From positions 1 through 64,000 of the forward strand of contig JAGQUX010000012.1 of the NCBI GenBank assembly GCA_020438215.1: a stretch of DNA of 64,000 nucleotides. Direction: 5' to 3'. Positions 1 to 64,000 of the stretch are shown piece by piece (position 1 is the stretch's first letter; every line of letters begins with the position of its first letter). The stretch comes from Armatimonadota bacterium (GTDB lineage: Bacteria > Armatimonadota > Fimbriimonadia > Fimbriimonadales > Fimbriimonadaceae). Under the pieces are notes generated by a model. That model searched no databases, had not been told where the DNA came from, and was given only the letters and a program-made list of their open reading frames with translations. Position numbers and translations under genes: made by a program.

Positions 1-937
1 CCAGCGGTACGCTGATGAAAGTCAGTTCGGAGTCAAACAAGTGGGTTATAATTTTGGCTGCGTGGTTAAGCGCTTCGGGTAAATTAGTCATGGCGGCCAT
101 GGTGTGGGCCACGCTGTGCAGCGCCGACATAAGGAAGGAATCGATGCGATCCAACACTCCGCCGTGACCTGGCAATATTGAGCCGGAGTCTTTTATGTCG
201 TTCATTCGCTTCATCATGCTTTGGAATAGGTCACCTGCCTGACCAAAGATGCCTGTCACTACCCCAACCCCTAGGCCAGCTACCATAGGCAAATTCATGG
301 ACATTGCAATCACAAGGGCACCCAGAATGCAGAAGAAGAAGTTCGCCACTGAACCTTCCACTGTTTTCTTTGGGCTGATTGTGGGGGCGAGCTTTACGCG
401 ACCGTATTTCTTGCCCACAAAGTAGGCTGCCGTATCGCCAATCCAAAGAGGAGCGGCGACCAGGAAGAGCAGATTCGGAGAAAACACTTTATCTGGGCTA
501 ATAGTTGCCTGGTGAAGCCACGCAGAGCAGGCGATCGGGCCAGCTAGCCAACCTACGGAAAGAGCATCGAGCCAGCTAAATTCCCCTCGTTTGAGGCGCA
601 TGGCGATGGCACCAACGCCAACAAGGGAAGCCGCCAAAGTGATTATCGGGACGATCCGGAAACTGACTTCTTTAGTAAGGGAAACAACCGAAACAACGAA
701 CCCCAGCAGCGTTAATACAAAAGTCAATGAAGAGGGTTTTCCCATTAGTTTGTGTAACTCTATCGCGGAAAAGATAGACAAAACTGTCATCAAGAGGTAG
801 AGCGGCCATTGATAGGTGCACGAGAGAATAGCGAGAACAACCGCCAACATTGCGATTGCAGTTCGGACGCGGCTGGATAAGGAAGAAGCCGCCGAAGAAG
901 CTCCGCTCAGTTGCGAAGTTTCCTCGACGGCATTCAT
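1..937 (-). CDS. cdsA: Phosphatidate cytidylyltransferase, 3' end off the window
   Basis: CdsA makes CDP-diacylglycerol from CTP and phosphatidic acid in the inner membrane, the branch point of phospholipid synthesis. Several hydrophobic segments run from about residue 25 to 230. The family signature lies at about residues 235-270: an acidic/serine-like stretch, KDSGSILPGHGG and then DRIDSF. The ATG at 937 lies 25 bases after the PKD gene stop, so it probably ends the same minus-strand run. The frame stays open to base 1, giving at least 312 residues. That is longer than the usual 260-290, and the tail after DRIDSF is polar rather than a final membrane helix. The family call is firm; the C-terminal extension is odd. 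Confidence 0.9.
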   Translation of the reverse strand, partial: MNAVEETSQLSGASSAASSLSSRVRTAIAMLAVVLAILSCTYQWPLYLLMTVLSIFSAIELHKLMGKPSSLTFVLTLLGFVVSVVSLTKEVSFRIVPIITLAASLVGVGAIAMRLKRGEFSWLDALSVGWLAGPIACSAWLHQATISPDKVFSPNLLFLVAAPLWIGDTAAYFVGKKYGRVKLAPTISPKKTVEGSVANFFFCILGALVIAMSMNLPMVAGLGVGVVTGIFGQAGDLFQSMMKRMNDIKDSGSILPGHGGVLDRIDSFLMSALHSVAHTMAAMTNLPEALNHAAKIITHLFDSELTFISVPL

Positions 938-962
938 GAGTTTTTAGGTGTTTGGTCAGGAA

Positions 963-1883
963 TTACGGGTTGACCGTAACTTTGATTGTCGTGGAATAAG
1001 GCTGTTTCAAACCGTAGATGTCAACGGCAGTCAATGTCACTGTGAAGGTGCCCGGAGTTCGGAATCGTCGCTTCACGACTTGCCCTGTTGCATCTTCGGT
1101 GATGCCATCTCGTGAATCAAAGTCCCACATGAATTTGACTGGGGTTGCCCCGGCATATCCAGTTGCGCTGAATGTCACTTCATCGCCGTAAGCCAGGTTC
1201 AAATCGCGGACGTTAGGTTCGGCATAGACTGGAGTGCGGTCATTTTCAATGTTCATTCCTCCAACGTAGAATGTAGAACGGGTGTCACCGCCAATGGCAA
1301 TGGAGGTGATCATTTTGTTTGTTACGCCGAATCCGTTAATCGCTTGAAGAGGAATTCCAGCAGAAATCCAGCCTCGCTCATCTTTTGTAATGTTAGAAAT
1401 GTCCAGGTAGCACTCAGATTTTTTACCATCGGAGGTCGTGAAGACCATACGAACTGTTTTGAGAGGCTTGACTTCAACCTGGACTGTATTGTTTTGTCGA
1501 CCACCGTCGCCGCCACTTCCTTCACCGGTTCCAGATAGGCCACCGCCACCCTGTCGACCGCCTCCTCCGCCACCGCCAGTGATGACTGGAATGTTGAGGC
1601 GAACCATCAGCAGGTTGTTTTTGTCAGCAAAGGGTGAGCTCAGGTTTTGAGCACTACCAAAGTTGAGAATTCCGCCTTGGAAGAAGCTTTGGGAGGAAAT
1701 CCGGATTGACCGGGAGCCTTCCCAGGCTACGTCATCCGATTGGGCGACCAAGCCGCCACCCCAACCAACGAGCTTGATGCCCTGGTCGGCGATGTCGCGC
1801 TGAGCCTGATAAAGAAATTGCGCTTGGGCCACTCCCATCACGCCTGTCAGTGCCAAGAGGCTTGTCAACTTCAACATATTCAT
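963..1883 (-). CDS. Secreted PKD-domain protein with a glycine-rich loop
   Basis: A 306-residue protein with a clear Sec signal peptide (basic start, hydrophobic core, cut near VAQAQ at about residue 22). A beta-rich region follows, interrupted near residues 103-130 by a run of Gly, Ser and Arg. The last 90 residues form a PKD-like Ig fold: GDEVTFSATG, MWDFDSRDG and the closing FTVTLTAVD pattern. PKD domains usually mediate surface or carbohydrate contacts. No catalytic motif is visible. It lies 21 bases downstream of the ymdB-like gene and 25 bases before cdsA, so it is probably co-transcribed. An AAGGAA-type ribosome site precedes the ATG. The exact function is unknown. Confidence 0.72.
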   Translation of the reverse strand: MNMLKLTSLLALTGVMGVAQAQFLYQAQRDIADQGIKLVGWGGGLVAQSDDVAWEGSRSIRISSQSFFQGGILNFGSAQNLSSPFADKNNLLMVRLNIPVITGGGGGGGRQGGGGLSGTGEGSGGDGGRQNNTVQVEVKPLKTVRMVFTTSDGKKSECYLDISNITKDERGWISAGIPLQAINGFGVTNKMITSIAIGGDTRSTFYVGGMNIENDRTPVYAEPNVRDLNLAYGDEVTFSATGYAGATPVKFMWDFDSRDGITEDATGQVVKRRFRTPGTFTVTLTAVDIYGLKQPYSTTIKVTVNP

Positions 1884-1904
1884 TTCTGGTTCCTTTCCTA
1901 AAAA

Positions 1905-2690
1905 CTATTCGCCGGAAACACAAATCCGTTCAATTGAATTTGCGCGGCCCGTTTCTTTTTGGACGTCTATGACCACCCCACAGATTACACTAGGTTCGCT
2001 TGCAACCTCAAATTTTGCGGGCAAACTGGTCAAAAATCTTTTGATCACAAGCTCTTTTTGAACGCCGAGCACACTTGGTTCCGGGCCGCACATGCCGACA
2101 TCGGTGATGTAGGCGGTTCCTCCAGGAAGGACAATCTCATCAGCGGTTTGGACGTGGGTATGAGTTCCAACAACGGCAGTGACTCGACCATCTAGGAAAT
2201 AGCCGACCGCCTTCTTCTCACTCGTTGCTTCAGCATGAAAATCAACGAATATATGAGGTGTGCCTGCCTCGTTGACAAGCTGATCAAGGACTGGAAATGG
2301 GTCATCGGCGGCATCCATGTATACGCGGCCAAGTGCATTGATTACCGCAATCTTGATGCTCCCATGTTGGATAATCGTCATCCCTCGACCCGGGCAAGCA
2401 TCAGGAAGGTTGGCTGGTCTCACAATCGGCTTCTTTGAGTTTAAGTATTCGCCGATTTCTCGCTTGCGGTACCAGTGATTACCAAGGGTGATCGCATCGG
2501 CACCCACATCGAATATGTCGGTGGCTATCGCAGGGGTGATGCCTTGCCCTGAAGCTGCGTTCTCGCCATTGACAATGACAACATTGGCTTTGTACTTGGA
2601 TTTGAGGCGTTGGAGGTGCTTCAGTACTGCTTCTCGGCCCGGGCGACCAACAACGTCGCCAAGAAACAGTATGCGATAGGTTTGAGACAT
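1905..2690 (-). CDS. ymdB: YmdB/TIGR00282-type metallophosphoesterase
   Basis: A 261-residue protein of the YmdB family, a two-metal phosphoesterase that in Bacillus hydrolyses 2',3'-cyclic nucleotides and affects biofilm genes. The metal-ligand motifs appear in order: GDVVG near residue 11, NGENAA near 41, TLGNH near 68, FHAEATSEK near 150 and GTHTHVQTAD near 175. Length is typical. It follows recX by 40 bases on the same strand, a neighbourhood with recA/recX also seen in other phyla. A purine-rich GGAAGGGGA lies just upstream of the ATG. The family is certain; the cellular role here is inferred. Confidence 0.9.
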   Translation of the reverse strand: MSQTYRILFLGDVVGRPGREAVLKHLQRLKSKYKANVVIVNGENAASGQGITPAIATDIFDVGADAITLGNHWYRKREIGEYLNSKKPIVRPANLPDACPGRGMTIIQHGSIKIAVINALGRVYMDAADDPFPVLDQLVNEAGTPHIFVDFHAEATSEKKAVGYFLDGRVTAVVGTHTHVQTADEIVLPGGTAYITDVGMCGPEPSVLGVQKELVIKRFLTSLPAKFEVASEPSVICGVVIDVQKETGRANSIERICVSGE

Positions 2691-2730
2691 AGGCTCGGAA
2701 TCCCCTTCCGAACGCCTATTGTATCAAATC

Positions 2731-3183
2731 CTAGAACTCTTCGTATGCAGGGAAGTGTCGGGCCAGCGCAGATTGCACGACTTCTTCATCAAAACCGCGT
2801 GAAAAAAGAAAACGACCGGCCTTGGCAAAGTCATCATCGGATTTGTACTTTCGCTGGAGCAAGAGGCAGGCTCGCTTGAGCTCATCACCTTCTTCGATTT
2901 CAGCGACCGCTTGCTCCCGGATCTCCTCGTCCACGCCGCGAGATTCCAGGCGATGATTAACTCTGTGTTTGCCAAGAAGCTTCCTCGTGCTGAGATCTTC
3001 GACCTCTTGATGAGCCATGCGCTCTTCGTTCAGATAGTTCAGGTCTCGCAATCGAGAGATGGCGTCCTCAATTTCAGCTTCTTCGTACTCTCGAGACGCC
3101 AAACGGCGCCGGACTTCCGCTTCCGATCTCTCTGCCTTAGCAAGAAATCGAACCGCTTCGTCCAGCGCCGTTCGCTTGGTCAA
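2731..3183 (-). CDS. recX: Regulatory protein RecX
   Basis: RecX binds RecA filaments and inhibits them. The reading frame shows the three-helix repeats typical of the family: R.LxxREY near the N-terminus, AISRLRDLNYLNEER, then a GKHRVNHRLESRGV repeat and a terminal FLFSRGFDEEVVQSAL repeat. An in-frame ATG exists at 3231, but it would overlap recA by 44 bases. A TTG at 3183 has a GGAG seven bases upstream, overlapping the end of recA, and gives 150 residues, the normal family length. I prefer the TTG, which would couple recX translation to recA. The family is firm; the start is a judgement. Confidence 0.88.
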   Translation of the reverse strand: MTKRTALDEAVRFLAKAERSEAEVRRRLASREYEEAEIEDAISRLRDLNYLNEERMAHQEVEDLSTRKLLGKHRVNHRLESRGVDEEIREQAVAEIEEGDELKRACLLLQRKYKSDDDFAKAGRFLFSRGFDEEVVQSALARHFPAYEEF

Positions 3184-3187
3184 ATGT

Positions 3188-4225
3188 TTACTCCGAGAGG
3201 GAAGCCGCGACTTCGGGAGCAGGGGTTGCACTTCGAGTCAGGTTGAACTTCTCGCGAACCTTGGTATCCAACTCAGCAAAGATTTCCGGGTTGTCATCCA
3301 GGAATTGACGAGCATTGTCACGTCCCTGCCCAAGCCGGATTTCGCCGTAGTTGTAATAGGTTCCTGCTCTGCTAATAAACTCTTCTTGCAGAGCCAGGTC
3401 AAGCACATCACCTGCACGGCTAACGCCATAACCAAAAATGGTATCGAACTCGGCTTGCTTGAACGGAGGAGCGACCTTGTTCTTGACAACCTTGACCTTA
3501 GTTCGCGTTCCGTATGCTTCGGTTCCGTTCTTGAGGAACTCGCCGCGTCGAACTTCGAGTCGGCAGCTCGCCCAGAACTTGAGTGCGCGCCCACCGGGAG
3601 TGGTTTCTGGGTTGCCGAACATTACGCCAATCTTCTCACGGATTTGGTTGATGAAGATCACCGCGGTTTTGGTCTTATTGACCGTGCCACCCAGCTTACG
3701 CAAGGCTTGAGACATCATCCGCGCTTGAAGACCAACGTGGGAGTCGCCCATATCGCCTTCAATTTCCGCTTTTGGAACCAGAGCGGCAACCGAGTCGAGG
3801 ACAACAATATCCATCGCGCCGGACTTGATCATCGCGTCCATGATTTCTAGCGCTTCTTCGCCGGTTGTCGGCTGAGAAACGTATAGGCGGTCAATATCTA
3901 CGCCGAGAGTCTTGGCGTATTCCAAATCGAGGGCATGCTCAGCATCCACAAAGAGGGCGTGTCCGCCGTTCTTTTGCGCTTGAGCGACCGCTTGAAGGGC
4001 GATAGTCGTCTTCCCGCTGGATTCTGCGCCGTAAATCTCGGTGATTCGGCTGCGTGGCACGCCGCCAATGCCAAGGGCAATATCAAGCGAAAGGGAGCCA
4101 GTTGAAATGGCACTCACACGTTCGTGGGGATTCCCCTCGCCAAGGCGCATGACGGATCCCTTACCAAAACTCTTCTCTACTTGTTGCAACGCCATCTCTA
4201 GCGCGCGATCTTGATCTTTACTCAT
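3188..4225 (-). CDS. recA: Recombinase RecA
   Basis: RecA, 345 residues, forms ATP-dependent filaments on single-stranded DNA for recombination and SOS induction. Visible hallmarks are the Walker [10 protein letters not shown] near residue 67, VDAEHALD, the Walker B region [12 protein letters not shown], the loop [18 protein letters not shown] and the KFN-containing C-terminus. Length and motif order are normal. It is the first gene of the recA-recX-ymdB-PKD-cdsA run. A strong sigma70-like promoter whose -10 sits inside a perfect inverted repeat lies 42-79 bases upstream, which suggests SOS-type control. Confidence 0.99.
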
Positions 4226-4266
4226 ATTCTATTTCCGCAGGCACGTCTAGGTGAAATCCCAGTAGT

Positions 4267-4304
4267 GGTATACAAAACTATACCAAAAATGCGCCATCTT
4301 GCAA
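4267..4304 (-). promoter_or_regulatory. recA promoter with palindromic operator candidate
   Basis: Read on the minus strand, TTGCAA (4304-4299), a 16-base spacer and TATAGT (4282-4277) form a good promoter. The -10 lies inside a perfect inverted repeat, GGTATA-N6-TATACC (4267-4284). A repressor bound here would cover the -10 of recA. This is neither the E. coli CTG-N10-CAG box nor the Bacillus GAAC-N4-GTTC box. A LexA-type operator is an inference; no lexA gene is in the window. Confidence 0.6.
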
Positions 4305-4457
4305 GACTTTTTTGAAAAAACTTCCTTTCCAGACGAAAAGAACCCGCCTTTTTGCTAGGGGAATTGGTGATTTTGAGCCTGAGTTTTCCCGATTGCATTG
4401 CTGGGAACTGGTTTCTGATTTTGTTTGTTAGACAGACCATCGGGCCAAGGGGAGCGT

Positions 4458-4488
4458 TTGTGGATTTTCCAACTGTCTCGTACAATGG
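4458..4488 (+). promoter_or_regulatory. Promoter for the two pseudopilin-like genes
   Basis: TTGTGG (4458-4463), a 17-base spacer and TACAAT (4483-4488) lie upstream of an AGAGGA ribosome site (4495-4500) and the ATG at 4511. The geometry is good, and the same -10 form recurs near other genes here. Confidence 0.5.
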
Positions 4489-4510
4489 TATTTGAGAGGA
4501 TGGAAACAGA

Positions 4511-4993
4511 ATGGCGGGATTGATCAAGTGGATAGCAGGCTGGGATCGGGATGTAAAGATTCTGATGGTGATCCCCACCTGCATTGGGCTTTGGCTGACT
4601 TACTCTGTTTGGAGTACATGCCCGCCAAAGACGCCAGAAGCTCAATTGATGAGTGCGACGCGCCAGTTCCACACTGCTCTAGCGATCTACGCATCAGACC
4701 ACGATGATCTCTTGCCTCCGGATATGTCGCGCAAAGCGATACTATCTGATCTTGCACCAATTTTGGGCAAGCAGCTTCTCGGTTCAACATATATTGCCGA
4801 CTCTTCATACCTGTTCAATTCGAGAATTGCGGGAAAAAGGCTCGATGAGCAAAATGGAGAGTGGTTGTCTGTTTGCTCGCATCCAGAAATAGACCAGCTC
4901 GTGGTCACATACTCCGATTTGACCGCAAAAGCGTATCCAGCAAGTGAAGCCCTCAAGACATTAGGTAGCACCTCTTCGCAAGAGTACCAATGA
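4511..4993 (+). CDS. Pseudopilin-like single-pass membrane protein, paralogue 1
   Basis: A 160-residue protein with one N-terminal membrane segment (about residues 18-36), then a soluble domain. That domain contains LMSATRQFHTALAIYASDHDDLLPP, quoted in two parts as FHTALAIYASDHD and LLPP. This helix-then-YAxDHDxxLPP pattern is typical of the globular part of type II pseudopilin-like proteins common in Planctomycetes and Armatimonadota. The class III signal peptide (G/FTLxE) is absent, so it is probably membrane-anchored rather than assembled as a pilin. It overlaps the next gene by ATGA, so the two paralogues are coupled. Function unknown. Confidence 0.6.
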   Translation: MAGLIKWIAGWDRDVKILMVIPTCIGLWLTYSVWSTCPPKTPEAQLMSATRQFHTALAIYASDHDDLLPPDMSRKAILSDLAPILGKQLLGSTYIADSSYLFNSRIAGKRLDEQNGEWLSVCSHPEIDQLVVTYSDLTAKAYPASEALKTLGSTSSQEYQ

Positions 4994-5457
4994 GCGAAGA
5001 GAATCGGAAGTATGGCTGGCGACACAGATTTGCGCTTTATGGAATCCCCATTGGAGTGATGCTGGCCTTTTGGTATTTCTTCATGCCATGGAGAGGCGCG
5101 ATGCTACCAAGTCCAGAAACAAATCTTCGGAAAGATTTGGTAGAGATCTCAACTGCATTGCAGATATATCTTGCTGACCATGACAATCACATGCCTCTGG
5201 GAAAGTCCACTGACCGGTTTCTAACAGCACTAGACTCCTACATGAAAGGCTGGGATTTTGAAAACCCAGAGACTTCAGCTCTTTTCAATATGCAGCTCAG
5301 CGGAATGGAGATTACAGAATTCTCCGAATACTCTAATGAGTGGCTCATGGCCGCCAGCAACCCAAAGACTAAAGGGAAGGTCGTCATTATTTACCTTGAC
5401 TCTCAGACCCAGGTATGTACACCTCACGAAGCCCTCACCATTATCAGCCAACCCTGA
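4990..5457 (+). CDS. Pseudopilin-like single-pass membrane protein, paralogue 2
   Basis: A 155-residue paralogue of the preceding protein: basic start, one hydrophobic segment (about residues 14-32), a helix with DLVEISTALQIYLADHDNHMPLG and a C-terminal strand VVIIYLDSQTQV matching VVTYSDLTAKA in its neighbour. It starts inside the stop of the upstream gene (ATGA) and ends three bases before the convergent transporter-fusion stop. No prepilin cleavage motif is seen. The pair probably arose by tandem duplication and may form a heteromer; this is inference. Confidence 0.6.
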   Translation: MSEENRKYGWRHRFALYGIPIGVMLAFWYFFMPWRGAMLPSPETNLRKDLVEISTALQIYLADHDNHMPLGKSTDRFLTALDSYMKGWDFENPETSALFNMQLSGMEITEFSEYSNEWLMAASNPKTKGKVVIIYLDSQTQVCTPHEALTIISQP

Positions 5458-5459
5458 AC

Positions 5460-7868
5460 TTACTTCGAGTCCGCTGGGGCTGTACTGAACTTCATCTTCG
5501 TCAGGCTCTTGATCTGCACCATCGTAAATCCGATCAGGATTGCGCCCATGACCCAAGCTGCCGCGGTGGCATAGCCGAACTTGAGGAACATAAACGCGTT
5601 TTGCCAAACTTCCAGCCCGATAACGTGGGTGGCATTGAGTGGGCCACCGCCGGTGAGAACAAAGATGTTCTCCATAGCTTTGAACCCACCTATGAATACA
5701 CCCAGAAGGTTGATGATCATCAGCGGTTTGAGGCCAGGAATAGTGATGTAGCGAATCTTCTTGATCCAGCTAGCGCCATCAAGATCGGCGGCCTCATAAC
5801 GCTCTTCGGGAATATTCTTGAGGGCGGCGAGATAGAGGATTGAGCCTGGCCCAGCTCCCGCCCAAATTGCGGGAATGACCACAGCAAACATCGCGAGTTT
5901 GGGGTCACCCAGCCAATCCAAAGCGAGAGGAGCGACTTCGTGTCCGGTCAGTCCGTTCCAGAGATTCACGGGCCAGCTGAGAACCATATTGAGCAGACCT
6001 TGCTCACTTTTATCATAGAACTGTGCCCAAAGGAAGGCAATCACGATGGGCGATGTCATCGCCGGGAGATAGAACACCGTCCGGAAAAACACTTTGGCAA
6101 ACGGAATCTCGTTCAGGGCCAAAGCAAGAAAGATCGGGATGAAGAATCCGACAACAATAATCAGCCCAACATAAATGAAGCTGTTCACCAGAGCTTTATA
6201 GAAAATTGGCTGAGTGAAGACATCAATGAAGTTGTCTAGCCCAACGAACTTGGCATCGCCCAGAACCTTGTAATCTTGGAACGCGATGATCAAGCCACGG
6301 AAAAGGGGATAGTACGCCCACACGAGCAAGCTCAAAACGGCTGGCGCCAAACATAGCCCGATAAACCGTAAGGTTTTCAATCGTGCTTGACCAGTGGGGA
6401 GGCGATCGTGAGTGATATCCAGATTCGCACTGGCCCGTTTGAGCCCGCGATAAACCATCGCCGATCCGCCCAGCCCTACAAAGATGAGAATGCAGAGAGC
6501 CCAAGCCCGTCGTTGGCGCATTGTGTCCGGCGGCGTGTAGCTAAGGAGCTTCTGGTTCATCTCATCCTGAACCTCCGCTAGGATCACCGAACTCGGTGTA
6601 TCTTCCAGCCGCGCACGATCCATCGCTTTATCGAGAACCGTGTAGATTTGTCCGCAGTTTTTGCCGTAAGGTTCTGGCTTTCCAGTTTTGAAGAGGCTCT
6701 CGTTGGCAGCGATGTAACCAGGGTCGACTTTCGCTGCTTCCGATTCAAATCCTGCATCGCGGAGCAGAACCGGGTTGACAAGGTTGCCCATACCGAGTTC
6801 GACAAACTTTTCTGCGCTCAACTTTGCCGCATCTTGGGAAGCGAAGTATTTGATGAATTCCCAGCACGCTTTGATTTTTTCAGGGTCTTTGACACTGGCA
6901 TTGATTGCCCACATCCCCGCATTGACTTCGTTATAGGGACCAGCTGGGCCAGCCGGCATCGCCGCAATCCCGATGAGGGAGGGGTTAATATCCGAGATGT
7001 TGAGGACAATGTCGTTCGTATAGCTGAACCACATGCTGACTTTGCCAGCATTGACATCTTGCCCGTGGGTTGCCGCAACCTGAGCCGCTGGGCCAACCAG
7101 CTTGCCGTCTTTGTTCTTCCATTTCTCGGTGGTGAGTTTCCGGAAGAAATCCAAAGCTTGCTCGCCTGGTTTGGTGGCAATGGTGGCTTTCCAGTAGCCA
7201 TCTTCGGCGGGCTCAACAATCTCGCCTCCTGCCTGCCACATGAAGTTCACCCAGTAGTACGCCTGACTTTGGGGGTTTGCGCTGAATGAGAATCCTGATC
7301 GCCCGGGAGCAGACTCGGTGAGCTTTTGGCTGTATTCGTAGAACTCGTCCCAAGTTTTGGGAGGCTTGGCGGGATCAAGACCCGCTTCAAGGTAGTGATC
7401 TTTTCGGTAGTACAGTCCTTGCGCCACCTGATAGAACGGCATGGCGTAGAACTGCCCGTCATAAGATTCGACGACCTTCCGTACTTCCGGCGATACACGA
7501 TCCATGATCTCCGGGTCTTGAGCGATCAGATCATCGAGAGGGCGGCAGAACCCTTGATCAATGTAGTTGTAGTAGTTCCGGAAGTTGACGTAGAAGACAT
7601 CGGGAGCGGTATCGCCCGCCATCGACATCAGGAAGTTGGATTCCGCTTTTTCTCCCGGAAGTTCAAGGCCGCCCGCATTGATCACCCGGAAATTGGGGTT
7701 CAGGCGGTGAAATTCATCGAAGACGGCACGGCGAGCTAAAGATCGGGGGTCGGTGGCTGATGGTGGGGGCACTCCCAGGCTGACCGCCATCATGCGAATA
7801 GTGACCGGCTCAGCCAGGGCAATTGCTGTGGCAAAGAAGAGTGCAAAAAGTGTCGCCAGCCGCTTCAT
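5460..7868 (-). CDS. Sugar-binding protein fused to MalF-type ABC permease
   Basis: An 802-residue fusion. Residues 1-20 are a Sec signal peptide. Residues about 21-440 are an extracellular sugar-binding protein (family 1), with DTAPDVFYVN, the hinge region and FRKLTTEKWK. A membrane helix at about 447-470 leads into a full MalF/UgpA-type permease (about 500-795), with six hydrophobic segments and the EAA loop YEAADLDGASW...IPGLKP near residue 690. The topology is sensible: binding protein outside, helix inward, permease. No MalG partner or ATPase is adjacent, since the next genes are convergent. Normally these are separate genes. The domain calls are firm; the substrate, probably an oligosaccharide, is unknown. 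Confidence 0.92.
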   Translation of the reverse strand: MKRLATLFALFFATAIALAEPVTIRMMAVSLGVPPPSATDPRSLARRAVFDEFHRLNPNFRVINAGGLELPGEKAESNFLMSMAGDTAPDVFYVNFRNYYNYIDQGFCRPLDDLIAQDPEIMDRVSPEVRKVVESYDGQFYAMPFYQVAQGLYYRKDHYLEAGLDPAKPPKTWDEFYEYSQKLTESAPGRSGFSFSANPQSQAYYWVNFMWQAGGEIVEPAEDGYWKATIATKPGEQALDFFRKLTTEKWKNKDGKLVGPAAQVAATHGQDVNAGKVSMWFSYTNDIVLNISDINPSLIGIAAMPAGPAGPYNEVNAGMWAINASVKDPEKIKACWEFIKYFASQDAAKLSAEKFVELGMGNLVNPVLLRDAGFESEAAKVDPGYIAANESLFKTGKPEPYGKNCGQIYTVLDKAMDRARLEDTPSSVILAEVQDEMNQKLLSYTPPDTMRQRRAWALCILIFVGLGGSAMVYRGLKRASANLDITHDRLPTGQARLKTLRFIGLCLAPAVLSLLVWAYYPLFRGLIIAFQDYKVLGDAKFVGLDNFIDVFTQPIFYKALVNSFIYVGLIIVVGFFIPIFLALALNEIPFAKVFFRTVFYLPAMTSPIVIAFLWAQFYDKSEQGLLNMVLSWPVNLWNGLTGHEVAPLALDWLGDPKLAMFAVVIPAIWAGAGPGSILYLAALKNIPEERYEAADLDGASWIKKIRYITIPGLKPLMIINLLGVFIGGFKAMENIFVLTGGGPLNATHVIGLEVWQNAFMFLKFGYATAAAWVMGAILIGFTMVQIKSLTKMKFSTAPADSK

Positions 7869-8221
7869 CGCTGAGCCTGATTATACAGTTCAAAAGCCAT
7901 TCCTGCAAACAAGACAATTTCGTGCACGAATTGCACAATTAGGAGCCTAAAGACGCACTCTTTTGAATCTGGTGGGCACTAAGTCCCAGTATATTCACCT
8001 GGAGCCCTATTCCTTTACTCGTCGCTCGTCATAATCCCAGTTGGTGGTGAGTACGTCTTGCTACCACGGACAACGCAGGATGCGTTGCTAAGCCGTAGAG
8101 GGATGGCTTGGTTCTCACAGGGAACTTAAGGAAAGTTGTGATGTCAATCAAGTCCGACACTTCAAAAGCTGCGCAAACGTTCTGAGTTGCTCCAAATCCT
8201 TAGGAGACTAAGAACAAATCT
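7869..8221. promoter_or_regulatory. Intergenic region with structured leader of the SLH porin gene
   Basis: A 353-base gap between divergent genes. No protein is supported. It contains a perfect hairpin CAACGCA-GGA-TGCGTTG (8071-8087) that can be extended by flanking CTAC..CGG / CCGTAG pairing, a small GTTC/GAAC stem near 8115-8130 and a TTAGGAG ribosome site just before the ATG at 8222. This looks like a folded 5' leader of a highly expressed envelope gene. I do not recognise a known riboswitch. Confidence 0.4.
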
Positions 8222-10099
8222 ATGAACAAAACACTTAAGCTCGCATTGAGCGCAGTATTGGGCATGACGCTGGCAGCTCCGGCGTTTGCACAAAATTTCC
8301 CGGACGTTCCGGAAAATCACTGGGCATACACTGCGGTTGGTAACTTGAAGGACAAGATCGTCTTCGGTTATCCAGATGGCTTCTATCGCGGCCCCCGCGT
8401 TATGACTCGCTACGAGTTCGCGGTTGCAGTTGATAAGCTCTGGAAAGCTATGCAAGGCATGTTCGATTCCACTCAAGAGCAAATCGATGCTCTGAAAGCT
8501 GGTTCCGGTTCTGGCGACAATGGCGACATTGCTGCTATGAAGCGACAAATCGCTGCTTTGGAATCCTCCGTCAACGGTATGAAGGGCTGGGGCACTGCGA
8601 TCTCCGATCTTCAAAAGCTGACCAAGGAATTCGAAAAGGATCTTGCTGCTCTTGACGTTGACGTCGAAGGCATGAAGAAAGACATGTCCGACATGAAGGC
8701 TGACATTGAAGAGCTGATGAAGCGATCCAATCCGGTCAAGCTCGGCGCAGACGTTGATCTTCTCGTTCTTGCTGGTCACTCCATCGATCACGAATTCGGC
8801 ATTCTGCCGGACGGTTTGATCGTTGGCGAAGGTCGCGACGACTATGCTGGCGTTCCTGTTGGCATGACTCGAGACCTCTCCGTTCTTCACCAAGCTGCTT
8901 TCAACTTTAGCGGCGGTAAAGAAGGCGAACCGAAGTGGAACGGTACTCTCGTTGTTGGCAACGTGCTCAACAGCGTTGGTGACTACTCCAGCCGATATCA
9001 AAACACCACGACTGTTGAAGGCGATACCGACGTGTATTTCCGAACATTCAGCGTGTCCTTTGATTCCGGTTTCCTCGGTCAAGACACTTCCGTTGAACTC
9101 GGTCGAATTGGTCACCAAGTCGGTCCGTACATCTGGAAGCGAACCAGCTTCACCAAAGATTATTTCAAGAACGAAGCTCGAGATAGCGGCGATTGGATCT
9201 TCGACGGTGGTAAGTTGGACTTCAACTTCGGCGCAGCTGCTCTCACCGTTTTCGGTGGACGCAACAGCGACCGCTACACCACCAACGGTCTTGATATGAA
9301 CCCGTCCACCCTGTACCAAGGTTCAGGCGGACGACTCGATCAAACCCTCGGTGCACAACTGAACGTTCCGATCGGCGATACCGGCGACATCACCCTGGCT
9401 TACCTCTGGCAAGACAGCGACGATGTACAAAACATCGGCTTCGGCAACTTCAACCGACGCAACGTGTTCGGTGCACAAGCTCACCTCATGTTTGGCGGCG
9501 TATCCTTCTGGGGTAGCTACGCACAAACCGTGATGAGCATGAACACCAGCACTGCTCTGGATGATGACAGCGCAGCTTGGGATGTCCGGCTTGGCTTCAA
9601 CGCAGGCCCTGCAGACATCAAAGTTGGTTACCGACGCGTCGAAGGCAACTTCTCTGCAGACGGTGACTGGGGCCGAGTTGGTCTCGTCTACAATCCGAAG
9701 AACGTCGAAGGCTTCAACGGTAAAGTTGCATTCAACGCTTCCAACGACGTAAAAGTCTGGGCGAAGGGTGAATTCCTGCAAGGTGCAACTAACGGCGCTG
9801 GCGGCTACTTCATGGAAAATGATGATGTTGTCTCCTACGCAGTTGGTGTGAAGACTCGGCTCAGCAACATGTTCGACCTCAATATCTCCTATGAAGATAC
9901 TAAGTTCGACTTCAATGCTGGTACCGACCCATCCATGCGATGGTTGACCTTCGGCCTCGGCTACAACCTGAGCGAAAATGCGAACCTCATGTTCACCTAC
10001 ATCTACAGCGATGTAGACACCAAGGGTCGCACCTTCGAAAACATCAGCGGACGCTACAAAGGCGGCCTGCTGGGTACTCAACTCAGCATCAAGTACTAA
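8222..10099 (+). CDS. SLH-domain outer-membrane porin (OmpM/SlpA-like)
   Basis: A 625-residue outer-membrane protein. A signal peptide (cut after AAPAFA) is followed by one SLH domain: FPDVPENHWAYTAV, then VFGYPDGFYRGPRVMTRYEFA. Next are a Gly/Ser linker and a coiled coil (about residues 95-165, repeated KKDMSDMKADIEELMKR). The rest is amphipathic beta strand ending in LLGTQLSIKY with a terminal aromatic, as expected for barrel insertion by BamA. In Thermus, Deinococcus and Negativicutes such proteins tether the outer membrane to the cell wall and act as porins. The uniform codon use and strong terminator suggest high expression. The call is strong at the domain level. Confidence 0.9.
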   Translation: MNKTLKLALSAVLGMTLAAPAFAQNFPDVPENHWAYTAVGNLKDKIVFGYPDGFYRGPRVMTRYEFAVAVDKLWKAMQGMFDSTQEQIDALKAGSGSGDNGDIAAMKRQIAALESSVNGMKGWGTAISDLQKLTKEFEKDLAALDVDVEGMKKDMSDMKADIEELMKRSNPVKLGADVDLLVLAGHSIDHEFGILPDGLIVGEGRDDYAGVPVGMTRDLSVLHQAAFNFSGGKEGEPKWNGTLVVGNVLNSVGDYSSRYQNTTTVEGDTDVYFRTFSVSFDSGFLGQDTSVELGRIGHQVGPYIWKRTSFTKDYFKNEARDSGDWIFDGGKLDFNFGAAALTVFGGRNSDRYTTNGLDMNPSTLYQGSGGRLDQTLGAQLNVPIGDTGDITLAYLWQDSDDVQNIGFGNFNRRNVFGAQAHLMFGGVSFWGSYAQTVMSMNTSTALDDDSAAWDVRLGFNAGPADIKVGYRRVEGNFSADGDWGRVGLVYNPKNVEGFNGKVAFNASNDVKVWAKGEFLQGATNGAGGYFMENDDVVSYAVGVKTRLSNMFDLNISYEDTKFDFNAGTDPSMRWLTFGLGYNLSENANLMFTYIYSDVDTKGRTFENISGRYKGGLLGTQLSIKY

Positions 10100-10121
10100 G
10101 ATAACTTAGAACTTGAGCTTC

Positions 10122-10149
10122 AAGGCCCGACTCCATCGAGTCGGGCCTT
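10122..10149 (+). terminator. Rho-independent terminator after the SLH porin
   Basis: A perfect 12-bp stem, AAGGCCCGACTC / GAGTCGGGCCTT, with a CATC loop, followed by GTTCTTATTT. It lies 22 bases after the porin stop. Confidence 0.85.
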
Positions 10150-10167
10150 GTTCTTATTTGGCGATCC

Positions 10168-10196
10168 TTGCTTGGCTCTGAATCGTCTGGTATGTA
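10168..10196 (+). promoter_or_regulatory. Promoter for the 145-residue secreted protein
   Basis: TTGCTT (10168-10173), a 17-base spacer and TATGTA (10191-10196), followed by an AGGAAG ribosome site (10215-10220) seven bases before the ATG at 10227. Confidence 0.5.
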
Positions 10197-10226
10197 CACT
10201 ACAGAAGTCTCGTAGGAAGAATTGAA

Positions 10227-10664
10227 ATGAAAAAGAATCGCGCCCGCATCCTCGCCATCACCGCTCTCACACTTGGACTCGTCTCCATTGGTGCCACGCA
10301 AGTCCGCGAAGTCATCAAAATCCTGGGGGTTGGTGCCGTCGTTAAACAGTACGGGAAAGACATCAATAAGAGCATCAACAAGCTTTCCGGTCATACAGAT
10401 ACTCAACAGAGCTTCACCAAAGTTGTGCCGATCATCACTGTCGGCTTGAACTCCCGCGGCGCCATTGGCGCGGCCCAAATTATGGGCGCAAAAGTCAATG
10501 TTGATAAGGTCAAAGCAGTTGCATCTCCGGAAGCTGGATTGTTCGGCGATGAGATCCGTGTTCGCGCACTCATCCCAATCGAAACTGAAAATCCAACCGA
10601 CACCAAGAACCTGAAAGCAGTACCAGGTGTAGGTGTCAGCGGTATCGTCGATTTGAAGCTGTAA
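10227..10664 (+). CDS. Small secreted protein of unknown function
   Basis: A 145-residue protein with a basic N-terminus and hydrophobic stretch (residues 5-24), probably a signal peptide or anchor. The mature part is rich in Gly, Val and Lys, with IITVGLNSRGAIGAAQIMG and a glycine-valine end (VPGVGVSGIVDLKL). I recognise no family and see no catalytic motif. It is a single-gene unit: its own promoter lies after the porin terminator, and a strong terminator follows 25 bases after its stop. The alternating small residues hint at beta structure, perhaps an envelope component. This is speculation. Confidence 0.55.
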   Translation: MKKNRARILAITALTLGLVSIGATQVREVIKILGVGAVVKQYGKDINKSINKLSGHTDTQQSFTKVVPIITVGLNSRGAIGAAQIMGAKVNVDKVKAVASPEAGLFGDEIRVRALIPIETENPTDTKNLKAVPGVGVSGIVDLKL

Positions 10665-10688
10665 ACTGCACTCACAGACTCAAAATCA

Positions 10689-10718
10689 CCCCGTATTTGA
10701 TAAGAATACGGGGTTTTT
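10689..10718 (+). terminator. Rho-independent terminator
   Basis: CCCCGTATT / AATACGGGG (10689-10697 with 10705-10713) with a 7-base loop and a TTTTT tail at 10714-10718. It ends the 145-residue protein gene. Confidence 0.9.
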
Positions 10719-10835
10719 GCTTAACATATCCTAACCCAGCATTTCTTTGCGGTGATTGGTATCAATCCGTGTGGAATGACCCTTATGGGAAGAGGTGTCA
10801 ATGGTGTTTGATGCTTTTGCCCACTGGGGTTAGAG

Positions 10836-11549
10836 ATGTTATTGGGAACCAGTTTAGTTTTAGCGGCGATGACTGCGCAGGTGAATCAACCCGCGCCGAT
10901 GCCAAAACCGAGCGTGCGGTCGCAGCTTGTGCAACCCAAGGTGTACGAACTTCTGGATCGTGCCATCAATAGCTATCAAGGCGGGAACTACAACGAAGCT
11001 CTTGCTTGTGTTGATCTTGTCAGCCTTGGCAAACCGATTCGCGTCTCTATCGACTTCTCCGGCGTTTCTCCATCCCAAAAGCCGATGATGGAGTCAGCTA
11101 TCCAGGATGCATTCCAGGGTTGGGAAGACGCAACCTATGGACAGGTTGGTTTTGAATTCGTTCAAGGCTCCGGCGACATCCGCATCAAGTTCGAGAAATC
11201 AGTCCGTCAGTTCGGGCGAGAAGTAGCAGGATTTGCCGTATGGTCACGCCAAGTGTACGATTGGGGCAACCAGCAGTACACAAATCGCCTGAGCGGCACG
11301 ATCACTCTCCGCACAGAAGCTCCACAGGGGCAGAATCTCACCCGCGAGATGGTGATGCACACCGCCGGTCACGAGATGGGCCACATTCTTGGCCTTTGGG
11401 ATTCCCCGCGAGTTGGTGACATTATGGGGCCGTTGAACCCAGCAAACCCAGTCACCGCCCCCACAGCCAACGAGGCGAGTGCACTGATGAGTGCGCGAAG
11501 CGAAGCGGTTTACATTGCTCAAACCGCGCAAGCGCTTGCTAAGAAGTAA
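10836..11549 (+). CDS. Matrixin-like secreted zinc metalloprotease
   Basis: A 237-residue metzincin. A short hydrophobic N-terminus (MLLGTSLVLAAMTAQ) acts as a signal. After a helical spacer, the catalytic region carries the long zinc motif HEMGHILGLWD near residue 180, with D as third ligand in place of H as in some matrixins, and a following Met-turn IMGP. The preceding strand pattern (SGTITLRTE) also fits matrixins. It probably degrades proteins outside the cytoplasm. It stands alone between two terminators. Family assignment is good; substrate unknown. Confidence 0.8.
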   Translation: MLLGTSLVLAAMTAQVNQPAPMPKPSVRSQLVQPKVYELLDRAINSYQGGNYNEALACVDLVSLGKPIRVSIDFSGVSPSQKPMMESAIQDAFQGWEDATYGQVGFEFVQGSGDIRIKFEKSVRQFGREVAGFAVWSRQVYDWGNQQYTNRLSGTITLRTEAPQGQNLTREMVMHTAGHEMGHILGLWDSPRVGDIMGPLNPANPVTAPTANEASALMSARSEAVYIAQTAQALAKK

Positions 11550-11558
11550 TCGGTTTGG

Positions 11559-11590
11559 AAGGGAGTTCGGCAAGGAAGCCGAGCTCCCTT
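11559..11590 (+). terminator. Terminator after the matrixin-like gene
   Basis: AAGGGAGTTCGGC (11559-11571) pairs with GCCGAGCTCCCTT (11578-11590), one G-T pair, loop AAGGAA, then TCTGTCTC. Confidence 0.75.
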
Positions 11591-11643
11591 TCTGTCTCTC
11601 AGGCCTGGGCCCGAACTCAAAATCGCGCAATCCTTGAAGCCCC

Positions 11644-12450
11644 ATGCGCCGCGATTGGATTCTCCCCCTCGGTTTTGCCGGAGCAGGATTGCTCCTGTAT
11701 GGCGCACTTGTTGAGACCGAAAAATTGACGGGAGAACGAAAGACTCTCCGGTTGCCCAACTGGCCAAAATCTCACGATGGCTACAAAGTCGGGTTCATTG
11801 CCGATTTGCATCTCCGTGGCGCTCAAGAGCTTGCCCTCACTGAAACAGCTTTAGAATGGCTCCTCAAGCAGGATTGCGATGCGATCGCCATCGCTGGCGA
11901 CATCCTTCCTTGGTGGCGAGAAGATTCCATTGACTATGCCACTTATGGTTTGCGCCTACTCGCTGAGTTTCCGGGGAACGTTGTGGTTGTGCCGGGGAAT
12001 CATGACTATTACGGTGGGGATGCATCTGGACTCCGTCCGATTCTTGAAGGCTACGGAGCACACTTTCTCCAAAATCAGATGGTGGAGATTGGCGGTGTGC
12101 AGTGGGTAGGGATTGATAGTGCGATGGAGAGTAAACACGACCCAGCCCAGGCGATGAAAAACCTTGATCCCGGTAAGCCCGCGATCACTCTATGGCATGA
12201 AGGCGATTCTGTCGATGATCTCCCGACTGGTACCCAACTCATGCTAAGCGGGCATAGCCACGGCGGACAGTTCACTACCCCGTGGGGTTGGGCTCCCATG
12301 ACGGTTCGCGGGGGAAGCAAGTATCTGCGCGGCTTTTACCCTGATGCACCCACTCCGATCTACGTGTCGCGTGGATTGGCAACGACAGGACCTCCCAGTC
12401 GCCTCTTCTGTCGCCCTGAAGTCAGTGTTTTGACTTTGGTTGGCATATAG
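11644..12450 (+). CDS. YkuE-like metallophosphoesterase, membrane-anchored
   Basis: A 268-residue calcineurin-type phosphoesterase with an N-terminal membrane anchor (residues 6-22). The metal motifs are complete: ADLHLRG near residue 55, AGDILPW near 82, GNHDYYGG near 118 and SGHSHGGQ near 200. The nearest relatives are YkuE/YaeI-type enzymes, some of which act on UDP-2,3-diacylglucosamine or similar membrane-linked pyrophosphates. Its stop overlaps the region before the VOC gene, so the two may be co-transcribed. The family call is firm; the substrate is not visible. Confidence 0.87.
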   Translation: MRRDWILPLGFAGAGLLLYGALVETEKLTGERKTLRLPNWPKSHDGYKVGFIADLHLRGAQELALTETALEWLLKQDCDAIAIAGDILPWWREDSIDYATYGLRLLAEFPGNVVVVPGNHDYYGGDASGLRPILEGYGAHFLQNQMVEIGGVQWVGIDSAMESKHDPAQAMKNLDPGKPAITLWHEGDSVDDLPTGTQLMLSGHSHGGQFTTPWGWAPMTVRGGSKYLRGFYPDAPTPIYVSRGLATTGPPSRLFCRPEVSVLTLVGI

Positions 12451-12487
12451 CGCAACATCTGGGGCGGGTTCCCAGTATCTTTGGGAT

Positions 12488-12838
12488 ATGAAAGTTCTCG
12501 GCTACCGCTTCTGTATGACGCTTGATGAGCACGCGCCCATGCTTGATTTCTTCGACAAACTTGGGTTGAAACGGAAAGAGCTTCCGCCAGAGATCACCGA
12601 TGAGTTTCCTGGGGCAATCTATCCAGCAGGAGAGAGCTGGGTGGAAATTTGGCAAGCAGGCGAGCAAATGCCCGCGGGAACAATGCTCCAAATCTTTGTG
12701 GATGATGTCCATGCTTTTGTGACCGAGGGACGGGCCAACGGCTTGGAAATGAGCGACCCTTCCGAGATGCATGGCGAGATGGTGAGCTTTACTACTGCTC
12801 CGAACGGTATGTTCGTGAGTGTTCAGTCGCCCAATTAG
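12488..12838 (+). CDS. VOC (glyoxalase/bleomycin-resistance) superfamily protein
   Basis: A 116-residue protein with the two beta-alpha-beta-beta-beta modules of the vicinal oxygen chelate fold: GYRFCMTLDEHAPMLDFFDKLGL and later MLQIFVDDVHAFVTEGRANG. It ends with the strand MFVSVQSPN. I start it at the ATG at 12488 because the alignment begins there; an upstream ATG at 12440 would overlap the phosphoesterase end by 11 bases. VOC proteins include dioxygenases, glyoxalases and binding proteins, and the metal ligands are not clear enough to choose. It converges on the PEP-CTERM gene across a shared terminator. Confidence 0.72.
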   Translation: MKVLGYRFCMTLDEHAPMLDFFDKLGLKRKELPPEITDEFPGAIYPAGESWVEIWQAGEQMPAGTMLQIFVDDVHAFVTEGRANGLEMSDPSEMHGEMVSFTTAPNGMFVSVQSPN

Positions 12839-12856
12839 CCCTGACCGATTAAAGGA

Positions 12857-12886
12857 GAAGCTCCAGCCAATGATGGCTGGAGCTTC
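12857..12886. terminator. Bidirectional terminator between convergent genes
   Basis: A perfect 13-bp stem, GAAGCTCCAGCCA / TGGCTGGAGCTTC, with an ATGA loop, between the VOC gene and the PEP-CTERM gene. There is TTGT after it on the plus strand. Confidence 0.85.
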
Positions 12887-12906
12887 TTGTGCAAATTCAA
12901 AGTGAT

Positions 12907-13617
12907 TTACTTTCGTTTGCGCCGAGCGATAGCGGCAAGCCCTAGCCCAAGCAACGCCATAGTTGTTGGTTCGGGGACAGCAGTTGCAACAAAATTATCT
13001 GCACTTGTGGACGTACCGTAAACACCAAGTCCAACTTGTGTGCCGAGCGTTCCAGTGCCACTGAGATTACGAGTGTAGAGCTGATCAAACGTATTGTCGA
13101 AGTTAGTATCAATACCGAGATTGATTTCTGTCGCAGAGGAAGCCCAAACAGTGATGCGCGCGCTAGAGAATGAACTATCAGCAGCAAAGAATATCGGAGG
13201 ATCAGTCCACCAACTTTCTGTTGAGTCGTTAACACCCGTATAGAATCCAATGAATTCAAAGCTGTTAGTGCCCTGAACCTTAATAAATAGTCCATTTCCT
13301 GATGCAGTACTTCCGTTGTGTCCAAGCGCGAGAGCAACATAGCCGGTGCTACCAGAACCGTCATGCAGAATGTCTACTGAGACAGCGGCTTCTGTATAGC
13401 CGGCGGAGAACAGACCTGCATTCACAAGCGAAAGATTGCTTGAATTTGTAACGTTCCCGGCGCTGTTTCCGATAACACGTGTTGCAGAACCACCGACAGA
13501 AGTCCAGTCACCACCAAGATCTGAGCTGTCAGCGCGATTGAAGTCATCGCTAAAAGATTGCGCTGCAGCCATCGGAACAATACCGAAAGCGAGCACTCCC
13601 AAAATAAATTTTTTCAT
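12907..13617 (-). CDS. PEP-CTERM sorted secreted protein
   Basis: A 236-residue exported protein with a signal peptide (MKKFILGVLAFG..AAAQ), a concanavalin-like beta domain beginning FSDDFNRADSSDLGG, and the sorting tail VPEPTTMALLGLGLAAIARRKRK, split here as VPEPTTMALLGLG plus a basic end. PEP-CTERM tails are processed by exosortase, and such proteins usually join the exopolysaccharide matrix. I start at 13617, where GGAGG lies six bases before the ATG, rather than at a longer in-frame ATG at 13764. No exosortase gene is in the window. Confidence 0.85.
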   Translation of the reverse strand: MKKFILGVLAFGIVPMAAAQSFSDDFNRADSSDLGGDWTSVGGSATRVIGNSAGNVTNSSNLSLVNAGLFSAGYTEAAVSVDILHDGSGSTGYVALALGHNGSTASGNGLFIKVQGTNSFEFIGFYTGVNDSTESWWTDPPIFFAADSSFSSARITVWASSATEINLGIDTNFDNTFDQLYTRNLSGTGTLGTQVGLGVYGTSTSADNFVATAVPEPTTMALLGLGLAAIARRKRK

Positions 13618-13893
13618 TTCATTCCTCCAAAAAATGCATGGATAAATAATGCACTTTGAGTATGAATAATTTCTCAGTTGAACTACCTGAATAATCCTCA
13701 AAACAGCATAATTACTGGCTCGGTGGTTACTGTTGTTTTGAGGTTCCGGTTGCTGATCTGGCATGTGGAGAGGGGATTGGTTTTTTTGACCCGGCGAAAT
13801 GAGGCATTACCATCGCTCGAACCGAGTGTTCAGTCGGCGCAGTAATTGCTCCCGGCGGGCGCGGGTGCGTCCCGGTACAATTTGAATCTGTTC

Positions 13894-13969
13894 GGCCCCG
13901 TAGCTCAGTGGATAGAGCAGCAGCCTTCTAAGCTGTTGGCCGCGCGTTCGAATCGCGCCGGGGTCGCCA
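13894..13969 (+). tRNA. tRNA-Arg (anticodon TCT), integration target
   Basis: A complete cloverleaf of 76 bases with encoded CCA. The acceptor stem is GGCCCCG / CGGGGTC with discriminator G. The D arm is TAGCTCAGTGGATAGAGCA. The anticodon stem GCAGC / GCTGT holds the loop CTTCTAA, giving anticodon TCT (AGA codons). The T arm contains GTTCGAATC. A TACAAT -10 box lies at 13876-13881. The 3' part from the anticodon stem onward is the attL repeat of the downstream element, so the gene stays functional after insertion. Confidence 0.97.
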
Positions 13970-13982
13970 TTTTGAACCTGAA
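13924..13982 (+). repeat. attL (59-bp core, inside tRNA-Arg)
   Basis: Identical to 33281-33339. It begins in the anticodon stem and runs 13 bases past the CCA end, reading ATTTTGAACCTGAA after the tRNA. This is the usual geometry for tyrosine-integrase attachment at a tRNA 3' half. Confidence 0.95.
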
Positions 13983-14015
13983 ATCGGTCATTTGCGGCGT
14001 TTTTTCTCTTGGAGA

Positions 14016-14933
14016 ATGAGCAAGAAAATGACGATTGACCAACAACCTTCTTCTACTTTTCATTCCTCCAGTCTTTCACTTATCGATGCACGAGATGAGT
14101 TCATGATCTACCAGCGATCTATGAGGCATTCGGAGCGCACACAAGAGTTCTATCGAGAAACCTTGCGGAGATTCGTGAACTGGTGTCACTCATCTGATCT
14201 CAATGCAATTTCAGACATTGATTCAGCAAGTTTGAGACGATATTGCCTCACATTAGTCGAGTCTGGACTTGCCGACACTACGGTTCACAATAACATGCGA
14301 GCTGTTCGTGCTTTCTTCTACTTCTTGGAGAGAGAAGAACTCATCCAATCAAACCCAATGAAGAGAGTGAAAATGCCGAGAGTCGAAAAGAAGATTCTCC
14401 CAGCCTTCACCGATGATGAGATTGAGCGGCTTCTTCAGGTTTGCGATGGCAAAGACTTCATCTCAGTCCGCAATAGGGCGCTGATTCTTTTTCTACTTGA
14501 CTCTGGGCTAAGGTGTGACGAGTGCAGGAGTCTCAAAACAGCTGACATTGACTTGCAAACGGGTGTTTTCTCAGTTGTCGGAAAAGGGCGCAAGGAAAGA
14601 GTCAGTAGGATCGGCACAAAAGCACTCAGAGAATTACGCAGATATTTGCGGTTCCATAGGCCAACAACCTCCCAGCAACTTTGGATCGGTAAACAAGGTG
14701 ACCTCACAGCCCTTGGAATCTCTGGAATCATCAAGAAAGTTGGAAAGAAGGCAGGTGTTCATGCGCACCCTCATAAGTTTAGAAGGACATGTGCTCTCAG
14801 ACTCCTTCGAAGCAATGCAGATATCTTCTCTGTGCAGATCCTGATGGGTCACTCTGATATCACCGTGCTTCGCAGATATTTGGCTCAATCGAACGAGGAT
14901 GTGCTCGCTGTTCATGCGCGGTGCATTGAGTGA
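14016..14933 (+). CDS. int: Tyrosine recombinase / integrase (XerC/D-like)
   Basis: About 305 residues with an N-terminal SAM-like core-binding domain (FMIYQRSMRHSERTQEFYRETLRRF) and a C-terminal catalytic domain. Catalytic residues are visible: Arg in LDSGLRCDECRSL, Lys in VVGKGRKER, HKFRRT (HxxR), GHSD, and Tyr in LRRYL. Its position beside attL identifies it as the enzyme that integrates and excises the element. The start is uncertain: ATGs at 14016 and 14028 share a GGAG at 14011 that suits neither perfectly, and a longer TTG frame exists at 13992. Confidence 0.93.
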   Translation: MSKKMTIDQQPSSTFHSSSLSLIDARDEFMIYQRSMRHSERTQEFYRETLRRFVNWCHSSDLNAISDIDSASLRRYCLTLVESGLADTTVHNNMRAVRAFFYFLEREELIQSNPMKRVKMPRVEKKILPAFTDDEIERLLQVCDGKDFISVRNRALILFLLDSGLRCDECRSLKTADIDLQTGVFSVVGKGRKERVSRIGTKALRELRRYLRFHRPTTSQQLWIGKQGDLTALGISGIIKKVGKKAGVHAHPHKFRRTCALRLLRSNADIFSVQILMGHSDITVLRRYLAQSNEDVLAVHARCIE

Positions 14934-14953
14934 AGAGCTATTTTTTGAATTGC

Positions 14954-15028
14954 TTTACTTGCAAGGGTGCACTCTGTTACAATTTGAGTGTTCGACGATT
15001 GCTCGCGTTAGCAAGCGTTGGCGCGAGC
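14954..15028 (+). promoter_or_regulatory. Promoter and leader hairpin before the HicA-like relic
   Basis: A TTTACT-like -35 near 14954 and TACAAT near 14979-14984 are followed by a perfect 7-bp hairpin GCTCGCG / CGCGAGC (15001-15007 with 15022-15028). With the terminator at 15297 this defines a small autonomous transcription unit. Confidence 0.4.
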
Positions 15029-15077
15029 CGGAACTTATCTTATGAGGTTATTACACTGATTAAGGTCACTGAGGTGA

Positions 15078-15284
15078 CTTCTGGGTAGCGCCCGGGCGCG
15101 GGAAGCTGAGCAAACTTTGCGGAAATTCGGATACTGGTTTGACCGTAAGACGAAGCATAAACATGTTTATGTAAATAAACACGGACAGAAAGTCCACGTT
15201 GCTTCGACACCTGGTGACTCACGTTTCCTGAAGTTCGCTTTGTGTGCTGTAAAAAAGAATGAACGATCGCTCGGGCTAAGCTAG
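15078..15284 (+). pseudogene. HicA-like toxin relic, frame broken
   Basis: The open frame 15078-15284 lacks an ATG; the only plausible in-frame start is TTG at 15117. It encodes REAEQTLRKFGYWFDRK, then HKHVYVNKHGQKVHVAST and FLKFALCAVKK, matching the double-stranded-RNA-binding-like HicA/YcfA layout with the active His near HKHVY. The preceding frame ends in KVTEVTSG-stop, which would join naturally to REAEQT if 13 bases (around the palindrome GCGCCCGGGCGC at 15089-15100) were removed. The simplest reading is a toxin gene disrupted by a short insertion. No HicB partner is seen. The family match is moderate. Confidence 0.45.
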
Positions 15285-15296
15285 TTCGAACGACAC

Positions 15297-15324
15297 GGGC
15301 CATCTAGGAGGTGGCCCTTATTTT
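15297..15324 (+). terminator. Terminator after the HicA-like relic
   Basis: GGGCCA (15297-15302) / TGGCCC (15312-15317) with a 9-base loop, then TTATTTTT. The remaining bases up to 15508 show no supported gene. Confidence 0.75.
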
Positions 15325-15508
15325 TAACTATCATTTGAATGGATATAGACGAATGTAATTCTAAGCTTATATTCATGGAATTGGGGTTACGATGGAAAGT
15401 ACCGATACCGTAAGAAACAGGACTTTCCGGGAAGTTTTCTGCGCTCATGCTTGTCAGAGTAATCCTATGAAGTGGAGAATGATTTCTCATAGTTGATCAA
15501 TCTCGGTG

Positions 15509-16843
15509 TCAATTTTGCAAGAGTGTTTTCACAGATCCGGATTTTGCATTCGAGTGGTCCAAGGGTGATTCATGCTCAGTCAAGATCTCTTCGATTCCAC
15601 TGGATTCCGATAACCTTTTTACCAATCCTAGACTTGGGGCATACCAGCAACGTGAAACTCGACCTCGAGCATCTTTTTGATACACTTCAAGACAATTGGA
15701 GAGCTTTCCGATACCGCATTCAACGTCGATGACCTTAATTGATTTCCAAAGATTGCCTTGGTATTCTTCCGTGGATTCTAAGGGTGGAAGGATGAACTCT
15801 AATTCCCAATTGCTATCAGGATTGGAAGGCTTGTTGCGCCGAAATGCTCGGTTACCGTCTGCAATTAATTGGAAATCAACGGATGACTCCCCTGAAGTTC
15901 TGGTAAAGCGAGATACTTGTGTTAATCCAACTTTCATAGAAGAAACGCAAACTATCTGATACTCTCCCAGACTCTTTCCGTCTTTTCGAACTTCGTACTT
16001 CCATCTGTTCCCTGGCCTAACCGGTTGCCAGAAACTCTCTTCATTGGCAACAACAGGCAGTTTCCCAAAAAGTAATGCAAGAGTTATCTCTACTGAATTA
16101 GCTTCAAGCTGTTTTAAGACTCCGCTTTCAACCAATTCGTTAGACCACTTTTGAATGTTCTTGATTCGATCTCCATTATCAGGGTGTGTTTTTTGGTAGA
16201 TCGGCTCGTTGCTTTTGCTCCCAAAAAGTTTGCTAAGGACTTGTATACCATCTGTCACATGATCTGGTGGAAACCCTGCTCTCAGATATAACTCGGTGGC
16301 AAAGCGATCTGCCTCTGATTCAAGTTCCCTTGTGTAACGAATTGCATTTAGTATAATTTGATCATTATTTATGGGTTGATTTCCAAGAATTGAAACGAGA
16401 ATCTCAACTCCTGTATCTGTCTGTCTTCTTTGCGCTCGCCGAGCCCAGTGGCGCTTGTACCCGTGTCCAATCTCGTGTGCTAAAGTGAATGCAAGCTCCT
16501 CATCGCTTGGCATTTCAACAAGAAGTCCCTCATTGACGCACATGTATCCACCGGGCAGGCAGAATGCATTGACCTGATTATCTGCGATCACAACAGCTTG
16601 AAATGGATATGGTTTTGACGGAAGTGAATTTATCAAGCGATCAAGTACCCTTTGAACACGTCTGATCCGATTTTCATCACTCACGACGAGTCCTGAATTC
16701 AAGTACTTTTCATATTCAGTTCTGCCCAACTCAATTTCAGATTGAGTGTTTGTAGTTCCAAATACGCCCGTTGCAGTCTGGAATGTTGCTATTGGCATTT
16801 CTACGCTTTTAATAGCTATTGATGCTAAGAGTGTCGCAATCAT
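15509..16843 (-). CDS. Secreted M48-family metalloprotease
   Basis: A 444-residue zinc protease of the M48/BepA-like group. After a weak N-terminal hydrophobic segment comes the pattern QVNAFCLPGGYMCVNEGLL, then LAHEIGHGYKRHWARR with the HExxH zinc motif near residue 121, and the third ligand in ELESEADRFATEL near residue 177. Residues about 215-444 are a separate beta-rich domain I do not recognise. Its start overlaps the stop of the upstream TPR gene by ATGA, so both are made together. M48 proteases often do periplasmic quality control. Presence on a mobile element is unusual. Confidence 0.87.
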   Translation of the reverse strand: MIATLLASIAIKSVEMPIATFQTATGVFGTTNTQSEIELGRTEYEKYLNSGLVVSDENRIRRVQRVLDRLINSLPSKPYPFQAVVIADNQVNAFCLPGGYMCVNEGLLVEMPSDEELAFTLAHEIGHGYKRHWARRAQRRQTDTGVEILVSILGNQPINNDQIILNAIRYTRELESEADRFATELYLRAGFPPDHVTDGIQVLSKLFGSKSNEPIYQKTHPDNGDRIKNIQKWSNELVESGVLKQLEANSVEITLALLFGKLPVVANEESFWQPVRPGNRWKYEVRKDGKSLGEYQIVCVSSMKVGLTQVSRFTRTSGESSVDFQLIADGNRAFRRNKPSNPDSNWELEFILPPLESTEEYQGNLWKSIKVIDVECGIGKLSNCLEVYQKDARGRVSRCWYAPSLGLVKRLSESSGIEEILTEHESPLDHSNAKSGSVKTLLQN

Positions 16844-19065
16844 CTTCGATATCCATAGAATGCACCGTGATTAGCGAGACACTCGGCGGCACCAATATCA
16901 TCGCCTTCGGATGTCAAAATTTCTGCAAGGACAAGGTTTGCTCGAGGATGCCTGGGATTATTTTTAAGCACCTTGCCAAGCAGTGCCTTAGCGTCTTCTT
17001 CCTGCTCTAACCTTTGGGAGATCAAGGCTGACAAGAAAAGTCCCTCAGTATTCTCAGAATCAATTGCCAATGCTTTAGCGACATCTTCCCTCGCCCAATG
17101 AAGTAGTCCCAAGTCTGCAAGTGCCGACGCTTCGTTCACCCAGGCATGGACGTTGGACGGATCTCGCTGAATTGTACGTAGACTATTCACCAGCACATAC
17201 ACCGCGTTTGCTTCTGGATATGCAAATCCTGAGATGGCAACTTCAGAGCCCGAAGTATAGCCATAGGTGTAATCGAAGGCTCCACTACTTCTTTCCGCAC
17301 CAACCCGACCAACAATCATGCACTGCTTAAAGGCTTCAATTGTCTCTTCGGAAACTACATTGACCCCCTGGCCGCTATTGCTTCGGTCTCCTTGATAAAG
17401 CAAGGTAGCGTATTGAGCCCACGATACGAAGTCCTTGGAGATATTCTTGGTTCCAATACCCAAGTCATTTTTTAGCTGGGTTATGACTTCATCGTAGTTA
17501 ACAGGAATTTCTTTCTGCTTTGTAAGCTTAAGAGCAGCCCAAGAAATATCTGCGCTCACAGTTGGCTGTGCACCATTGATATCAATGCTCTCAAGTAGTT
17601 TTTCGATGCCTTCTTCGTAACGACCTTGATCAATGAGTGCCCTACCCAGTGCATTGATAGCCTCAACTTCCTTGGGGCTCCTTCTATAGGTATTTTCAAC
17701 TTCGAATAACCGCAGTTCTGCCCGAAAGCGCATCACCTGATTTTCAAGCCCCGAGTATGGAACTAGCAAAAGGGTCTTATTGATATCTGTTGCAGTTTTG
17801 AGGTCACCCTGACTAATCACTGCCCGCCCATAAATCCCAAGTGCCTGAGCGGACAGTTTGCGATCCCACTTTGAATCGCTCTTTATTTTTTGGTATTGCG
17901 GCTCGACCAGCTTGATTATTTCCGGTATTTTACGGGCCTTCAAGAAAGCACTTGCACTTTCTCCAACTTCATCCGGAAGATATGATGGATTCTCTATGCT
18001 CAGGCGTCGCCATGCTTCAGCACTCGAACTCCAATCATTCGATTGTGCTGCCCTTACTGCCGTTAGATAAAGTTCGGCAACCGTAGATTGAGGATCATCT
18101 AAGACGGATGAAACATAGGAAGCTATCTGCTGAGGATCGCTTTTCCCTGATAGCAACTCCAAATTTCTTTCCCCAATTTTGGCTCCCGTTTCATCAGAAG
18201 CCCACTGAATGATCGAGCCTGCAAACCAATGCACTGGGTCGTAGTCAAGCTTTGAGGACTTGATGTAGCAGGTGACCAATGACGACCGAATTTTCTCCTT
18301 TCGAAAGATGGTGTGATCCCCATAGAATGTTGCCGAGTTCCCCGTAATAGTATCCGTATCACACTTGAGCTTTTTCTCTCCTTTCCAGAGGGGTGAGATC
18401 GCTACGACTTCAATTGTTTTTGATGGCTGTTTTCCAAAGACGGTGAGCTTTGCAGTAATAATCACTTTTTCGCTCTGTTTAGCAATGCGAGGCGACACTT
18501 CAACACTGTTCAGTTTCACGGCCGTCCAGCCTTCAGCGGTAAATGATTCGCCGGGTTCGCTTGCCGGCACTAGGAGGATCGGATGCACATATACCGTAAA
18601 TGCTTTGGCATCAACTTCCTTTGCCCGCACAGTTCCAACATAAGTTCTGTAGCCGTCAGCAATCACATGTACTGTAAAACGAGCAGCATCAACCCTTTTA
18701 GTAGTGTTGGTCGCACTGCCAAAGAGGAGTCCAATGCCGGAACTAAGCAGCCCCCTACCTAGGTCAAAGTTGTGCGAAATCCTTCCAAGGATCGCCTGCG
18801 CCTTGTATTCTCCTAGTTCCTTTGTGACAGATATAGACCGACCCTTCTCAAGAAATCCTTCCTCAGTTTCAATTGATATCGTTGCATTTTGAATGGGAAA
18901 CCCAGTTTGTGCATCGTAAATGTGGCCCACAACATTGCCCCAATGTGTCGAATCTACTCTGGAATCTTTCTTGGGTGGGTCTTGAGGTTTTTCAGCCTGC
19001 GCATAGCAAGGGCTGCTGTAAAAAGTAAAGATAGTCAGGAATAGAAACAGTTTGACTATGTTCAT
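16840..19065 (-). CDS. Secreted TPR protein with N-terminal carboxypeptidase-regulatory-like fold
   Basis: A 741-residue exported protein with a signal peptide (MNIVKLFLFLTIFTF..CYAQ). Residues about 40-100 resemble a carboxypeptidase regulatory-like domain (GHIYDAQTGFPIQNATISI). A beta-rich middle follows, and from about residue 330 helical TPR-like repeats run to the end, including INALGRALIDQGRYEEGIEKL and LLHWAREDVAKALAIDSENTEGLFLSA. It is the first gene of a two-gene operon with the M48 protease. TPR/M48 pairing recalls BepA, where TPRs hold outer-membrane substrates, so a periplasmic protease-adaptor pair is plausible but inferred. Confidence 0.75.
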   Translation of the reverse strand: MNIVKLFLFLTIFTFYSSPCYAQAEKPQDPPKKDSRVDSTHWGNVVGHIYDAQTGFPIQNATISIETEEGFLEKGRSISVTKELGEYKAQAILGRISHNFDLGRGLLSSGIGLLFGSATNTTKRVDAARFTVHVIADGYRTYVGTVRAKEVDAKAFTVYVHPILLVPASEPGESFTAEGWTAVKLNSVEVSPRIAKQSEKVIITAKLTVFGKQPSKTIEVVAISPLWKGEKKLKCDTDTITGNSATFYGDHTIFRKEKIRSSLVTCYIKSSKLDYDPVHWFAGSIIQWASDETGAKIGERNLELLSGKSDPQQIASYVSSVLDDPQSTVAELYLTAVRAAQSNDWSSSAEAWRRLSIENPSYLPDEVGESASAFLKARKIPEIIKLVEPQYQKIKSDSKWDRKLSAQALGIYGRAVISQGDLKTATDINKTLLLVPYSGLENQVMRFRAELRLFEVENTYRRSPKEVEAINALGRALIDQGRYEEGIEKLLESIDINGAQPTVSADISWAALKLTKQKEIPVNYDEVITQLKNDLGIGTKNISKDFVSWAQYATLLYQGDRSNSGQGVNVVSEETIEAFKQCMIVGRVGAERSSGAFDYTYGYTSGSEVAISGFAYPEANAVYVLVNSLRTIQRDPSNVHAWVNEASALADLGLLHWAREDVAKALAIDSENTEGLFLSALISQRLEQEEDAKALLGKVLKNNPRHPRANLVLAEILTSEGDDIGAAECLANHGAFYGYRR

Positions 19066-19140
19066 ACATGAATATTTTGCATAAATTATTTATTCTTAGC
19101 AAGAGATTCAATCTAAAATCGGAATTTTCACAGGAATTAA

Positions 19141-19575
19141 ATCAAAGGCGCACTTCTGAATCGTCCACTCTATCGAAGTCGTGATCTTGAGTTTTGCAAG
19201 TTGGTTTTGCGTGAGCTAGATGTTTCCATGCAGTCACATGGAATGACGGCAGATTACACGACGATCACTTCAATAGAGCACATCATGCCCCAAACGCTTG
19301 ATCGTGCTTGGAAGGAGTATCTGGGAGAAGATGTTGATTCAGATGAATATGACCGCTTGATTAATACCATTGGAAACCTTTGTTTAGTCAGCGCATCAGC
19401 CAACTCAAGTTACAGTAATCATCCATTTCAGCAGAAACTGGAGTCGTATTCCGACCTGACGGCTCTGGTGCGTGACGTCAAAGAGAACCATGCAAATTGG
19501 AGGTACGAGGATATCCGTCAAAGATCATCGCGGCTCGCCGAGAGGGCAATAGAAGTTTGGAATTGGAATGAGTAG
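19141..19575 (+). pseudogene. 5'-truncated GmrSD-type gene (DUF1524 HNH end)
   Basis: Only the C-terminal part remains. The frame opens after a stop near 19138 and contains SIEHIMPQTL, W..YLGED, TIGNLCLVSASANS, YSNHPFQQKLESY, the conserved HNH signature of DUF1524 nucleases found at the C-terminus of GmrSD/DUF262 type IV restriction proteins. The N-terminal DUF262 ParB-like NTPase half is missing, and a TTG at 19201 would give only 124 residues. It faces the restriction-like block and probably records an older defence gene lost by replacement. Confidence 0.75.
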
Positions 19576-19581
19576 CAAACT

Positions 19582-20169
19582 CTAGAACAGTGGATCGATA
19601 TCGGGCTCATATTCGAATGCTTGCAAGGCGTTTTGCCAAGAAAATGTACTTTCAGGGATTGGGAAAACTTCAGCTTCGAGGTACATCTTCGTGCGGAATA
19701 CCAGACTTTCTCTTCTTCTCTTCTTCCAAATTCTTTTGACTATGGTCTTTTCTTCTTTCTCCTTCCTTACGAGTAGATCCCCCCACTCCTGCCGCATCCA
19801 ATACCAAGCCGGTCTTGCAAAGGGGCTCAACTTCCTCTCTACATCCCAAAATTCAGGAGGGTGATCCTTAGTGACTCCATCTTCTACCTCTCTTGGTTGG
19901 ATCAATAAGTGAATGTGCTCGTGAATGAGGACGTGACGCATTACCTCTTCAGGCAACCAAGGCACATTAAAAATGGGGTGAAGTTCGATCCTTGATGGCT
20001 CAATGTCTGTAGTAATTGAGGCGAGTGTTTGCTTATCTACGATAACAACTTCGGGGAGTTGTTGACCATGCCCTACTAATGAGCATGCTTCTTCATTGAG
20101 CGTATCAAGGTTGAACTCAAAGCATGGTAATTCAAAGTTTTTGACATGTTGTGGTACTGGAAATCTCAT
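19582..20169 (-). CDS. SprT/gluzincin-like metallopeptidase of the defence block
   Basis: A 195-residue protein with a minimal zinc-protease core: LIHEHIHLLIQPRE near residue 80-93 (HExxH), then KDHPPEFWDVERKL supplying a likely third His, as in SprT/WSS1/YgjP-like gluzincins. The C-terminal 60 residues are basic. SprT-like enzymes elsewhere cut DNA-protein crosslinks or interact with restriction systems. It begins 72 bases after the methylase stop on the same strand and is probably the last gene of the helicase-methylase operon. No signal peptide is present, so it is cytoplasmic. The family is moderately sure; its role in defence is inference. Confidence 0.65.
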   Translation of the reverse strand: MRFPVPQHVKNFELPCFEFNLDTLNEEACSLVGHGQQLPEVVIVDKQTLASITTDIEPSRIELHPIFNVPWLPEEVMRHVLIHEHIHLLIQPREVEDGVTKDHPPEFWDVERKLSPFARPAWYWMRQEWGDLLVRKEKEEKTIVKRIWKKRRRESLVFRTKMYLEAEVFPIPESTFSWQNALQAFEYEPDIDPLF

Positions 20170-20241
20170 GCGCTGTTGTATACCACTACTGTTTATGATT
20201 CTGATTTCTTGAAGATAACGGCTCGCATAAGAGGGTGGAAG

Positions 20242-23200
20242 TCATTTTCCTGCTCTCTTTAGAATCCAGTCGTCACGCTCTTTTCCAGACAATTTCCGGC
20301 TCCGATTTCCTTCACGAATCCATAATTCGTGCTCATTATTCCATGTGACGTACTGAATTCCTCCTGGATCGGGATTGATCTCGACCGTGCAAATGAGCCC
20401 TTCCTCAAATTGGTGAAATTCAATGCTTGCGGCATCATGTGGTGAAGGTTCGAGACTTGAAACAAAAAGGTCACTTAAGACGCGCTCAAATGAATCCTGA
20501 TCTTTGCTTAATGATTTGAGATCACGAGTGAGACCCTTAATTTGCCCACTGTCATGAACTCCAATAAACAGTTTGCCCCCTTGTGTATTTCGAAATGCCG
20601 CCACTGTTCTTAAAACTTCATGGCGAAGCTCCTTGTTTATCCTATCTTCCTTCACGTCCCATGAGTAGGTTTCTTTAAACTCAATTCTCTGCCCTTCCAT
20701 TTTAGAGATATCGCTCAATACTGGATGGGAATTCCAGTATCCTCTTGGTCTAGATAATATGAAATCGCATGAATCTAAGTAGTCGCTATACTTTTCCATA
20801 ACTTCGGACAGTAGCCCTTGAGCTTCAGCAAGCTTAGGATAGCGACGACAGAACCATAGCTCTACATCCCTAACGTCATCTTCACTTAGCCCATAGAGCT
20901 GATAGACGAGCTGGTCGATTTGGACTTGTTCGTTGGAATGGTATGGATATCTTGCATCCTCAGACTGCTTTTCGATAATGGCCATAACGAATCTCTCGAT
21001 TGATAGTTCAATAGCACTAAGCCCGTCACGCTTATCAGATGGGATTGGAAGTTCTCTAAAATCATCTACTTGCGTGCTAACTGTATGGTTGCAAATACCC
21101 TTGATCAGGAAGCGCATGAATCGAGAGCAAAGAAGGCCAAGTAAAAAGTGTCTTGACTTTTTTTTCGTGATCATTCGGCTGCCCTTGACATCGAAAACTC
21201 CATTACCGCTCATTCTAACGGTTGGAGAGTAAACGCCTGCATCCGACCAAGTTATGCCTTGGACAAAGTAATACTGGCTATTCTGAAATCGTGAAGCAAT
21301 TTTTCCACTTTGCTTCTCACTTTTCAACGATTTTAACTTATGGAGCGAATCCCGAGACCAGTCTATAAAATAAGCGGTTGGAACCCAGTAATTTGGTAAC
21401 CAGCCATCGCTAGCTTCACTCTCGCCACCTTTGTCGTATGGTACAAATTTTCTCCCTCCATACATCTTTGGATCTACTCCGTTTTGTTTCTCGTCATCAG
21501 AAAGGGCACATATCTCAGTTTCTCTTAAGATCTCACTTTCGTTCAAAATAGAGTAATTGCCTCGGGCGCCTTCTCGCTTACAAAGATAGAGTTCATTTTT
21601 TCCTGTGGCGAGACCCTGTTTGATTTCTGCGAGTGTCCCTAATTTAACAAATTCTTTGTCATCCGGATTGACGGTAGCAGATAGCCACTCAATTTGAACT
21701 TCATTTCCAGAGTCAAAGTGGCGGACATCACGCGTAATGCCATATAGTCGTGGCGACAATATGAAAAATGAGAAGTTCGAATTGATGCCAATATAACTTT
21801 GAGGATATGAATATCTGGCATAATTTAGAGATTGTAAGTTCGCTCCGCACTCGGAGATCGCACCAAGATTAGCGTCAAGGGTACCCCAGTCATGATTAGG
21901 AATTGCTCGCAAGTCTGAAGCAATGACTTCGTGGTTGGCAGGGGGTAGCTTATTCGTTATTGTGACAATATTTGTATTTACTGTTGCGTCAAAAACCCAT
22001 GATGGAAGATCTATGAAATGGTGAACAGTAGTTTGACGAACTAGTCGTTTCCTGAGTGGCAGGTGACTTTGAATTGTTCTCCATGTATCAGAAACGATGT
22101 AACACATGGTTCCTCCATCTCGCATAAGCTCAAGTGCCCTAGCCATAAAAATGCCGTAGCTATCCTTACTTTGTGAGCCTTCGGCTTTCCTGAAATACCT
22201 GTAGCGAACATCGTTGTCTACTCCAACCCCGTAAGGCGGATTTGCAAGAATGATGTCAAACCCACGGATAGCGCCATTACTGGTGCTGGGTGCAAAGACT
22301 TCGGCAAATTCCAGTCTCCAGTCAAAGGAACCGGTTGGGGCGGGATCGTCTCTGAGTAGCTCGGTAAGTTGTCCAGTCACCGAGACTATTTCTTCCTCAA
22401 CCGATGTTCTAGTTCTCACGCGCTTTTGATCAGATATGAAAAACTCGGAATGAAGCTCGCCGAGGCGACGTGCTATTTCCGTGTATTGATTGGCAACCAA
22501 GACATTCAGTCCCCTTGGATTTGGGGCGGATAAGCTATCACCGTTCCGGATTTTGAATCGTAAGTTAGGCAGGCTAACATCAACATCGGATTGCTCTATG
22601 GGGTGTAGATCGCTATCAACAACAAGGGAGAGCCAGAGGCGGAGCATCGCGATTCCTGTCGCAAATTCATCCATGTCAACCCCGTAGATATTCTGCTCGA
22701 TAATTTCTAGCTTGAGGCTGTATCGTTCGGTCTCCGTCCTTTCCTTCAAGCCAATTTCAATAGCAAGCATAATTTCAAACAGTTCATGAAGCATTCCAAG
22801 AAGGTAAGCCCCGGAACCACAGGCTGGATCGACAACTCGCACATCTCGGAGTAAATTTATTGCATGCCTTAGCTGAGCACCGCTGAGAACTTCAGCTTGA
22901 CGCTTCTTTTCCTCACGACTATTTGCGTCTATCAGGTTCGTAAATTCCGGCCCAAGATATTTTTTAAGACTCTCGCGACACATGAAACGAACAATTATTC
23001 TAGGTGTGTAGAATTTGCCTAGTTTTTCCCTATCTAAAACTAAACGCTCGAATATTCGCCCCAGCATTTCCGGGTCAACCGCAACATCTTCATCTGTTTC
23101 ATCATAGCTTTCAACAACTGTGAAATTATATGAGTTAAGGATTCCTTGCTCGCCGAGCAACTCTTCAAACATTTCTTCTGGCAAAGTTGCAAAATCCTCG

Positions 23201-24129
23201 TCCACTCCTGGTAGCTCGTATTTTTGACGCTCAAATAGTCCTCCATTAAGGTAAGGAACTTTGCCAACAAACGGTTCTAGTAGAGAACGCACCTCATCTG
23301 AACTTTGACAAAGTGCTTCAAAGAAGAGCTTTGCGAGTCGATTTTCATAAAATCTCTCTCCTCTCGGGTTTGACTTCCAATTTTCATATACAGCTGATAA
23401 GTAATCTTCCCTGCGACCACCAAATTCTAGCCACCCCTTCTTGGAAAGAAAAACCAGGAATAGAAGTCGGTTCATTGCTCTTTGCAAAATGAAGTTTTGA
23501 GCCTCTTTTAGCTCTGCCGGGGTTTTGAACTTCCGACCATTGGCTAGTTCGATTTTTATCTGTGATCTGTATTTGGAGAAAAACTTTTGGTAAGTGTCAA
23601 AAAATTCATTAGTTACAGCGCGCGTTGACCAAGCTTTTCCCCAAGATTCCTGTGAAGACCACTTGAGACATGGCAAGTTAGCATTGCAAACAGTCCTGGA
23701 CTGTCTAGGATCAGACCAGCCAAAGGTTCTGAGCTTTGCATTGGCTGGTTTATCCCCGGTGTAGTGTCCGAGTGTCCAGATTGAATTCTCGCTCCGGCAA
23801 ATGAACAGGATGTTGTCGTGAGCCCAGGTTCTTTCGGCGTGTTGCTGGCGTTCTTTTTCGGCGACTTTGTTGAGGATGGATCGGAGTTGGCCCCGTTCGA
23901 GCCGGTTAGCGCCAAAGTCGACGATGAATATTCCCCAAGTTTGATCGTCGGACAGTTGCTGCACGGCAAGGATGTCTTGCACGCCTTCCCGTTTATCGAT
24001 TTCGTACAGGTGGGCGATCCCCGCAAACGTGCTCCATTGATCGCGTGGCCATTGGAGTTCATCATGGAACAGCTGGGCAAGGTCTTCAAACGATTTGATA
24101 TTTGATAGATGCTGCGGGTTTATCGCCAT
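20242..24129 (-). CDS. Eco57I-type N6-adenine methylase fused to AlbA_2 domain
   Basis: A 1295-residue protein. The N-terminal 400 residues resemble the non-catalytic front of type IIG/PglX-like enzymes. The AdoMet motif I VVDPACGSGAYLLGML is near residue 435 and motif IV ILANPPYGVG near 630, marking an adenine-N6 methyltransferase. A TaqI-like target-recognition region follows (about 800-1080). The end (about 1145-1290) is a Schlafen/AlbA_2 fold: IEFKETYSWDVK, AAFRNTQGGKLFIGV, GQIKGL. The start ATG overlaps the stop of the preceding gene (TAATG), so translation is coupled. No clear PD-(D/E)XK motif was found. The AlbA_2 fusion is unusual and may act as an effector. Confidence 0.9.
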   Translation of the reverse strand: MAINPQHLSNIKSFEDLAQLFHDELQWPRDQWSTFAGIAHLYEIDKREGVQDILAVQQLSDDQTWGIFIVDFGANRLERGQLRSILNKVAEKERQQHAERTWAHDNILFICRSENSIWTLGHYTGDKPANAKLRTFGWSDPRQSRTVCNANLPCLKWSSQESWGKAWSTRAVTNEFFDTYQKFFSKYRSQIKIELANGRKFKTPAELKEAQNFILQRAMNRLLFLVFLSKKGWLEFGGRREDYLSAVYENWKSNPRGERFYENRLAKLFFEALCQSSDEVRSLLEPFVGKVPYLNGGLFERQKYELPGVDEDFATLPEEMFEELLGEQGILNSYNFTVVESYDETDEDVAVDPEMLGRIFERLVLDREKLGKFYTPRIIVRFMCRESLKKYLGPEFTNLIDANSREEKKRQAEVLSGAQLRHAINLLRDVRVVDPACGSGAYLLGMLHELFEIMLAIEIGLKERTETERYSLKLEIIEQNIYGVDMDEFATGIAMLRLWLSLVVDSDLHPIEQSDVDVSLPNLRFKIRNGDSLSAPNPRGLNVLVANQYTEIARRLGELHSEFFISDQKRVRTRTSVEEEIVSVTGQLTELLRDDPAPTGSFDWRLEFAEVFAPSTSNGAIRGFDIILANPPYGVGVDNDVRYRYFRKAEGSQSKDSYGIFMARALELMRDGGTMCYIVSDTWRTIQSHLPLRKRLVRQTTVHHFIDLPSWVFDATVNTNIVTITNKLPPANHEVIASDLRAIPNHDWGTLDANLGAISECGANLQSLNYARYSYPQSYIGINSNFSFFILSPRLYGITRDVRHFDSGNEVQIEWLSATVNPDDKEFVKLGTLAEIKQGLATGKNELYLCKREGARGNYSILNESEILRETEICALSDDEKQNGVDPKMYGGRKFVPYDKGGESEASDGWLPNYWVPTAYFIDWSRDSLHKLKSLKSEKQSGKIASRFQNSQYYFVQGITWSDAGVYSPTVRMSGNGVFDVKGSRMITKKKSRHFLLGLLCSRFMRFLIKGICNHTVSTQVDDFRELPIPSDKRDGLSAIELSIERFVMAIIEKQSEDARYPYHSNEQVQIDQLVYQLYGLSEDDVRDVELWFCRRYPKLAEAQGLLSEVMEKYSDYLDSCDFILSRPRGYWNSHPVLSDISKMEGQRIEFKETYSWDVKEDRINKELRHEVLRTVAAFRNTQGGKLFIGVHDSGQIKGLTRDLKSLSKDQDSFERVLSDLFVSSLEPSPHDAASIEFHQFEEGLICTVEINPDPGGIQYVTWNNEHELWIREGNRSRKLSGKERDDWILKRAGK

Positions 24130-24683
24130 TAGGGTTGGTTCCTGAGCTTATCGAGTTTCTGCCACTTTATTCCATCGAAGTAGTAGCAACAGTCAAATAC
24201 GTTTGCGGTATGGCTCTTTCTATTCGGATGCAAGAGTTCGGAAAGCATCGTGTAGGCATGATTGATACTTGCGGCTTCAATTCCGAGAAAAGGAACTGTC
24301 AGAGCGTCTGATTCGAGTTTCATCGCTCCGTTGCGGTTGCCGACGATCTTGAGGTCACCAGTCGGTACGAGTTCAAACCAAACAGCGTATTCGCTTGGCA
24401 GAGTAGGATTATCGGGCCGTTCAATGGAATTGTAATGCTGGGTGAGTTCCTGTTTGGGGAATGTTGGATTTTTCAGCCCGATCCAGATGCCCCTTTTAAG
24501 TGGGATATGAATTGACATCTCATCTTCCCACTGCTTTCTCACAACAGGCGGAAGTTGAGACGTATCAAAGCTCAAGTCGACAAGAATTTCGGTATCTGTT
24601 ACCGGGAGCTCGTTTGCTAAAGCGCGAACAGATATGCCACGCTTTGGATCGAAAGAGAAGAGGACGGGGATCGAGACTTTCAT
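24129..24683 (-). CDS. Unknown accessory protein of the defence block
   Basis: A 184-residue soluble protein with no family I recognise. It shows alternating strands (MKVSIPVLFSFDPKRG, TEILVDLSFD, YAVWFELVPTGDLKIVG) and a conserved-looking C-terminal CCYYFDGIKWQKL. I start at the ATG at 24683 because it overlaps the helicase stop as TGATG, a classic coupling; an earlier ATG at 24698 overlaps by 16. Its stop overlaps the methylase start as TAATG. This tight packing between helicase and methylase argues for a stoichiometric complex partner. Function unknown. Confidence 0.7.
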   Translation of the reverse strand: MKVSIPVLFSFDPKRGISVRALANELPVTDTEILVDLSFDTSQLPPVVRKQWEDEMSIHIPLKRGIWIGLKNPTFPKQELTQHYNSIERPDNPTLPSEYAVWFELVPTGDLKIVGNRNGAMKLESDALTVPFLGIEAASINHAYTMLSELLHPNRKSHTANVFDCCYYFDGIKWQKLDKLRNQP

Positions 24684-27600
24684 CAGATTTCCATCCAACA
24701 GATCAGTTCGTCTTTGTGATCTGCGGCTATCCCGGCTCGGAAGCGGTGCGTAGCGAGGGGGCCGTTTTCGACGAGTTTTCTTAGCCTTGTCCTTTCTTCT
24801 TTCGGCATATCGATGTTGCGGGCCGTTCCTTCAGCGCATTCGATTTGAGCATGGATTTCTGGGAGTGATTCTACGATCTTATCGGTTTCCGAATCGACCA
24901 AGAACCACTTGACATCCGTCAAGGTTTCCCCGCTTTGGTCGTCATCTTTGAATCCAGTGTGTACGCGGTATGCCAAAAACAGTTTTTTCCCCGATCCAGG
25001 TTTGCCGGAATAGATTCTGCTGGGGAACTGATGTGATTCTGCCCATAATTCGGGATGCTTCGCTTCAAGCTCATGTGCTTTTAGGCGGACTTGCTCTTGT
25101 GGAGACATCGTGAAGTCCCCGAGATTTTGATAAAAGTCCATTGCTTTGAAGTCGTCATCTGCGGTTAGCACGGGTGCTTCAATCCCCAAAGTCTTATTGA
25201 TTGCGATGAGCTTTCCGGAGACGCGAGTATAGAGTTGGAGTATCGGTTCGAGCTCGGCTGGCGGAAGGAAGTTATAGACATGGACTTTGTTATAATCAAC
25301 CGGTTTTCGGGGATCCATTCGCCGATCAACGCGACCAATCCGTTGCATGAGCCTGACTGGGTTCCAGTGGAGGTCGTAATTGATGATTTGGTTGGCGTCT
25401 TGAAGGTTGAGACCTTCGCTTAAGACGTCCGTTGTGACAAGTATTCGAATGGGTTCGGCTAAGGCTTTCTGAAGGTCTACATCATCTTCACAGTTGTAGT
25501 GTGGGGCAAAGCGTTTGATGATGTCTTCTCGCCGCTTGACATTCCTTCCGGAATCGACTTCGATGATTTCTTTCGGATCGAAGTGCCGTTTCAATTGCTC
25601 CTCCAAGTAGCGCGCGGTGTCTTTGAACTCTGAGAAGATAACAAATTTCTTTTCACTCAGATCGGAATTGGATTTTATCGCCGTGAGCAAAGCATCTAAC
25701 TTAGCGTCGTGATTTGGGCCTGTGACTGCATGCAAGCCATTTAGGAGTGAAGACAGAACGCGAATATCACTTTCGAGGAGCGTGATCCAATCTCGTTCGT
25801 TTCGACCGAATTCTTTGAGGTCTTCGCGCACCTTGTTGAGTTTCTTAATCTCGTAATTGGTGAGTGGGAGATCATCTTCTTCTTCGCTTGTTTCGTCTGA
25901 CCCCAGTCTTTCTTGGCGGTGCTTTTCGAGTGTGGCGTAAAGCTCGGAATACTCGGAGTACCACGTTTCAAACATGATTGGCTGGAGATCTTTTAGGAGA
26001 ACTATGTGTTTCAGAAGCAAGTCTTCGACACTGGCTTCCAATGCCTTTTGGCTGGATTCGAGCCTCTTGAGGAGCATTGTTCGAACAAGGCCGACAACGT
26101 TTGACTGGTCCTGGAGCGTGCTTGCATCGCGCTGACTTTCCTCCTTGAACTTCTCTGTTTCATAAAGGACCAGCTTTAGCCGTGCCCGCTGAGAATCGAA
26201 AGCACTGAAAAGTTCTGGGAGGAGTTCGCCATAAACACCAGCAAGGGAATAATCGATGACAACGGGCTTTTCGCGCTTCGGAAACTTAACTTGGTCGTCC
26301 TCTTGGGCTTCCAAACTCTTGACGTATTTCCGTGATCGCTGGACGATGATGTGCTTCAGGAAATCTTGATATGCCGGATCATCCAAAAACTGAAGCTCTA
26401 GCTGGTCTTCTTGTTGCTCGCTAATTGCTTTGTTAAACCAATTTCTTAAGTGCGGGACGCCAATCTTCTGGAAGTGGTTCTGACGATCTTGCGAGATTAG
26501 GTTGACGAGGTTGTATAAATCGAGAAGAGTATTATTGATGGGCGTTGCAGTAAGCAAGAAAGTTCGCGTTCCTTTCGTTAGGAGCTTGAGCCTTCGACTT
26601 CGATTGCGATGGGGCATTCTGAAGTGGTGGGCTTCGTCGATAATGATCGTCTCGTATCGTTGTCTAAGCTTGACAACTTCCTCGTCCGTGACTCCTCCAT
26701 CTCGACCAAAATCCGTGTGGGCCATGACCCGGATGTCGTCCGTGTATCTTCCGAAGTCGTCAGGAAAGTATCTGGTGAGATTCCTAGCCCAAACAGATGG
26801 GATTGCGGACTTTGGTGCAACGATGAGTATTTTTTTCCGCTCCATTCGCGCTCGTTCTATGAGCATTAGTCCGACAAACGTCTTTCCCAGTCCAACGCCA
26901 TCACAAAGAAGTGCACCTCCGTGCTCGGTTGCCATTTCCATTAGGTCATGGTAGGCATCTCGTTGGTATGTGGCTAGAAGCGGGTAAATCTTGCTTTCAG
27001 ACTGTTCCCAACCCGATTGATCTGACTCTCGGTCGCGAAAATATTCTCGCATTGCCTGGACGTAAATTTCGAAGGGGAAATACTCGCGGAGGTGTGGCTC
27101 TATGATTGCGAGTAGCTCCTCCCGAATCTCTTCGGCTTCACCCCATGCTTGCTCGAACCATTTTGCAACTTCGTCGAGATGTGTTTTGTCACTTGTAAAC
27201 AGATTGAGCTCGATGTTTTGCGTTAGGCCGGGATGGGTGAAGTTGCTTGATCCGATTATCCCGTGGTTAACTACCCCGCCCGTCTTAAAATGGTAAGCCT
27301 TGGCGTGGAATTTGGCCCGAGTGTAAACCCTTGTTTCTATCCTGCCGCTGGCGATTGCTGATCTCACTGCTTCAAGTCCTGTAAGCGCCTCCCAATCATC
27401 GCGTTCCTGACAGCGCTCAATTCCATTGGCAGCCCTATCTTTAAGAGCTGCAACGAAGGCCATTTTGGTGTTGCGTGAGACCTCGTCGCCCATGAGGAGC
27501 CTTATGGCCTGAAGTCTCTGCCATTTGCCATCTAAGTCTAGGAGCGCACCGACTTCGAAGTAACCAGTAGCAACATCAAGGGCTTTGCTTTCTTCAATGA

Positions 27601-27688
27601 GGCGCCCCAAAGCGTCAAGCATCCGATTTCCAGGACGGTTGTCAACAAGGGTGCCTAATGGCTGCAAGGTCGGCAAGTTAGGGTTCAT
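24683..27688 (-). CDS. PLD-nuclease/SNF2-type helicase fusion
   Basis: A 1001-residue protein. The N-terminal domain is phospholipase-D-like: KFHAKAYHF near residue 125 and GSSNFTHPG near 147. The helicase core follows with Walker A DGVGLGKTF near 268, IIIDEAHHF near 350, LTATPINN near 378 and, at about 760-790, VTTDVLSEGLNL and RIGRVDR. It opens a tightly coupled operon with an unknown protein, an adenine methylase and a metallopeptidase. Similar helicase/methylase/PLD sets occur in DISARM and related DNA-modification-based defence, but no DUF1998 gene is present. It likely translocates on and cuts unmodified DNA; that is inferred. Confidence 0.9.
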   Translation of the reverse strand: MNPNLPTLQPLGTLVDNRPGNRMLDALGRLIEESKALDVATGYFEVGALLDLDGKWQRLQAIRLLMGDEVSRNTKMAFVAALKDRAANGIERCQERDDWEALTGLEAVRSAIASGRIETRVYTRAKFHAKAYHFKTGGVVNHGIIGSSNFTHPGLTQNIELNLFTSDKTHLDEVAKWFEQAWGEAEEIREELLAIIEPHLREYFPFEIYVQAMREYFRDRESDQSGWEQSESKIYPLLATYQRDAYHDLMEMATEHGGALLCDGVGLGKTFVGLMLIERARMERKKILIVAPKSAIPSVWARNLTRYFPDDFGRYTDDIRVMAHTDFGRDGGVTDEEVVKLRQRYETIIIDEAHHFRMPHRNRSRRLKLLTKGTRTFLLTATPINNTLLDLYNLVNLISQDRQNHFQKIGVPHLRNWFNKAISEQQEDQLELQFLDDPAYQDFLKHIIVQRSRKYVKSLEAQEDDQVKFPKREKPVVIDYSLAGVYGELLPELFSAFDSQRARLKLVLYETEKFKEESQRDASTLQDQSNVVGLVRTMLLKRLESSQKALEASVEDLLLKHIVLLKDLQPIMFETWYSEYSELYATLEKHRQERLGSDETSEEEDDLPLTNYEIKKLNKVREDLKEFGRNERDWITLLESDIRVLSSLLNGLHAVTGPNHDAKLDALLTAIKSNSDLSEKKFVIFSEFKDTARYLEEQLKRHFDPKEIIEVDSGRNVKRREDIIKRFAPHYNCEDDVDLQKALAEPIRILVTTDVLSEGLNLQDANQIINYDLHWNPVRLMQRIGRVDRRMDPRKPVDYNKVHVYNFLPPAELEPILQLYTRVSGKLIAINKTLGIEAPVLTADDDFKAMDFYQNLGDFTMSPQEQVRLKAHELEAKHPELWAESHQFPSRIYSGKPGSGKKLFLAYRVHTGFKDDDQSGETLTDVKWFLVDSETDKIVESLPEIHAQIECAEGTARNIDMPKEERTRLRKLVENGPLATHRFRAGIAADHKDELICWMEI

Positions 27689-27745
27689 TCCTTTTTGCTC
27701 GCTCAGACTTCAACTCGTGTATGCCGTGGCTGATTCAAACACGCT

Positions 27746-28411
27746 CTAGCCACCCAATCTCACTTCGTCGTATCCTTTAAACAGGGTGTATACAAAGTGA
27801 TTTATCCCCGCTACCTCCACTCCACTTAGCTCCGCTCTGGCTTTGATGAGTGCTGATAAAGCAAGGATAACTGAGTCATTACTCTCTTTCATGCTTAAAA
27901 GTTCATCTCTTGACGGTGCAAGGGCTACAATATCTTCTTGCATTAGCTTCCCGGTTTTTTCTAAACGGGCGCTCATATCTTTGTCGCTAGTTTGACCTTT
28001 ATACTTTTTCGCTAAGAACTGATCCTTGAAATATTTTTCGGATTCATAGATCGACCCGGCACGAAGTGGAATCCACATTGTTCCTCCACCTGAAGTCATA
28101 GAAGCCAGACCGTTATATTCCGATACGAGCAGGAGTAAGGCATTCCGGACAGTCTTCAGCGTCGCCTGCCTTTTTTCGTCTAGTTTTTGTAGAGCTTGCG
28201 AGTTCGTCTCATAGAGAGCTGTGCCAAATATGGAGATCGAATTCGACATGGATGCGGTTGTATAGTCTCCAACTTTGTTATGATAAAACTTATCCCACTT
28301 GTCGTAACCCATAGAAACCACTTCATTGGCAGTTTTCCCATAGGCATCTGCCGGGTTGAATCTGATCTCGTCGTCTTGGAGAGTTAATAAAAGAGCGGCA
28401 AAGGCTAGCAT
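27746..28411 (-). CDS. Unknown exported protein upstream of the defence block
   Basis: A 221-residue protein starting with a short hydrophobic stretch (MLAFAALLLTLQDD) that could be a minimal signal peptide. The rest is largely helical, with KLDEKRQATLKTVRNALLLLVSEY and SRDELLSMKESNDSVILALSALIK. No family recognised. It lies on the same strand, upstream of the PLD helicase, with a 57-base gap, and immediately after the folded DNA element at 28441-28526. Whether it belongs to the defence operon cannot be told from sequence. Confidence 0.5.
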   Translation of the reverse strand: MLAFAALLLTLQDDEIRFNPADAYGKTANEVVSMGYDKWDKFYHNKVGDYTTASMSNSISIFGTALYETNSQALQKLDEKRQATLKTVRNALLLLVSEYNGLASMTSGGGTMWIPLRAGSIYESEKYFKDQFLAKKYKGQTSDKDMSARLEKTGKLMQEDIVALAPSRDELLSMKESNDSVILALSALIKARAELSGVEVAGINHFVYTLFKGYDEVRLGG

Positions 28412-28440
28412 GTATTAACTTTACCCATAGCGAGCGCAGA

Positions 28441-28526
28441 TTGAGTGGTTGTCTCTAGCCGTGCCCGGAAGGGCTGCAAGGGTCACATCAGTGACCTGCA
28501 AGGCGGCCAGAGACAGATTCACTCAA
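28441..28526. other. Highly structured inverted-repeat element, possible ncRNA or oriT
   Basis: An 86-base sequence that folds as a branched structure. Outer stem TTGAGTG / CACTCAA (28441-28447 with 28520-28526). Second stem 28451-28461 with 28504-28514, 11 pairs and one mismatch. Inside are two hairpins: GCCC-GGAA-GGGC (28463-28474) and GGTCAC-ATCA-GTGACC (28481-28496), the latter flanked by TGCAAG repeats. There is no T-tract, so a simple terminator is unlikely. It lies between an unknown gene and ardC. I do not recognise the family. Confidence 0.5.
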
Positions 28527-28539
28527 ACGTGTGTGGAAG

Positions 28540-29490
28540 CTATCCTTTCAGTCCAAACACCTCATGAATGGCTTCACCAAGTGCTTTTCCCACTAAGCGA
28601 GGCTCTGCATTGGCTGTTTCAACCAGGTAGTCCACGGCTTTTTGTGCGGTGGACGCCGCAGTGAGAATTGCCTTAGTGTCTTTCCTCAGAACTTTGAGCC
28701 AACTCTCTATGTAGCCTGCATGGTCAGTTCTGGGAGATGTATTCACACCTAGTTGAGCGCAAAGGAAAGCTGCCCCCAGTTCAGCGACGAGCTCTTCCAT
28801 AGCATAGGATTCCTCTCCGAATCTTCCGGACATATCCCGGTTCAATCTTGTTTTGTGACCAGACCAATGAATGTGTTCATGGCTCAGCACGGAGTAGTAA
28901 TCCAATGCTCTTTCGAAGTACTGAATGGAGGGCATTTTCACCGTGTCCAAACTGGGAGAGTAGCAGGCTACATTCCCGATGTACTTGATGTCGCTTCTCA
29001 GATTGAGAAAGAACGCCTCTGCATCTGCAATTCGAGCCTGGTCATCGAGAACTGAAACCGGCTCTGGATCATAACCATCAACTTGGTCGGCATTGAACAC
29101 CGAGTAGCTCTTCGCAACAAACGAGAGCGGCCTGTCCTCATCTTCGAGTTCGCTGTTTGTTTAGGTGTCCCAGAAGACAACCTTTGTTGAGCGTTCTCCT
29201 TTCCGAACCTGGCAACCATATTCACTCCACTGGCGGTACGTTGCAAACCGGTGGCTTGACCAACCAGCTTTCAATGTTGCTCCCCAGAGTGAGAGGATAT
29301 TGATTCCCCGATATGTTTTCCCAGTACAAGCATTGACTGGGGAAGATGAGAATGCCGAGGCATTCCAGGGCATACGGTACTCCGCTTTGCCTTCTTCGAT
29401 GGCAGAAATGATCTCCCGCGTGATGTCGGCAAAGACATCCTTTTGAGAGACTTGAGGTTGACGAGACTGTGTGTATTGAGTTGAACTCAT
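28540..29490 (-). pseudogene. ardC: ArdC-like antirestriction protein with in-frame stop
   Basis: One continuous frame of about 317 codons interrupted by a single TAA (29163-29161). The front has the ArdC single-strand-DNA-binding domain: ITREIISAIEEGKAEYRMPW, TGKTYRGINILSLW, FATYRQWSEYGCQVRKGE, VVFWDT-stop. The same frame then resumes (ELEDEDRPLSFVAKSYSVFNADQ) and carries the zincin-like peptidase domain with LSHEHIHWSGH and MEELVAELGAAFLC. ArdC proteins protect incoming mobile DNA from restriction. I start at the ATG at 29490. The stop could be a true mutation, a sequencing error or readthrough; the domains on both sides look intact. Confidence 0.85.
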
Positions 29491-29710
29491 TGTAGCTATC
29501 CAAGTGAGCCTAAGAAGCTCACGCCACACGAGCTGCGTTTTGGCTAAGCACAGGGATAACGGATCACGTTAGTCACGCCACAAAAAAAAGCTGATCCCTT
29601 TTGTAATAACTCCCGATTATCGGAACTCGCTAGAGTTGCGTAGCGAACAGATAATCGCTGTTATGACAAATGGAGATCAGTCGATTGATTTCTTCTATCT
29701 TTCCAAGCTG

Positions 29711-29820
29711 CCGAAGGGGATGGGGGTTAGTTTTCGACCCTCCCCCCATAAATAATTGTAATGATTCAGAAATCATAAAGTATGATAAGAAAATCACATG
29801 AGTTGCATTCTTCTTCATGG
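29711..29820. other. AT-rich, hairpin-rich tract, candidate replication origin
   Basis: Within the 416-base gap between ardC and the polymerase gene. A G-run/C-run hairpin ATGGGGG (29720-29726) / CCCCCAT (29743-29749) is followed by a strongly AT-rich stretch containing ATGATT-CAGA-AATCAT (29761-29776). Such a GC hairpin beside an unwinding-prone region next to a replication gene resembles a plasmid or single-strand origin. No clear iterons or DnaA boxes are seen. The part from 29491 to 29710 shows no supported gene. Confidence 0.35.
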
Positions 29821-29834
29821 GTGATTACATATTG

Positions 29835-29898
29835 AAACCCACTACTATACTAAGGGATAGCTGATGATTATCATTATCTATAGTATAGTAGTGGGTTT
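29835..29898. repeat. Perfect 18-bp inverted repeat downstream of the polymerase gene
   Basis: AAACCCACTACTATACTA (29835-29852) and its exact complement TAGTATAGTAGTGGGTTT (29881-29898) flank a 28-base loop that itself has small inverted repeats. It begins nine bases after the polymerase stop on the minus strand. It could terminate transcription, although no U-tract follows, or serve as part of the origin or a recombination site. Confidence 0.85.
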
Positions 29899-29906
29899 GA
29901 ACTAAT

Positions 29907-31901
29907 CTACTTAATAGGCTGATTGCTAGAGAAATCCACATGCCTCTCACAATCTAGCTTCATGATGATGTTGTGAGATTTACAGATGTTATCAAAGATT
30001 TCTCGAACGTCAGATTCGACATCACGGTTGGATTGAATTGCAAATCCATCGTGGAGATACATCCTCAATTTGACTCCATCAATTTCGCTCACTCGTAAGG
30101 CGAGCGAACAGACGATCTTGTGCTCCAATGCCTGTATGACTTGAGCCACTGCTGATCGAGCCTTTGCCATTGTCGCCGCATCGTATTCTCTTCCAAAGCA
30201 ATCCTGTTTTCTTCTTGCCAAACGTGCTTCCACGAGTTTCTTCCGGAAAGCTTTCCCCAGCAGCTTGATAATATCGTGGCTTCGCACCCTCTTAGCAACT
30301 TCCTTTCCATGTGCTGAAATCAAGTCCCTTTGTGCACTCAACATGCTTGAGCCGTAAGTCAGCGCGTACACCATTGTCTTGAGTTCGTTCTTGTGAATCC
30401 GAACATCAAGGCCACAATCGCTGCAAATGTTCTCCCAGAAACTCCCTTTCTTCATCAAGTAGGTACGCAACTCTGGCAATTTCCACGCGTGTGCGATCAG
30501 CCAAAGCTGTGAAGCTTGGAGATCGAAGACGGTGAATCCAGACAACTTTTGCATTTCTTTTCTCAGTTCACGACTGCAACAAGAGATATTCGTTGGATAA
30601 ATCCTCGCGTTCTTCGAACGTTTGTGATAGATTTCCTTTTCGTATGTCTCCAATTTGTGAAGCATCGCTGCATTGCAACGATAGGTTTCACGACTCTGAT
30701 TGCTGTCGAAGAGATTTTGATTGAGTTTGCGAAGCTCATCGATCATTCCACTGATCCCGTCAAAGGTGTTTGCAGGATCGTTGAGAATGCCAAGCAAATT
30801 CTGGGTCATTTCAGGACAGTCGGTTTCTACTTCCGGGGTCGGATGCTCAAGTTGGCCCCGATCGAAGGAAACTCCATCGAATATTCGCACTCTTTCGTGA
30901 ATAGGCGACTGAGGTTGAACTAGCTCAAGTGGCCACCCCCAGTCTTTCGGGTAGTCAAAGGAAGCGATGAAAGCTGGACCATTCTTCTTTTGTTGCTTGA
31001 GAACTCTCACTCCGTGATCTTTCAACAGGTCAAAACTCTTTTGAATGGATGTCTTTGTCCGATATGCACCTCGAATCTTGAGAATATCATCTAAGCTGAT
31101 AAGAGGCTTTTTCGAGTTGTAATCTGGTGGGTGCGCCAGAAATGCATAGCAAAACAGCCTAAACTTTTCTTCTGAATCGCCGAAAACGGCAAGTCCACTC
31201 TTTCGAGTGGACTTGTCGATGTAGATTTCGAGTTCAGATGTGGTTTCAGGAAAGTACTTCTGCTTTGCAGGCACTAACCTTGGCCCCCCTTGCGAAGGAG
31301 CAACAGCGTCGGTCGCTAATTTCTTATCTGACTCATCGGGGCTGGTTACATCCTGGGTTGGGGGACTCAATTGCCTTGCCCCAGATGTACCCGTACCTAC
31401 TTGCGGATCTGGCTGAGGTTCTTCGGCTGGCTCAGTCGGGGTTCCATCTTCAATTGAATCAGAATCACCTTGATGATCTTCATCATTTGCCGCAACCTGC
31501 GGCTGAATAGATCCTGTTTTCGCAGATCGCTTGGGTTTGCGAACCTCAATTGTATTAGTTGTCCGCTTAATGACAAACGTACATCCGGCCGCAAGAATCT
31601 GATCCCTTGTCACGAACAAGGCATCAAGCTGTTGCTGTGCTTGTACGTGCAGGGCCTCCAACTCTGGTGACAGTCGGTTGTCTTTTGCCTCAGCAATTTC
31701 CGCTGCAAAGACCAATTCGATTTGCTCGACCTCTTCGGGTGTGCAGTCCTTTGCAGTAAGGAGCCTTGGAACGTTGTCTTCAACGACGAAGAAATTTCCA
31801 CCGTTGAATACAAATGGGGCGTGAACGATCGGCTCTCTATCCGGATTTGTTTGGATGAAATCGTTGAGAGCTTTTTTTGCTGTGATATATCTCTTTGACA
31901 T
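29907..31901 (-). CDS. Divergent family-A-like DNA polymerase of the mobile element
   Basis: A 664-residue protein whose C-terminal third matches the palm and fingers of family A polymerases. Motif A is FDLQASQLWLIAHAW near residue 455 (catalytic Asp, compare DYSQIELRLLAH). Motif B is KNELKTMVYALTYGSS near 505, with the exact K-x3-K-x3-Y-x3-Y-G spacing of the O-helix. Motif C is YLHDGFAIQS near 617, with Asp kept and the usual Glu replaced by Gly. The middle (about 235-310) looks like a winged helix, and the region between about 120 and 225 is low-complexity. No 3'-5' or 5' nuclease domain is visible. It probably replicates the excised element. Assignment rests on motifs only. Confidence 0.72.
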   Translation of the reverse strand: MSKRYITAKKALNDFIQTNPDREPIVHAPFVFNGGNFFVVEDNVPRLLTAKDCTPEEVEQIELVFAAEIAEAKDNRLSPELEALHVQAQQQLDALFVTRDQILAAGCTFVIKRTTNTIEVRKPKRSAKTGSIQPQVAANDEDHQGDSDSIEDGTPTEPAEEPQPDPQVGTGTSGARQLSPPTQDVTSPDESDKKLATDAVAPSQGGPRLVPAKQKYFPETTSELEIYIDKSTRKSGLAVFGDSEEKFRLFCYAFLAHPPDYNSKKPLISLDDILKIRGAYRTKTSIQKSFDLLKDHGVRVLKQQKKNGPAFIASFDYPKDWGWPLELVQPQSPIHERVRIFDGVSFDRGQLEHPTPEVETDCPEMTQNLLGILNDPANTFDGISGMIDELRKLNQNLFDSNQSRETYRCNAAMLHKLETYEKEIYHKRSKNARIYPTNISCCSRELRKEMQKLSGFTVFDLQASQLWLIAHAWKLPELRTYLMKKGSFWENICSDCGLDVRIHKNELKTMVYALTYGSSMLSAQRDLISAHGKEVAKRVRSHDIIKLLGKAFRKKLVEARLARRKQDCFGREYDAATMAKARSAVAQVIQALEHKIVCSLALRVSEIDGVKLRMYLHDGFAIQSNRDVESDVREIFDNICKSHNIIMKLDCERHVDFSSNQPIK

Positions 31902-32056
31902 GATTGTCCTTGCCGCCCAGATTTGAGCGACGAGGTATTGAAGATCATCGAGAAGGGCGATCGATAGGGTGCGAAGTTTGAGAAGAGTGCTTTGAAGTTC
32001 TCAGGTGCTTTGTAGCCTGAAACCTCGAGTTTCTTTGAAGTTACTTCGGCCCCACC

Positions 32057-32527
32057 TTGTCGCTGAAAGACTCAGTTGGGTTGAATGTCGGAATGAGTGA
32101 ATCGACTACGTCTGACAAGAGTGTCACTGAATGCTCTAGCAACACAAAATTGTCCATGAATGAGGCAGCGGAACTTCTGCCGATTTCGGGAAAAACCCTC
32201 ACGGACAAGGTGGTCAACAACCCAGAGATAGCCCTCAAAAACCTCCTGCGAACTCATAGTGGTAAGGAGATAAACGAAGAAACCATTCCGCGAATATGCT
32301 CAACCATAGTAAGTGGCGATTACTGGGGAACAATTCCATACTCCGTTGTAGCGCAAAAAAATGACTCAGAAAAAGTGGGCGAGCGGACATTTTCATCGAA
32401 TCACATTTATGGTTTAAGCATACTAATCGGAAGTGATCACAGAAAAGGTGCAAAGTGGAATACTAACTGGCTCTGGGATATGCTATCACTAAGGCTGAAA
32501 GAACTAAGCGAACAAATGAGGATTTGA
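32057..32527 (+). CDS. Unknown HTH-like protein of the element
   Basis: Up to 156 residues from a TTG at 32057; an ATG at 32093 gives 144. An N-terminal excisionase/MerR-like helix-turn-helix is suggested by KLSMNEAAELLPISGKTLTDKV. The rest (GDYWGTIPYSVVA, NWLWDMLSLRLKELSE) is unrecognised. It is divergent from the polymerase gene across a 155-base gap and overlaps the next frame by TTGA. The same LxxxEAAxxL motif recurs in the next gene, so the two may be paralogous regulators or excision factors. Confidence 0.5.
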   Translation: MSLKDSVGLNVGMSESTTSDKSVTECSSNTKLSMNEAAELLPISGKTLTDKVVNNPEIALKNLLRTHSGKEINEETIPRICSTIVSGDYWGTIPYSVVAQKNDSEKVGERTFSSNHIYGLSILIGSDHRKGAKWNTNWLWDMLSLRLKELSEQMRI

Positions 32528-33092
32528 CAAAGCTCAAGATCAACATTGTAAAGGAGTACAATATTCCTGATGCAAAATTACTTAAACTAAGTAATAACCA
32601 TGATGGGAGAGAGTCCACTTGGATAGGTGTCTCTAACCAGCCTGATGAAGCTGAATCACTTGAAGATAAACCGAATGCGAACTTGACATTAAAGGAAGCG
32701 GCAGATACGCTTGCAGTGCCTGAACGGTTTATGCTGAGGGCACTTAAAAAAGAATAATCCGCCGCTACAGACATGGTTTCGATAAAGAAGACCTGTATTC
32801 TCTAGCACATAAATACGGATTTTATCGAGTAATCATACACTGGTACACATCGATAGAAGAAGAATTAGAAGAAGGTTATACAGTAGGAGTGACAGTCTAT
32901 GAATGTCGAACGGTGACGGTTAATGGAGTTATTGTGGCAAATGAGAGAAAATTCAGCTCGGATGATGACTGTAACTATTCTGAGGTGAGCGAGCCAAAGT
33001 TTTTTTACGGCAATGAGATATATGTTGAACTAACGAAATTGAAAGTGAGTATTGGCAGCGACAAAGTCAGAGAGCTAGCTGAACACTATTGA
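32524..33092 (+). pseudogene. HTH protein interrupted by a -1 shift at an A6 run
   Basis: The first frame (TTG at 32524) ends at 32757 soon after NLTLKEAADTLAVPERFMLRALKK. At the six-A run 32746-32751 followed by G, the -1 frame continues without a stop to 33092 as RIIRRYRHGFDKEDLYSLAHKYG and onward. Joined, the two make a natural excisionase-type HTH with its usual basic wing (ALKK-RIIRRYRHGFDKEDL), about 190 residues in all. A deletion, sequencing error or slippage-dependent expression would all explain this. The C-terminal region is unrecognised. Its position near attR suits a directionality factor. Confidence 0.6.
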
Positions 33093-33280
33093 TACTTAAC
33101 TCGTGAGTGCAACTCATTGATAAATCAACTTAGAGAAGCAATGTGCGATATATTTGACGAGAGGAACAAACAGCCGGAAATGTGGCATAATGATCAACAA
33201 GCCTTCAAGAGAAAATCAAGTCAATTGAGATCACTCTTAGGTTCAAAACGACAGACCTGGAGCTCGTTGAGACGGCCTGA

Positions 33281-33339
33281 CCTTCTAAGCTGTTGGCCGC
33301 GCGTTCGAATCGCGCCGGGGTCGCCATTTTGAACCTGAA
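33281..33339 (+). repeat. attR (59-bp copy of the tRNA-Arg 3' half)
   Basis: Identical to 13924-13982 but preceded by unrelated sequence, so only the 3' half of the tRNA is present. It marks the right end of the element. The next gene reads from a GTG directly after it. Confidence 0.95.
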
Positions 33340-33708
33340 GTGAGCACGGTTTCAGAAGCCATCAGAAATGCTACGGAATCTCAAATGAAGGAGCTGGGAT
33401 TCCAATATGCCGGCTCTGAAGATCACGCCATGTTTACTGTAGTTGAATATGCAAACGGAATCAAGAACTTTCGTTTTGTTACAGATGTGAGAGACCAATA
33501 TTTCTATCTTGATATTTCGGTGCTTGGTGAATTCAGTAAGGCGGGTTTTCCTTGGTCTTTCATAGAGAAACTTGGATTGAAGAAAAGAGATTTGCGCATA
33601 TTGGGCAACCGATGTCGTGTTCATGAGCCAAATGAGATTCGTGATTGGCTTGAAGAAAGGATGCCTCTCATCATAAAATTACTCTCTGATCCGCGTTTGT
33701 TTGAGTAG
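33340..33708 (+). CDS. Unknown 122-residue protein abutting attR
   Basis: A GTG start lies immediately after the attachment core, with no ribosome site of its own visible. The protein is soluble, with TVVEYANGIKNFRFVTDV, then FYLDISVLGEFSKAGFPWSF and a C-terminal helical EIRDWLEERMPLIIKLL. It resembles small immunity or DUF-type proteins of accessory regions in overall pattern, but I can name no family. Starting exactly at the recombination point suggests its 5' end may have been replaced when the element inserted; the original start may be lost. Confidence 0.45.
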   Translation: MSTVSEAIRNATESQMKELGFQYAGSEDHAMFTVVEYANGIKNFRFVTDVRDQYFYLDISVLGEFSKAGFPWSFIEKLGLKKRDLRILGNRCRVHEPNEIRDWLEERMPLIIKLLSDPRLFE

Positions 33709-33730
33709 ATTTTGGCAGTGAATACCGACT

Positions 33731-33830
33731 CCCTGAAAGCCAGTCGCCGCGATGCCCTAAATCTTCAATCGCTGGGCTACGGTCGACGATCAATGTAAAA
33801 AACCCTGCCGGACTTACCGTCAATTTTGAA
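33731..33830. repeat. R1: decayed copy of a permease 3' end plus gene relic
   Basis: Bases 33731-33762 match R2 (34369-34400) at 28 of 32 positions; R2 in turn matches the 3' end of the sugar-permease gene (34920-34951) at 28 of 32. Bases 33782-33830 on the minus strand encode FKIDGKSGRVFYIDRRP-stop, closely matching the end of the 133-residue protein (FNIDGQYGKVIYIDRRP). So a second, older copy of that gene was truncated here. Confidence 0.75.
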
Positions 33831-33837
33831 CCTGAAG

Positions 33838-34344
33838 CTAGCACCAATATTCATCTAGTGCTTGCTGGGCAAGCAATTTGCTTTCATCGTTTCTATAAGT
33901 CAAGACTTCCAAAGTGCTGATAATTATCTCGCGCTCATCCGGAGCGAACTCATTGTCTATAGCTACAATTCGCTTCATCCCTACGATACTTGGAGTTAAT
34001 GACTGAGGTAAGACAAGTGGTAATTCACTTCGTTCAGCAAGAGTTGGCTTGATTTCATGCATTTCAATTGCATTGATGGCCGCACTGGGGAAGATAAGTC
34101 GATAAATTTCTGCGCGACTTTCGTACAAATCGCGCTCAACGCGGTTTCCTGCTCCTCCCCACTCAACAGTTTCCATATTAATCGCTACGTTCGGGTAAGG
34201 CCAATCAACGCCTTTCCATAATTCAGCAAGTGCTTTCCTTTCATCCATGCGCGAAGGTAATTCGCGCAACTGAGATAATACTGGCTTTGCTTTGGCCAGA
34301 TATTCGTCAGAGAGCCAGTCTGGTGGATTGATGTGAATTGGCAT
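33838..34344 (-). CDS. Unknown 168-residue accessory protein
   Basis: A soluble protein beginning MPIHINPPDWLSDEYLAKA and ending with helices (REIIISTLEVLTYRNDESKLLAQQALDEYWC). The middle contains WGGAGNRVERDLYESRAEIYRLIFP. No family, signal peptide or catalytic motif recognised. It lies between repeats R1 and R2, reading toward R1, with its stop just after the short ATTTTGAACCTGAAG repeat. Its placement between permease-end repeats suggests it arrived as cargo of an insertion. Confidence 0.5.
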   Translation of the reverse strand: MPIHINPPDWLSDEYLAKAKPVLSQLRELPSRMDERKALAELWKGVDWPYPNVAINMETVEWGGAGNRVERDLYESRAEIYRLIFPSAAINAIEMHEIKPTLAERSELPLVLPQSLTPSIVGMKRIVAIDNEFAPDEREIIISTLEVLTYRNDESKLLAQQALDEYWC

Positions 34345-34368
34345 TGTGAATCACCTGATTGTCACTAT

Positions 34369-34400
34369 CCCTTCAAGCCAGTCGCGGCGATGCTCTAAAT
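34369..34400. repeat. R2: copy of the sugar-permease gene 3' end
   Basis: A 32-base block starting CCCTTCAAGCCAGTCGCGGC, matching R3 inside the permease gene at 28 of 32 positions and R1 at 28 of 32. It lies just after the stop of the 133-residue protein gene on the minus strand, as R1 lies after that gene's relic. Confidence 0.8.
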
Positions 34401-34414
34401 AGTCAACTATAACG

Positions 34415-34816
34415 CTATGGTCTACGATCAATGTAAATAACCTTGCCATACTGACCATCAATATTGAAATACTTTTCTGACTTGTAAATATTGCATGTCT
34501 CTAGCTTGTAAACATAAATATTTGCTCCATCGTAAGATACATCTATTGGCGAATTAGAACTATAAGAATCAGAAACAAAGAGCGTTCTCACGATCTTATT
34601 GGAATTTTTCCTCACTATAACTACATGCCACGCAGTATCGGTCGTAGCTCCAGCATCTTTCGAAAGAAGAACCAAGTCATGACTCTTCGTAAACGCTTGA
34701 TTCCTTGAAAATATCTCAATTTCAGCATCAGGCACAAAACTTAGTATTCGAAAAATGATAATGCATGTGACTACGTATGCAATCGCAAAGATCACAATAT
34801 AGTCAATCTTTTTCAT
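34415..34816 (-). CDS. Unknown membrane-anchored 133-residue protein
   Basis: An N-terminal membrane segment (residues 5-27: DYIVIFAIAYVVTCIIIFRIL) is followed by a mainly beta extracytoplasmic domain (TAWHVVIVRKNSNKIVRTLFVSD, ANIYVYKLETCNIY, KVIYIDRRP). No family recognised. A relic of a close paralogue lies at 33782-33830, each followed by a copy of the permease 3' end, so gene plus repeat behave as one unit. A palindrome and TACAAT box upstream (34876-34903) suggest its own promoter. Confidence 0.5.
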   Translation of the reverse strand: MKKIDYIVIFAIAYVVTCIIIFRILSFVPDAEIEIFSRNQAFTKSHDLVLLSKDAGATTDTAWHVVIVRKNSNKIVRTLFVSDSYSSNSPIDVSYDGANIYVYKLETCNIYKSEKYFNIDGQYGKVIYIDRRP

Positions 34817-34875
34817 ACTCGACCCTTTACAATTTGTGGCTCTAGCCCAGTACAGGTTTCTTACTGACTTGCCTC

Positions 34876-34903
34876 ATTGTACAACACCTCTACAGTAGAG
34901 GTG
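34876..34903 (-). promoter_or_regulatory. Palindrome and -10 box upstream of the 133-residue gene
   Basis: A perfect 9-bp inverted repeat CACCTCTAC-A-GTAGAGGTG (34885-34903) sits just upstream, on the minus strand, of TACAAT (34881-34876). It also lies immediately after the sugar-permease stop, so it could be an operator or a weak terminator; no T-tract follows. Confidence 0.45.
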
Positions 34904-34915
34904 CACAAGCTGGAA

Positions 34916-35773
34916 TCATCCCTTCAAACCAGTCGCGGCGATACCCTGAATAAACAGCCGTTGCGTGAAGAAGAACAGCACGATCACTGGCGCAACGACG
35001 GCAGTAGATGCCGCCATCATCAGGTTCCATTTGGTGCCACCCGCCTGCCCGTGGTAATCCCGCAAGCCAATCGCCAGCGTGAACATATCCTGTGAGCCGA
35101 GGTACAGAAGCGGCCCGAGGAAGTCGTTCCAAGTCGCCATGAAGCTGAACAAGGCCACAACGGCAAGCACCGGCTTCGCTAGCGGGAGAATCACCCGAAC
35201 AAAGATGCCCCACTCCGAGCAGCCATCAATCTTAGCGGCTTCGCTGAGTTCAAACGGAATCCCCCGGAAGAACTGCCGCATCAGGAAGATATTGAACGCC
35301 CCGGCAAACCACGCGGGAATCCAGAGCGGACGGAATGTCCCCACCCAGCCGAAATTCGCAAACATCTCAAATAGCGGCACCATCAGCACCGGAAACGGCA
35401 CCATCATGGTCGCAATCGTGATTTTGAACGCCGTCTCTCGCCCGGGCCATTTGAGCCGAGCAAACGAATACGCCACCACCGCATTGCTGAACACAGTCCC
35501 TGTCACCGTCAGCAAACAGACAATCAGTGTGTTCCGTGCATAAACAAAGAACGGAGCCGAGGTCAGAGCCTCCCAGTAGTTGCCTTTCTCGAGCGGGTTG
35601 GGAATCCATTCCGGAGGGATCTGAACAGCTTTGTCCGCGGTCTTGAGTGAAGTGGAAATCATCCACAGCAAAGGGATGAGAAAAATGATGCTGAGGATGA
35701 CCAGCACGAAGTGGATCGTGCCAACGGCAAATAGGTTTTGAGCTTTGAGCGATCGAGTTGGTTTTGCCATCAT
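34916..35773 (-). CDS. Sugar ABC transporter permease, MalG/UgpE type
   Basis: A 285-residue inner-membrane permease with six hydrophobic segments and the cytoplasmic EAA loop (LSEAAKIDGCSEWGIF...LPLAKPVL near residue 185), which docks the ATPase. The C-terminal FIQGIAATGLKG is the standard MalG-family ending. It is the last gene of the binding protein-permease-permease operon and overlaps the previous gene by one base. The 32-base 3' end is duplicated twice downstream (R1, R2). The ATPase is probably a shared MsmX-like protein elsewhere. Confidence 0.93.
   Translation of the reverse strand: MMAKPTRSLKAQNLFAVGTIHFVLVILSIIFLIPLLWMISTSLKTADKAVQIPPEWIPNPLEKGNYWEALTSAPFFVYARNTLIVCLLTVTGTVFSNAVVAYSFARLKWPGRETAFKITIATMMVPFPVLMVPLFEMFANFGWVGTFRPLWIPAWFAGAFNIFLMRQFFRGIPFELSEAAKIDGCSEWGIFVRVILPLAKPVLAVVALFSFMATWNDFLGPLLYLGSQDMFTLAIGLRDYHGQAGGTKWNLMMAASTAVVAPVIVLFFFTQRLFIQGIAATGLKG
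34920..34951. repeat. R3: parent copy of the permease 3'-end repeat
   Basis: The last 32 coding bases of the MalG-type permease, encoding the conserved GIAATGLKG tail. Diverged copies lie at 34369-34400 and 33731-33762 in the same orientation. Confidence 0.8.
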
Positions 35774-36702
35774 TACCCTCCTTCGTAGTGCACCTTGCTG
35801 TCAAAGAATTTGAGCGCGGCATTGGTCAAAAGCAGGATGATCAGGAACATCACCCAGCCCATTGCGCTGGCGTAGCCCATCCGCAAATCACGGAACGCCG
35901 AATCGAAAATGTACATCGTGTAGAGATAAGTGGACTGCTCAGGCGCGCCCCCAGGGAACATCACATAGGCTTGCGTGAAGTATTGCAGCGAGCCGATGAT
36001 CGCCATGATGACGTTGAACATAATCACCGGGCTGAGCAACGGAAGCGTCACCATTTTGGTGCGTTGCCACGCCGATGCTCCGTCAATATCCGCGGCCTCG
36101 TAGAGCGGCTTAGGAACTTCTTGGAGCCCAGCAAGATAGATTACCATCGCATGACCAGTCGTCCACATGGACATCAAAACGAGAACGCTTTTGGCGTACG
36201 CCTTGTCACCCAGGAAGTTGATATTGGTCGGCAGATGAGTGTGGAGATTCGCATTGAGCCAAGTGCCAATCGGCTCGATCATCATGGTGTTGATAATCCC
36301 TTGCTCGCCGTTGAATAGCCACAGCCAAAGGATTGCCAGGGGCACAGCAGGCACCAGTGCGGGCAGGAAGAAGAACGTCCGGTAGAACGCTTGCCCCTTC
36401 ACTTTGGTGTTGAGGAGCATCGCGAGCCCGAGAGCCACAACGGTACTCAGCGGCACCGAGAAAAACGCTACGTAGAGCGTGTTCCCTAAGCTTTGGTAGA
36501 ACAGCTTGTCCTGGAACAGATCAATGTAGTTCTTGGCGCCAATAAAGACCGGCGGGTTGAGAATTGAGTAATCCGTGAAGCTGTTATAGAGCGCCTTGAG
36601 CAATGGATAGCCAAGAAACACACTGAAACCGATAAACCAAGGAAGCGCAAAAAGGAGCCCTGCTCGCGCCTCTTTCTTAGCGCGGATATTGGTTTCGCTC
36701 AC
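35773..36702 (-). CDS. Sugar ABC transporter permease, MalF/UgpA type
   Basis: A 309-residue permease with about six membrane segments and the EAA motif YEAADIDGASAWQR followed by LPLLSPV near residue 215. The family pattern LYNSFTDYSILNPPVFIGAKNY is at the N-terminal side. It overlaps the binding-protein gene by ATGA upstream and touches the MalG-type gene downstream, so all three are translated together. It forms the channel heterodimer with the next gene product. Substrate unknown, probably an oligosaccharide. Confidence 0.93.
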   Translation of the reverse strand: MSETNIRAKKEARAGLLFALPWFIGFSVFLGYPLLKALYNSFTDYSILNPPVFIGAKNYIDLFQDKLFYQSLGNTLYVAFFSVPLSTVVALGLAMLLNTKVKGQAFYRTFFFLPALVPAVPLAILWLWLFNGEQGIINTMMIEPIGTWLNANLHTHLPTNINFLGDKAYAKSVLVLMSMWTTGHAMVIYLAGLQEVPKPLYEAADIDGASAWQRTKMVTLPLLSPVIMFNVIMAIIGSLQYFTQAYVMFPGGAPEQSTYLYTMYIFDSAFRDLRMGYASAMGWVMFLIILLLTNAALKFFDSKVHYEGG

Positions 36703-38075
36703 GGTTTGCCTCCTGCTTTGGCTTTCGCGATCTCTTCTTCTGTCAATACGCCGCGTGCCTTCTCATACTTCACGATGTCATCGAGGAGTGGCTGCATCTT
36801 GTTTTGAACGTCCTGCAGAGCCTCTTTGGGATCAGTGCCCCCGTTGATTTTTTCGGTAGCGGTGCGGATTTCTTGGCTTAGTTGCGGCCAGATCGGAGTC
36901 TTGGGTGGCACGATAACATTCGGGCTGTATGCCAAATCGGTAAAGAGCTGAACATACGGGTTCGGGTGATTCTCTATGAACTCTTTGCTGACTTTTTTCA
37001 GTGGAGAGTTCTTCTTCTGCCCCATGCAGAGTAGTTCCATCCCTTTTTGCGACTGCACAAACTTGATGAACTCAAACGCTTCTTTCGGGTGCTTGGCTCC
37101 GCGTGGGATGACCAGGATATCGAGGTCAATAATGGTGGGATTCACGAGGTCAGGGCGGTCGGCTGGAGTCGGGAATGGCGCGGCGGCCCACTCCAAATCC
37201 TTGTTATTCATCTCGATGAAGTTCGCCATCCACACGCCCTGCATGACGGTGGCAACGCGCCCATCCATAAAGGCGTTTTGGGGAGAGTTGAATGTCCCCA
37301 ACCCTTCCTTGAACGATTGCACCGTGCCCGAGCCATATTTCTCGGCATAGCTTCCAAACCATTCGTACCCGCGGATGACATCAGGGTCGGTTAGGGTGAG
37401 CTTGTCGTAGCCGTTCCAGAGTTGCCCACCAAACAGAGGCCCCCAGGCAAACGGCCACCAACCTGGCTCGGTGGGGAGGAATCCCATCCGCTCCATCTTG
37501 TCGCCATTCTTGATGGCGGCAAGTTTGTCGAGCTTGTCCAGTTCTTCGATGGTCTTGGGTGGGTTCTCAGGATCCCAACCGACTTCGCGCAAAATCGCTT
37601 TATTGAAGTGGAGCGCAGTGGATGCCGGCGTTGATGGTAACGCCCAAAGTTTCCCGCGATAGGTGCACATATCGTAGTACACGGGAATGTAATCATCGGG
37701 GCTGATTCCGCTTTCGGCAGCAAGCTCATCCAGTGGCATAACCGACTCATGATAAGCGTACTGTGCTAGGTTTCCGCCAAAGAGTCCGGCGACATCGGGG
37801 GGGACGCCGCCAGCGGTTGCGAGGGTGATTTTGTTAGAAATCCCGGCAACAGAGACGAATTTGACAAAGATCTTTTCTTGGCTGTCGTTGAATTCGTTGA
37901 CGACGGCCTCCATCGCCTCTTTCTCGAACGCTGACCACTTCTCCCAATAGGTGATGACAACACGACCATCATCGCGGGGTTTATCTTTGGCAAGGCGTTC
38001 GCCATAAAGAATTCCGCCTCCAATAATGGCAACCGCAACCGTGGTCAAAAGAATCGATTTCATACGCCGAATCAA
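36699..38075 (-). CDS. Membrane-anchored sugar-binding protein
   Basis: A 458-residue family 1 extracellular solute-binding protein. The N-terminus has a hydrophobic segment (SILLTTVAVAIIGGGILY) without a lipobox Cys, so it is an uncleaved anchor or an atypical signal. The mature part has VITYWEKWSAFEKEAMEAVVNEFN, GGVPPDVAGLFG and the C-terminal DPKEALQDVQNKMQPLLDD typical of the family. It is the first gene of the transporter operon and captures the sugar for the two permeases downstream. Confidence 0.92.
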   Translation of the reverse strand: MIRRMKSILLTTVAVAIIGGGILYGERLAKDKPRDDGRVVITYWEKWSAFEKEAMEAVVNEFNDSQEKIFVKFVSVAGISNKITLATAGGVPPDVAGLFGGNLAQYAYHESVMPLDELAAESGISPDDYIPVYYDMCTYRGKLWALPSTPASTALHFNKAILREVGWDPENPPKTIEELDKLDKLAAIKNGDKMERMGFLPTEPGWWPFAWGPLFGGQLWNGYDKLTLTDPDVIRGYEWFGSYAEKYGSGTVQSFKEGLGTFNSPQNAFMDGRVATVMQGVWMANFIEMNNKDLEWAAAPFPTPADRPDLVNPTIIDLDILVIPRGAKHPKEAFEFIKFVQSQKGMELLCMGQKKNSPLKKVSKEFIENHPNPYVQLFTDLAYSPNVIVPPKTPIWPQLSQEIRTATEKINGGTDPKEALQDVQNKMQPLLDDIVKYEKARGVLTEEEIAKAKAGGKP

Positions 38076-38166
38076 GCCGAGTGAATTCGTAGTCTAGCAC
38101 GGTGGAGCCGTGATTTGTACTTGGAATGCATGTATTCCGTGCCGCTATGCTCGCCTAGATACGGGC

Positions 38167-38589
38167 TCAGTTTTTCCTTTGACGTCTCCTGAATTTTCCG
38201 CAATAGTGGATCTGAACAAAGTCTACGACTTCCTTCGGCAAGATTTCTGTAAAAGTGATGATGGCGATGATAACGAGGGTGAGAATAAAGCCTCGCGGGG
38301 GATAGCCTTCTCTTTGAATCGCGAAGTGCTGAACAATGAAAAACGGCAAGTGAACGACCGTGTTATAGGCAAACTTCTTGAAACTCTTGCCAATGTCATA
38401 TCCGAAAGGGAACATGAAAAGCGTTAGAAAGCCTGCCTTGAACACATGCCGTGAGCTGCTTTCAGGAAACAAAAACAGGAAGGACAAGAGTCCAATTCGA
38501 ACCCCAACACAAGCCAGATCAAGGAGGATACAACGCCGAAAAGTGCCGTCCTTCTGCTTAGCATCGCGTTTTTTCTTGTTTTGACTCAT
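38167..38589 (-). CDS. Unknown small membrane protein
   Basis: A 140-residue protein with a charged N-terminus (MSQNKKKRDAKQKDG) and three hydrophobic segments: DLACVGVRIGLLSFLFLF, VFKAGFLTLFMFPFGYDIG and FILTLVIIAIITFTEIL. I start at the ATG at 38589 because the upstream extension to 38661 has no support. No family recognised. It stands alone between the transporter operon and the divergent TauE-type gene. Confidence 0.5.
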   Translation of the reverse strand: MSQNKKKRDAKQKDGTFRRCILLDLACVGVRIGLLSFLFLFPESSSRHVFKAGFLTLFMFPFGYDIGKSFKKFAYNTVVHLPFFIVQHFAIQREGYPPRGFILTLVIIAIITFTEILPKEVVDFVQIHYCGKFRRRQRKN

Positions 38590-38747
38590 TTTTGGAGTGG
38601 CTTCGTATACTTGCCTTCGGAAGTAACTCCCTCCATTCTGAATTACTTCAACTGCGCTCACGTTGTTACGAGGTCGGCTAGTTCCGAATTTTCTGGACGT
38701 TCACGAGCCTGAATTCAACCAGAGCGAAAGTGTCACAATAGCCAGCG

Positions 38748-39521
38748 TTGCCGCTCCACTTCGACACTCCCGCGGGACTCGCCTTGATCTTTGTGGCTGG
38801 GTTCATCGCCTCCGCTATCAACGCGGTGGCGGGTGGAGGAACGCTCATCTCCTACCCAACGATGGTGGGGCTGGGGTTAGCTGACCGCATAGCAAATGCA
38901 ACCAACGCGGTTGCTCTGTGGCCTGGTTCGCTGAGCGGAGCGTGGGGTTTCCGGGAGCACCTTGCTAAGGTCAAGAAGCACCTCTTCTTCTTGCTCCCAT
39001 CTACGATTTTAGGTTCAATTGCAGGCTCGCTTTTGCTTGTCATCACCAAAGAGGAGCTATTCAAAATCATCGTTCCGTTCTTGATTTTGCTCGCGACATT
39101 GCTCCTTGCGGGTCAAGACAGGATCAAAGCGTGGACGCAGAAATCGGGGCTTCATTTGCCGTTATGGGGAGCGGCAATCCTGCAGTTCTTTGTTGCGGTT
39201 TATGGCGGCTACTTTGGCGCGGGGATGGGCATCATGATGCTGGGAATCATGAGTTTGTATGTAGATGGAGACATGAACGCCCTGAACGCCGTCAAGAACT
39301 GGCTTGCGGTGGTGATCAACCTAGGCGCATCCATTATCTTATTTAGCAAGGGCTTAGTTTCGTGGATGCCGTGCTTGGCATTGATGTCCGGGGCATTGCT
39401 GGGTGGCTATGGTTCCGCGCGGCTCTCGCAAAAAGTTGACCCCAAGAAACTCCGTGTCGTTGTGGTTGTGTACGGAATCGGGATGTCGCTCTTTTATATG
39501 TATCGGGTGTTATCGGGATGA
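38748..39521 (+). CDS. TauE/SafE-family exporter
   Basis: A 257-residue membrane protein of the TauE/SafE (YfcA-like) family, which moves sulfite, sulfoacetate or other organic anions out of the cell. The first family repeat is visible as FIASAINAVAGGGTLISYPTM, with the second half showing YGGYFGAGMGIMMLGIMSL. About eight hydrophobic segments. The start is a TTG at 38748; no better ATG precedes the conserved region. It overlaps the following nucleotidyltransferase gene by four bases. Confidence 0.87.
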   Translation: MPLHFDTPAGLALIFVAGFIASAINAVAGGGTLISYPTMVGLGLADRIANATNAVALWPGSLSGAWGFREHLAKVKKHLFFLLPSTILGSIAGSLLLVITKEELFKIIVPFLILLATLLLAGQDRIKAWTQKSGLHLPLWGAAILQFFVAVYGGYFGAGMGIMMLGIMSLYVDGDMNALNAVKNWLAVVINLGASIILFSKGLVSWMPCLALMSGALLGGYGSARLSQKVDPKKLRVVVVVYGIGMSLFYMYRVLSG

Positions 39522-40294
39522 AGTGGGGCGTCGTGATTCTTGCGGGAGGCTTGACTCCTGATCCATTGGCAAGCCAAATCGGAACCCCACGTAAGGCATT
39601 GGCACAAGTCGAGGGCAGAACTTGCCTTGCTTGGACTCTGGATGCTGTTGCCGGTGCAGAAATCGGCGAGATGGTTGTGGTCGGTGGCGAAGATATCAAA
39701 GAGCATGTTCACACGGGTACATGGGTGGATGAACAAGCCGGGCACATTGATAACGCCCGCGCCGGAGTCGCCGCTCTGCCTGATTGCGATGCGTTTCTCT
39801 TTCTCCCCAGTGATACACCGTTCCTACAATCCAGCGGGGTGCGGCACTATGTGGACGCGGTTTCAGCAAGGGTGGACGCCCAGCAGGAGCGTTTCTATTC
39901 CGCCGGGATTTGCCCACTCAGCGAATTTGATGCCCTCTTCCCGAGTTGGGAAGACCCTTATCTCAAGCTCAAAGATGGCGACTACCGATCAGGGGCGTAC
40001 TATGCAACGAGTCGAGCCGGTTTTGAACACGCATCCAAGATTTTTGAAGAGTTCAGCGCAAGTCGCAAAAACCAGGGCAAGATGCTGATGCGGCTCGGCC
40101 CTTGGACGCTGGTGCGTTACTTAATCCACCTCATCACGATTGCGGAGGCAGAAAAACGCGCGAGCAAGCTCTTTGAGGGGCAAGCCATCTTGATCTCCGA
40201 TTGCGACCCTTACGCAATGGCCGATCTTGATAACATCAAAGATCTTGAGTGTCTGCTCAAGTACGCACCGAAGATTCTCGGCTCTCAGTCTTGA
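39518..40294 (+). CDS. MobA-like NTP transferase
   Basis: A 258-residue GT-A-fold nucleotidyltransferase. The nucleotide loop ILAGG...GTPRKALAQVEGRTCLAW is at the N-terminus and the metal Asp lies in FLFLPSDTPFLQ near residue 95. It resembles MobA/CofC/IspD-type enzymes that transfer NMP to a phosphate acceptor, but the specific substrate is not evident. The C-terminal half, with LGPWTLVRYLIHLITIAEAEKRAS, is longer than in MobA. Coupled to the TauE gene by a 4-base overlap and convergent, by 10 bases, with the next gene. Confidence 0.8.
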   Translation: MKWGVVILAGGLTPDPLASQIGTPRKALAQVEGRTCLAWTLDAVAGAEIGEMVVVGGEDIKEHVHTGTWVDEQAGHIDNARAGVAALPDCDAFLFLPSDTPFLQSSGVRHYVDAVSARVDAQQERFYSAGICPLSEFDALFPSWEDPYLKLKDGDYRSGAYYATSRAGFEHASKIFEEFSASRKNQGKMLMRLGPWTLVRYLIHLITIAEAEKRASKLFEGQAILISDCDPYAMADLDNIKDLECLLKYAPKILGSQS

Positions 40295-40977
40295 AGCTGT
40301 TTCGGGAAAAACCGGAAAGTGACTTCGCCTTTCCCTTCAAAAGTCAGGCCATCTGCTTTCCAATACGCTCCGTTCGGGCCGACTTCCATCTTGCCCGCCG
40401 GGACATCGGTGTGCTCAACATTGAAGACTGTATTCGGGTCGTATTTGATGATCATGCGGAGCTGATCCATCCCGTGCATCATCGCACCAAACCGATATTT
40501 GATTTCGCGCTGAGCAAGCCCGTATCCCACCTTCGCAAGAGGCAAAGTGAACTTCATCCGGAGTGCTCCTGTGCCTTTCGGAGGCATGGAAACAGGGAAG
40601 TTGTAAACATGCATTTGGGTGGAAATCATGCCGGGGCGATCGGGGCCACCCATGCTCTTTGTGGACATGGCATCAGGAGTTTCCATATCTACTTTGTTCC
40701 AACTCGCCCACATGTCTTTGATGTCGTAGTGGGTGCGTCCGCGTGAGAGGAACGTCAGCCCGACATTGCCTTCACCACCTGCTTCCGAGCGGAAGGTGGT
40801 AAGAGTTTCGAAAGTCGCTGTTTCCTTGCCGATTGTCACCGTGACCGAGTGAAGCTGCCGCTCGGCACTTAAACCGGTTAGACCACCGATTGCGGGCATC
40901 GCCGCATAGATTTCGGTCGGTTGGTTTGTAGGTTGCTGTTGCATCGGGGACATCAATAGCGCGAGAGGAATCAGCAT
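40285..40977 (-). CDS. Unknown exported beta-rich protein
   Basis: A 230-residue protein with a short hydrophobic start (MLIPLALLMSPMQQQ), probably a signal peptide. The body alternates strands, e.g. HSVTVTIGKETATFETLTTF and GALRMKFTLPLAKVGYGL, and is rich in Met and Gly in the centre (MSTKSMGGPDRPGMIS). No family recognised. It lies 44 bases downstream of ribH on the same strand. Confidence 0.5.
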   Translation of the reverse strand: MLIPLALLMSPMQQQPTNQPTEIYAAMPAIGGLTGLSAERQLHSVTVTIGKETATFETLTTFRSEAGGEGNVGLTFLSRGRTHYDIKDMWASWNKVDMETPDAMSTKSMGGPDRPGMISTQMHVYNFPVSMPPKGTGALRMKFTLPLAKVGYGLAQREIKYRFGAMMHGMDQLRMIIKYDPNTVFNVEHTDVPAGKMEVGPNGAYWKADGLTFEGKGEVTFRFFPKQLQD

Positions 40978-41021
40978 ATACCTCTCAGACGAGCGCGAAA
41001 CCGATTCCGTTCCGGACTGTC

Positions 41022-41447
41022 CTACGATTCGTCGAGGGCATCCATGACGCTAAGAAGTGCGCCCGCCGCTTCGCGACCTTTGTTACCCATCTTGAGGCCC
41101 GCACGCTCGAACGCCTGCTCCGCCGTTTCCGGAGTGATGATCCCCCAGGTGATCGGTTTGCCCGATTCCATCATCAGCTTCATCAAGGCAGAGCTGACAT
41201 CACCAGCCAGGAGCCCAGCATGGTTAGTTGCCCCTTGCATGATGCATCCTAAAGCAACGACTCCATCGTGAGATTGCAGGAGTTTTTGGGCAACAATCGG
41301 TACTTCCCAAGTGCCCGGAACCTCGACGACTTTCGCCTTGATTCCCGCGGATTTCAGTTCATCGATGGCACCATCACGCAGTGCGCTGGTGACGAGTTCG
41401 TTCCAGCGGCTGACAACAATCGCAACTTTGCGTGAGGACTTGCCCAT
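41022..41447 (-). CDS. ribH: 6,7-dimethyl-8-ribityllumazine synthase
   Basis: RibH, 141 residues, condenses ribityl-aminouracil with dihydroxybutanone phosphate in riboflavin synthesis and assembles into pentamers or icosahedra. Visible motifs are SRWNELVTSALRDGA at the N-terminus, VPGTWEVPIVAQKLL, GCIMQGATNHAGLLAGDV with the active His, WGIITPETAEQAFERAG and the C-terminal NKGREAAGALLSVM. Length is typical. Other rib genes are not in the window. Confidence 0.96.
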   Translation of the reverse strand: MGKSSRKVAIVVSRWNELVTSALRDGAIDELKSAGIKAKVVEVPGTWEVPIVAQKLLQSHDGVVALGCIMQGATNHAGLLAGDVSSALMKLMMESGKPITWGIITPETAEQAFERAGLKMGNKGREAAGALLSVMDALDES

Positions 41448-41525
41448 ACCTTCAAGTATGGCTGGATTTCGTATTTTTCTAGGGGTACAGGTTCAAAATG
41501 GGCAGTAGAATGAAGACTCAAGCCG

Positions 41526-42728
41526 ATGTCTGATCTGAGCGATTTGACCAGCCAATGTATCCGATGCGGATTCTGTCTGGAAAGCTGCCCCACCTTCCTC
41601 ATTACAGGGGATGAATCGCAGGGGCCGCGCGGTCGGATCAAGCTGGCGCGTGAGGGAGAGTGGGATCGCGATACCTACAAGGCCATAGACTCCTGCTTAG
41701 GTTGCCGCAATTGCGAAACCGCTTGCCCGAGTGGCGTGAAATACGGCGAAATCTTGGAGTTAGCCCGTGCGGAACTCGAACCCAAACACGGTCGCAAAGC
41801 ACGCAGGCAGCTTTTGGGTGGGCTCACCGACCCAAAGAAAGCGCGGTTACAGTTCGGGCTAGCGAGTTTCTGGCCCGGGGAGAAGATGCCTGGCTTTCTC
41901 AGTCAAGCGGTGAGTGGGCAAGCTCCCGAAGCGCGCACTCCTACGCTCCCGAACCCCACTCCCTGGCCCCCGCTGGAAGAGCGCGACCTGCCGCCAATCC
42001 GAGGTGAGGTGTATCTCCTCGAAGGGTGCGTGATGCGAGTGCTGTATCCCGATGTCCACGAAGCCACGAGGCGACTGCTCAGAAGGATTGGGTTCGCCGT
42101 TCGGGAATCGGATGCGGGATGCTGTGGTGCGCTCCATGCCCACGCCGGGCATTTGGATGAAGCGGAAGCCAAGGCCCAAGCACTGGCTCAATCTTTCTCT
42201 GACGACCTACCGATTATTGTGAACTCCGCCGGGTGCGGAAGCACAATGAAGGAGTACGGACATGTTGTTGGCAAAGGGTTACAGCAAACCGCAAAGAGAA
42301 CCTACGACATCACCGAGTTTCTCCTTGCCAACGGGTTAAAAGAGTGCCTCCTGTCGAGCCCAGGTTTCCCAAACCTCACTCTGACTTACCACGATGCTTG
42401 CCACCTTGCCCACGGACAGAAGATCACATCCCCACCGCGTGAGCTGCTCGCCGCGATTCCTGGCGTAACGTTGACCCCTCTCCCCGAAAGTGACCTCTGT
42501 TGCGGGAGCGCGGGAACGTATAACATCTTTCAACCGCAGATGGCTCGGAAGCTCCTCGATCGCAAATGGAGCAACATCGCTGGCACCGATGCTCACATCG
42601 CCGTCATGGGGAATCCTGGGTGTCAAGGCTGGATTCAGCAGGCGGCGGATGAAGCAGGATCTCCCATTCGCGTAATGCACACGGCTGATGTTCTCGAGGC
42701 GGCATTTTCCGGAATTCGGGCACGGTAG
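41526..42728 (+). CDS. glcF: Glycolate oxidase iron-sulfur subunit-like protein
   Basis: A 400-residue GlcF/LutA-type oxidoreductase subunit. Two 4Fe-4S binding motifs are at the N-terminus, CIRCGFCLESCP near residue 11 and CLGCRNCETACP near 57. Two cysteine-rich CCG domains follow: DAGCCGALHAHAGH near 197 and LCCGSAGTYN near 325. GlcF passes electrons from the flavin subunit GlcD during oxidation of glycolate or lactate. No glcD/glcE gene is adjacent, so the symbol reflects family resemblance only. Confidence 0.88.
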   Translation: MSDLSDLTSQCIRCGFCLESCPTFLITGDESQGPRGRIKLAREGEWDRDTYKAIDSCLGCRNCETACPSGVKYGEILELARAELEPKHGRKARRQLLGGLTDPKKARLQFGLASFWPGEKMPGFLSQAVSGQAPEARTPTLPNPTPWPPLEERDLPPIRGEVYLLEGCVMRVLYPDVHEATRRLLRRIGFAVRESDAGCCGALHAHAGHLDEAEAKAQALAQSFSDDLPIIVNSAGCGSTMKEYGHVVGKGLQQTAKRTYDITEFLLANGLKECLLSSPGFPNLTLTYHDACHLAHGQKITSPPRELLAAIPGVTLTPLPESDLCCGSAGTYNIFQPQMARKLLDRKWSNIAGTDAHIAVMGNPGCQGWIQQAADEAGSPIRVMHTADVLEAAFSGIRAR

Positions 42729-42801
42729 TCCCGCTTTCGTTGAACCTGAAAACAATCAGATCGCAAACAGTTGGCAAAATGTCTTCGTAAGCAGACAAGT
42801 A

Positions 42802-42818
42802 GCAAAATTAACATTTGC
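42802..42818. promoter_or_regulatory. Inverted repeat upstream of folE2
   Basis: GCAAA-N7-TTTGC, ending 23 bases before the folE2 ATG. FolE2 is zinc-independent and is often under Zur control in other bacteria, so this could be an operator, but the sequence does not match the usual Zur box closely. Confidence 0.3.
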
Positions 42819-42840
42819 ATCTTGATTTGAGATAACCAGT

Positions 42841-43635
42841 ATGGACAAGAACCAGGCAACCAACCTCCCCGACATTCAAAAAACGGAGGACACGCGCAAC
42901 ATCTACATTGATAAGGTGGGTGTTCGTGGGGTCAAGTTCCCGATTCAAGTGCTTGATCGCGCCGACGAGCGGCAGCACACGATTGGCAACTTCACGCTGA
43001 CGGTGGATCTCCCGAGCCACTTCAAAGGGACACACATGTCGCGATTCTTGGAAGTGCTGAATGAAACGGGAAAGGTGATTAGCGTTGCCGCGCTGCCCAA
43101 GATGCTGCAACATCTGAAAGAGAAGCTCAAAGCAGAAAAGGCATACGTTCAGGTTCGATTCCCGTTCTTTATGGAGAAGAAAGCTCCCGTCACCGGCAAA
43201 TCCGGGATGATGGAGTTTGAATGCGGCTTTGATGCCGTTATCAATGGGGATTACACCATTGATATGTTCGTGCGTGTTCCCGTGGCAACCCTCTGCCCAT
43301 GCAGTAAAGAGATTTCTCAATACGGTGCTCACAATCAGCGGGGCTGGGTGACGGTCAAGCTCCATGCGAACGACCATGTTTGGCTCGAAGAGATCATTGA
43401 AATGATTGAGTCTTCGGCGTCTTGTGCGCTGTTCCCGGTGCTCAAACGCCCAGATGAAAAGTGGGTGACCGAGACGGCTTACGAAAACCCTCGCTTTGTG
43501 GAGGATATGGTGCGGGAAGTCGCGCTGAAGTTTGATGGCGATGACCGCATCCGCCGCTACCAGATTGAGGTGGAGAATGAGGAATCGATCCACGCTCACA
43601 ACGCGTATGCGTTTCTTGAGCGGGCGAAGGACTAA
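42841..43635 (+). CDS. folE2: GTP cyclohydrolase FolE2 (type IB)
   Basis: A 264-residue GCYH-IB enzyme, converting GTP to dihydroneopterin triphosphate at the start of folate or 7-deazaguanine synthesis. Characteristic stretches are GVRGVKFPIQVLDR, LPSHFKGTHMSRFLE, VPVATLCPCSKEIS with the catalytic Cys, and AHNQRGWVTV. Unlike FolE (IA) this type can use metals other than zinc and is often induced in zinc limitation. Length typical. No other folate or queuosine genes are nearby. Confidence 0.95.
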   Translation: MDKNQATNLPDIQKTEDTRNIYIDKVGVRGVKFPIQVLDRADERQHTIGNFTLTVDLPSHFKGTHMSRFLEVLNETGKVISVAALPKMLQHLKEKLKAEKAYVQVRFPFFMEKKAPVTGKSGMMEFECGFDAVINGDYTIDMFVRVPVATLCPCSKEISQYGAHNQRGWVTVKLHANDHVWLEEIIEMIESSASCALFPVLKRPDEKWVTETAYENPRFVEDMVREVALKFDGDDRIRRYQIEVENEESIHAHNAYAFLERAKD

Positions 43636-43710
43636 GTCACTTTCTCACCAAGGTCCGCGCTAGTTCGGGCAATGATGCGCCCAGTTCGCGTAGAATGAGG
43701 GTTGATCATT

Positions 43711-45624
43711 ATGGGACCCCAACGAACTGTCGTTGTTGTCGGTGGCGGCCTGGCCGGGCTGATGACCACCATGAAGCTCGCGGAAGCCGGGCATAAAGTC
43801 AAGCTGTTTTCGATTGTGCCGGTCAAGCGGAGCCACTCGGTTTGCGCTCAGGGCGGTATCAATGGTGCGGTGAACCTGCGCGGTGAAGGCGATAGCCCGT
43901 ATCTCCACTTTGAAGATACGATTACTGGCGGCGACTTTTTGAACCACCAGCCACCGGTAATGCGGATGGCTGAGCGCGCGCCGGCAATTATCTACCTTCT
44001 TGACCGGATGGGCGTGCCGTTCAACCGAACTTCGGAAGGTTTGCTTTCATTCCGCCGATTTGGTGGAACGCTCAAGCACCGCACAGCTTATGCGGGGGCA
44101 ACTACGGGTCAGCAACTTCTTTACGCGCTGGATGAGCAAGTCCGCCGATTTGAAGCCACGGGCGTTGTCGAGAAATACGAAGGCTGGGATTTTGTCGGCT
44201 TGATCAAAGACGACGATGGCGCCGCGAAGGGCATCGTTGCTCAAAACCTTCGCTCCATGGAGATCGAATCATTCCCCGCAGATGCGGTTGTTATCGCTAC
44301 GGGTGGGAACGGGGTCATCTTCGGGCGTAGTACCAACTCGATCATCAATACGGGTAGCCCAGTCAGCATTTGCTATCAGCAAGGTGCGGTCTACGGCAAC
44401 CCGGAAATGGTACAAATTCACCCGACCGCGATCCCCGGCGAAGACAAGTGCCGCTTGATGTCGGAATCGGTACGGGGCGAGGGCGGAAGGCTTTGGGTGC
44501 CGCGCGATCTGAGTGATGCTCGCAACCCACGCGAAATTCCCGAGTCTGATCGCTGGTACTTCGCCGAAGAGTTGGATCCGGTTTATGGAAACCTGCTCAG
44601 CCGCGACTTGGTGAGCTTTATCATCTACTGTGTCTGCCGCGCAGGCAAGGGGCTCAAGGGCGGTCAATCGGTTTATCTGGATATCACGCACCTCCACCAC
44701 AAGTTGGGGATGTCGCGCGAACTCATCACCGACAAGCTTGGTGGAGTTCTGGAAATCTATGAGAAGTTCATGCGCGATGATCCGATCGACATGCCGATGA
44801 AGATTTATCCGGCGGTTCACTACACGATGGGTGGACTCTGGGTGGATTACGAAAAGGGTCACTCCGAAACACTGGATACAGATTCTGCGCGCAACCAACA
44901 AACCAATATCCCTGGTTTGTATGCGGCGGGTGAATGTGAATATCAGTACCACGGTGCGAACCGGCTGGGTGCGAATGCGCTTCTTACTTGTCTGACAGGC
45001 GGTGAGCTGTGTGCGCTCGGTGTGCAGGCGTATCTGCGCGACATGAAGTCGAGCCACACCGATCTCCCGGTAGGTGTCAGCGAAGAAGCCAAGCGCATGC
45101 GCCAAGCCGAATACGATGATCTGCGCCAAAGCAAAGGCTCAGAAAACCCGTACGGTCTAGCTGCGGAACTCAACGAAACGATGTGGAACTACTGCGGAAT
45201 CTGGCGTCTGCAAGACGAATTGATCTCCGCACGCGCGAAGCTAGATGAACTCGCTGAACGCGCTGATCAGTGCAACTTGCTTGATGCCGGAAACTGGTCA
45301 AATCAAGCGGTTCCGTTTACGCGCAGCCTGAAACACATGATCGAAATGTCGAAGGCGATAGTCGGTGGCGCGATTGTTCGGGATGAATCCCGCGGGGCTC
45401 ACTTCAAGCTGGATACACCAGAGCGCGATGACGACAAGTGGCTCACAACGACTAAGGCAACCTGGACTGCGAAAGGGCCGGAGTTCGACTTTAGCGAAAA
45501 GGTGGAATGCAACACGCTTTCGCCGCGTCCGCGTAAGTACAAGATCAACCAGAACAAGGTGGCACGCTTTATCCTCGGAGATGACGTATTGCCAAAGCCG
45601 AAGCAAACAACTTCGTCTGAGTAA
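43711..45624 (+). CDS. sdhA: Succinate dehydrogenase/fumarate reductase flavoprotein subunit
   Basis: A 637-residue flavoprotein. The FAD-binding GGGLAGL is near residue 10, the covalent-FAD His lies in KRSHSVCAQGGINGAVN, and the active site includes HPTAIPG, SESVRGEGG and the C-terminal HGANRLGANALLTC. This oxidises succinate or reduces fumarate. I start at the ATG at 43711, with GAGGG nine bases upstream, rather than the TTG at 43702. No sdhB or sdhC is adjacent: the upstream gene is folE2, and a terminator follows. That isolation is unusual for Sdh genes. Confidence 0.93.
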   Translation: MGPQRTVVVVGGGLAGLMTTMKLAEAGHKVKLFSIVPVKRSHSVCAQGGINGAVNLRGEGDSPYLHFEDTITGGDFLNHQPPVMRMAERAPAIIYLLDRMGVPFNRTSEGLLSFRRFGGTLKHRTAYAGATTGQQLLYALDEQVRRFEATGVVEKYEGWDFVGLIKDDDGAAKGIVAQNLRSMEIESFPADAVVIATGGNGVIFGRSTNSIINTGSPVSICYQQGAVYGNPEMVQIHPTAIPGEDKCRLMSESVRGEGGRLWVPRDLSDARNPREIPESDRWYFAEELDPVYGNLLSRDLVSFIIYCVCRAGKGLKGGQSVYLDITHLHHKLGMSRELITDKLGGVLEIYEKFMRDDPIDMPMKIYPAVHYTMGGLWVDYEKGHSETLDTDSARNQQTNIPGLYAAGECEYQYHGANRLGANALLTCLTGGELCALGVQAYLRDMKSSHTDLPVGVSEEAKRMRQAEYDDLRQSKGSENPYGLAAELNETMWNYCGIWRLQDELISARAKLDELAERADQCNLLDAGNWSNQAVPFTRSLKHMIEMSKAIVGGAIVRDESRGAHFKLDTPERDDDKWLTTTKATWTAKGPEFDFSEKVECNTLSPRPRKYKINQNKVARFILGDDVLPKPKQTTSSE

Positions 45625-45631
45625 AAAAGAA

Positions 45632-45666
45632 AGTGCTCGCTCCAAATTGAAGCGAGCACTATTTTT
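45632..45666 (+). terminator. Terminator after sdhA
   Basis: AGTGCTCGCT (45632-45641) / AGCGAGCACT (45651-45660), 9-base loop, then ATTTTTC. Confidence 0.9.
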
Positions 45667-45671
45667 CTTAT

Positions 45672-46355
45672 TTAGTTGATTTTGATGGATTTCGCCATCT
45701 TATCAAAGACGGACTTGTATTTGTCAGCTTCTTCGCTACCGCACGCAAACGTGAACGTGTGAATCTTTTCGCCGACTGGCACTGAATAGCCAATGATGTA
45801 GCTCTTGACGGCGCCCATATCCATAACACCTGCATATCGGCCCGCTGAGTGACCACCGATCTTGACAATTTCAACTGGCTCGCCTTTGTCTTTGAAGAGG
45901 GCTTCTGTTGCTGCTTCGGCACCTTGCTTGATCTGATCGTCAGAGAATTTGCCTGCTGGGATGCTTTGAGTGTTCGCATTGACGTTGGCGGCAAAGTTGT
46001 CTTCCATCGTTGAATCGGAAATGTCAACTGCGCCGAAATTTGCGGCCGATGCGGCGGCAATTGATTCAGCGTTGAGAACGACAGCAGCTTTTGCGGTCTT
46101 CAACTCTTCAATTTTAGTTTTGTAGTTGTCGTCTTCTGCATCGCAGACCAGCCAATCTTCCGGCAATTCGATAGTGAAAGACTTGTCTCGCGCCGTTGCG
46201 AGGTTCATTCCATCCGGAATAACCGCAGATTCAGAGGCCTCTTGTGATGGCTTTGATGTTCCATCTTCAACGGCGGTTGCTCCGCCCGACTTGCCGCATC
46301 CGACAATCGCGAAAGACAATGCAATGAGTGAAATAAATAATGTTGATGTTTTCAA
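45672..46355 (-). CDS. Lipoprotein, paralogue of the next gene
   Basis: A 227-residue lipoprotein: signal sequence with lipobox IVGC near residue 20, a Ser/Gly-rich linker, then a domain starting DKSFTIELPEDWLVCDAED, continuing DDQIKQGAEAATEALF and closing YIIGYSVPVGEKIHTFTFAC. The start is a TTG at 46355, with GGAGGG seven bases upstream. It shares layout and the ..IGYxVPVxxKxxTFTF.. ending with the next gene, so they are tandem paralogues. The fold recalls PsbP/LpqN-like domains; I am not certain. Confidence 0.68.
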   Translation of the reverse strand: MKTSTLFISLIALSFAIVGCGKSGGATAVEDGTSKPSQEASESAVIPDGMNLATARDKSFTIELPEDWLVCDAEDDNYKTKIEELKTAKAAVVLNAESIAAASAANFGAVDISDSTMEDNFAANVNANTQSIPAGKFSDDQIKQGAEAATEALFKDKGEPVEIVKIGGHSAGRYAGVMDMGAVKSYIIGYSVPVGEKIHTFTFACGSEEADKYKSVFDKMAKSIKIN

Positions 46356-46389
46356 ATGAATCCCTCCCAAACCTTGGGATGAGACTACT

Positions 46390-47157
46390 TTACTTGAATT
46401 TCACCGATTTCATAATGAGGGCTATGTCTTTCTCAAAAGTAGAAATCGGCATGGAAGGACAGGTGAATGTGAACGTATATAGCTTCTTTTTCACCGGAAC
46501 CTGATAGCCGATCATAGTCGTTTTCAATCCGTTTTGAGTGAGCGATCCACCAAATTTTGCAGAAGTGTTTCCATCGATTTTCACCACTTCGACTGGATTC
46601 GCCTGATCTCCGAACTTTTGCTTAGATGCGTACTCAGCCCCGAGTTTGATCTCTTGCTCATCAATCAATTCGGCGGGCATATCCAGCGAGTTGCATGTCA
46701 TCGTAATGCTTTGCACAATTTGCCCAACTTCAATATGAATATCGCTGGCAAGAAAGGCGAGCCCATTCGATTTGGCTAGCTTTTCTGATTGTAAGGCGGC
46801 ATCGACATGAACCTTGCGAACCTCAGCCATACGAGCCTGGAAACCTGGATCACTCGCATCATAATTCACCCACGAAGTTGGGAGTTGCAAAGTGAAAGCT
46901 TTATCATTTGATGTTACTTGCGACCCTAACTTTGTCGACGCGTTTGTGCTCGACGGCTGAGAATCAGGTTCCTGAACCGGAGCTTTCAATGGTGTTTCTG
47001 TAGCCGGAGAGGCGGTGGTCTCTGGAACCTCAATTTCGATAGGGGGCGAAGTCGTTGAACCCGGCTCTACATCTTTGATGTCAAGTCCAGCACTTTGCTG
47101 AGAGCAACCTGCCATCAGAATACAAATTGCCATCAAAGCGAATCCCCAACTTTTCAT
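46390..47157 (-). CDS. Lipoprotein with PsbP/LpqN-like domain, paralogue
   Basis: A 255-residue lipoprotein starting MKSWGFALMAICILMAGC with a lipobox Cys. A Pro/Thr/Ser-rich linker (about residues 25-75) leads to NDKAFTLQLPTSWVNYDAS, the same opening as its neighbour, and it closes with MIGYQVPVKKKLYTFTFTC. I use the ATG at 47157 because it begins the signal peptide directly. Surface lipoproteins of this type often bind ligands, but no substrate is visible. Confidence 0.68.
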   Translation of the reverse strand: MKSWGFALMAICILMAGCSQQSAGLDIKDVEPGSTTSPPIEIEVPETTASPATETPLKAPVQEPDSQPSSTNASTKLGSQVTSNDKAFTLQLPTSWVNYDASDPGFQARMAEVRKVHVDAALQSEKLAKSNGLAFLASDIHIEVGQIVQSITMTCNSLDMPAELIDEQEIKLGAEYASKQKFGDQANPVEVVKIDGNTSAKFGGSLTQNGLKTTMIGYQVPVKKKLYTFTFTCPSMPISTFEKDIALIMKSVKFK

Positions 47158-47187
47158 GCCTCTATTTTGCCTCAAGCAGACACAAAG

Positions 47188-47217
47188 CAGGCTGACTTCG
47201 CCATTGAAGTCAGCCTG
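47188..47217. terminator. Strong hairpin downstream of the small lipoprotein
   Basis: A perfect 12-bp stem CAGGCTGACTTC / GAAGTCAGCCTG (47188-47199 with 47206-47217), read on the minus strand after the 53-residue lipoprotein stop, followed by CTTTG. Confidence 0.7.
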
Positions 47218-47246
47218 AAAATCGTGAGCTCAGAAGAGCGATTTGC

Positions 47247-47408
47247 TTAGTGATCAGCGTCTACGTCTTGTTGTGTTTCTTGAGTTGCGCTGGAATCAGT
47301 TGCGGTACCGTCAGCACCTGCTGCTGGTTCTTCGGCTTTCGCGCAGCCAACAATCGAGATGACAGTGAAGGCGGCAATCATCATTGCCAAAATGCGAGCA
47401 ATTTTCAT
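47247..47408 (-). CDS. Small lipoprotein, 53 residues
   Basis: From the ATG at 47408: MKIARILAMMIAAFTVISIVGC, with the lipobox Cys at residue 22, then a short acidic Ala/Thr/Asp/Gln-rich tail. A longer in-frame reading to 47549 exists but would precede the signal peptide with polar sequence, so I reject it. Its role is unknown; such peptides may act as envelope spacers. A strong hairpin follows the stop. Confidence 0.6.
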   Translation of the reverse strand: MKIARILAMMIAAFTVISIVGCAKAEEPAAGADGTATDSSATQETQQDVDADH

Positions 47409-47490
47409 TATTCTTAATCCTGATCGGCTATCCGAGAAAGCCGTTCTTCCTCTATTTTGACCCAAATCCCCGTAAAATTCAGGGGGAACC

Positions 47491-47712
47491 ATGGAAAAAG
47501 AGTACTCAAACGGTGAAATTGTGGTGGTTTGGAAGCCAGATTTATGCACTCATTCGGGAAACTGTGCAAGGGGTCTGCCCGAGGTTTTTCAACCTAAATC
47601 ACGTCCTTGGATCAAAATTTACGAAGCGACAACAGAGGAAATCTGCGCTCAAGTGGAAAAATGTCCGAGCGGGGCTCTTTCCTGGCGTCATTTAGCCGAT
47701 TCTGAAGACTGA
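47491..47712 (+). CDS. YjdI-like mono-cluster ferredoxin
   Basis: A 73-residue iron-sulfur protein of the divergent 4Fe-4S (Fer4_19/YjdI) group. The Cys pattern is C-x5-C (KPDLCTHSGNCARGLPEVF) plus a distant CPSGALSW, with the typical RPWIKIYEA between. It probably serves as a small electron carrier. It starts at the ATG at 47491 and ends two bases before the membrane protease-like gene, suggesting co-transcription. Confidence 0.85.
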   Translation: MEKEYSNGEIVVVWKPDLCTHSGNCARGLPEVFQPKSRPWIKIYEATTEEICAQVEKCPSGALSWRHLADSED

Positions 47713-47714
47713 AC

Positions 47715-48320
47715 TTGGATCTTTTCAGCATTATCTCCATCCTGTTTACGTCATATCTGACCGTGGATTTTGTGCGCTACATCTCTCGCCGGGAGATGAA
47801 GAAGGATTTTGCCGCGCTCCGCACGCTCAAGAATTATCGCTGGCTAATGGCGATCCCCGTCGTATTGGTTACGCTCACTCTGACGTTTACGATTGGATTT
47901 TTGCTTTACACCTACGGACAACCTATCTTGAACTTTAGCTGGATTCAACTGATCCCTTCTGGTGACAAGACAAATGAACCGCAGAACTTGATGGTAAGTG
48001 GGCTCTCTATCCCTTGGTTTGCGTGGATATTCTGGGTGCTTCTTGTGATCAATGTCCCCCGTTTAGCCAAGAGGGAAGAGCGTGCATTTCGCCAACACAC
48101 CCGCGGTTGGAAGGAAGCTCTTTGGCAAAGCGTCAAGTTTGGTCTGGTGCACTGTTTTGTGGGAGTACCAATTGCTTTCGGCCTGGCTCTGACTATTCCC
48201 GGGCTACTCTTTGCCTACACATACAGCAAAGGCGGAATCCGGCTATCAACGGCCTGGCACGCTGTTTACAACTGGGTGATTCTCACCTTTGCGATGCTGT
48301 TTATCAGCGGAATTCTCTAG
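47715..48320 (+). CDS. CPBP-family membrane protein (CAAX protease-like)
   Basis: A 201-residue protein with five or six hydrophobic segments. The CPBP motifs are recognisable: EERAFR near residue 118, FGLVH near 143 and HAVYN near 187, which supply the glutamates and histidines of the intramembrane active site. The start is a TTG two bases after the ferredoxin stop. CPBP proteins are putative intramembrane proteases with roles in bacteriocin immunity or signalling. It overlaps the convergent dppA-like gene by four bases. Confidence 0.72.
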   Translation: MDLFSIISILFTSYLTVDFVRYISRREMKKDFAALRTLKNYRWLMAIPVVLVTLTLTFTIGFLLYTYGQPILNFSWIQLIPSGDKTNEPQNLMVSGLSIPWFAWIFWVLLVINVPRLAKREERAFRQHTRGWKEALWQSVKFGLVHCFVGVPIAFGLALTIPGLLFAYTYSKGGIRLSTAWHAVYNWVILTFAMLFISGIL

Positions 48321-49153
48321 TTTGCTTCCGCACCCAGGCTCGCCATCGACATGGCTCGTCGCAGAGCGTTGTGAGCCGTGGCCCAATCATCGGCGGTGTA
48401 CTCCTGAGTGTAGGCATCTACCCGAATCCAACCATCAAGCAGGGCTGCGGCATCAACTTCTTCTGACCGATTGAACTCAATTCGGACAACAACTGGCTCG
48501 CGCACTGTGTATGCCTGACTCTGCATATCGCGGACGGCCTTTTCTGCCGCCGCTTCAATCATCGGGCCGGTGACACTAGGGTGCTTGAGCTTTGCCATAT
48601 ATCTCCCCAATCCCTGCTTGACGACAGCCGTTTCGATTGCAGGGACAAGACGCTGAGCTTCGGCGCACCCTGCTTCATCACTACTGACCATCAGCAGAGG
48701 TACGCCAAGATGTCCAGCTGTTGCGGTTGAAATTGCGATTTCTCCAGCTTGCTCGCCATTGATCCAGCATCGGTGGATACGTCCTGAGATTGTGTGCTCC
48801 ATCACCCCGGCTATCGTTCCCGCCATACCGTGATAGCCCACGAGAAAACATCCATCGAACGATTCATCAATGCCCTCCATCATTCCTCGGCGGCCAGAAC
48901 CCATCCCTGAGATCAACTCAACGCCGTCCTCGAGCTGGTCAATGAGCAGATTCTTGCTTGTGCCGTGGGAATCCTTGATGACAATCTCGGTGGCACCGCT
49001 TCTTCGTGCCCCACGGATGGCGGCATTGACATCGTGCGTCATCATCCTTCGGGCAAAAGGCCAATCATAGTGATTGCTATCGGGGCGTCCCGCTTGCCCC
49101 CAAGAAACAGTCCCCGTCGTCCCCTCGATATCTGCCGAAATGTAAAGCTTCAT
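48317..49153 (-). CDS. dppA: M55 D-aminopeptidase (DppA-like)
   Basis: A 278-residue zinc enzyme of family M55, which cuts N-terminal D-amino acids and works in recycling of D-Ala peptides. Metal-binding motifs are SADIEGTTG at the N-terminus, IKDSHG near residue 60 and GYHGMAGT near 105, followed by MEHTISGR. Length is typical. It starts inside the stop of the upstream membrane gene (ATGA). No oligopeptide transporter is adjacent. Confidence 0.9.
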   Translation of the reverse strand: MKLYISADIEGTTGTVSWGQAGRPDSNHYDWPFARRMMTHDVNAAIRGARRSGATEIVIKDSHGTSKNLLIDQLEDGVELISGMGSGRRGMMEGIDESFDGCFLVGYHGMAGTIAGVMEHTISGRIHRCWINGEQAGEIAISTATAGHLGVPLLMVSSDEAGCAEAQRLVPAIETAVVKQGLGRYMAKLKHPSVTGPMIEAAAEKAVRDMQSQAYTVREPVVVRIEFNRSEEVDAAALLDGWIRVDAYTQEYTADDWATAHNALRRAMSMASLGAEAN

Positions 49154-49644
49154 TTCTCTGTCTTATCCAAAACCTTGAGCGAATCGTACCGCCATCGCGG
49201 GGCGGCTGTCATTCGCATCAGCTTGAATTCAACGAGAACGTCTTGCTTTTCAAATTGGAGCGGCACCTGAACATGGCTGTACTGAATCGCCATGTCGTTC
49301 TCTTCACGCGCCCAGGTTTGTGTCACTTTCCAGTCCGAACTCGATACATATTGCCCGTATTGAGCTTCTAATTCCGTCCAGCCACCTTCCTTTAGCCATG
49401 CGCGAAAGTTGACTGAAGCGTCTTCAGCATCGTAGTTTCCGGAATCTATCGATTTGATGAAGTCCTCATGCGATGTTGCAACGAATTCATCAACCGAATT
49501 GTGCAACTTCTTCTGCATATCATTCCAGAAAAAGAGCATTCCCGCCACCGGGAATCCGAGCATGAAGAACGCGATGACCAGCAAGCCAAATCGACTGAGT
49601 TTTTTTCCAAGTGCAGGTGCGGTTGAAGGGGCAGATTCGGTCAT
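49150..49644 (-). CDS. Unknown single-pass membrane protein
   Basis: A 164-residue protein from the ATG at 49644. The N-terminal part is polar (MTESAPSTAPALGKK), then comes one membrane segment (FGLLVIAFFMLGFPVAGMLFF). The outer domain contains HNSVDEFVATSHEDFIKSIDSG and a beta end RWRYDSLKVLDK. The family is not recognised. It overlaps its neighbours by ATGA on both sides, so it belongs to a coupled three-gene unit with the polytopic protein and the DppA-like enzyme. Confidence 0.55.
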   Translation of the reverse strand: MTESAPSTAPALGKKLSRFGLLVIAFFMLGFPVAGMLFFWNDMQKKLHNSVDEFVATSHEDFIKSIDSGNYDAEDASVNFRAWLKEGGWTELEAQYGQYVSSSDWKVTQTWAREENDMAIQYSHVQVPLQFEKQDVLVEFKLMRMTAAPRWRYDSLKVLDKTEK

Positions 49645-50207
49645 TTTTTGATTCCCATAAGAAAGTCGAAGAACATCAGTTGCATGAGATAACTGCAAAT
49701 CACAAACGCTAACTTGATCAAAACCGAGGCAACTGGTTTGAGTTTGGGCATTTGAATTTTGGCGATCAGATACGCGCCAAAAACACCTGATCCCACGAGC
49801 CCAAACTGGTTCATCGGGCGATAAGGAAGCTCAGTGAATTCGGCTTGCGGCAGGTGTAATGCCATCGCTCCGACGAGTTCATACCAAACCAGCCCAAACC
49901 CCATAATCGCGAGACCAATCACAATCGGTTCTAGCCATTTCTTCAAGCTTCCGCGAATGATCCATGCGGCAATGAAAAGGAGGATGAGGATATCAACCCC
50001 CACCGCGAGAGTGTGAATTCGCTCTGCGTTTGATGCGGCGAAGTAGTAGCTTTCTAGCGTTTGTGGGAGCTTGGCTCGACCAAGATCACGGACTTGGGTT
50101 GAGATCAAAATCGTACAGGCAAGTCCAAGAAGCCACTCCGGCCAACCCGGCCCGATATAGGCGCGTTTTGCCGGGCCACCAGGGCCAAAGAGTTCGAGTC
50201 GCTTCAT
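49641..50207 (-). CDS. Unknown polytopic membrane protein
   Basis: A 188-residue protein with four hydrophobic segments, e.g. WLLGLACTILIST, VGVDILILLFIAAWIIRG, EPIVIGLAIMGFGLVWYELVG and VASVLIKLAFVICSYLMQLMFF. No family recognised. It is the first gene of the three-gene minus-strand unit ending in the DppA-like peptidase. Confidence 0.55.
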   Translation of the reverse strand: MKRLELFGPGGPAKRAYIGPGWPEWLLGLACTILISTQVRDLGRAKLPQTLESYYFAASNAERIHTLAVGVDILILLFIAAWIIRGSLKKWLEPIVIGLAIMGFGLVWYELVGAMALHLPQAEFTELPYRPMNQFGLVGSGVFGAYLIAKIQMPKLKPVASVLIKLAFVICSYLMQLMFFDFLMGIKK

Positions 50208-50291
50208 TCGGCTACATCCGACATTGAACCCGAACCGCCGACTGGTCAGGTGGTCGGAATGACCTGCCGAGCACCCTCGCGGCGACTATAA

Positions 50292-51479
50292 TTGAACTCA
50301 TCCCCCTTGGCGAATTTTTATGAAATCCTGGGCATCGGGCCGAAAGCTGACCTCGAAGAGGTTCGCGGAGCCTACAGAAGATTAGCCCGAGAATTCCACC
50401 CCGACGTCAACCCCGATCCGCGCGCCCATGAGCAGATGGCGACGATCAACGTTGCCTTCGAGGTGCTTTCTGATCCTGCGCGCCGAGCAGAATACGACGC
50501 CAGTATTGGCCAAGCAGGTATTCGGGAGCGCGAAGATAAGCAAGACGATGAGTCGCGCCCGAACTTTGTCCAGGCGCAAATCCTGCGACGCCTGCGCGAG
50601 CACGCGACCCCTGTTTACTCCGCCGCCTTTGAACCAGAAACTAACCGGCTCGTGACCTGCTCTTTTGATAATGAGGTGGTCTGGTGGAACAAATCTGCAG
50701 AATTCCCTGAAAAGCGCGTGAAGCTAGAGGGTGGCGTTGCCGGGTCGATGCGGCTTATTGGCAAAGATAGGTTTGTTGCCGCGGGCGGTTCTGAACAATT
50801 GGTCACAGGGTGGCAATACGATAATGGTCGGATCAATTCATGGCGGCATAAAACGTCCGGATGGGTTTGCTCAGTTGCTCCCTCGGCGGATGGGGAAAGT
50901 GTTGCTTTTGGAAGGACCGATAACGAGCTCCAAGTTCTTCGGGCTCAGGATGGCTATGTCCGCTTCCGTGGCTTGACCCACCGCGATGCGGTCACTGCTC
51001 TCGCTTGGAATCAGGATTCCAGTTGGCTCGCCTCTGGCTCGGCCGACGCTACCGTCAAGATATGGTGCGGAGCGACCGGGAATCGTGTGGAGCGACTGGA
51101 TCAGATTCGATCACAAGTCTCCGCAATCGCCTTTAGCCCCGACAACCAATGGCTCGCGGTTGCCGCCGTTGATCTTTCGATCCGCGTTTTCAACCTCAAC
51201 GATATGTCGCTCAAAAAGACGTTTTTTGGTCACGAGCGACCGATTGAAGTTCTTGCTTTCCACCCTAAGAACTGGCTCCTTGCCTCTGGTTCACGCGATG
51301 GCACTATCCAGATGTGGAATGTTCGGCAAGGATTGGGTCACGGGAAGATCGAAGCGTCTCACCAGCCGATTAGTAGCCTAACTTTCGCTCCCGATGGGCG
51401 CCATATGGTGGCGGGTGGGCTAGATAAGGTGCTCCGCGTCTGGCGATTGAGCATGGCTCAGAACGTTAGTTCGTCGTAA
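50292..51479 (+). CDS. J-domain protein fused to a WD40 propeller
   Basis: A 395-residue fusion. Residues about 8-72 are a J-domain: FYEILGIGPKADLEEVRGAYRR, HPD in FHPDVNPD and FEVLSDPARRAEYD. From residue 105 onward come about seven WD40-like repeats, e.g. HRDAVTALAWNQDSSWLASG, ADATVKIWCG, NWLLASGSRDGTIQMWNV and DKVLRVWRL. The J-domain should stimulate DnaK ATPase, while the propeller may select clients. The start is doubtful: TTG at 50292 overlaps a TATAAT box, and a second TTG at 50307 fits the family start better. This combination is uncommon. Confidence 0.9.
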   Translation: MNSSPLANFYEILGIGPKADLEEVRGAYRRLAREFHPDVNPDPRAHEQMATINVAFEVLSDPARRAEYDASIGQAGIREREDKQDDESRPNFVQAQILRRLREHATPVYSAAFEPETNRLVTCSFDNEVVWWNKSAEFPEKRVKLEGGVAGSMRLIGKDRFVAAGGSEQLVTGWQYDNGRINSWRHKTSGWVCSVAPSADGESVAFGRTDNELQVLRAQDGYVRFRGLTHRDAVTALAWNQDSSWLASGSADATVKIWCGATGNRVERLDQIRSQVSAIAFSPDNQWLAVAAVDLSIRVFNLNDMSLKKTFFGHERPIEVLAFHPKNWLLASGSRDGTIQMWNVRQGLGHGKIEASHQPISSLTFAPDGRHMVAGGLDKVLRVWRLSMAQNVSSS

Positions 51480-52137
51480 TCCACTCAGAAAGATCAGCTG
51501 CCGAGATTTGATAAGTTGAGGAAGGCTGGTGCTCGGCGATTTCCAGATGCTCTTCCAGCACGGGCAGCATTTCAGAAATTCGCTCAATCGTGTCAGTTGT
51601 TTCCAAAAGATGTTGTTGCTGGCGGCTGGGCAGATTCAAAAACTTAGCGACAAGGAATGAAAGTGCAGTCGGGTCATCGGGGAGCCGAACCTGGACTACT
51701 TTGGCCTCGGCATTTCGGAATTCCGCGTAGATGAGTGCTTCCATCAACTCTCGCATTCTTTGGGCCAGCGCATGGAGCCGGAGTCCTTCTTCGCTTTCTT
51801 CATCGGTGACCGCTTCCACTCGCCCTTTCCAGAACGCTCCAGAATCTTCAAGCCGACGAACGCGGAAGCGTGTAGTTCCGACTACCTTTGCGTCCATGTT
51901 TCCATCGTCATAGCTCTGTACACTGCGAATTCGGGCAACAGTTCCTACCATATAGGGGTCAGGATCACCGGAGATTTCGTCGCGCACCAGAAGCACACCG
52001 AACGGAACATCGTGTTGGAGACAGTGCCGGATCATGTCGCGGTGACGCTGTTCTGAGACATTGAGAATCAACTCGGCGTGGGGAAAGAGAACCGAGTTCA
52101 GCGGAAACAACGGGAGTTCTTCCTGCTGGATGGACAT
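51466..52137 (-). CDS. Stand-alone LON substrate-binding domain protein
   Basis: A 223-residue protein covering only the N-terminal LON domain: LPLFPLNSVLFPHAELILNVSE, GTVARIRSVQSY, VVGTTRFRVRRLE and then a helical bundle ending near EEHLEIAE. The AAA+ and serine protease domains of Lon are missing. Stand-alone LON proteins occur in many bacteria, function unclear. I start at the ATG at 52137, preceded by AAAGG at seven bases. It converges on the J-domain gene with a 14-base overlap. Confidence 0.88.
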   Translation of the reverse strand: MSIQQEELPLFPLNSVLFPHAELILNVSEQRHRDMIRHCLQHDVPFGVLLVRDEISGDPDPYMVGTVARIRSVQSYDDGNMDAKVVGTTRFRVRRLEDSGAFWKGRVEAVTDEESEEGLRLHALAQRMRELMEALIYAEFRNAEAKVVQVRLPDDPTALSFLVAKFLNLPSRQQQHLLETTDTIERISEMLPVLEEHLEIAEHQPSSTYQISAADLSEWITTN

Positions 52138-52364
52138 GGAGCTACCTTTCATTATAGACGTGCTTCGACTCCCAAGTGCTCGTACCTTCCGCCATTCGTC
52201 CAGGTTCTCTCCACCGAACGGAACAAAGATTTTGTTAAGAGCATCTTATGCCTCGTAAAACGAATCAGGACTGAACCTGAGTTAGGTTCGAAAGACCAGG
52301 TATTCTTCGCCTTCGTCTGGAACCTGTTGAGTCCAAGACGTTGATGGATTTGGGAACTATCGGA

Positions 52365-54098
52365 ATGAGTGAACAGTACAACGACCTTCTGAAGCAACTA
52401 GAAGACCTCAGAAAGCAGAACGAAGATCTGCAGTCCAAGTTGCAAAGTCTAGAAAGCCAGCCGATCGGCGAAGACTCGAAACCAAAGGAAGATATCCCCC
52501 GACCCACACCGGTTGAATCCGGCATGGATGTCGGCTCCATCCAAGAGGGTGATGTCACCCTCCGCCGCCTCGTTCAGCGTATCGCGATGATTCTTCAAGC
52601 CGAGAAGATCGTCATCATGTTCTACGAGCACGAAACCGGTGAGCTCATGGCGATTCCGCCTGCATACGGTCTGGAAGAAGAGAAGCTCGATCACTTCCGA
52701 GTACGTGCAACCCAAGGCATTTCTGGTGAAGTCTTCCGAGAAGGCGAACCGATCATTTTCCACGACGCCCCGAACGATCCGCGAACCCGCAAAGAAGTCG
52801 TTTCCCTCATCCACGTTCACAACGGGATCACAGTTCCGCTTATCATCGAAAAGCGGGATGAAGAGAACCGCATTGTTGATCGCACAACCATTGGTGTTCT
52901 CCATGCATTCAACAAGCGCCACGGCGAAGATTTCAACGATGAGGACGTACGCTTGCTTGAGCGCATGGCTAGAAACGTTGGCGCGATCATCGCTAACCTC
53001 CAGCTTTACCGAGCGGTTCTGGAAGAGCGCGAAGAGCTTCTTCAAACCTTCGAATCGCTTACCACTGGTCTTTTGCTGATCTCGCCAGAAGGCAACATCA
53101 GCCAGATGAACTCTGCTGCTCGAACCATCTTTAAGCTCGAAGCGGATGTCATTGGTAAGGCATGGAAGACCATCCTCACCGACAACCAATTGGTGGCGTT
53201 CCTCGATGCTGGTCTTGCCGGCAATCAGGCTGAATTGGTCGAAGTTACCGTTGATATTCACGGACAGGAGCGCACCTACCAAGTTCAAGGTGCAATTGTT
53301 CGCAACGAAGATGGCAAGACTCTCGGCTTCGTGACGATTTTCATCGATATCACTGAGCAGATCAACCTCGACAAGATGAAAAGTTCGTTTGTTGCGATGG
53401 CATCTCACGAACTCCGCACACCGCTTACCGCAATCAAGGGCTTCTCCAGCACTCTCCTCGAAGGTGTGGACGATTCCATTTACAGCGTTGATGACCAGAA
53501 GGAATTCCTTGGCATCATCGTCAGCGAATGCGACCGTCTCCGCCGCTTGATTGATGATCTTCTCAACACCGCACGGATTGAGTCGGGTCAATCACTGCAA
53601 CCGAACTACACCCGTTTCGAACTCCGGCCGCTCCTTGATAAAGTGGTTCGCGTTCAAAACCAAGCTTCGGTCAAGCACAAAGTCATCCTGGAAGTGCATG
53701 ATGAGCTTCCCGCTACCATCGTTGGTGATGAGGACAAGCTCGACCAAATCTTTACTAACCTCCTCAATAACGCGATCAAATATTCGCCGGAAGGTGGCGA
53801 CGTCTTCGTTCATGCTTACAACGAAGGGGAAACGGTCAAGTTCGGTGTCCAAGATCAAGGGATCGGGATTCCGAAAGATCACCTCGCCAAAGTCTTCGAA
53901 CGGTTCCACCGCGTCAATAACGAAGACAACCGCAAGATTTACGGAACCGGTCTCGGGCTGTACTTGGTCAAGCACCTTGTTGAGCAAGTCCATATGGGCA
54001 TCATTTGGGCAGAATCGACGGTTGGCAAGGGTTCAACCTTCCTTTTCCGCATCCCGTGCGAACTGGATATCGAAAAAGCGAAAGAGCTTAACAGCTAA
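52365..54098 (+). CDS. GAF-PAS sensor histidine kinase
   Basis: A 577-residue soluble kinase. After an N-terminal coiled coil (LLKQLEDLRKQNEDLQSKL), a GAF domain spans about 75-220, a PAS domain about 235-335, then HisKA with the phospho-His in FVAMASHELRTPLTAIKG near 355, and an ATPase domain with NNAIKYSP, GIGIP and GTGLGLYL. There are no membrane segments, so it senses a cytoplasmic signal. An earlier ATG at 52344 is possible. No response regulator is adjacent; the next gene is a phosphatase six bases downstream. Confidence 0.92.
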   Translation: MSEQYNDLLKQLEDLRKQNEDLQSKLQSLESQPIGEDSKPKEDIPRPTPVESGMDVGSIQEGDVTLRRLVQRIAMILQAEKIVIMFYEHETGELMAIPPAYGLEEEKLDHFRVRATQGISGEVFREGEPIIFHDAPNDPRTRKEVVSLIHVHNGITVPLIIEKRDEENRIVDRTTIGVLHAFNKRHGEDFNDEDVRLLERMARNVGAIIANLQLYRAVLEEREELLQTFESLTTGLLLISPEGNISQMNSAARTIFKLEADVIGKAWKTILTDNQLVAFLDAGLAGNQAELVEVTVDIHGQERTYQVQGAIVRNEDGKTLGFVTIFIDITEQINLDKMKSSFVAMASHELRTPLTAIKGFSSTLLEGVDDSIYSVDDQKEFLGIIVSECDRLRRLIDDLLNTARIESGQSLQPNYTRFELRPLLDKVVRVQNQASVKHKVILEVHDELPATIVGDEDKLDQIFTNLLNNAIKYSPEGGDVFVHAYNEGETVKFGVQDQGIGIPKDHLAKVFERFHRVNNEDNRKIYGTGLGLYLVKHLVEQVHMGIIWAESTVGKGSTFLFRIPCELDIEKAKELNS

Positions 54099-54104
54099 AG
54101 CCGC

Positions 54105-54782
54105 ATGAAAGCCGTCGTCTTTGATTTCGACGGGTTGATTCTGGATACGGAATCGGCGGAATACGCCGCGTGGTCATCTGTGTTTGCCGATCATGGCGTC
54201 AAGCTGGAACTCAGTGATTGGTCGGCGTGCGTTGGAGCGGGGCCCCACGCGTTTTCTGCTGAGAATCACCTGGAATCTCTTGTGGGAGAGCCAATTGATC
54301 AACAGGCGGCACTGAAATCTTGGCAAACCCGCCGTGACGAGATTCTGATCGACATCCAGCCTCGCGCGGGCATTGTCGAACTGCTTGATGACCTCGACGC
54401 CGAGCGAGTCCCCTATGCCATTGCCAGCAGTTCACGGAGCTTGTGGGTGGATGGCTTCCTCCAAAATCTAGGCTGGCGAAACCGCTTCGTTGGAGTTCAT
54501 ACGCGCGATACATCTGGTCACCCGAAGCCGAACCCCGCTAGCTACAAAGCCGCCTGTCAAGACCTTGGCATTGATCCGATTGATGCGGTCGCTTTGGAAG
54601 ACTCAACGAATGGTCTTCTTGCGGCACGGGACGCCGGGTTGATCGCTATTGCCATCCCCAATCCGGTGACGGAGAGCTTTGATTTGAGCCTGGCACACAA
54701 GATTGTGTCAAGCGCAGAAGAATTGAGTGCCCAGAAAATGCGCGTGATTCACGCGGCGGCAAAAGCCGTCTCTCAGCTCTGA
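54105..54782 (+). CDS. HAD-family phosphatase (beta-phosphoglucomutase-like)
   Basis: A 225-residue HAD subfamily IA hydrolase. Motif I is FDFDGLILDTES, motif II ASSSRS near residue 105, motif III GHPKPNPASY and motif IV ALEDSTNGLLAA. The helical cap after motif I fits phosphatases or mutases acting on small sugar phosphates. It begins six bases after the histidine kinase stop and overlaps the PGI/PMI gene by ten bases convergently. Substrate unknown. Confidence 0.88.
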   Translation: MKAVVFDFDGLILDTESAEYAAWSSVFADHGVKLELSDWSACVGAGPHAFSAENHLESLVGEPIDQQAALKSWQTRRDEILIDIQPRAGIVELLDDLDAERVPYAIASSSRSLWVDGFLQNLGWRNRFVGVHTRDTSGHPKPNPASYKAACQDLGIDPIDAVALEDSTNGLLAARDAGLIAIAIPNPVTESFDLSLAHKIVSSAEELSAQKMRVIHAAAKAVSQL

Positions 54783-55843
54783 TCAAGTTGGGCGAGCTTA
54801 TTCTTCAGCCCGTCAATCGCCACGATCTCACCGGGATCTCGACCACGCAGAGCCGCTAGATAAAGCGAAACGTAGTCACCAAAGTGAGAAAGGCTGAGCA
54901 ATCGGGCGAGCAATGTGTTACCGCGCGCCTTCACTCGATGAACAGTGGTGATGTCACCGATCTCTTCCATCGTAAACGCGACGCGCTTCATCATCCGCTC
55001 AGATTCATCGCCGCCTTCCAAGATGACGGTGTGCCAGCTTTTAACGCCTTGCTCGTGAGCGCCTTGCCAGCCAAGAATTTCGTTATGGCAAAGCTCTGGA
55101 AAGACGTGTGTGAGCACCATCTCTTTGCCGTTTTCGTTGATCTGAGCACGCCAGCGTTGGGCGAGAGCGTATGTCCAGTTTGAACAGCCGTAAAGGGTGG
55201 CAAAGCTTCCGCTCAGAGCAGAAGCGAGCTTCTTTGCGGGATTGGAATCAAAGTCGACGGTGTAAGCATTGTGTTCGCGGACTTCATCAATCGTAGTGAA
55301 TGCAGCTTCAAAATTTTGCTCACCGATTAATCCCAGATTCTCGAGCACGACAACAACTGGAATCATCATGTAGCCCATTGCGGTTCGAGGTGGTTGCCCG
55401 CCTGGCACGATGACATGGGGGAATCCGTCTGCTTTTGCTTTCTCGATCAACTTCCCGCCGCTACTGACGCAGATAATGTTTGCTCCACGGCGCTTAGCGT
55501 CATCGTATGCGGAGAGAGTTTCTTCGGTGTTTCCAGAATAGCTGGCGGCAATAATCAGCGATCCTTGCCCAACAAAGTTCGGCAGAGTGTAATCGCGGTT
55601 GACGAGGAAGGGAACCTTGCCCTCGCCCGCCATCAAAGCAGAAACGAGGTCGCCACCAGCGGCAGAACCGCCCAGCCCGGTCAACATAACAAGGTCAGGG
55701 GTTGCGGCAGATTTCGGGAGGGATGCGTTCCGGGCAATCTCAAGCGCACGCCGACATTGGTCGGCGAAATCGTGGGTGAGATCGCCCATCTTGAACGGAT
55801 CGTGGGCAACTAAGGCGGATTGATCATCCAGGATGCTGGACAT
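54773..55843 (-). CDS. Bifunctional phosphoglucose/phosphomannose isomerase
   Basis: A 356-residue SIS-fold isomerase of the bacterial/archaeal PGI/PMI family, interconverting fructose-6-P with glucose-6-P and mannose-6-P. Motifs: LTGLGGSAAGGDLV, IAASYSGNTEETLSAYDDAK and VFPELCHNEILGWQG, the last with catalytic Glu and His. Length typical. It is nine bases downstream of ssb on the same strand, an unusual neighbour for an ssb operon. Confidence 0.9.
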   Translation of the reverse strand: MSSILDDQSALVAHDPFKMGDLTHDFADQCRRALEIARNASLPKSAATPDLVMLTGLGGSAAGGDLVSALMAGEGKVPFLVNRDYTLPNFVGQGSLIIAASYSGNTEETLSAYDDAKRRGANIICVSSGGKLIEKAKADGFPHVIVPGGQPPRTAMGYMMIPVVVVLENLGLIGEQNFEAAFTTIDEVREHNAYTVDFDSNPAKKLASALSGSFATLYGCSNWTYALAQRWRAQINENGKEMVLTHVFPELCHNEILGWQGAHEQGVKSWHTVILEGGDESERMMKRVAFTMEEIGDITTVHRVKARGNTLLARLLSLSHFGDYVSLYLAALRGRDPGEIVAIDGLKNKLAQLDQS

Positions 55844-55852
55844 GGCTACCGC

Positions 55853-56272
55853 TTACTCGTCTGCGAACGGATCGTATTCGTCCGGATCGGGGGCGGAAGT
55901 CATTTCGCCGCCAGATCGTGATCCGCCGCCACCACCGCCGCCCGCATCATCGCGCGGTCGGTCGAGGCCTTGGACATTATCAGCAACGATTTCAATCGCT
56001 TCGCGCTGAGCACCATCTTGAGTTGTGTATTTGCGAGATTGCAAACGTCCATCAACGGCAACTAACCGGCCTTTGCTCATGTAGTTGCTGACGAATTCGG
56101 CAGTTGCGCCCCAGCAAGTGACGGTAAAGAAATCAGCGTCCGGGCCCTCTTGTGGCTTGAATCGCTTTTGCACAGCGATGCCAAAGGAGGCAACGCTCTT
56201 TCCGCCCGTTGTTGTGCGAAGTTCCGGGTCGCGGGTGAGGCGACCAACCAGGACAACTCGATTGATGCTCAT
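55853..56272 (-). CDS. ssb: Single-stranded DNA-binding protein
   Basis: SSB, 139 residues. The OB fold begins MSINRVVLVGRLTRDPELR and includes FFTVTCWGATAEFV and GRLVAVDGRLQSRKY. A Gly-rich linker leads to an acidic tip ending DPFADE, a variant of the usual DDDIPF protein-binding tail. It protects single-stranded DNA and recruits replication and repair enzymes. It lies 12 bases after rpsF, the usual order, but rpsR does not follow. Confidence 0.96.
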   Translation of the reverse strand: MSINRVVLVGRLTRDPELRTTTGGKSVASFGIAVQKRFKPQEGPDADFFTVTCWGATAEFVSNYMSKGRLVAVDGRLQSRKYTTQDGAQREAIEIVADNVQGLDRPRDDAGGGGGGGSRSGGEMTSAPDPDEYDPFADE

Positions 56273-56284
56273 GGTGCGCCTAGA

Positions 56285-56584
56285 TTACTTGGATTCTTCT
56301 AGCGCGAAGATGCGATGTCGAATAATTGTGTCGTTGATTCCCATCAAGCGGCTCAATTCTGCGGGGGCAGCTGAAGGAGCGCTGAACTCCATCAGGATGT
56401 AGTTACCATCGCGGTGGTTGCCAATTTCGTAAGCGAGCTTGCGCTTTTCCCAGAGGCCAGCTTTAGTAACGGTGCCGCCGTTCTTTTCAACAACTTCTTT
56501 GTATTGCTCAGCGATCTTGCTGACTTCGTCTTCGGTCAGCGCGGTCGGGACAATATATAGGGCTTCGTATGATCGGTCTTTCAT
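56285..56584 (-). CDS. rpsF: Ribosomal protein bS6
   Basis: bS6, 99 residues: MKDRSYEALYIVPTALTEDEV, WEKRKLAYEIGNHRDGNYILMEF, and MGINDTIIRHRIFA. It binds uS15/bS18 sites in the 30S platform. First gene of an rpsF-ssb unit; rpsR (bS18) is absent and replaced here by the isomerase gene. Confidence 0.97.
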   Translation of the reverse strand: MKDRSYEALYIVPTALTEDEVSKIAEQYKEVVEKNGGTVTKAGLWEKRKLAYEIGNHRDGNYILMEFSAPSAAPAELSRLMGINDTIIRHRIFALEESK

Positions 56585-56835
56585 GGAATTTCAGGCTCCT
56601 TTTGGTCTCGGGTGGCACATCGGCTTCACGATGAAGCAAGAAATGCAAGGAGCACCCAAACGAGACGGCAGAATACCAGACTGAAATGAGTCAGAGACGG
56701 ACCCGTCCTGGATCAAGACAATTGGCCTTTGATTCGGGACAAAATCCCGATTTTGTGCAGAAAGTGGAACCTGATTTTCCATAGCTTCCGTAACCCCCGA
56801 TGTCGCAAAACACTTTCGTTGAGGTTACAAAAACG

Positions 56836-57831
56836 ATGAAGAAGCGAATTTTGACGCCTATCCTTGTTACTGCATTTGGAATTCTGGGGATCTCGATCGC
56901 CTATGCGCGATTGATGGATGATTCTCCGAAACCTTCCGATGAGCCGAATGTGAGCGTGAATGTTGCTCAAGACTTGAAATTGGACGATGTCACTGCTCAA
57001 CAACTTCTTGACATGCTCAAGAAGAAGGGTTATCGATTTATTGTTGAGACCACAAACATTCCGAAAGACAAAACGTTCTCGGTCAATGTGGTTGGTGGAT
57101 CAGAGAAGGCAGTGATCGGGGCGGTTGCTCGAGCCCTTGGTCTTTCTGTTGAGAAATCTGACGACATCTATGTCCTTCGAGATGGCTTCGCGATGCCGTT
57201 TGTATGGTCAGGCGAGGGCGGCGATGGTGCCAAGGCATTTTCATTCAATTTCAACGACATGTTCGATGAAGAAACCCTGGAGAAGATGCGCCAGGAATTC
57301 AAAAACGAAAAGGGTCGAGAAATGACTCCTGAAGAGCGCGCGGAATTCGAAAAGGCGATGGAAAGCGTTCAAAAGCTTCACTTTGACTTTGATAAAGAGC
57401 ACCTGAAGGGTCTGGACGAAGAAATCCTTCGATCGATGAAAGAGCATGGTCTTGATAAAGAGCACATGAAAAAGCTCAGCGAGAAACTAAAGAAAGAAAT
57501 CGGCGAAGAGGGCGTTTTCGTGATGCCGTTCGACGATGAAGATTTCTCTGGTGACCGAAGTTCCATCCGCATTTCTACGGATGGAAATGGCAAGGGCATC
57601 AAGATCAACAATGGAGCAATCAAGAAGCTCCTCGATTCAGTAACGCCATCTCAAAAAGAGAAAATGGCACGCGACGGTTTCCTGTCGGTAAAGGATCTTA
57701 CGAAACAACAACTCGAAATCTTGGGCAATCCAGACCTTGATTCGATTCGTGAGATTGTTATCGACCAGGATGGCAAAAAGATCCGGATCGTTGGGAAGAA
57801 GGAATCTTCCGGCGAAAAACGGGCGAGCTAA
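56836..57831 (+). CDS. Unknown exported protein with STN-like and coiled-coil regions
   Basis: A 331-residue protein. I start at the ATG at 56836, which begins a signal-anchor (MKKRILTPILVTAFGILG). Residues about 30-100 resemble a secretin/STN-like module: LDDVTAQQLLDMLKKKGYRFIV, FSVNVVGGSEKAVIGAVARALGL. Then a long charged helical part (LEKMRQEFKNEKGREM, HGLDKEHMKKLSEKLKKE) and a basic tail follow. No enzyme motif seen. It is monocistronic with a terminator after it. Confidence 0.55.
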   Translation: MKKRILTPILVTAFGILGISIAYARLMDDSPKPSDEPNVSVNVAQDLKLDDVTAQQLLDMLKKKGYRFIVETTNIPKDKTFSVNVVGGSEKAVIGAVARALGLSVEKSDDIYVLRDGFAMPFVWSGEGGDGAKAFSFNFNDMFDEETLEKMRQEFKNEKGREMTPEERAEFEKAMESVQKLHFDFDKEHLKGLDEEILRSMKEHGLDKEHMKKLSEKLKKEIGEEGVFVMPFDDEDFSGDRSSIRISTDGNGKGIKINNGAIKKLLDSVTPSQKEKMARDGFLSVKDLTKQQLEILGNPDLDSIREIVIDQDGKKIRIVGKKESSGEKRAS

Positions 57832-57873
57832 ATCTCTGGAACAGTTCGAAGCCGCCAGGCTTCGCAGCAAATC

Positions 57874-57912
57874 GCCGACTCATCTAGCACGTTGATGGGT
57901 CGGCTCTTTTTT
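57874..57912 (+). terminator. Terminator after the exported protein gene
   Basis: GCCGACTCATC (57874-57884) / GATGGGTCGGC (57894-57904), one mismatch, followed by TCTTTTTT. Confidence 0.85.
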
Positions 57913-57916
57913 GATG

Positions 57917-58606
57917 CTATTCGAGGAATATCCCGTTCGCTTCTAGGCTAAACCGATAGCCAAACAGAGCAGAAGCTTTGCGGCACATCACCATGCGGCT
58001 GAGGAAGATTTCGAAATACTCCATCACACTGGCGAAGTTCGTGTCGATCTCCAAAACCAGGCGAATGGTTTTCTCGTCTGGGTTCATATCGACATGGCTT
58101 TTCTCGACGGCATAGTTCACCCGGTCGTGAATGTCGAAAGTCTCCATCATAGGGTTTTGCACCCGTGAGCGATGGACGTCCGATTTATCGGCGACGATCA
58201 GTGCCGCAGACATGACACTGATGGGCGTCCCGGCTAACTCTTCGTGGTTGCCAATCGCGCCAAGGATCGGTGCGATTTCTTCCGGCGGCATTCCCATTTC
58301 GTTGAGGAGCGTAAACGCAATGTTAGCCCCGCTGATCGGGTGATCTATCCGGTTGATAACGTTGCCGATGTCGTGCAGATAAGCGGCAATCTGTCCTAGC
58401 TCTACTTCTCGGGCTGGCATTCCGAGCGTGTCCATGATGTGCCGTGTGATTCCGCTCACAATCCCGACATGGCGATGACCGTGTTCGGTGTATCCCATAG
58501 AACGCAGAAGCTCATTCGCGCCATCAATCAGCGTTTTAACTTTGTGGTGGGATTTAACATCTTTGAGAGTGATGACTCTCGCATCTTGAATCGGATCGGT
58601 ATTCAT
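57917..58606 (-). CDS. HD-domain phosphohydrolase
   Basis: A 229-residue HD-superfamily protein. The metal motif is YLHDIGNVINRIDHP near residue 90, preceded by VGIVSGITRHIM and followed by ILGAIGNHEEL and ALIVADKSDVHRSR, which supply the remaining ligands. Members hydrolyse nucleotide or second-messenger phosphates. It overlaps the upstream deacetylase gene by ATGA, so they are coupled. Specific substrate unknown. Confidence 0.87.
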   Translation of the reverse strand: MNTDPIQDARVITLKDVKSHHKVKTLIDGANELLRSMGYTEHGHRHVGIVSGITRHIMDTLGMPAREVELGQIAAYLHDIGNVINRIDHPISGANIAFTLLNEMGMPPEEIAPILGAIGNHEELAGTPISVMSAALIVADKSDVHRSRVQNPMMETFDIHDRVNYAVEKSHVDMNPDEKTIRLVLEIDTNFASVMEYFEIFLSRMVMCRKASALFGYRFSLEANGIFLE

Positions 58607-59484
58607 GGTTGAACGTAAGGTTGAACTTTGCCACTACTGACTCGGTTGAGCCAATAGGAGATTCCTAGCGTACCGTCATAAGCTTGGACGCGGGGAATCC
58701 TGAGCCGATCCATTTTGCCAGATACCGGCGATGGCGCGGGTGATGAACCGGCAAGGCAGATATTGTCGTAGCCATATCGTTTGCCGTTGAGTTCAAATTT
58801 GTTGAGCAAACTGCGATTTTTCGGCGCAATGCCATAGGGGGTGGCAATGGATCTCGCTTTGATCCCAAGGCTGGCAATGTAATCATAAGATCCGGCCAAT
58901 TCCTTCATCACTTCGCCATCGGACATCTTAGAGAGATTGCCGTGGGTCATTGTGTGCGAGCCGATCTCGCTGCCCCACTCGAGGAGCAGTTCAACTTTTC
59001 TCTTGGCGAATTTCTTCTGACCGAACGGGCCGTTCGGAAGGATGAAGAAAGTGCCCTTTACGGGGAAATCGGGGTTCTTATCTGCAAACTTCTTCCAGAT
59101 TCCCACCGCGCTTTTGGGATCAATCGAGCCATCAGATTTCATGCTGAACTGCGATTGCCAGGAATCATCAAAAGTGAGGATGACAGGCGATGCTCCCCGG
59201 GGAAGAGGCATTCGATTATTGACGTATTCGTCAAGCGTTACGGGGCGGTATCCCATTGCATAGAGCCGGTTGAGGTCAGCTTCAAAGTTCTCATAGGATC
59301 GCACCATGTTCTTTTCCTCCTGCTCAATGCGGTGATACATCAAGATGAGGACATTGCCTTTGCGATTCGGGAGCCTTTCAGTGACAGGTTTTGGCTCTTC
59401 TACACTCGGTGGGCCGTATTGAGGGTTGCTAGGCTTGTCTTGCGGATCTAACAGCGCGGAAAAGAGGACAAGCGAAGCAATCAT
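58603..59484 (-). CDS. Secreted polysaccharide deacetylase (NodB/CE4)
   Basis: A 293-residue CE4 enzyme with a short signal segment (MIASLVLFSALL). NodB motifs: LILMYHRI, motif 1 ILTFDDSWQSQF near residue 120 with catalytic Asp, and motif 2 IGSHTMTHGNLS near 195. It removes acetyl groups from peptidoglycan, chitin-like or exopolysaccharide chains outside the membrane. First gene of the pair with the HD-domain gene. Confidence 0.9.
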   Translation of the reverse strand: MIASLVLFSALLDPQDKPSNPQYGPPSVEEPKPVTERLPNRKGNVLILMYHRIEQEEKNMVRSYENFEADLNRLYAMGYRPVTLDEYVNNRMPLPRGASPVILTFDDSWQSQFSMKSDGSIDPKSAVGIWKKFADKNPDFPVKGTFFILPNGPFGQKKFAKRKVELLLEWGSEIGSHTMTHGNLSKMSDGEVMKELAGSYDYIASLGIKARSIATPYGIAPKNRSLLNKFELNGKRYGYDNICLAGSSPAPSPVSGKMDRLRIPRVQAYDGTLGISYWLNRVSSGKVQPYVQP

Positions 59485-59677
59485 GATGGGTTTCCAGAGG
59501 GGTGCGTTAATTATCTCTGGTTACTTGGCAGGGTTTGTGTGGATTAGGACAAGTTTCCGATAAATTTCTTTCTTAGTCTTGCGAAGAATCGTCAGAACAA
59601 GGAATTTAGTTTCAATTTTTTCTGAAACTATTGTCAGGACGACCAAAAATTACGTAGTATTTGAAGGAAGACAGGCG

Positions 59678-60412
59678 ATGACTAAAGTCAAAACCCCAAG
59701 CGATCCCCAGCCGATTTGGCAACGCGAAGGCGAAGCCAAGCGGGAAGCTGTGCGCGAGATGTTTGCCGATATCGCGCCAACTTACGATCGTGTCAACACC
59801 ATCGTTTCGACGGGTCAAGATGAAAAGTGGCGACGCGCGGCGGTTGAAGCCATCAATCTCCAACCGGGAGAGAGCGTGCTGGATCTCTGTTCTGGCACGG
59901 GAGCATTTCTTCCGCATATCATGGCGAAGGTCGGCGAAGCTGGGTTAGTAACGGGAGTGGACTTTTGTGCTCCGATGCTCGCCGAGGCAAAAACGAAATT
60001 CGGCGAAAAGGTCAGCCTGCAAGTCGGGGATGCGACAGAACTTCCGTTCCAAGCTGAATCGTTTGATGCGATGACAGTCGGTTGGGGACTCCGCAATGTG
60101 CCCGATCTCGATCGAGCATTGAGCGAAGCGGCGCGGGTTCTCAAACCCGGAGGGCGCTTTGTCACAGTTGATATGGCGCGCCCGCGTGGATTGATCGGCC
60201 CGATCTCAGAATGGGCGTGCGGCACCATTGTTCCGCTTGTGGGCCGAGTCTTTGGTAAGACCGAGGCTTACACTTATCTGCCCAAGTCAGCGCAGCGATT
60301 CGCGAGTCGCGAAGAACTCACCGCAAAGATGGAGAAAGCGGGGTTCTCTGATGTGCAGTTCAAAGATTTTTACTTCGGCAACATCTGTATGCATTGGGGG
60401 GTAAAGAAGTGA
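59678..60412 (+). CDS. menG: Demethylmenaquinone/ubiquinone methyltransferase
   Basis: A 244-residue UbiE/MenG family enzyme that methylates demethylmenaquinone. Motifs: FADIAPTYDRVNTIVS, AdoMet loop LDLCSGTGAFLPHI, VGWGLRNVPDLDRALSE and YTYLPKSAQRFAS. I start at the ATG at 59678, preceded by GAAGGAAGACAGGCG; the upstream frame to 59579 has no family match. Its stop overlaps the polyprenyl synthase start (GTGA), forming a quinone-synthesis pair. Confidence 0.93.
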   Translation: MTKVKTPSDPQPIWQREGEAKREAVREMFADIAPTYDRVNTIVSTGQDEKWRRAAVEAINLQPGESVLDLCSGTGAFLPHIMAKVGEAGLVTGVDFCAPMLAEAKTKFGEKVSLQVGDATELPFQAESFDAMTVGWGLRNVPDLDRALSEAARVLKPGGRFVTVDMARPRGLIGPISEWACGTIVPLVGRVFGKTEAYTYLPKSAQRFASREELTAKMEKAGFSDVQFKDFYFGNICMHWGVKK

Positions 60413-61422
60413 AAACAGCGACCTTCTTCGATACCATTTCACAATCGACTCCTCCTGCGCTTTTGGAGCAGATGGGCCAGTTCTTGGTGGGGGTAGAAGA
60501 AGAGCTTCGAGTTCAAACAAACTCCCGGGTCAAGACGGTCGAGGAGATTTCTCGCTTGACTCTGGATGGTGGGGGTAAGCGTCTTCGGCCCGCCCTCGTC
60601 CACTTAGCCGCCCGCGCAACGGGTCGAGAATTCGATTCCAGCCGCACTCAAAAACTCGGCGCGGCGATGGAAATGATCCACATGGCCACGCTCATCCACG
60701 ACGACGTGATTGATGATGCGGCTCTGCGGCGTGGACGGCCAACTGCGTTTTCGGTTCATGGGAATACAGCTTCGATTTTAGGTGGCGATTTCTTGCTTGC
60801 CAGAGCGATGTCTCTTCTAGCACAAGATGGTGATTTGCCGATTATCCGCATGGTTTCGGAAGCAGTTGTAGAACTTGCTGAAGGCGAAGTTCGTGAGCTA
60901 GAACTTCGCGGAATCTTGAACCTGAGCAAAGACGATCACTTCCAGGTTTTGCGGATGAAAACTGCTGGCTTTATTGAGTGTTGCTGTCGTCTGGGGGGCA
61001 TGATTGCGGGGGCAACCGAAGCAGAGGTCAATGCGCTCGGTGAGTTTGGTCACCAATTGGGAATGGCGTTTCAAATCGCCGATGACATCTTGGATTATCA
61101 GGGCGACCCGACCAAGACCGGCAAACCGCTTGCTACAGATTTCGTTGAGGGGTGTGCCACCCTTCCGTTGATTGAACTTTTGCCGACACTCCGACCAGAA
61201 CAAATCGCTTGGCTGGAGTCACTGTTTAGCAAAGAAGCCCACGAAGAAGAACTCCGCAATCTCGCCGATTTGATGAATGAACACGGGAGCGTTGCCCGGG
61301 CGCAGATGGAAGCAGAGAATCGTATCCAAATTGGGCGACAGTCACTTTGTCGCTTACCAGAATCTGCTGAGCGCGATCTGATGTGTGCGGTCGCCGAGTT
61401 CGTGGTTCAGCGCGAATCGTGA
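60409..61422 (+). CDS. Polyprenyl diphosphate synthase
   Basis: A 337-residue long-chain trans-prenyl transferase that makes the isoprenoid side chain of menaquinone. The first Asp-rich motif is LIHDDVIDDAALRRGRPT and the second FQIADDILDYQGDPTKTGK. GGKRLRPAL near residue 50 binds IPP. The GTG start at 60409 overlaps the menG stop by four bases; an upstream ATG at 60394 would lie inside menG. The operon continues with the NagD-like gene, which overlaps by one base. Confidence 0.93.
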   Translation: MKTATFFDTISQSTPPALLEQMGQFLVGVEEELRVQTNSRVKTVEEISRLTLDGGGKRLRPALVHLAARATGREFDSSRTQKLGAAMEMIHMATLIHDDVIDDAALRRGRPTAFSVHGNTASILGGDFLLARAMSLLAQDGDLPIIRMVSEAVVELAEGEVRELELRGILNLSKDDHFQVLRMKTAGFIECCCRLGGMIAGATEAEVNALGEFGHQLGMAFQIADDILDYQGDPTKTGKPLATDFVEGCATLPLIELLPTLRPEQIAWLESLFSKEAHEEELRNLADLMNEHGSVARAQMEAENRIQIGRQSLCRLPESAERDLMCAVAEFVVQRES

Positions 61423-62159
61423 TGCGATACCCCGCCTACTTTTTTGACCTGGACGGCACCTGCTATCGGGGGAGCGAGCCTGTCCCGCACGCCGCTAATG
61501 CAATTCAGCAACTCTACGCTAGCGGGGCACAGATTCGCTATGGCACAAACAATTCTGCCGCTGATCCAACCAAGACTTGCGAGAAGCTGAAGGGGATGGG
61601 TTTTCCCTGCGAGCCGGAATGGGTGTACGGTTCGGGTCCAACAACGGCGCGGTATCTGGTGCGAGAGGGGATTGAATCTGTGTTCGTGGTTGGGGAGCCG
61701 CAGCTCCACGAGACACTTCGTGGCTTTGGGTTGGCTGAATCGGACTCCCCTGAAGCAGTCGTAGTGGGGATTTGCCGCACGTTCAGTTACGAGCTGCTGG
61801 CGGAAGCTCAGGCTCATATCCTGAATGGGGCTAAGTTCATTGCAACGAACCAAGACCCCACTTTTCCGATGGAGGGTGGTGCGCTCAAACCGGGAGCAGG
61901 AAGCATTGTAGCGGCGATTCTCACTGCAACAAGTGTGGAGCCAACCGTGATCGGCAAACCGAACCCGCAGATGATCTTGGATGCCCTGTTTGATCTGGGT
62001 TTGGAGCGGAGGGAAATGCTTGTTGTGGGGGATCGGGAGGATACGGATATTGCCGCAGGCTTGGCGGCGGGTTGTCCTACTTGGATGGTGCTGACCGGAG
62101 TGACTTTTGAGTTGCCAGGTGGTCAAGATGGCGGTGATGATTTGCGGAGTATAATCTGA
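61422..62159 (+). CDS. HAD-IIA (NagD-like) phosphatase
   Basis: A 245-residue HAD subfamily IIA hydrolase: FFDLDGTCYRGSEPV, motif II YGTNNSAADPTKT, ATNQDPTFPMEGGALKPGAGS, GKPNPQMILDAL and VVGDREDTDIAAG. Members are p-nitrophenyl, nucleotide or sugar phosphatases. The ATG at 61422 shares its A with the synthase stop TGA, so translation is coupled. Confidence 0.88.
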   Translation: MRYPAYFFDLDGTCYRGSEPVPHAANAIQQLYASGAQIRYGTNNSAADPTKTCEKLKGMGFPCEPEWVYGSGPTTARYLVREGIESVFVVGEPQLHETLRGFGLAESDSPEAVVVGICRTFSYELLAEAQAHILNGAKFIATNQDPTFPMEGGALKPGAGSIVAAILTATSVEPTVIGKPNPQMILDALFDLGLERREMLVVGDREDTDIAAGLAAGCPTWMVLTGVTFELPGGQDGGDDLRSII

Positions 62160-62169
62160 TAATAATCAG

Positions 62170-62445
62170 ATGATCAAGACGACTAATATTGATAGCGTAA
62201 CCAATTTCACCAAGAAAACAAAAGAGTTTTTGGAGCGACTCAGCAAAGACACTTCGCCGGTTGTACTCACGCAAAACGGTAAGCCGAGAATTGTTGTTCA
62301 GGATGCGGATGCCTATCAAAAACTAATGGATGAGCTGGAAGAAAAGCGGATGATGGATGCGGTTTTGGCTGGGTTTGAACAAGCTGATCAGGCGAAACCG
62401 GCACAAGAAGTTCTTCGAGAACTTCGATCTAAATATGGCCTTTGA
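62170..62445 (+). CDS. Phd/YefM-type antitoxin
   Basis: A 91-residue antitoxin: TNIDSVTNFTKKTKEFLERL, then SPVVLTQNGKPRIVVQDADAYQKLMDEL, the hallmark of Phd/YefM DNA-binding N-terminal domains, and a longer C-terminal neutralising tail. It would repress its own promoter and normally neutralise a RelE/ParE toxin encoded just downstream. Here only the first codons of that toxin remain, so the antitoxin is orphaned. An AATAATCAGATG context provides its start. Confidence 0.88.
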   Translation: MIKTTNIDSVTNFTKKTKEFLERLSKDTSPVVLTQNGKPRIVVQDADAYQKLMDELEEKRMMDAVLAGFEQADQAKPAQEVLRELRSKYGL

Positions 62446-62475
62446 GGTCATCGTGACCCCGCTCGCGCGGGCTCC
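62435..62475 (+). pseudogene. Truncated RelE/ParE toxin start
   Basis: Overlapping the antitoxin end, ATG at 62435 begins MAFEVIVTPLARA, a typical RelE/ParE-family opening strand, but the family pattern stops after about 13 codons and the sequence becomes the 3' end of the next minus-strand gene. The toxin has been deleted. Confidence 0.6.
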
Positions 62476-62479
62476 TACT

Positions 62480-62929
62480 CTAGTCCAACTTGATCAATTT
62501 GAATGTACAAAGGAAATAACTTCGCTTTGCAGAACTCTTGTTGATCCGCATCGAGACATGGCTTTCATAGGAATGTCCTCCGTACGAGAAGGCGTATTTC
62601 AATCGGATACTGTTTTTGTATCCCATTGCCATTTTTGATTCGACGAGTGTAAGAGGTGGGGGCGCATTTCCGTCTAGCTGGTTCCCCATTTGTTGGATTG
62701 CGCCTATGAAATTGTTATTGTCCTCGTCGGAGTTGATTGGGTCAATCTTGACGTCGCTTGTCTCTATCGTTCCCGTAAGGGCAGACGTCCACCATGCTTG
62801 CGCCGCCGCATCTGCTTGAGTGAGGATTGATTTTTGCCCAATTCTCATGATGAAGCCGATTCCACCACAAACAGCAATGATGATTAGGATAATCACCAAG
62901 CTGATACCGATAATGGATTTCGCCTTCAT
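62480..62929 (-). CDS. Unknown single-pass membrane protein
   Basis: A 149-residue protein with one N-terminal membrane segment (SIIGISLVIILIIIAVCGGIGFIM) and a soluble domain with QADAAAQAWWTSALTG and closing strands RSYFLCTFKLIKLD. No family recognised. Its 3' end abuts the toxin deletion point, so it may have been brought next to the antitoxin by that rearrangement. Confidence 0.5.
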   Translation of the reverse strand: MKAKSIIGISLVIILIIIAVCGGIGFIMRIGQKSILTQADAAAQAWWTSALTGTIETSDVKIDPINSDEDNNNFIGAIQQMGNQLDGNAPPPLTLVESKMAMGYKNSIRLKYAFSYGGHSYESHVSMRINKSSAKRSYFLCTFKLIKLD

Positions 62930-62983
62930 CTCTGCATTATGGAGTACTTGATTACTAGCTTGTAGAGTGCAGACGGTTTAATA

Positions 62984-63889
62984 TCAGTGACCCTGCCGGA
63001 GCTCTTTTTCCGCTTGATCCACCGCCCGAATCTCCCCGAGCAGCACATCAATCGAATCCACCGATGACGCTTCCTGTGGAATGTCCATCGAGACGATGCG
63101 AAGTTCCTCGGTTTTTTGCTCCATCTCATCGGCGAGCTGTTGCAGGCGGTGAGCGATGTTCTTGGCCGGCTCAAAAATCTCTCGCGAACGCGGCGATTTG
63201 AAGATGTAATCGGTCGCGGGGCGGGATGAAACCTTGAGCAACCCCTGCAAAGCATCGGCGATGTCCAGTTCCGCAAAGTCCTCGAAAGCCTCTTTGAGGT
63301 CTTCTTTGCGATCTTTGCTCGGCTCGCCCACGCACCCGGAGACGAGAACAACAAGCTCTGCCATTGCGATGTTGGCGGCGTTTTCAACTCGCTCTTTCAG
63401 CCCCGACCAGTGGGACGCAGTTTCCTTGTTTTGCCAAACCTGGGATTCGAGTGCCTTATTCAGCCGCCCCCAATGAAAAGCCCCTGCTTCCAGAAGCTGG
63501 GCGGCCACCGGATCAATCCATTTGTGAAGCTTACGGTCGCTATCCAGCTTGCGGAAATGACGCGCTGCTTCCCCTGCTTTTTTCAGCATTTCTTCTTCGG
63601 AAGAAGTGAATTGCCCGGCTTTCTTGGTCATGCGCTGCATCAGCCACCCGCCGAGGACTGTGCCGGTCACACCGCCTAGCAATCCCATTCCAATCGCAGC
63701 AATCGGATGCTTGAAAAGCAAAAAGCCGAGTGCTCCGAACCCAATCGCCGCAACCGGAACCAATGCCCCACCAAACAAACATCCTTTGCCCATTGCCGCC
63801 TCGATGCGGGCCTGAACAGGATCATGGCGGTGGTGATCAATGTATTCCGCCATGTGAGGATATTTGCTTTTGAGTTTCGATGACGCCAT
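62984..63889 (-). CDS. Unknown protein with glycine-rich membrane hairpin and coiled coils
   Basis: A 301-residue protein. Residues about 35-85 hold a glycine-rich pair of membrane segments (VAAIGFGALGFLLFKHPIAAIGMGLLGGV). The rest is charged helix: EEEMLKKAGEAARHFRKLD, LKERVENAANIAMAEL, AHRLQQLADEMEQKTEEL. No enzyme motif. It may be a membrane-bound scaffold. The bases from 63890 to the window end hold no supported gene. Confidence 0.5.
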   Translation of the reverse strand: MASSKLKSKYPHMAEYIDHHRHDPVQARIEAAMGKGCLFGGALVPVAAIGFGALGFLLFKHPIAAIGMGLLGGVTGTVLGGWLMQRMTKKAGQFTSSEEEMLKKAGEAARHFRKLDSDRKLHKWIDPVAAQLLEAGAFHWGRLNKALESQVWQNKETASHWSGLKERVENAANIAMAELVVLVSGCVGEPSKDRKEDLKEAFEDFAELDIADALQGLLKVSSRPATDYIFKSPRSREIFEPAKNIAHRLQQLADEMEQKTEELRIVSMDIPQEASSVDSIDVLLGEIRAVDQAEKELRQGH

Positions 63890-64000
63890 TTCGTTAGGTG
63901 AGCCTCTTCACTTTACGCAATTCTTGTCAAATGAGTTGAGCCAATCCACCCTTCGCCCCGCTGATTGCCTGTCGCGGAGTACGCTGGATTTGTGCGGCTG

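Follow-up and report, generated by a model that had tools for sequence, protein, structure and literature searches.

Degenerate copies of a sugar permease gene 3' end between malG and a tRNA-Arg island in a Fimbriimonadaceae genome

The strip between malG and the tRNA-Arg(TCT) island

The locus described here belongs to a draft genome of the Fimbriimonadaceae (Armatimonadota) of 2.64 Mb in 119 contigs, with an estimated contamination of 0.29%. Positions are those of the window, the whole stretch of 64,000 nt that was analyzed. The strip under study is a 1.6-kb interval of low GC content that runs from a malG-type sugar permease gene to the attR of a 19.4-kb island in tRNA-Arg(TCT). Its GC content is 42%, compared with 54% in the permease operon, 46% in the island and 52% upstream of the island. 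Read in the direction of malG, the end of malG with the first copy of a 33-bp repeat (R3) is followed by a 19-bp palindrome, a 133-amino acid gene, a second copy of the repeat (R2) and a 168-amino acid gene. Beyond the 168-amino acid gene lie a copy of the tRNA flank (S2), the relic of a homologue of the 133-amino acid gene and the third copy of the repeat (R1), and then a 122-amino acid gene on the opposite strand, the native tRNA flank (S1) and the 3' part of tRNA-Arg.

34916..35773, minus strand: malG-type sugar ABC transporter permease gene, ORF of 285 aa; its 3' end holds R3
34919..34951, minus strand: R3, the final 33 bp of malG ahead of the stop codon, ATTCAGGGTATCGCCGCGACTGGTTTGAAGGGA
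34881..34904, no strand: 19-bp palindrome CACCTCTACAGTAGAGGTG with flanks, in the gap between malG and the 133-aa gene; hairpin or operator
34415..34816, minus strand: 133-aa orphan gene, ORF; one N-terminal transmembrane helix, then a strand-rich domain
34368..34400, minus strand: R2, second copy of the malG 3' end, ATTTAGAGCATCGCCGCGACTGGCTTGAAGGGA, then an intact TAG stop; 29/33 to R3
33838..34344, minus strand: 168-aa accessory gene, between R2 and the relic
33823..33844, no strand: S2, copy of the tRNA-Arg 3' flank, ATTTTGAACCTGAAGCTAGCAC; 20/22 to S1
33777..33830, minus strand: relic, the last 18 codons including the stop of a diverged 133-aa homologue; 45/54 nt
33730..33762, minus strand: R1, third and most degenerate copy of the malG 3' end, ATTTAGGGCATCGCGGCGACTGGCTTTCAGGGA; 29/33 to R2, 27/33 to R3
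33340..33708, plus strand: 122-aa orphan gene, ORF, between the tRNA flank and R1
33326..33347, no strand: S1, native tRNA-Arg 3' flank, partly within the attR core of the island

The malG product gives NCBIfam matches to the GlcU, UgpE and MalG permeases, all under the cut-offs, and its orthologues within the genus are 70-74% identical. The palindrome behind malG (34883-34901) has perfect 9-bp arms, CACCTCTAC-A-GTAGAGGTG, and may be a terminator hairpin or an operator (DNA fold z = -1.9). The 133-aa protein has no match in Pfam, PADLOC or NCBIfam and only weak matches in PHROGs. Its gene was found in its own genome only among 291 genomes of the phylum, with no homologue in the 290 others, and its AlphaFold2 model (pLDDT 62) is of low confidence and too poor for a fold search. 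Distant homologues of the 168-aa gene (26-31% identity) are encoded by 4 of 84 other Fimbriimonadaceae genomes, and the 122-aa gene has no homologue in 84 other genomes of the family. Neither the 133-, 168- and 122-aa proteins nor R itself were found in viral contigs, no ORF between R3 and R1 has an integrase match, and Rfam gave chance matches only, under the gathering scores.

All three copies of R stand in the sense of malG, on the minus strand. The sequence-only reading had described a 32-base block of the malG end that recurs in the same orientation with 28 of 32 matches between neighbors, and this holds over 33 bp, where both R3/R2 and R2/R1 agree at 29 positions and R3/R1 at 27. A pattern scan of the 2.64-Mb genome that allowed up to three mismatches found R only at R1, R2 and R3, and the reversed control pattern found 0 sites in the same scan. 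Local alignment scores are 50 for R3/R2, 36 for R3/R1 and 95 for the R2/R1 block with the gene end included, compared with maxima of 24-25 in 300 shuffles.

R3 and R2 have only 33-35 bp in common. The block shared by R2 and R1 is 102 bp long and comprises the gene end, R and, between them, a 14-nt spacer of poor conservation. In the R3/R2, R3/R1 and R2/R1 comparisons the right boundary of R falls at about the same base (GGGA), and the right flanks of the three copies differ, with no clear similarity past that boundary. Between R2 and R1, R matches at 29 of 33 positions and the adjacent 14-nt spacer at 5 without gaps; the better conservation of R has a Fisher p of about 0.0015 ungapped and 0.012 with gaps allowed, in a test that used 28/33 for R, one below the counted 29/33. 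R2 retains the full malG terminus with its stop, TTG AAG GGA TAG (K-G-TAG), and its R encodes the conserved permease C-terminus IAATGLKG, and the terminus of R1 is degraded. Both R1 and R2 contain an in-frame TAG and share the left-half states ATTTAG and GC, which are missing from the malG of this genome. For R2, the malG end of this genome (29/33) is a closer match than the best-matching end of any relative tested, and the same holds for R1 (27/33). Inspection of the sequence of R revealed no clear inverted recombinase arms, and R has no special fold, folding no better than shuffles.

The sequence-only reading was also correct in placing the 133-residue gene ahead of R2 and a paralogue relic ahead of R1, each of which ends 14 bp before its repeat. 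The relic ends in FKIDGKSGRVFYIDRRP and the intact gene in FNIDGQYGKVIYIDRRP, and the two differ by 5 nonsynonymous and 3 synonymous codon changes. Because the left sides of R2 and R1 are the same kind of gene end, gene plus R can be regarded as the unit. As a claim about behavior, this is borne out by the same geometry at R2 and R1, with the cautions that one gene only is intact and that the 168-aa gene intervenes between R2 and the relic.

A second repeat, S (ATTTTGAACCTGAAG..AGCAC), has one copy at the native tRNA flank (33326-33347) and another at 33823-33844; the match of 20/22 between S1 and S2 compares with a maximum of 17 in 2000 shuffles. S2 sits exactly at the truncation point of the relic. 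At the cut site the intact 133-aa gene reads ATATTGAA and the relic ATTTTGAA, and the cut therefore looks like a microhomology join of gene and tRNA flank; with S2 placed exactly there, microhomology probably mediated at least one of the joins. The position of S2 suggests that the present context of the relic came about by a process other than insertion at R. R plays no part in the S join, which makes an account by serial insertion alone less simple.

Integration sites and the malG interval in relatives

The island next to the strip (13924-33339) combines a tRNA gene, an integrase, a flanking repeat and atypical GC content over 19.4 kb.

13894-13969: tRNA-Arg(TCT)
13924..13982, no strand: attL of the island, within and just past tRNA-Arg(TCT)
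13992..14933, plus strand: tyrosine integrase of the island; Pfam PF00589, E 8e-33
33281..33339, no strand: attR of the island, the 3' part of tRNA-Arg(TCT) plus 13-14 bp; 59/59 identical to attL

An inverted repeat (33239-33263 and 33312-33336) surrounds the tRNA remnant at attR, AGGTTCAAAACGACAGACC corresponding to the reverse complement of the tRNA end and flank, and perhaps represents integrase-site symmetry.

Nearby, site-specific integration can be demonstrated only at tRNA-Arg and not at malG. The sole integrase in the window uses the tRNA gene, and since a tRNA gene lies within the same 3.9-kb locus for 4 of the 6 relatives of this integrase in the family, there is no support for malG as a target of its kin. 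Five tyrosine-recombinase (PF00589) matches are present in the genome as a whole. The sequence-only reading had called for an integrase that targets the repeated site, and none with an R-like site was found in this genome or beside malG in relatives. Two tandem tyrosine recombinases of about 380 aa, encoded on contig C97 (L132, 6953-8098 and 8972-10114), possibly mark a second mobile region; they were rejected as the enzymes of R, there being no R copy at that place.

In congeners, malG and tRNA-Arg(TCT) are convergent neighbors about 1 to 11 kb apart. The genes between them vary and include, by our reading of the translations, P-loop kinases, PEP-CTERM proteins, glyoxalase-like proteins and others, so that malG and the tRNA gene enclose a variable region. 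As to variable cargo at the permease 3' end in related genomes, other genes (kinase, glyoxalase-like) stand behind malG in relatives, without an R copy. The malG-end repeat was found in none of 13 downstream regions from relatives and in none of 37 further malG loci, some of which come from the same genomes as the 13, and the best malG-end scores in these loci are about those of shuffles. The congeners that have no R copy, with MalG about 70-74% identical, are too distant for an allelic comparison. The kinase that is found near malG in congeners has only a partial, weak match here (35% over 83 residues), on another contig.

Origin of the repeats

Of the explanations that we considered for the strip 33341-34918, the one that we favor, and hold tentatively, is that it preserves the scars of serial small-DNA insertions at the malG 3' end. 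At least one and probably two insertions of small foreign DNA would have occurred there, and their scars would since have decayed. The 33-bp R would be the recombination core, and with such a core each insertion would have preserved malG and displaced the earlier gene end outward; R1 would then be the oldest copy, followed by R2, with R3 as the current end. The inserted units, presumably mobile, would have been about 0.55-0.64 kb in length and would have carried one small accessory gene and no recombinase, the putative enzyme having worked in trans or having been lost since. Later, the cut 133-aa homologue may have become joined at ATTTTGAA, through microhomology, with a copy of the tRNA-Arg flank, and tRNA-Arg would have received an unrelated island.

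Serial insertion is favored because of the common sharp right boundary of R and the unrelated right flanks, and the geometry of the repeats agrees better with duplication of the att type at the 3' end of a gene than with a tandem duplication or decay of the permease. It predicts an element-borne left half in the distal copies, which is seen in the ATTTAG and GC of R1 and R2; the TAG could not belong to a working malG. It also predicts a displaced former gene terminus, as seen in R2, that the oldest copy should be the most degraded, as seen in R1, and that the copies should have unrelated right flanks, as they do, although the apparent agreement of R1 and R2 with these predictions involves few positions. 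The low GC content of the strip and the occurrence of malG without R in relatives count for it as well. Such serial insertion had been proposed in the sequence-only reading; the right boundary, the conservation of R over the spacer, the left half of R1 and R2 and the terminus in R2 support it, whereas the failure to find an integrase with an R-like site, the lack of R in relatives and the S2 join weigh against it, as do the lack of clear inverted arms in R and of a special fold. Young att repeats are usually identical, and the divergence of 12-18% among the R copies is a further point against it. With the repeat confined to one genome and the 133-aa gene absent from 290 others, there is no independent insertion for comparison.

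A possible alternative, to which we give somewhat less credence, is that a single insertion or capture made R3-133aa-R2 and that the stretch from R2 to R1 arose where two diverged alleles of one locus, arranged as tRNA, S, cargo, R and 133-aa gene, were joined. A microhomology or RecA-independent crossover would have linked ATTTTGAA in the 133-aa homologue of one allele with the tRNA flank S of the other, a second step that needs no dedicated malG integrase. The match of S1 and S2 at the tRNA flank and the exact cut of the relic, with ATTTTGAA common to the gene, agree with such a crossover, which explains S2 better than serial insertion does. The end of the 133-aa gene (45/54) and R (29/33) are similarly diverged, as expected of an allelic block, and the interval between malG and tRNA-Arg is variable among the relatives examined. 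RecA-independent recombination at short repeats around a recombinase-less island is known in E. coli (PMC5426353). However, a join of alleles alone leaves unexplained the right boundary of R at the same base in three copies and the first R3/R2 duplication of only 33-35 bp. Serial insertion and a join of alleles could be combined.

A neutral tandem duplication that reached from the malG end across the 133-aa gene, with later decay and replacement of the cargo, would account for the tandem order and orientation of R and the 133-aa gene ends. We consider it improbable, in that R3, R2 and R1 all lose their similarity to one another at the same base on the right and the spacer has decayed faster than R. 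An assembly artefact might be suspected in a draft as fragmented as this one, with its 119 contigs, but between the copies 4-6 of 33 positions are different and each copy has flanks of its own, which is not what misassembly of one sequence produces; given also the low estimated contamination, we regard it as very improbable. Least credible of all is the descent of R1 and R2 from decayed malG paralogues that lost their bodies, as the C-terminus IAATGLKG encoded by R2 might suggest, since a 133-aa gene end and no permease sequence lies upstream of both copies, both contain the in-frame TAG, and an ORF survey of the congener malG-tRNA interval shows a single malG with no second permease, so that the simple gene decay to which full-length paralogues in relatives would have pointed is not borne out.

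By analogy with known systems, the malG-end repeat is a probable relic-grade case of insertion at the 3' end of a gene, an event of a known kind. Salmonella genomic island 1 (SGI1) integrates at the thdF 3' end, and tandem arrays of it are documented (PMC2297512). Under serial insertion, the strip would resemble SGI1 in having the last bases of a protein-coding gene as the site and repeated att copies with stacked elements; it differs in that SGI1 is about 42 kb, mobilizable and has an 18-bp att, whereas here the units are ~0.6 kb without a recombinase and the 33-bp copies are 82-88% alike. The SCCmec/ECC cassette chromosomes enter at the 3' region of rlmH, where att sites are repeated and earlier elements have left remnants (PMC6222049). 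Common to these and the strip, read in the same way, would be a gene 3' end as entry point, repeated att sites, remnants and variable cargo, but the cassette chromosomes use ccr serine recombinases and an att center, TATCATAA, that is missing from R. As in insertions of the SGI1 and SCC type, the far border of the insert bears a direct repeat of the gene 3' end, here R2 and R1 downstream of R3; the ORFs between R3 and R1 do not encode the recombinase that elements of this type carry. The E. coli H47 microcin island is small, lacks a recombinase of its own and lies between imperfect direct repeats (PMC5426353), but it is 13 kb with a known cargo function and its excision was shown experimentally.

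The arrangement of one small gene followed by a recombination-like site, with no recombinase in the unit, is also that of integron cassettes. Unlike an integron attC, R copies the end of a host gene. R as an attC site was rejected, as no block contains RYYYAAC/GTTRRRY boxes and the fold is no better than that of shuffles. No integron integrase was identified here; the five PF00589 matches were assigned at the level of that Pfam family. It is unlikely that the strip represents a cassette-like system in the Armatimonadota, with ~0.6-kb single-gene units that lack a recombinase and insert serially at a 33-bp permease gene end through a recombinase in trans.

Provided that the insertions are real, a sugar permease gene would offer at its 3' end a chromosomal entry point for one-gene units that leaves transport undisturbed. 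A limited literature search for a sugar permease gene named as attB returned nothing usable and no precedent for such a target gene, and little was found in it on mobile elements of the Armatimonadota. With the convergent tRNA-Arg site, which in relatives lies about 1-11 kb away, as the other side, the malG end would then make the interval a two-sided accessory-gene hotspot.

Other contents of the tRNA-Arg island

The island encodes a type IIG-like restriction-methylation protein (20242-24129) and a PLD/SNF2 helicase (24683-27688) that matches DrmD/HKD-Snf2; a 189-aa protein lies between them, and this cargo suggests an anti-phage defense cluster. A zincin-like metallopeptidase domain (MPTase-PolyVal, 28540-29100) lies beside the defense genes and matches positions 131-307 of a 324-position phage anti-restriction family, and its gene is possibly truncated at the 5' end. 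A 664-aa protein (29907-31901) has no Pfam match and a weak match to the RTasPolA (DRT) defense model (E 4.6e-05, residues 503-643), and is possibly a diverged family-A polymerase palm.
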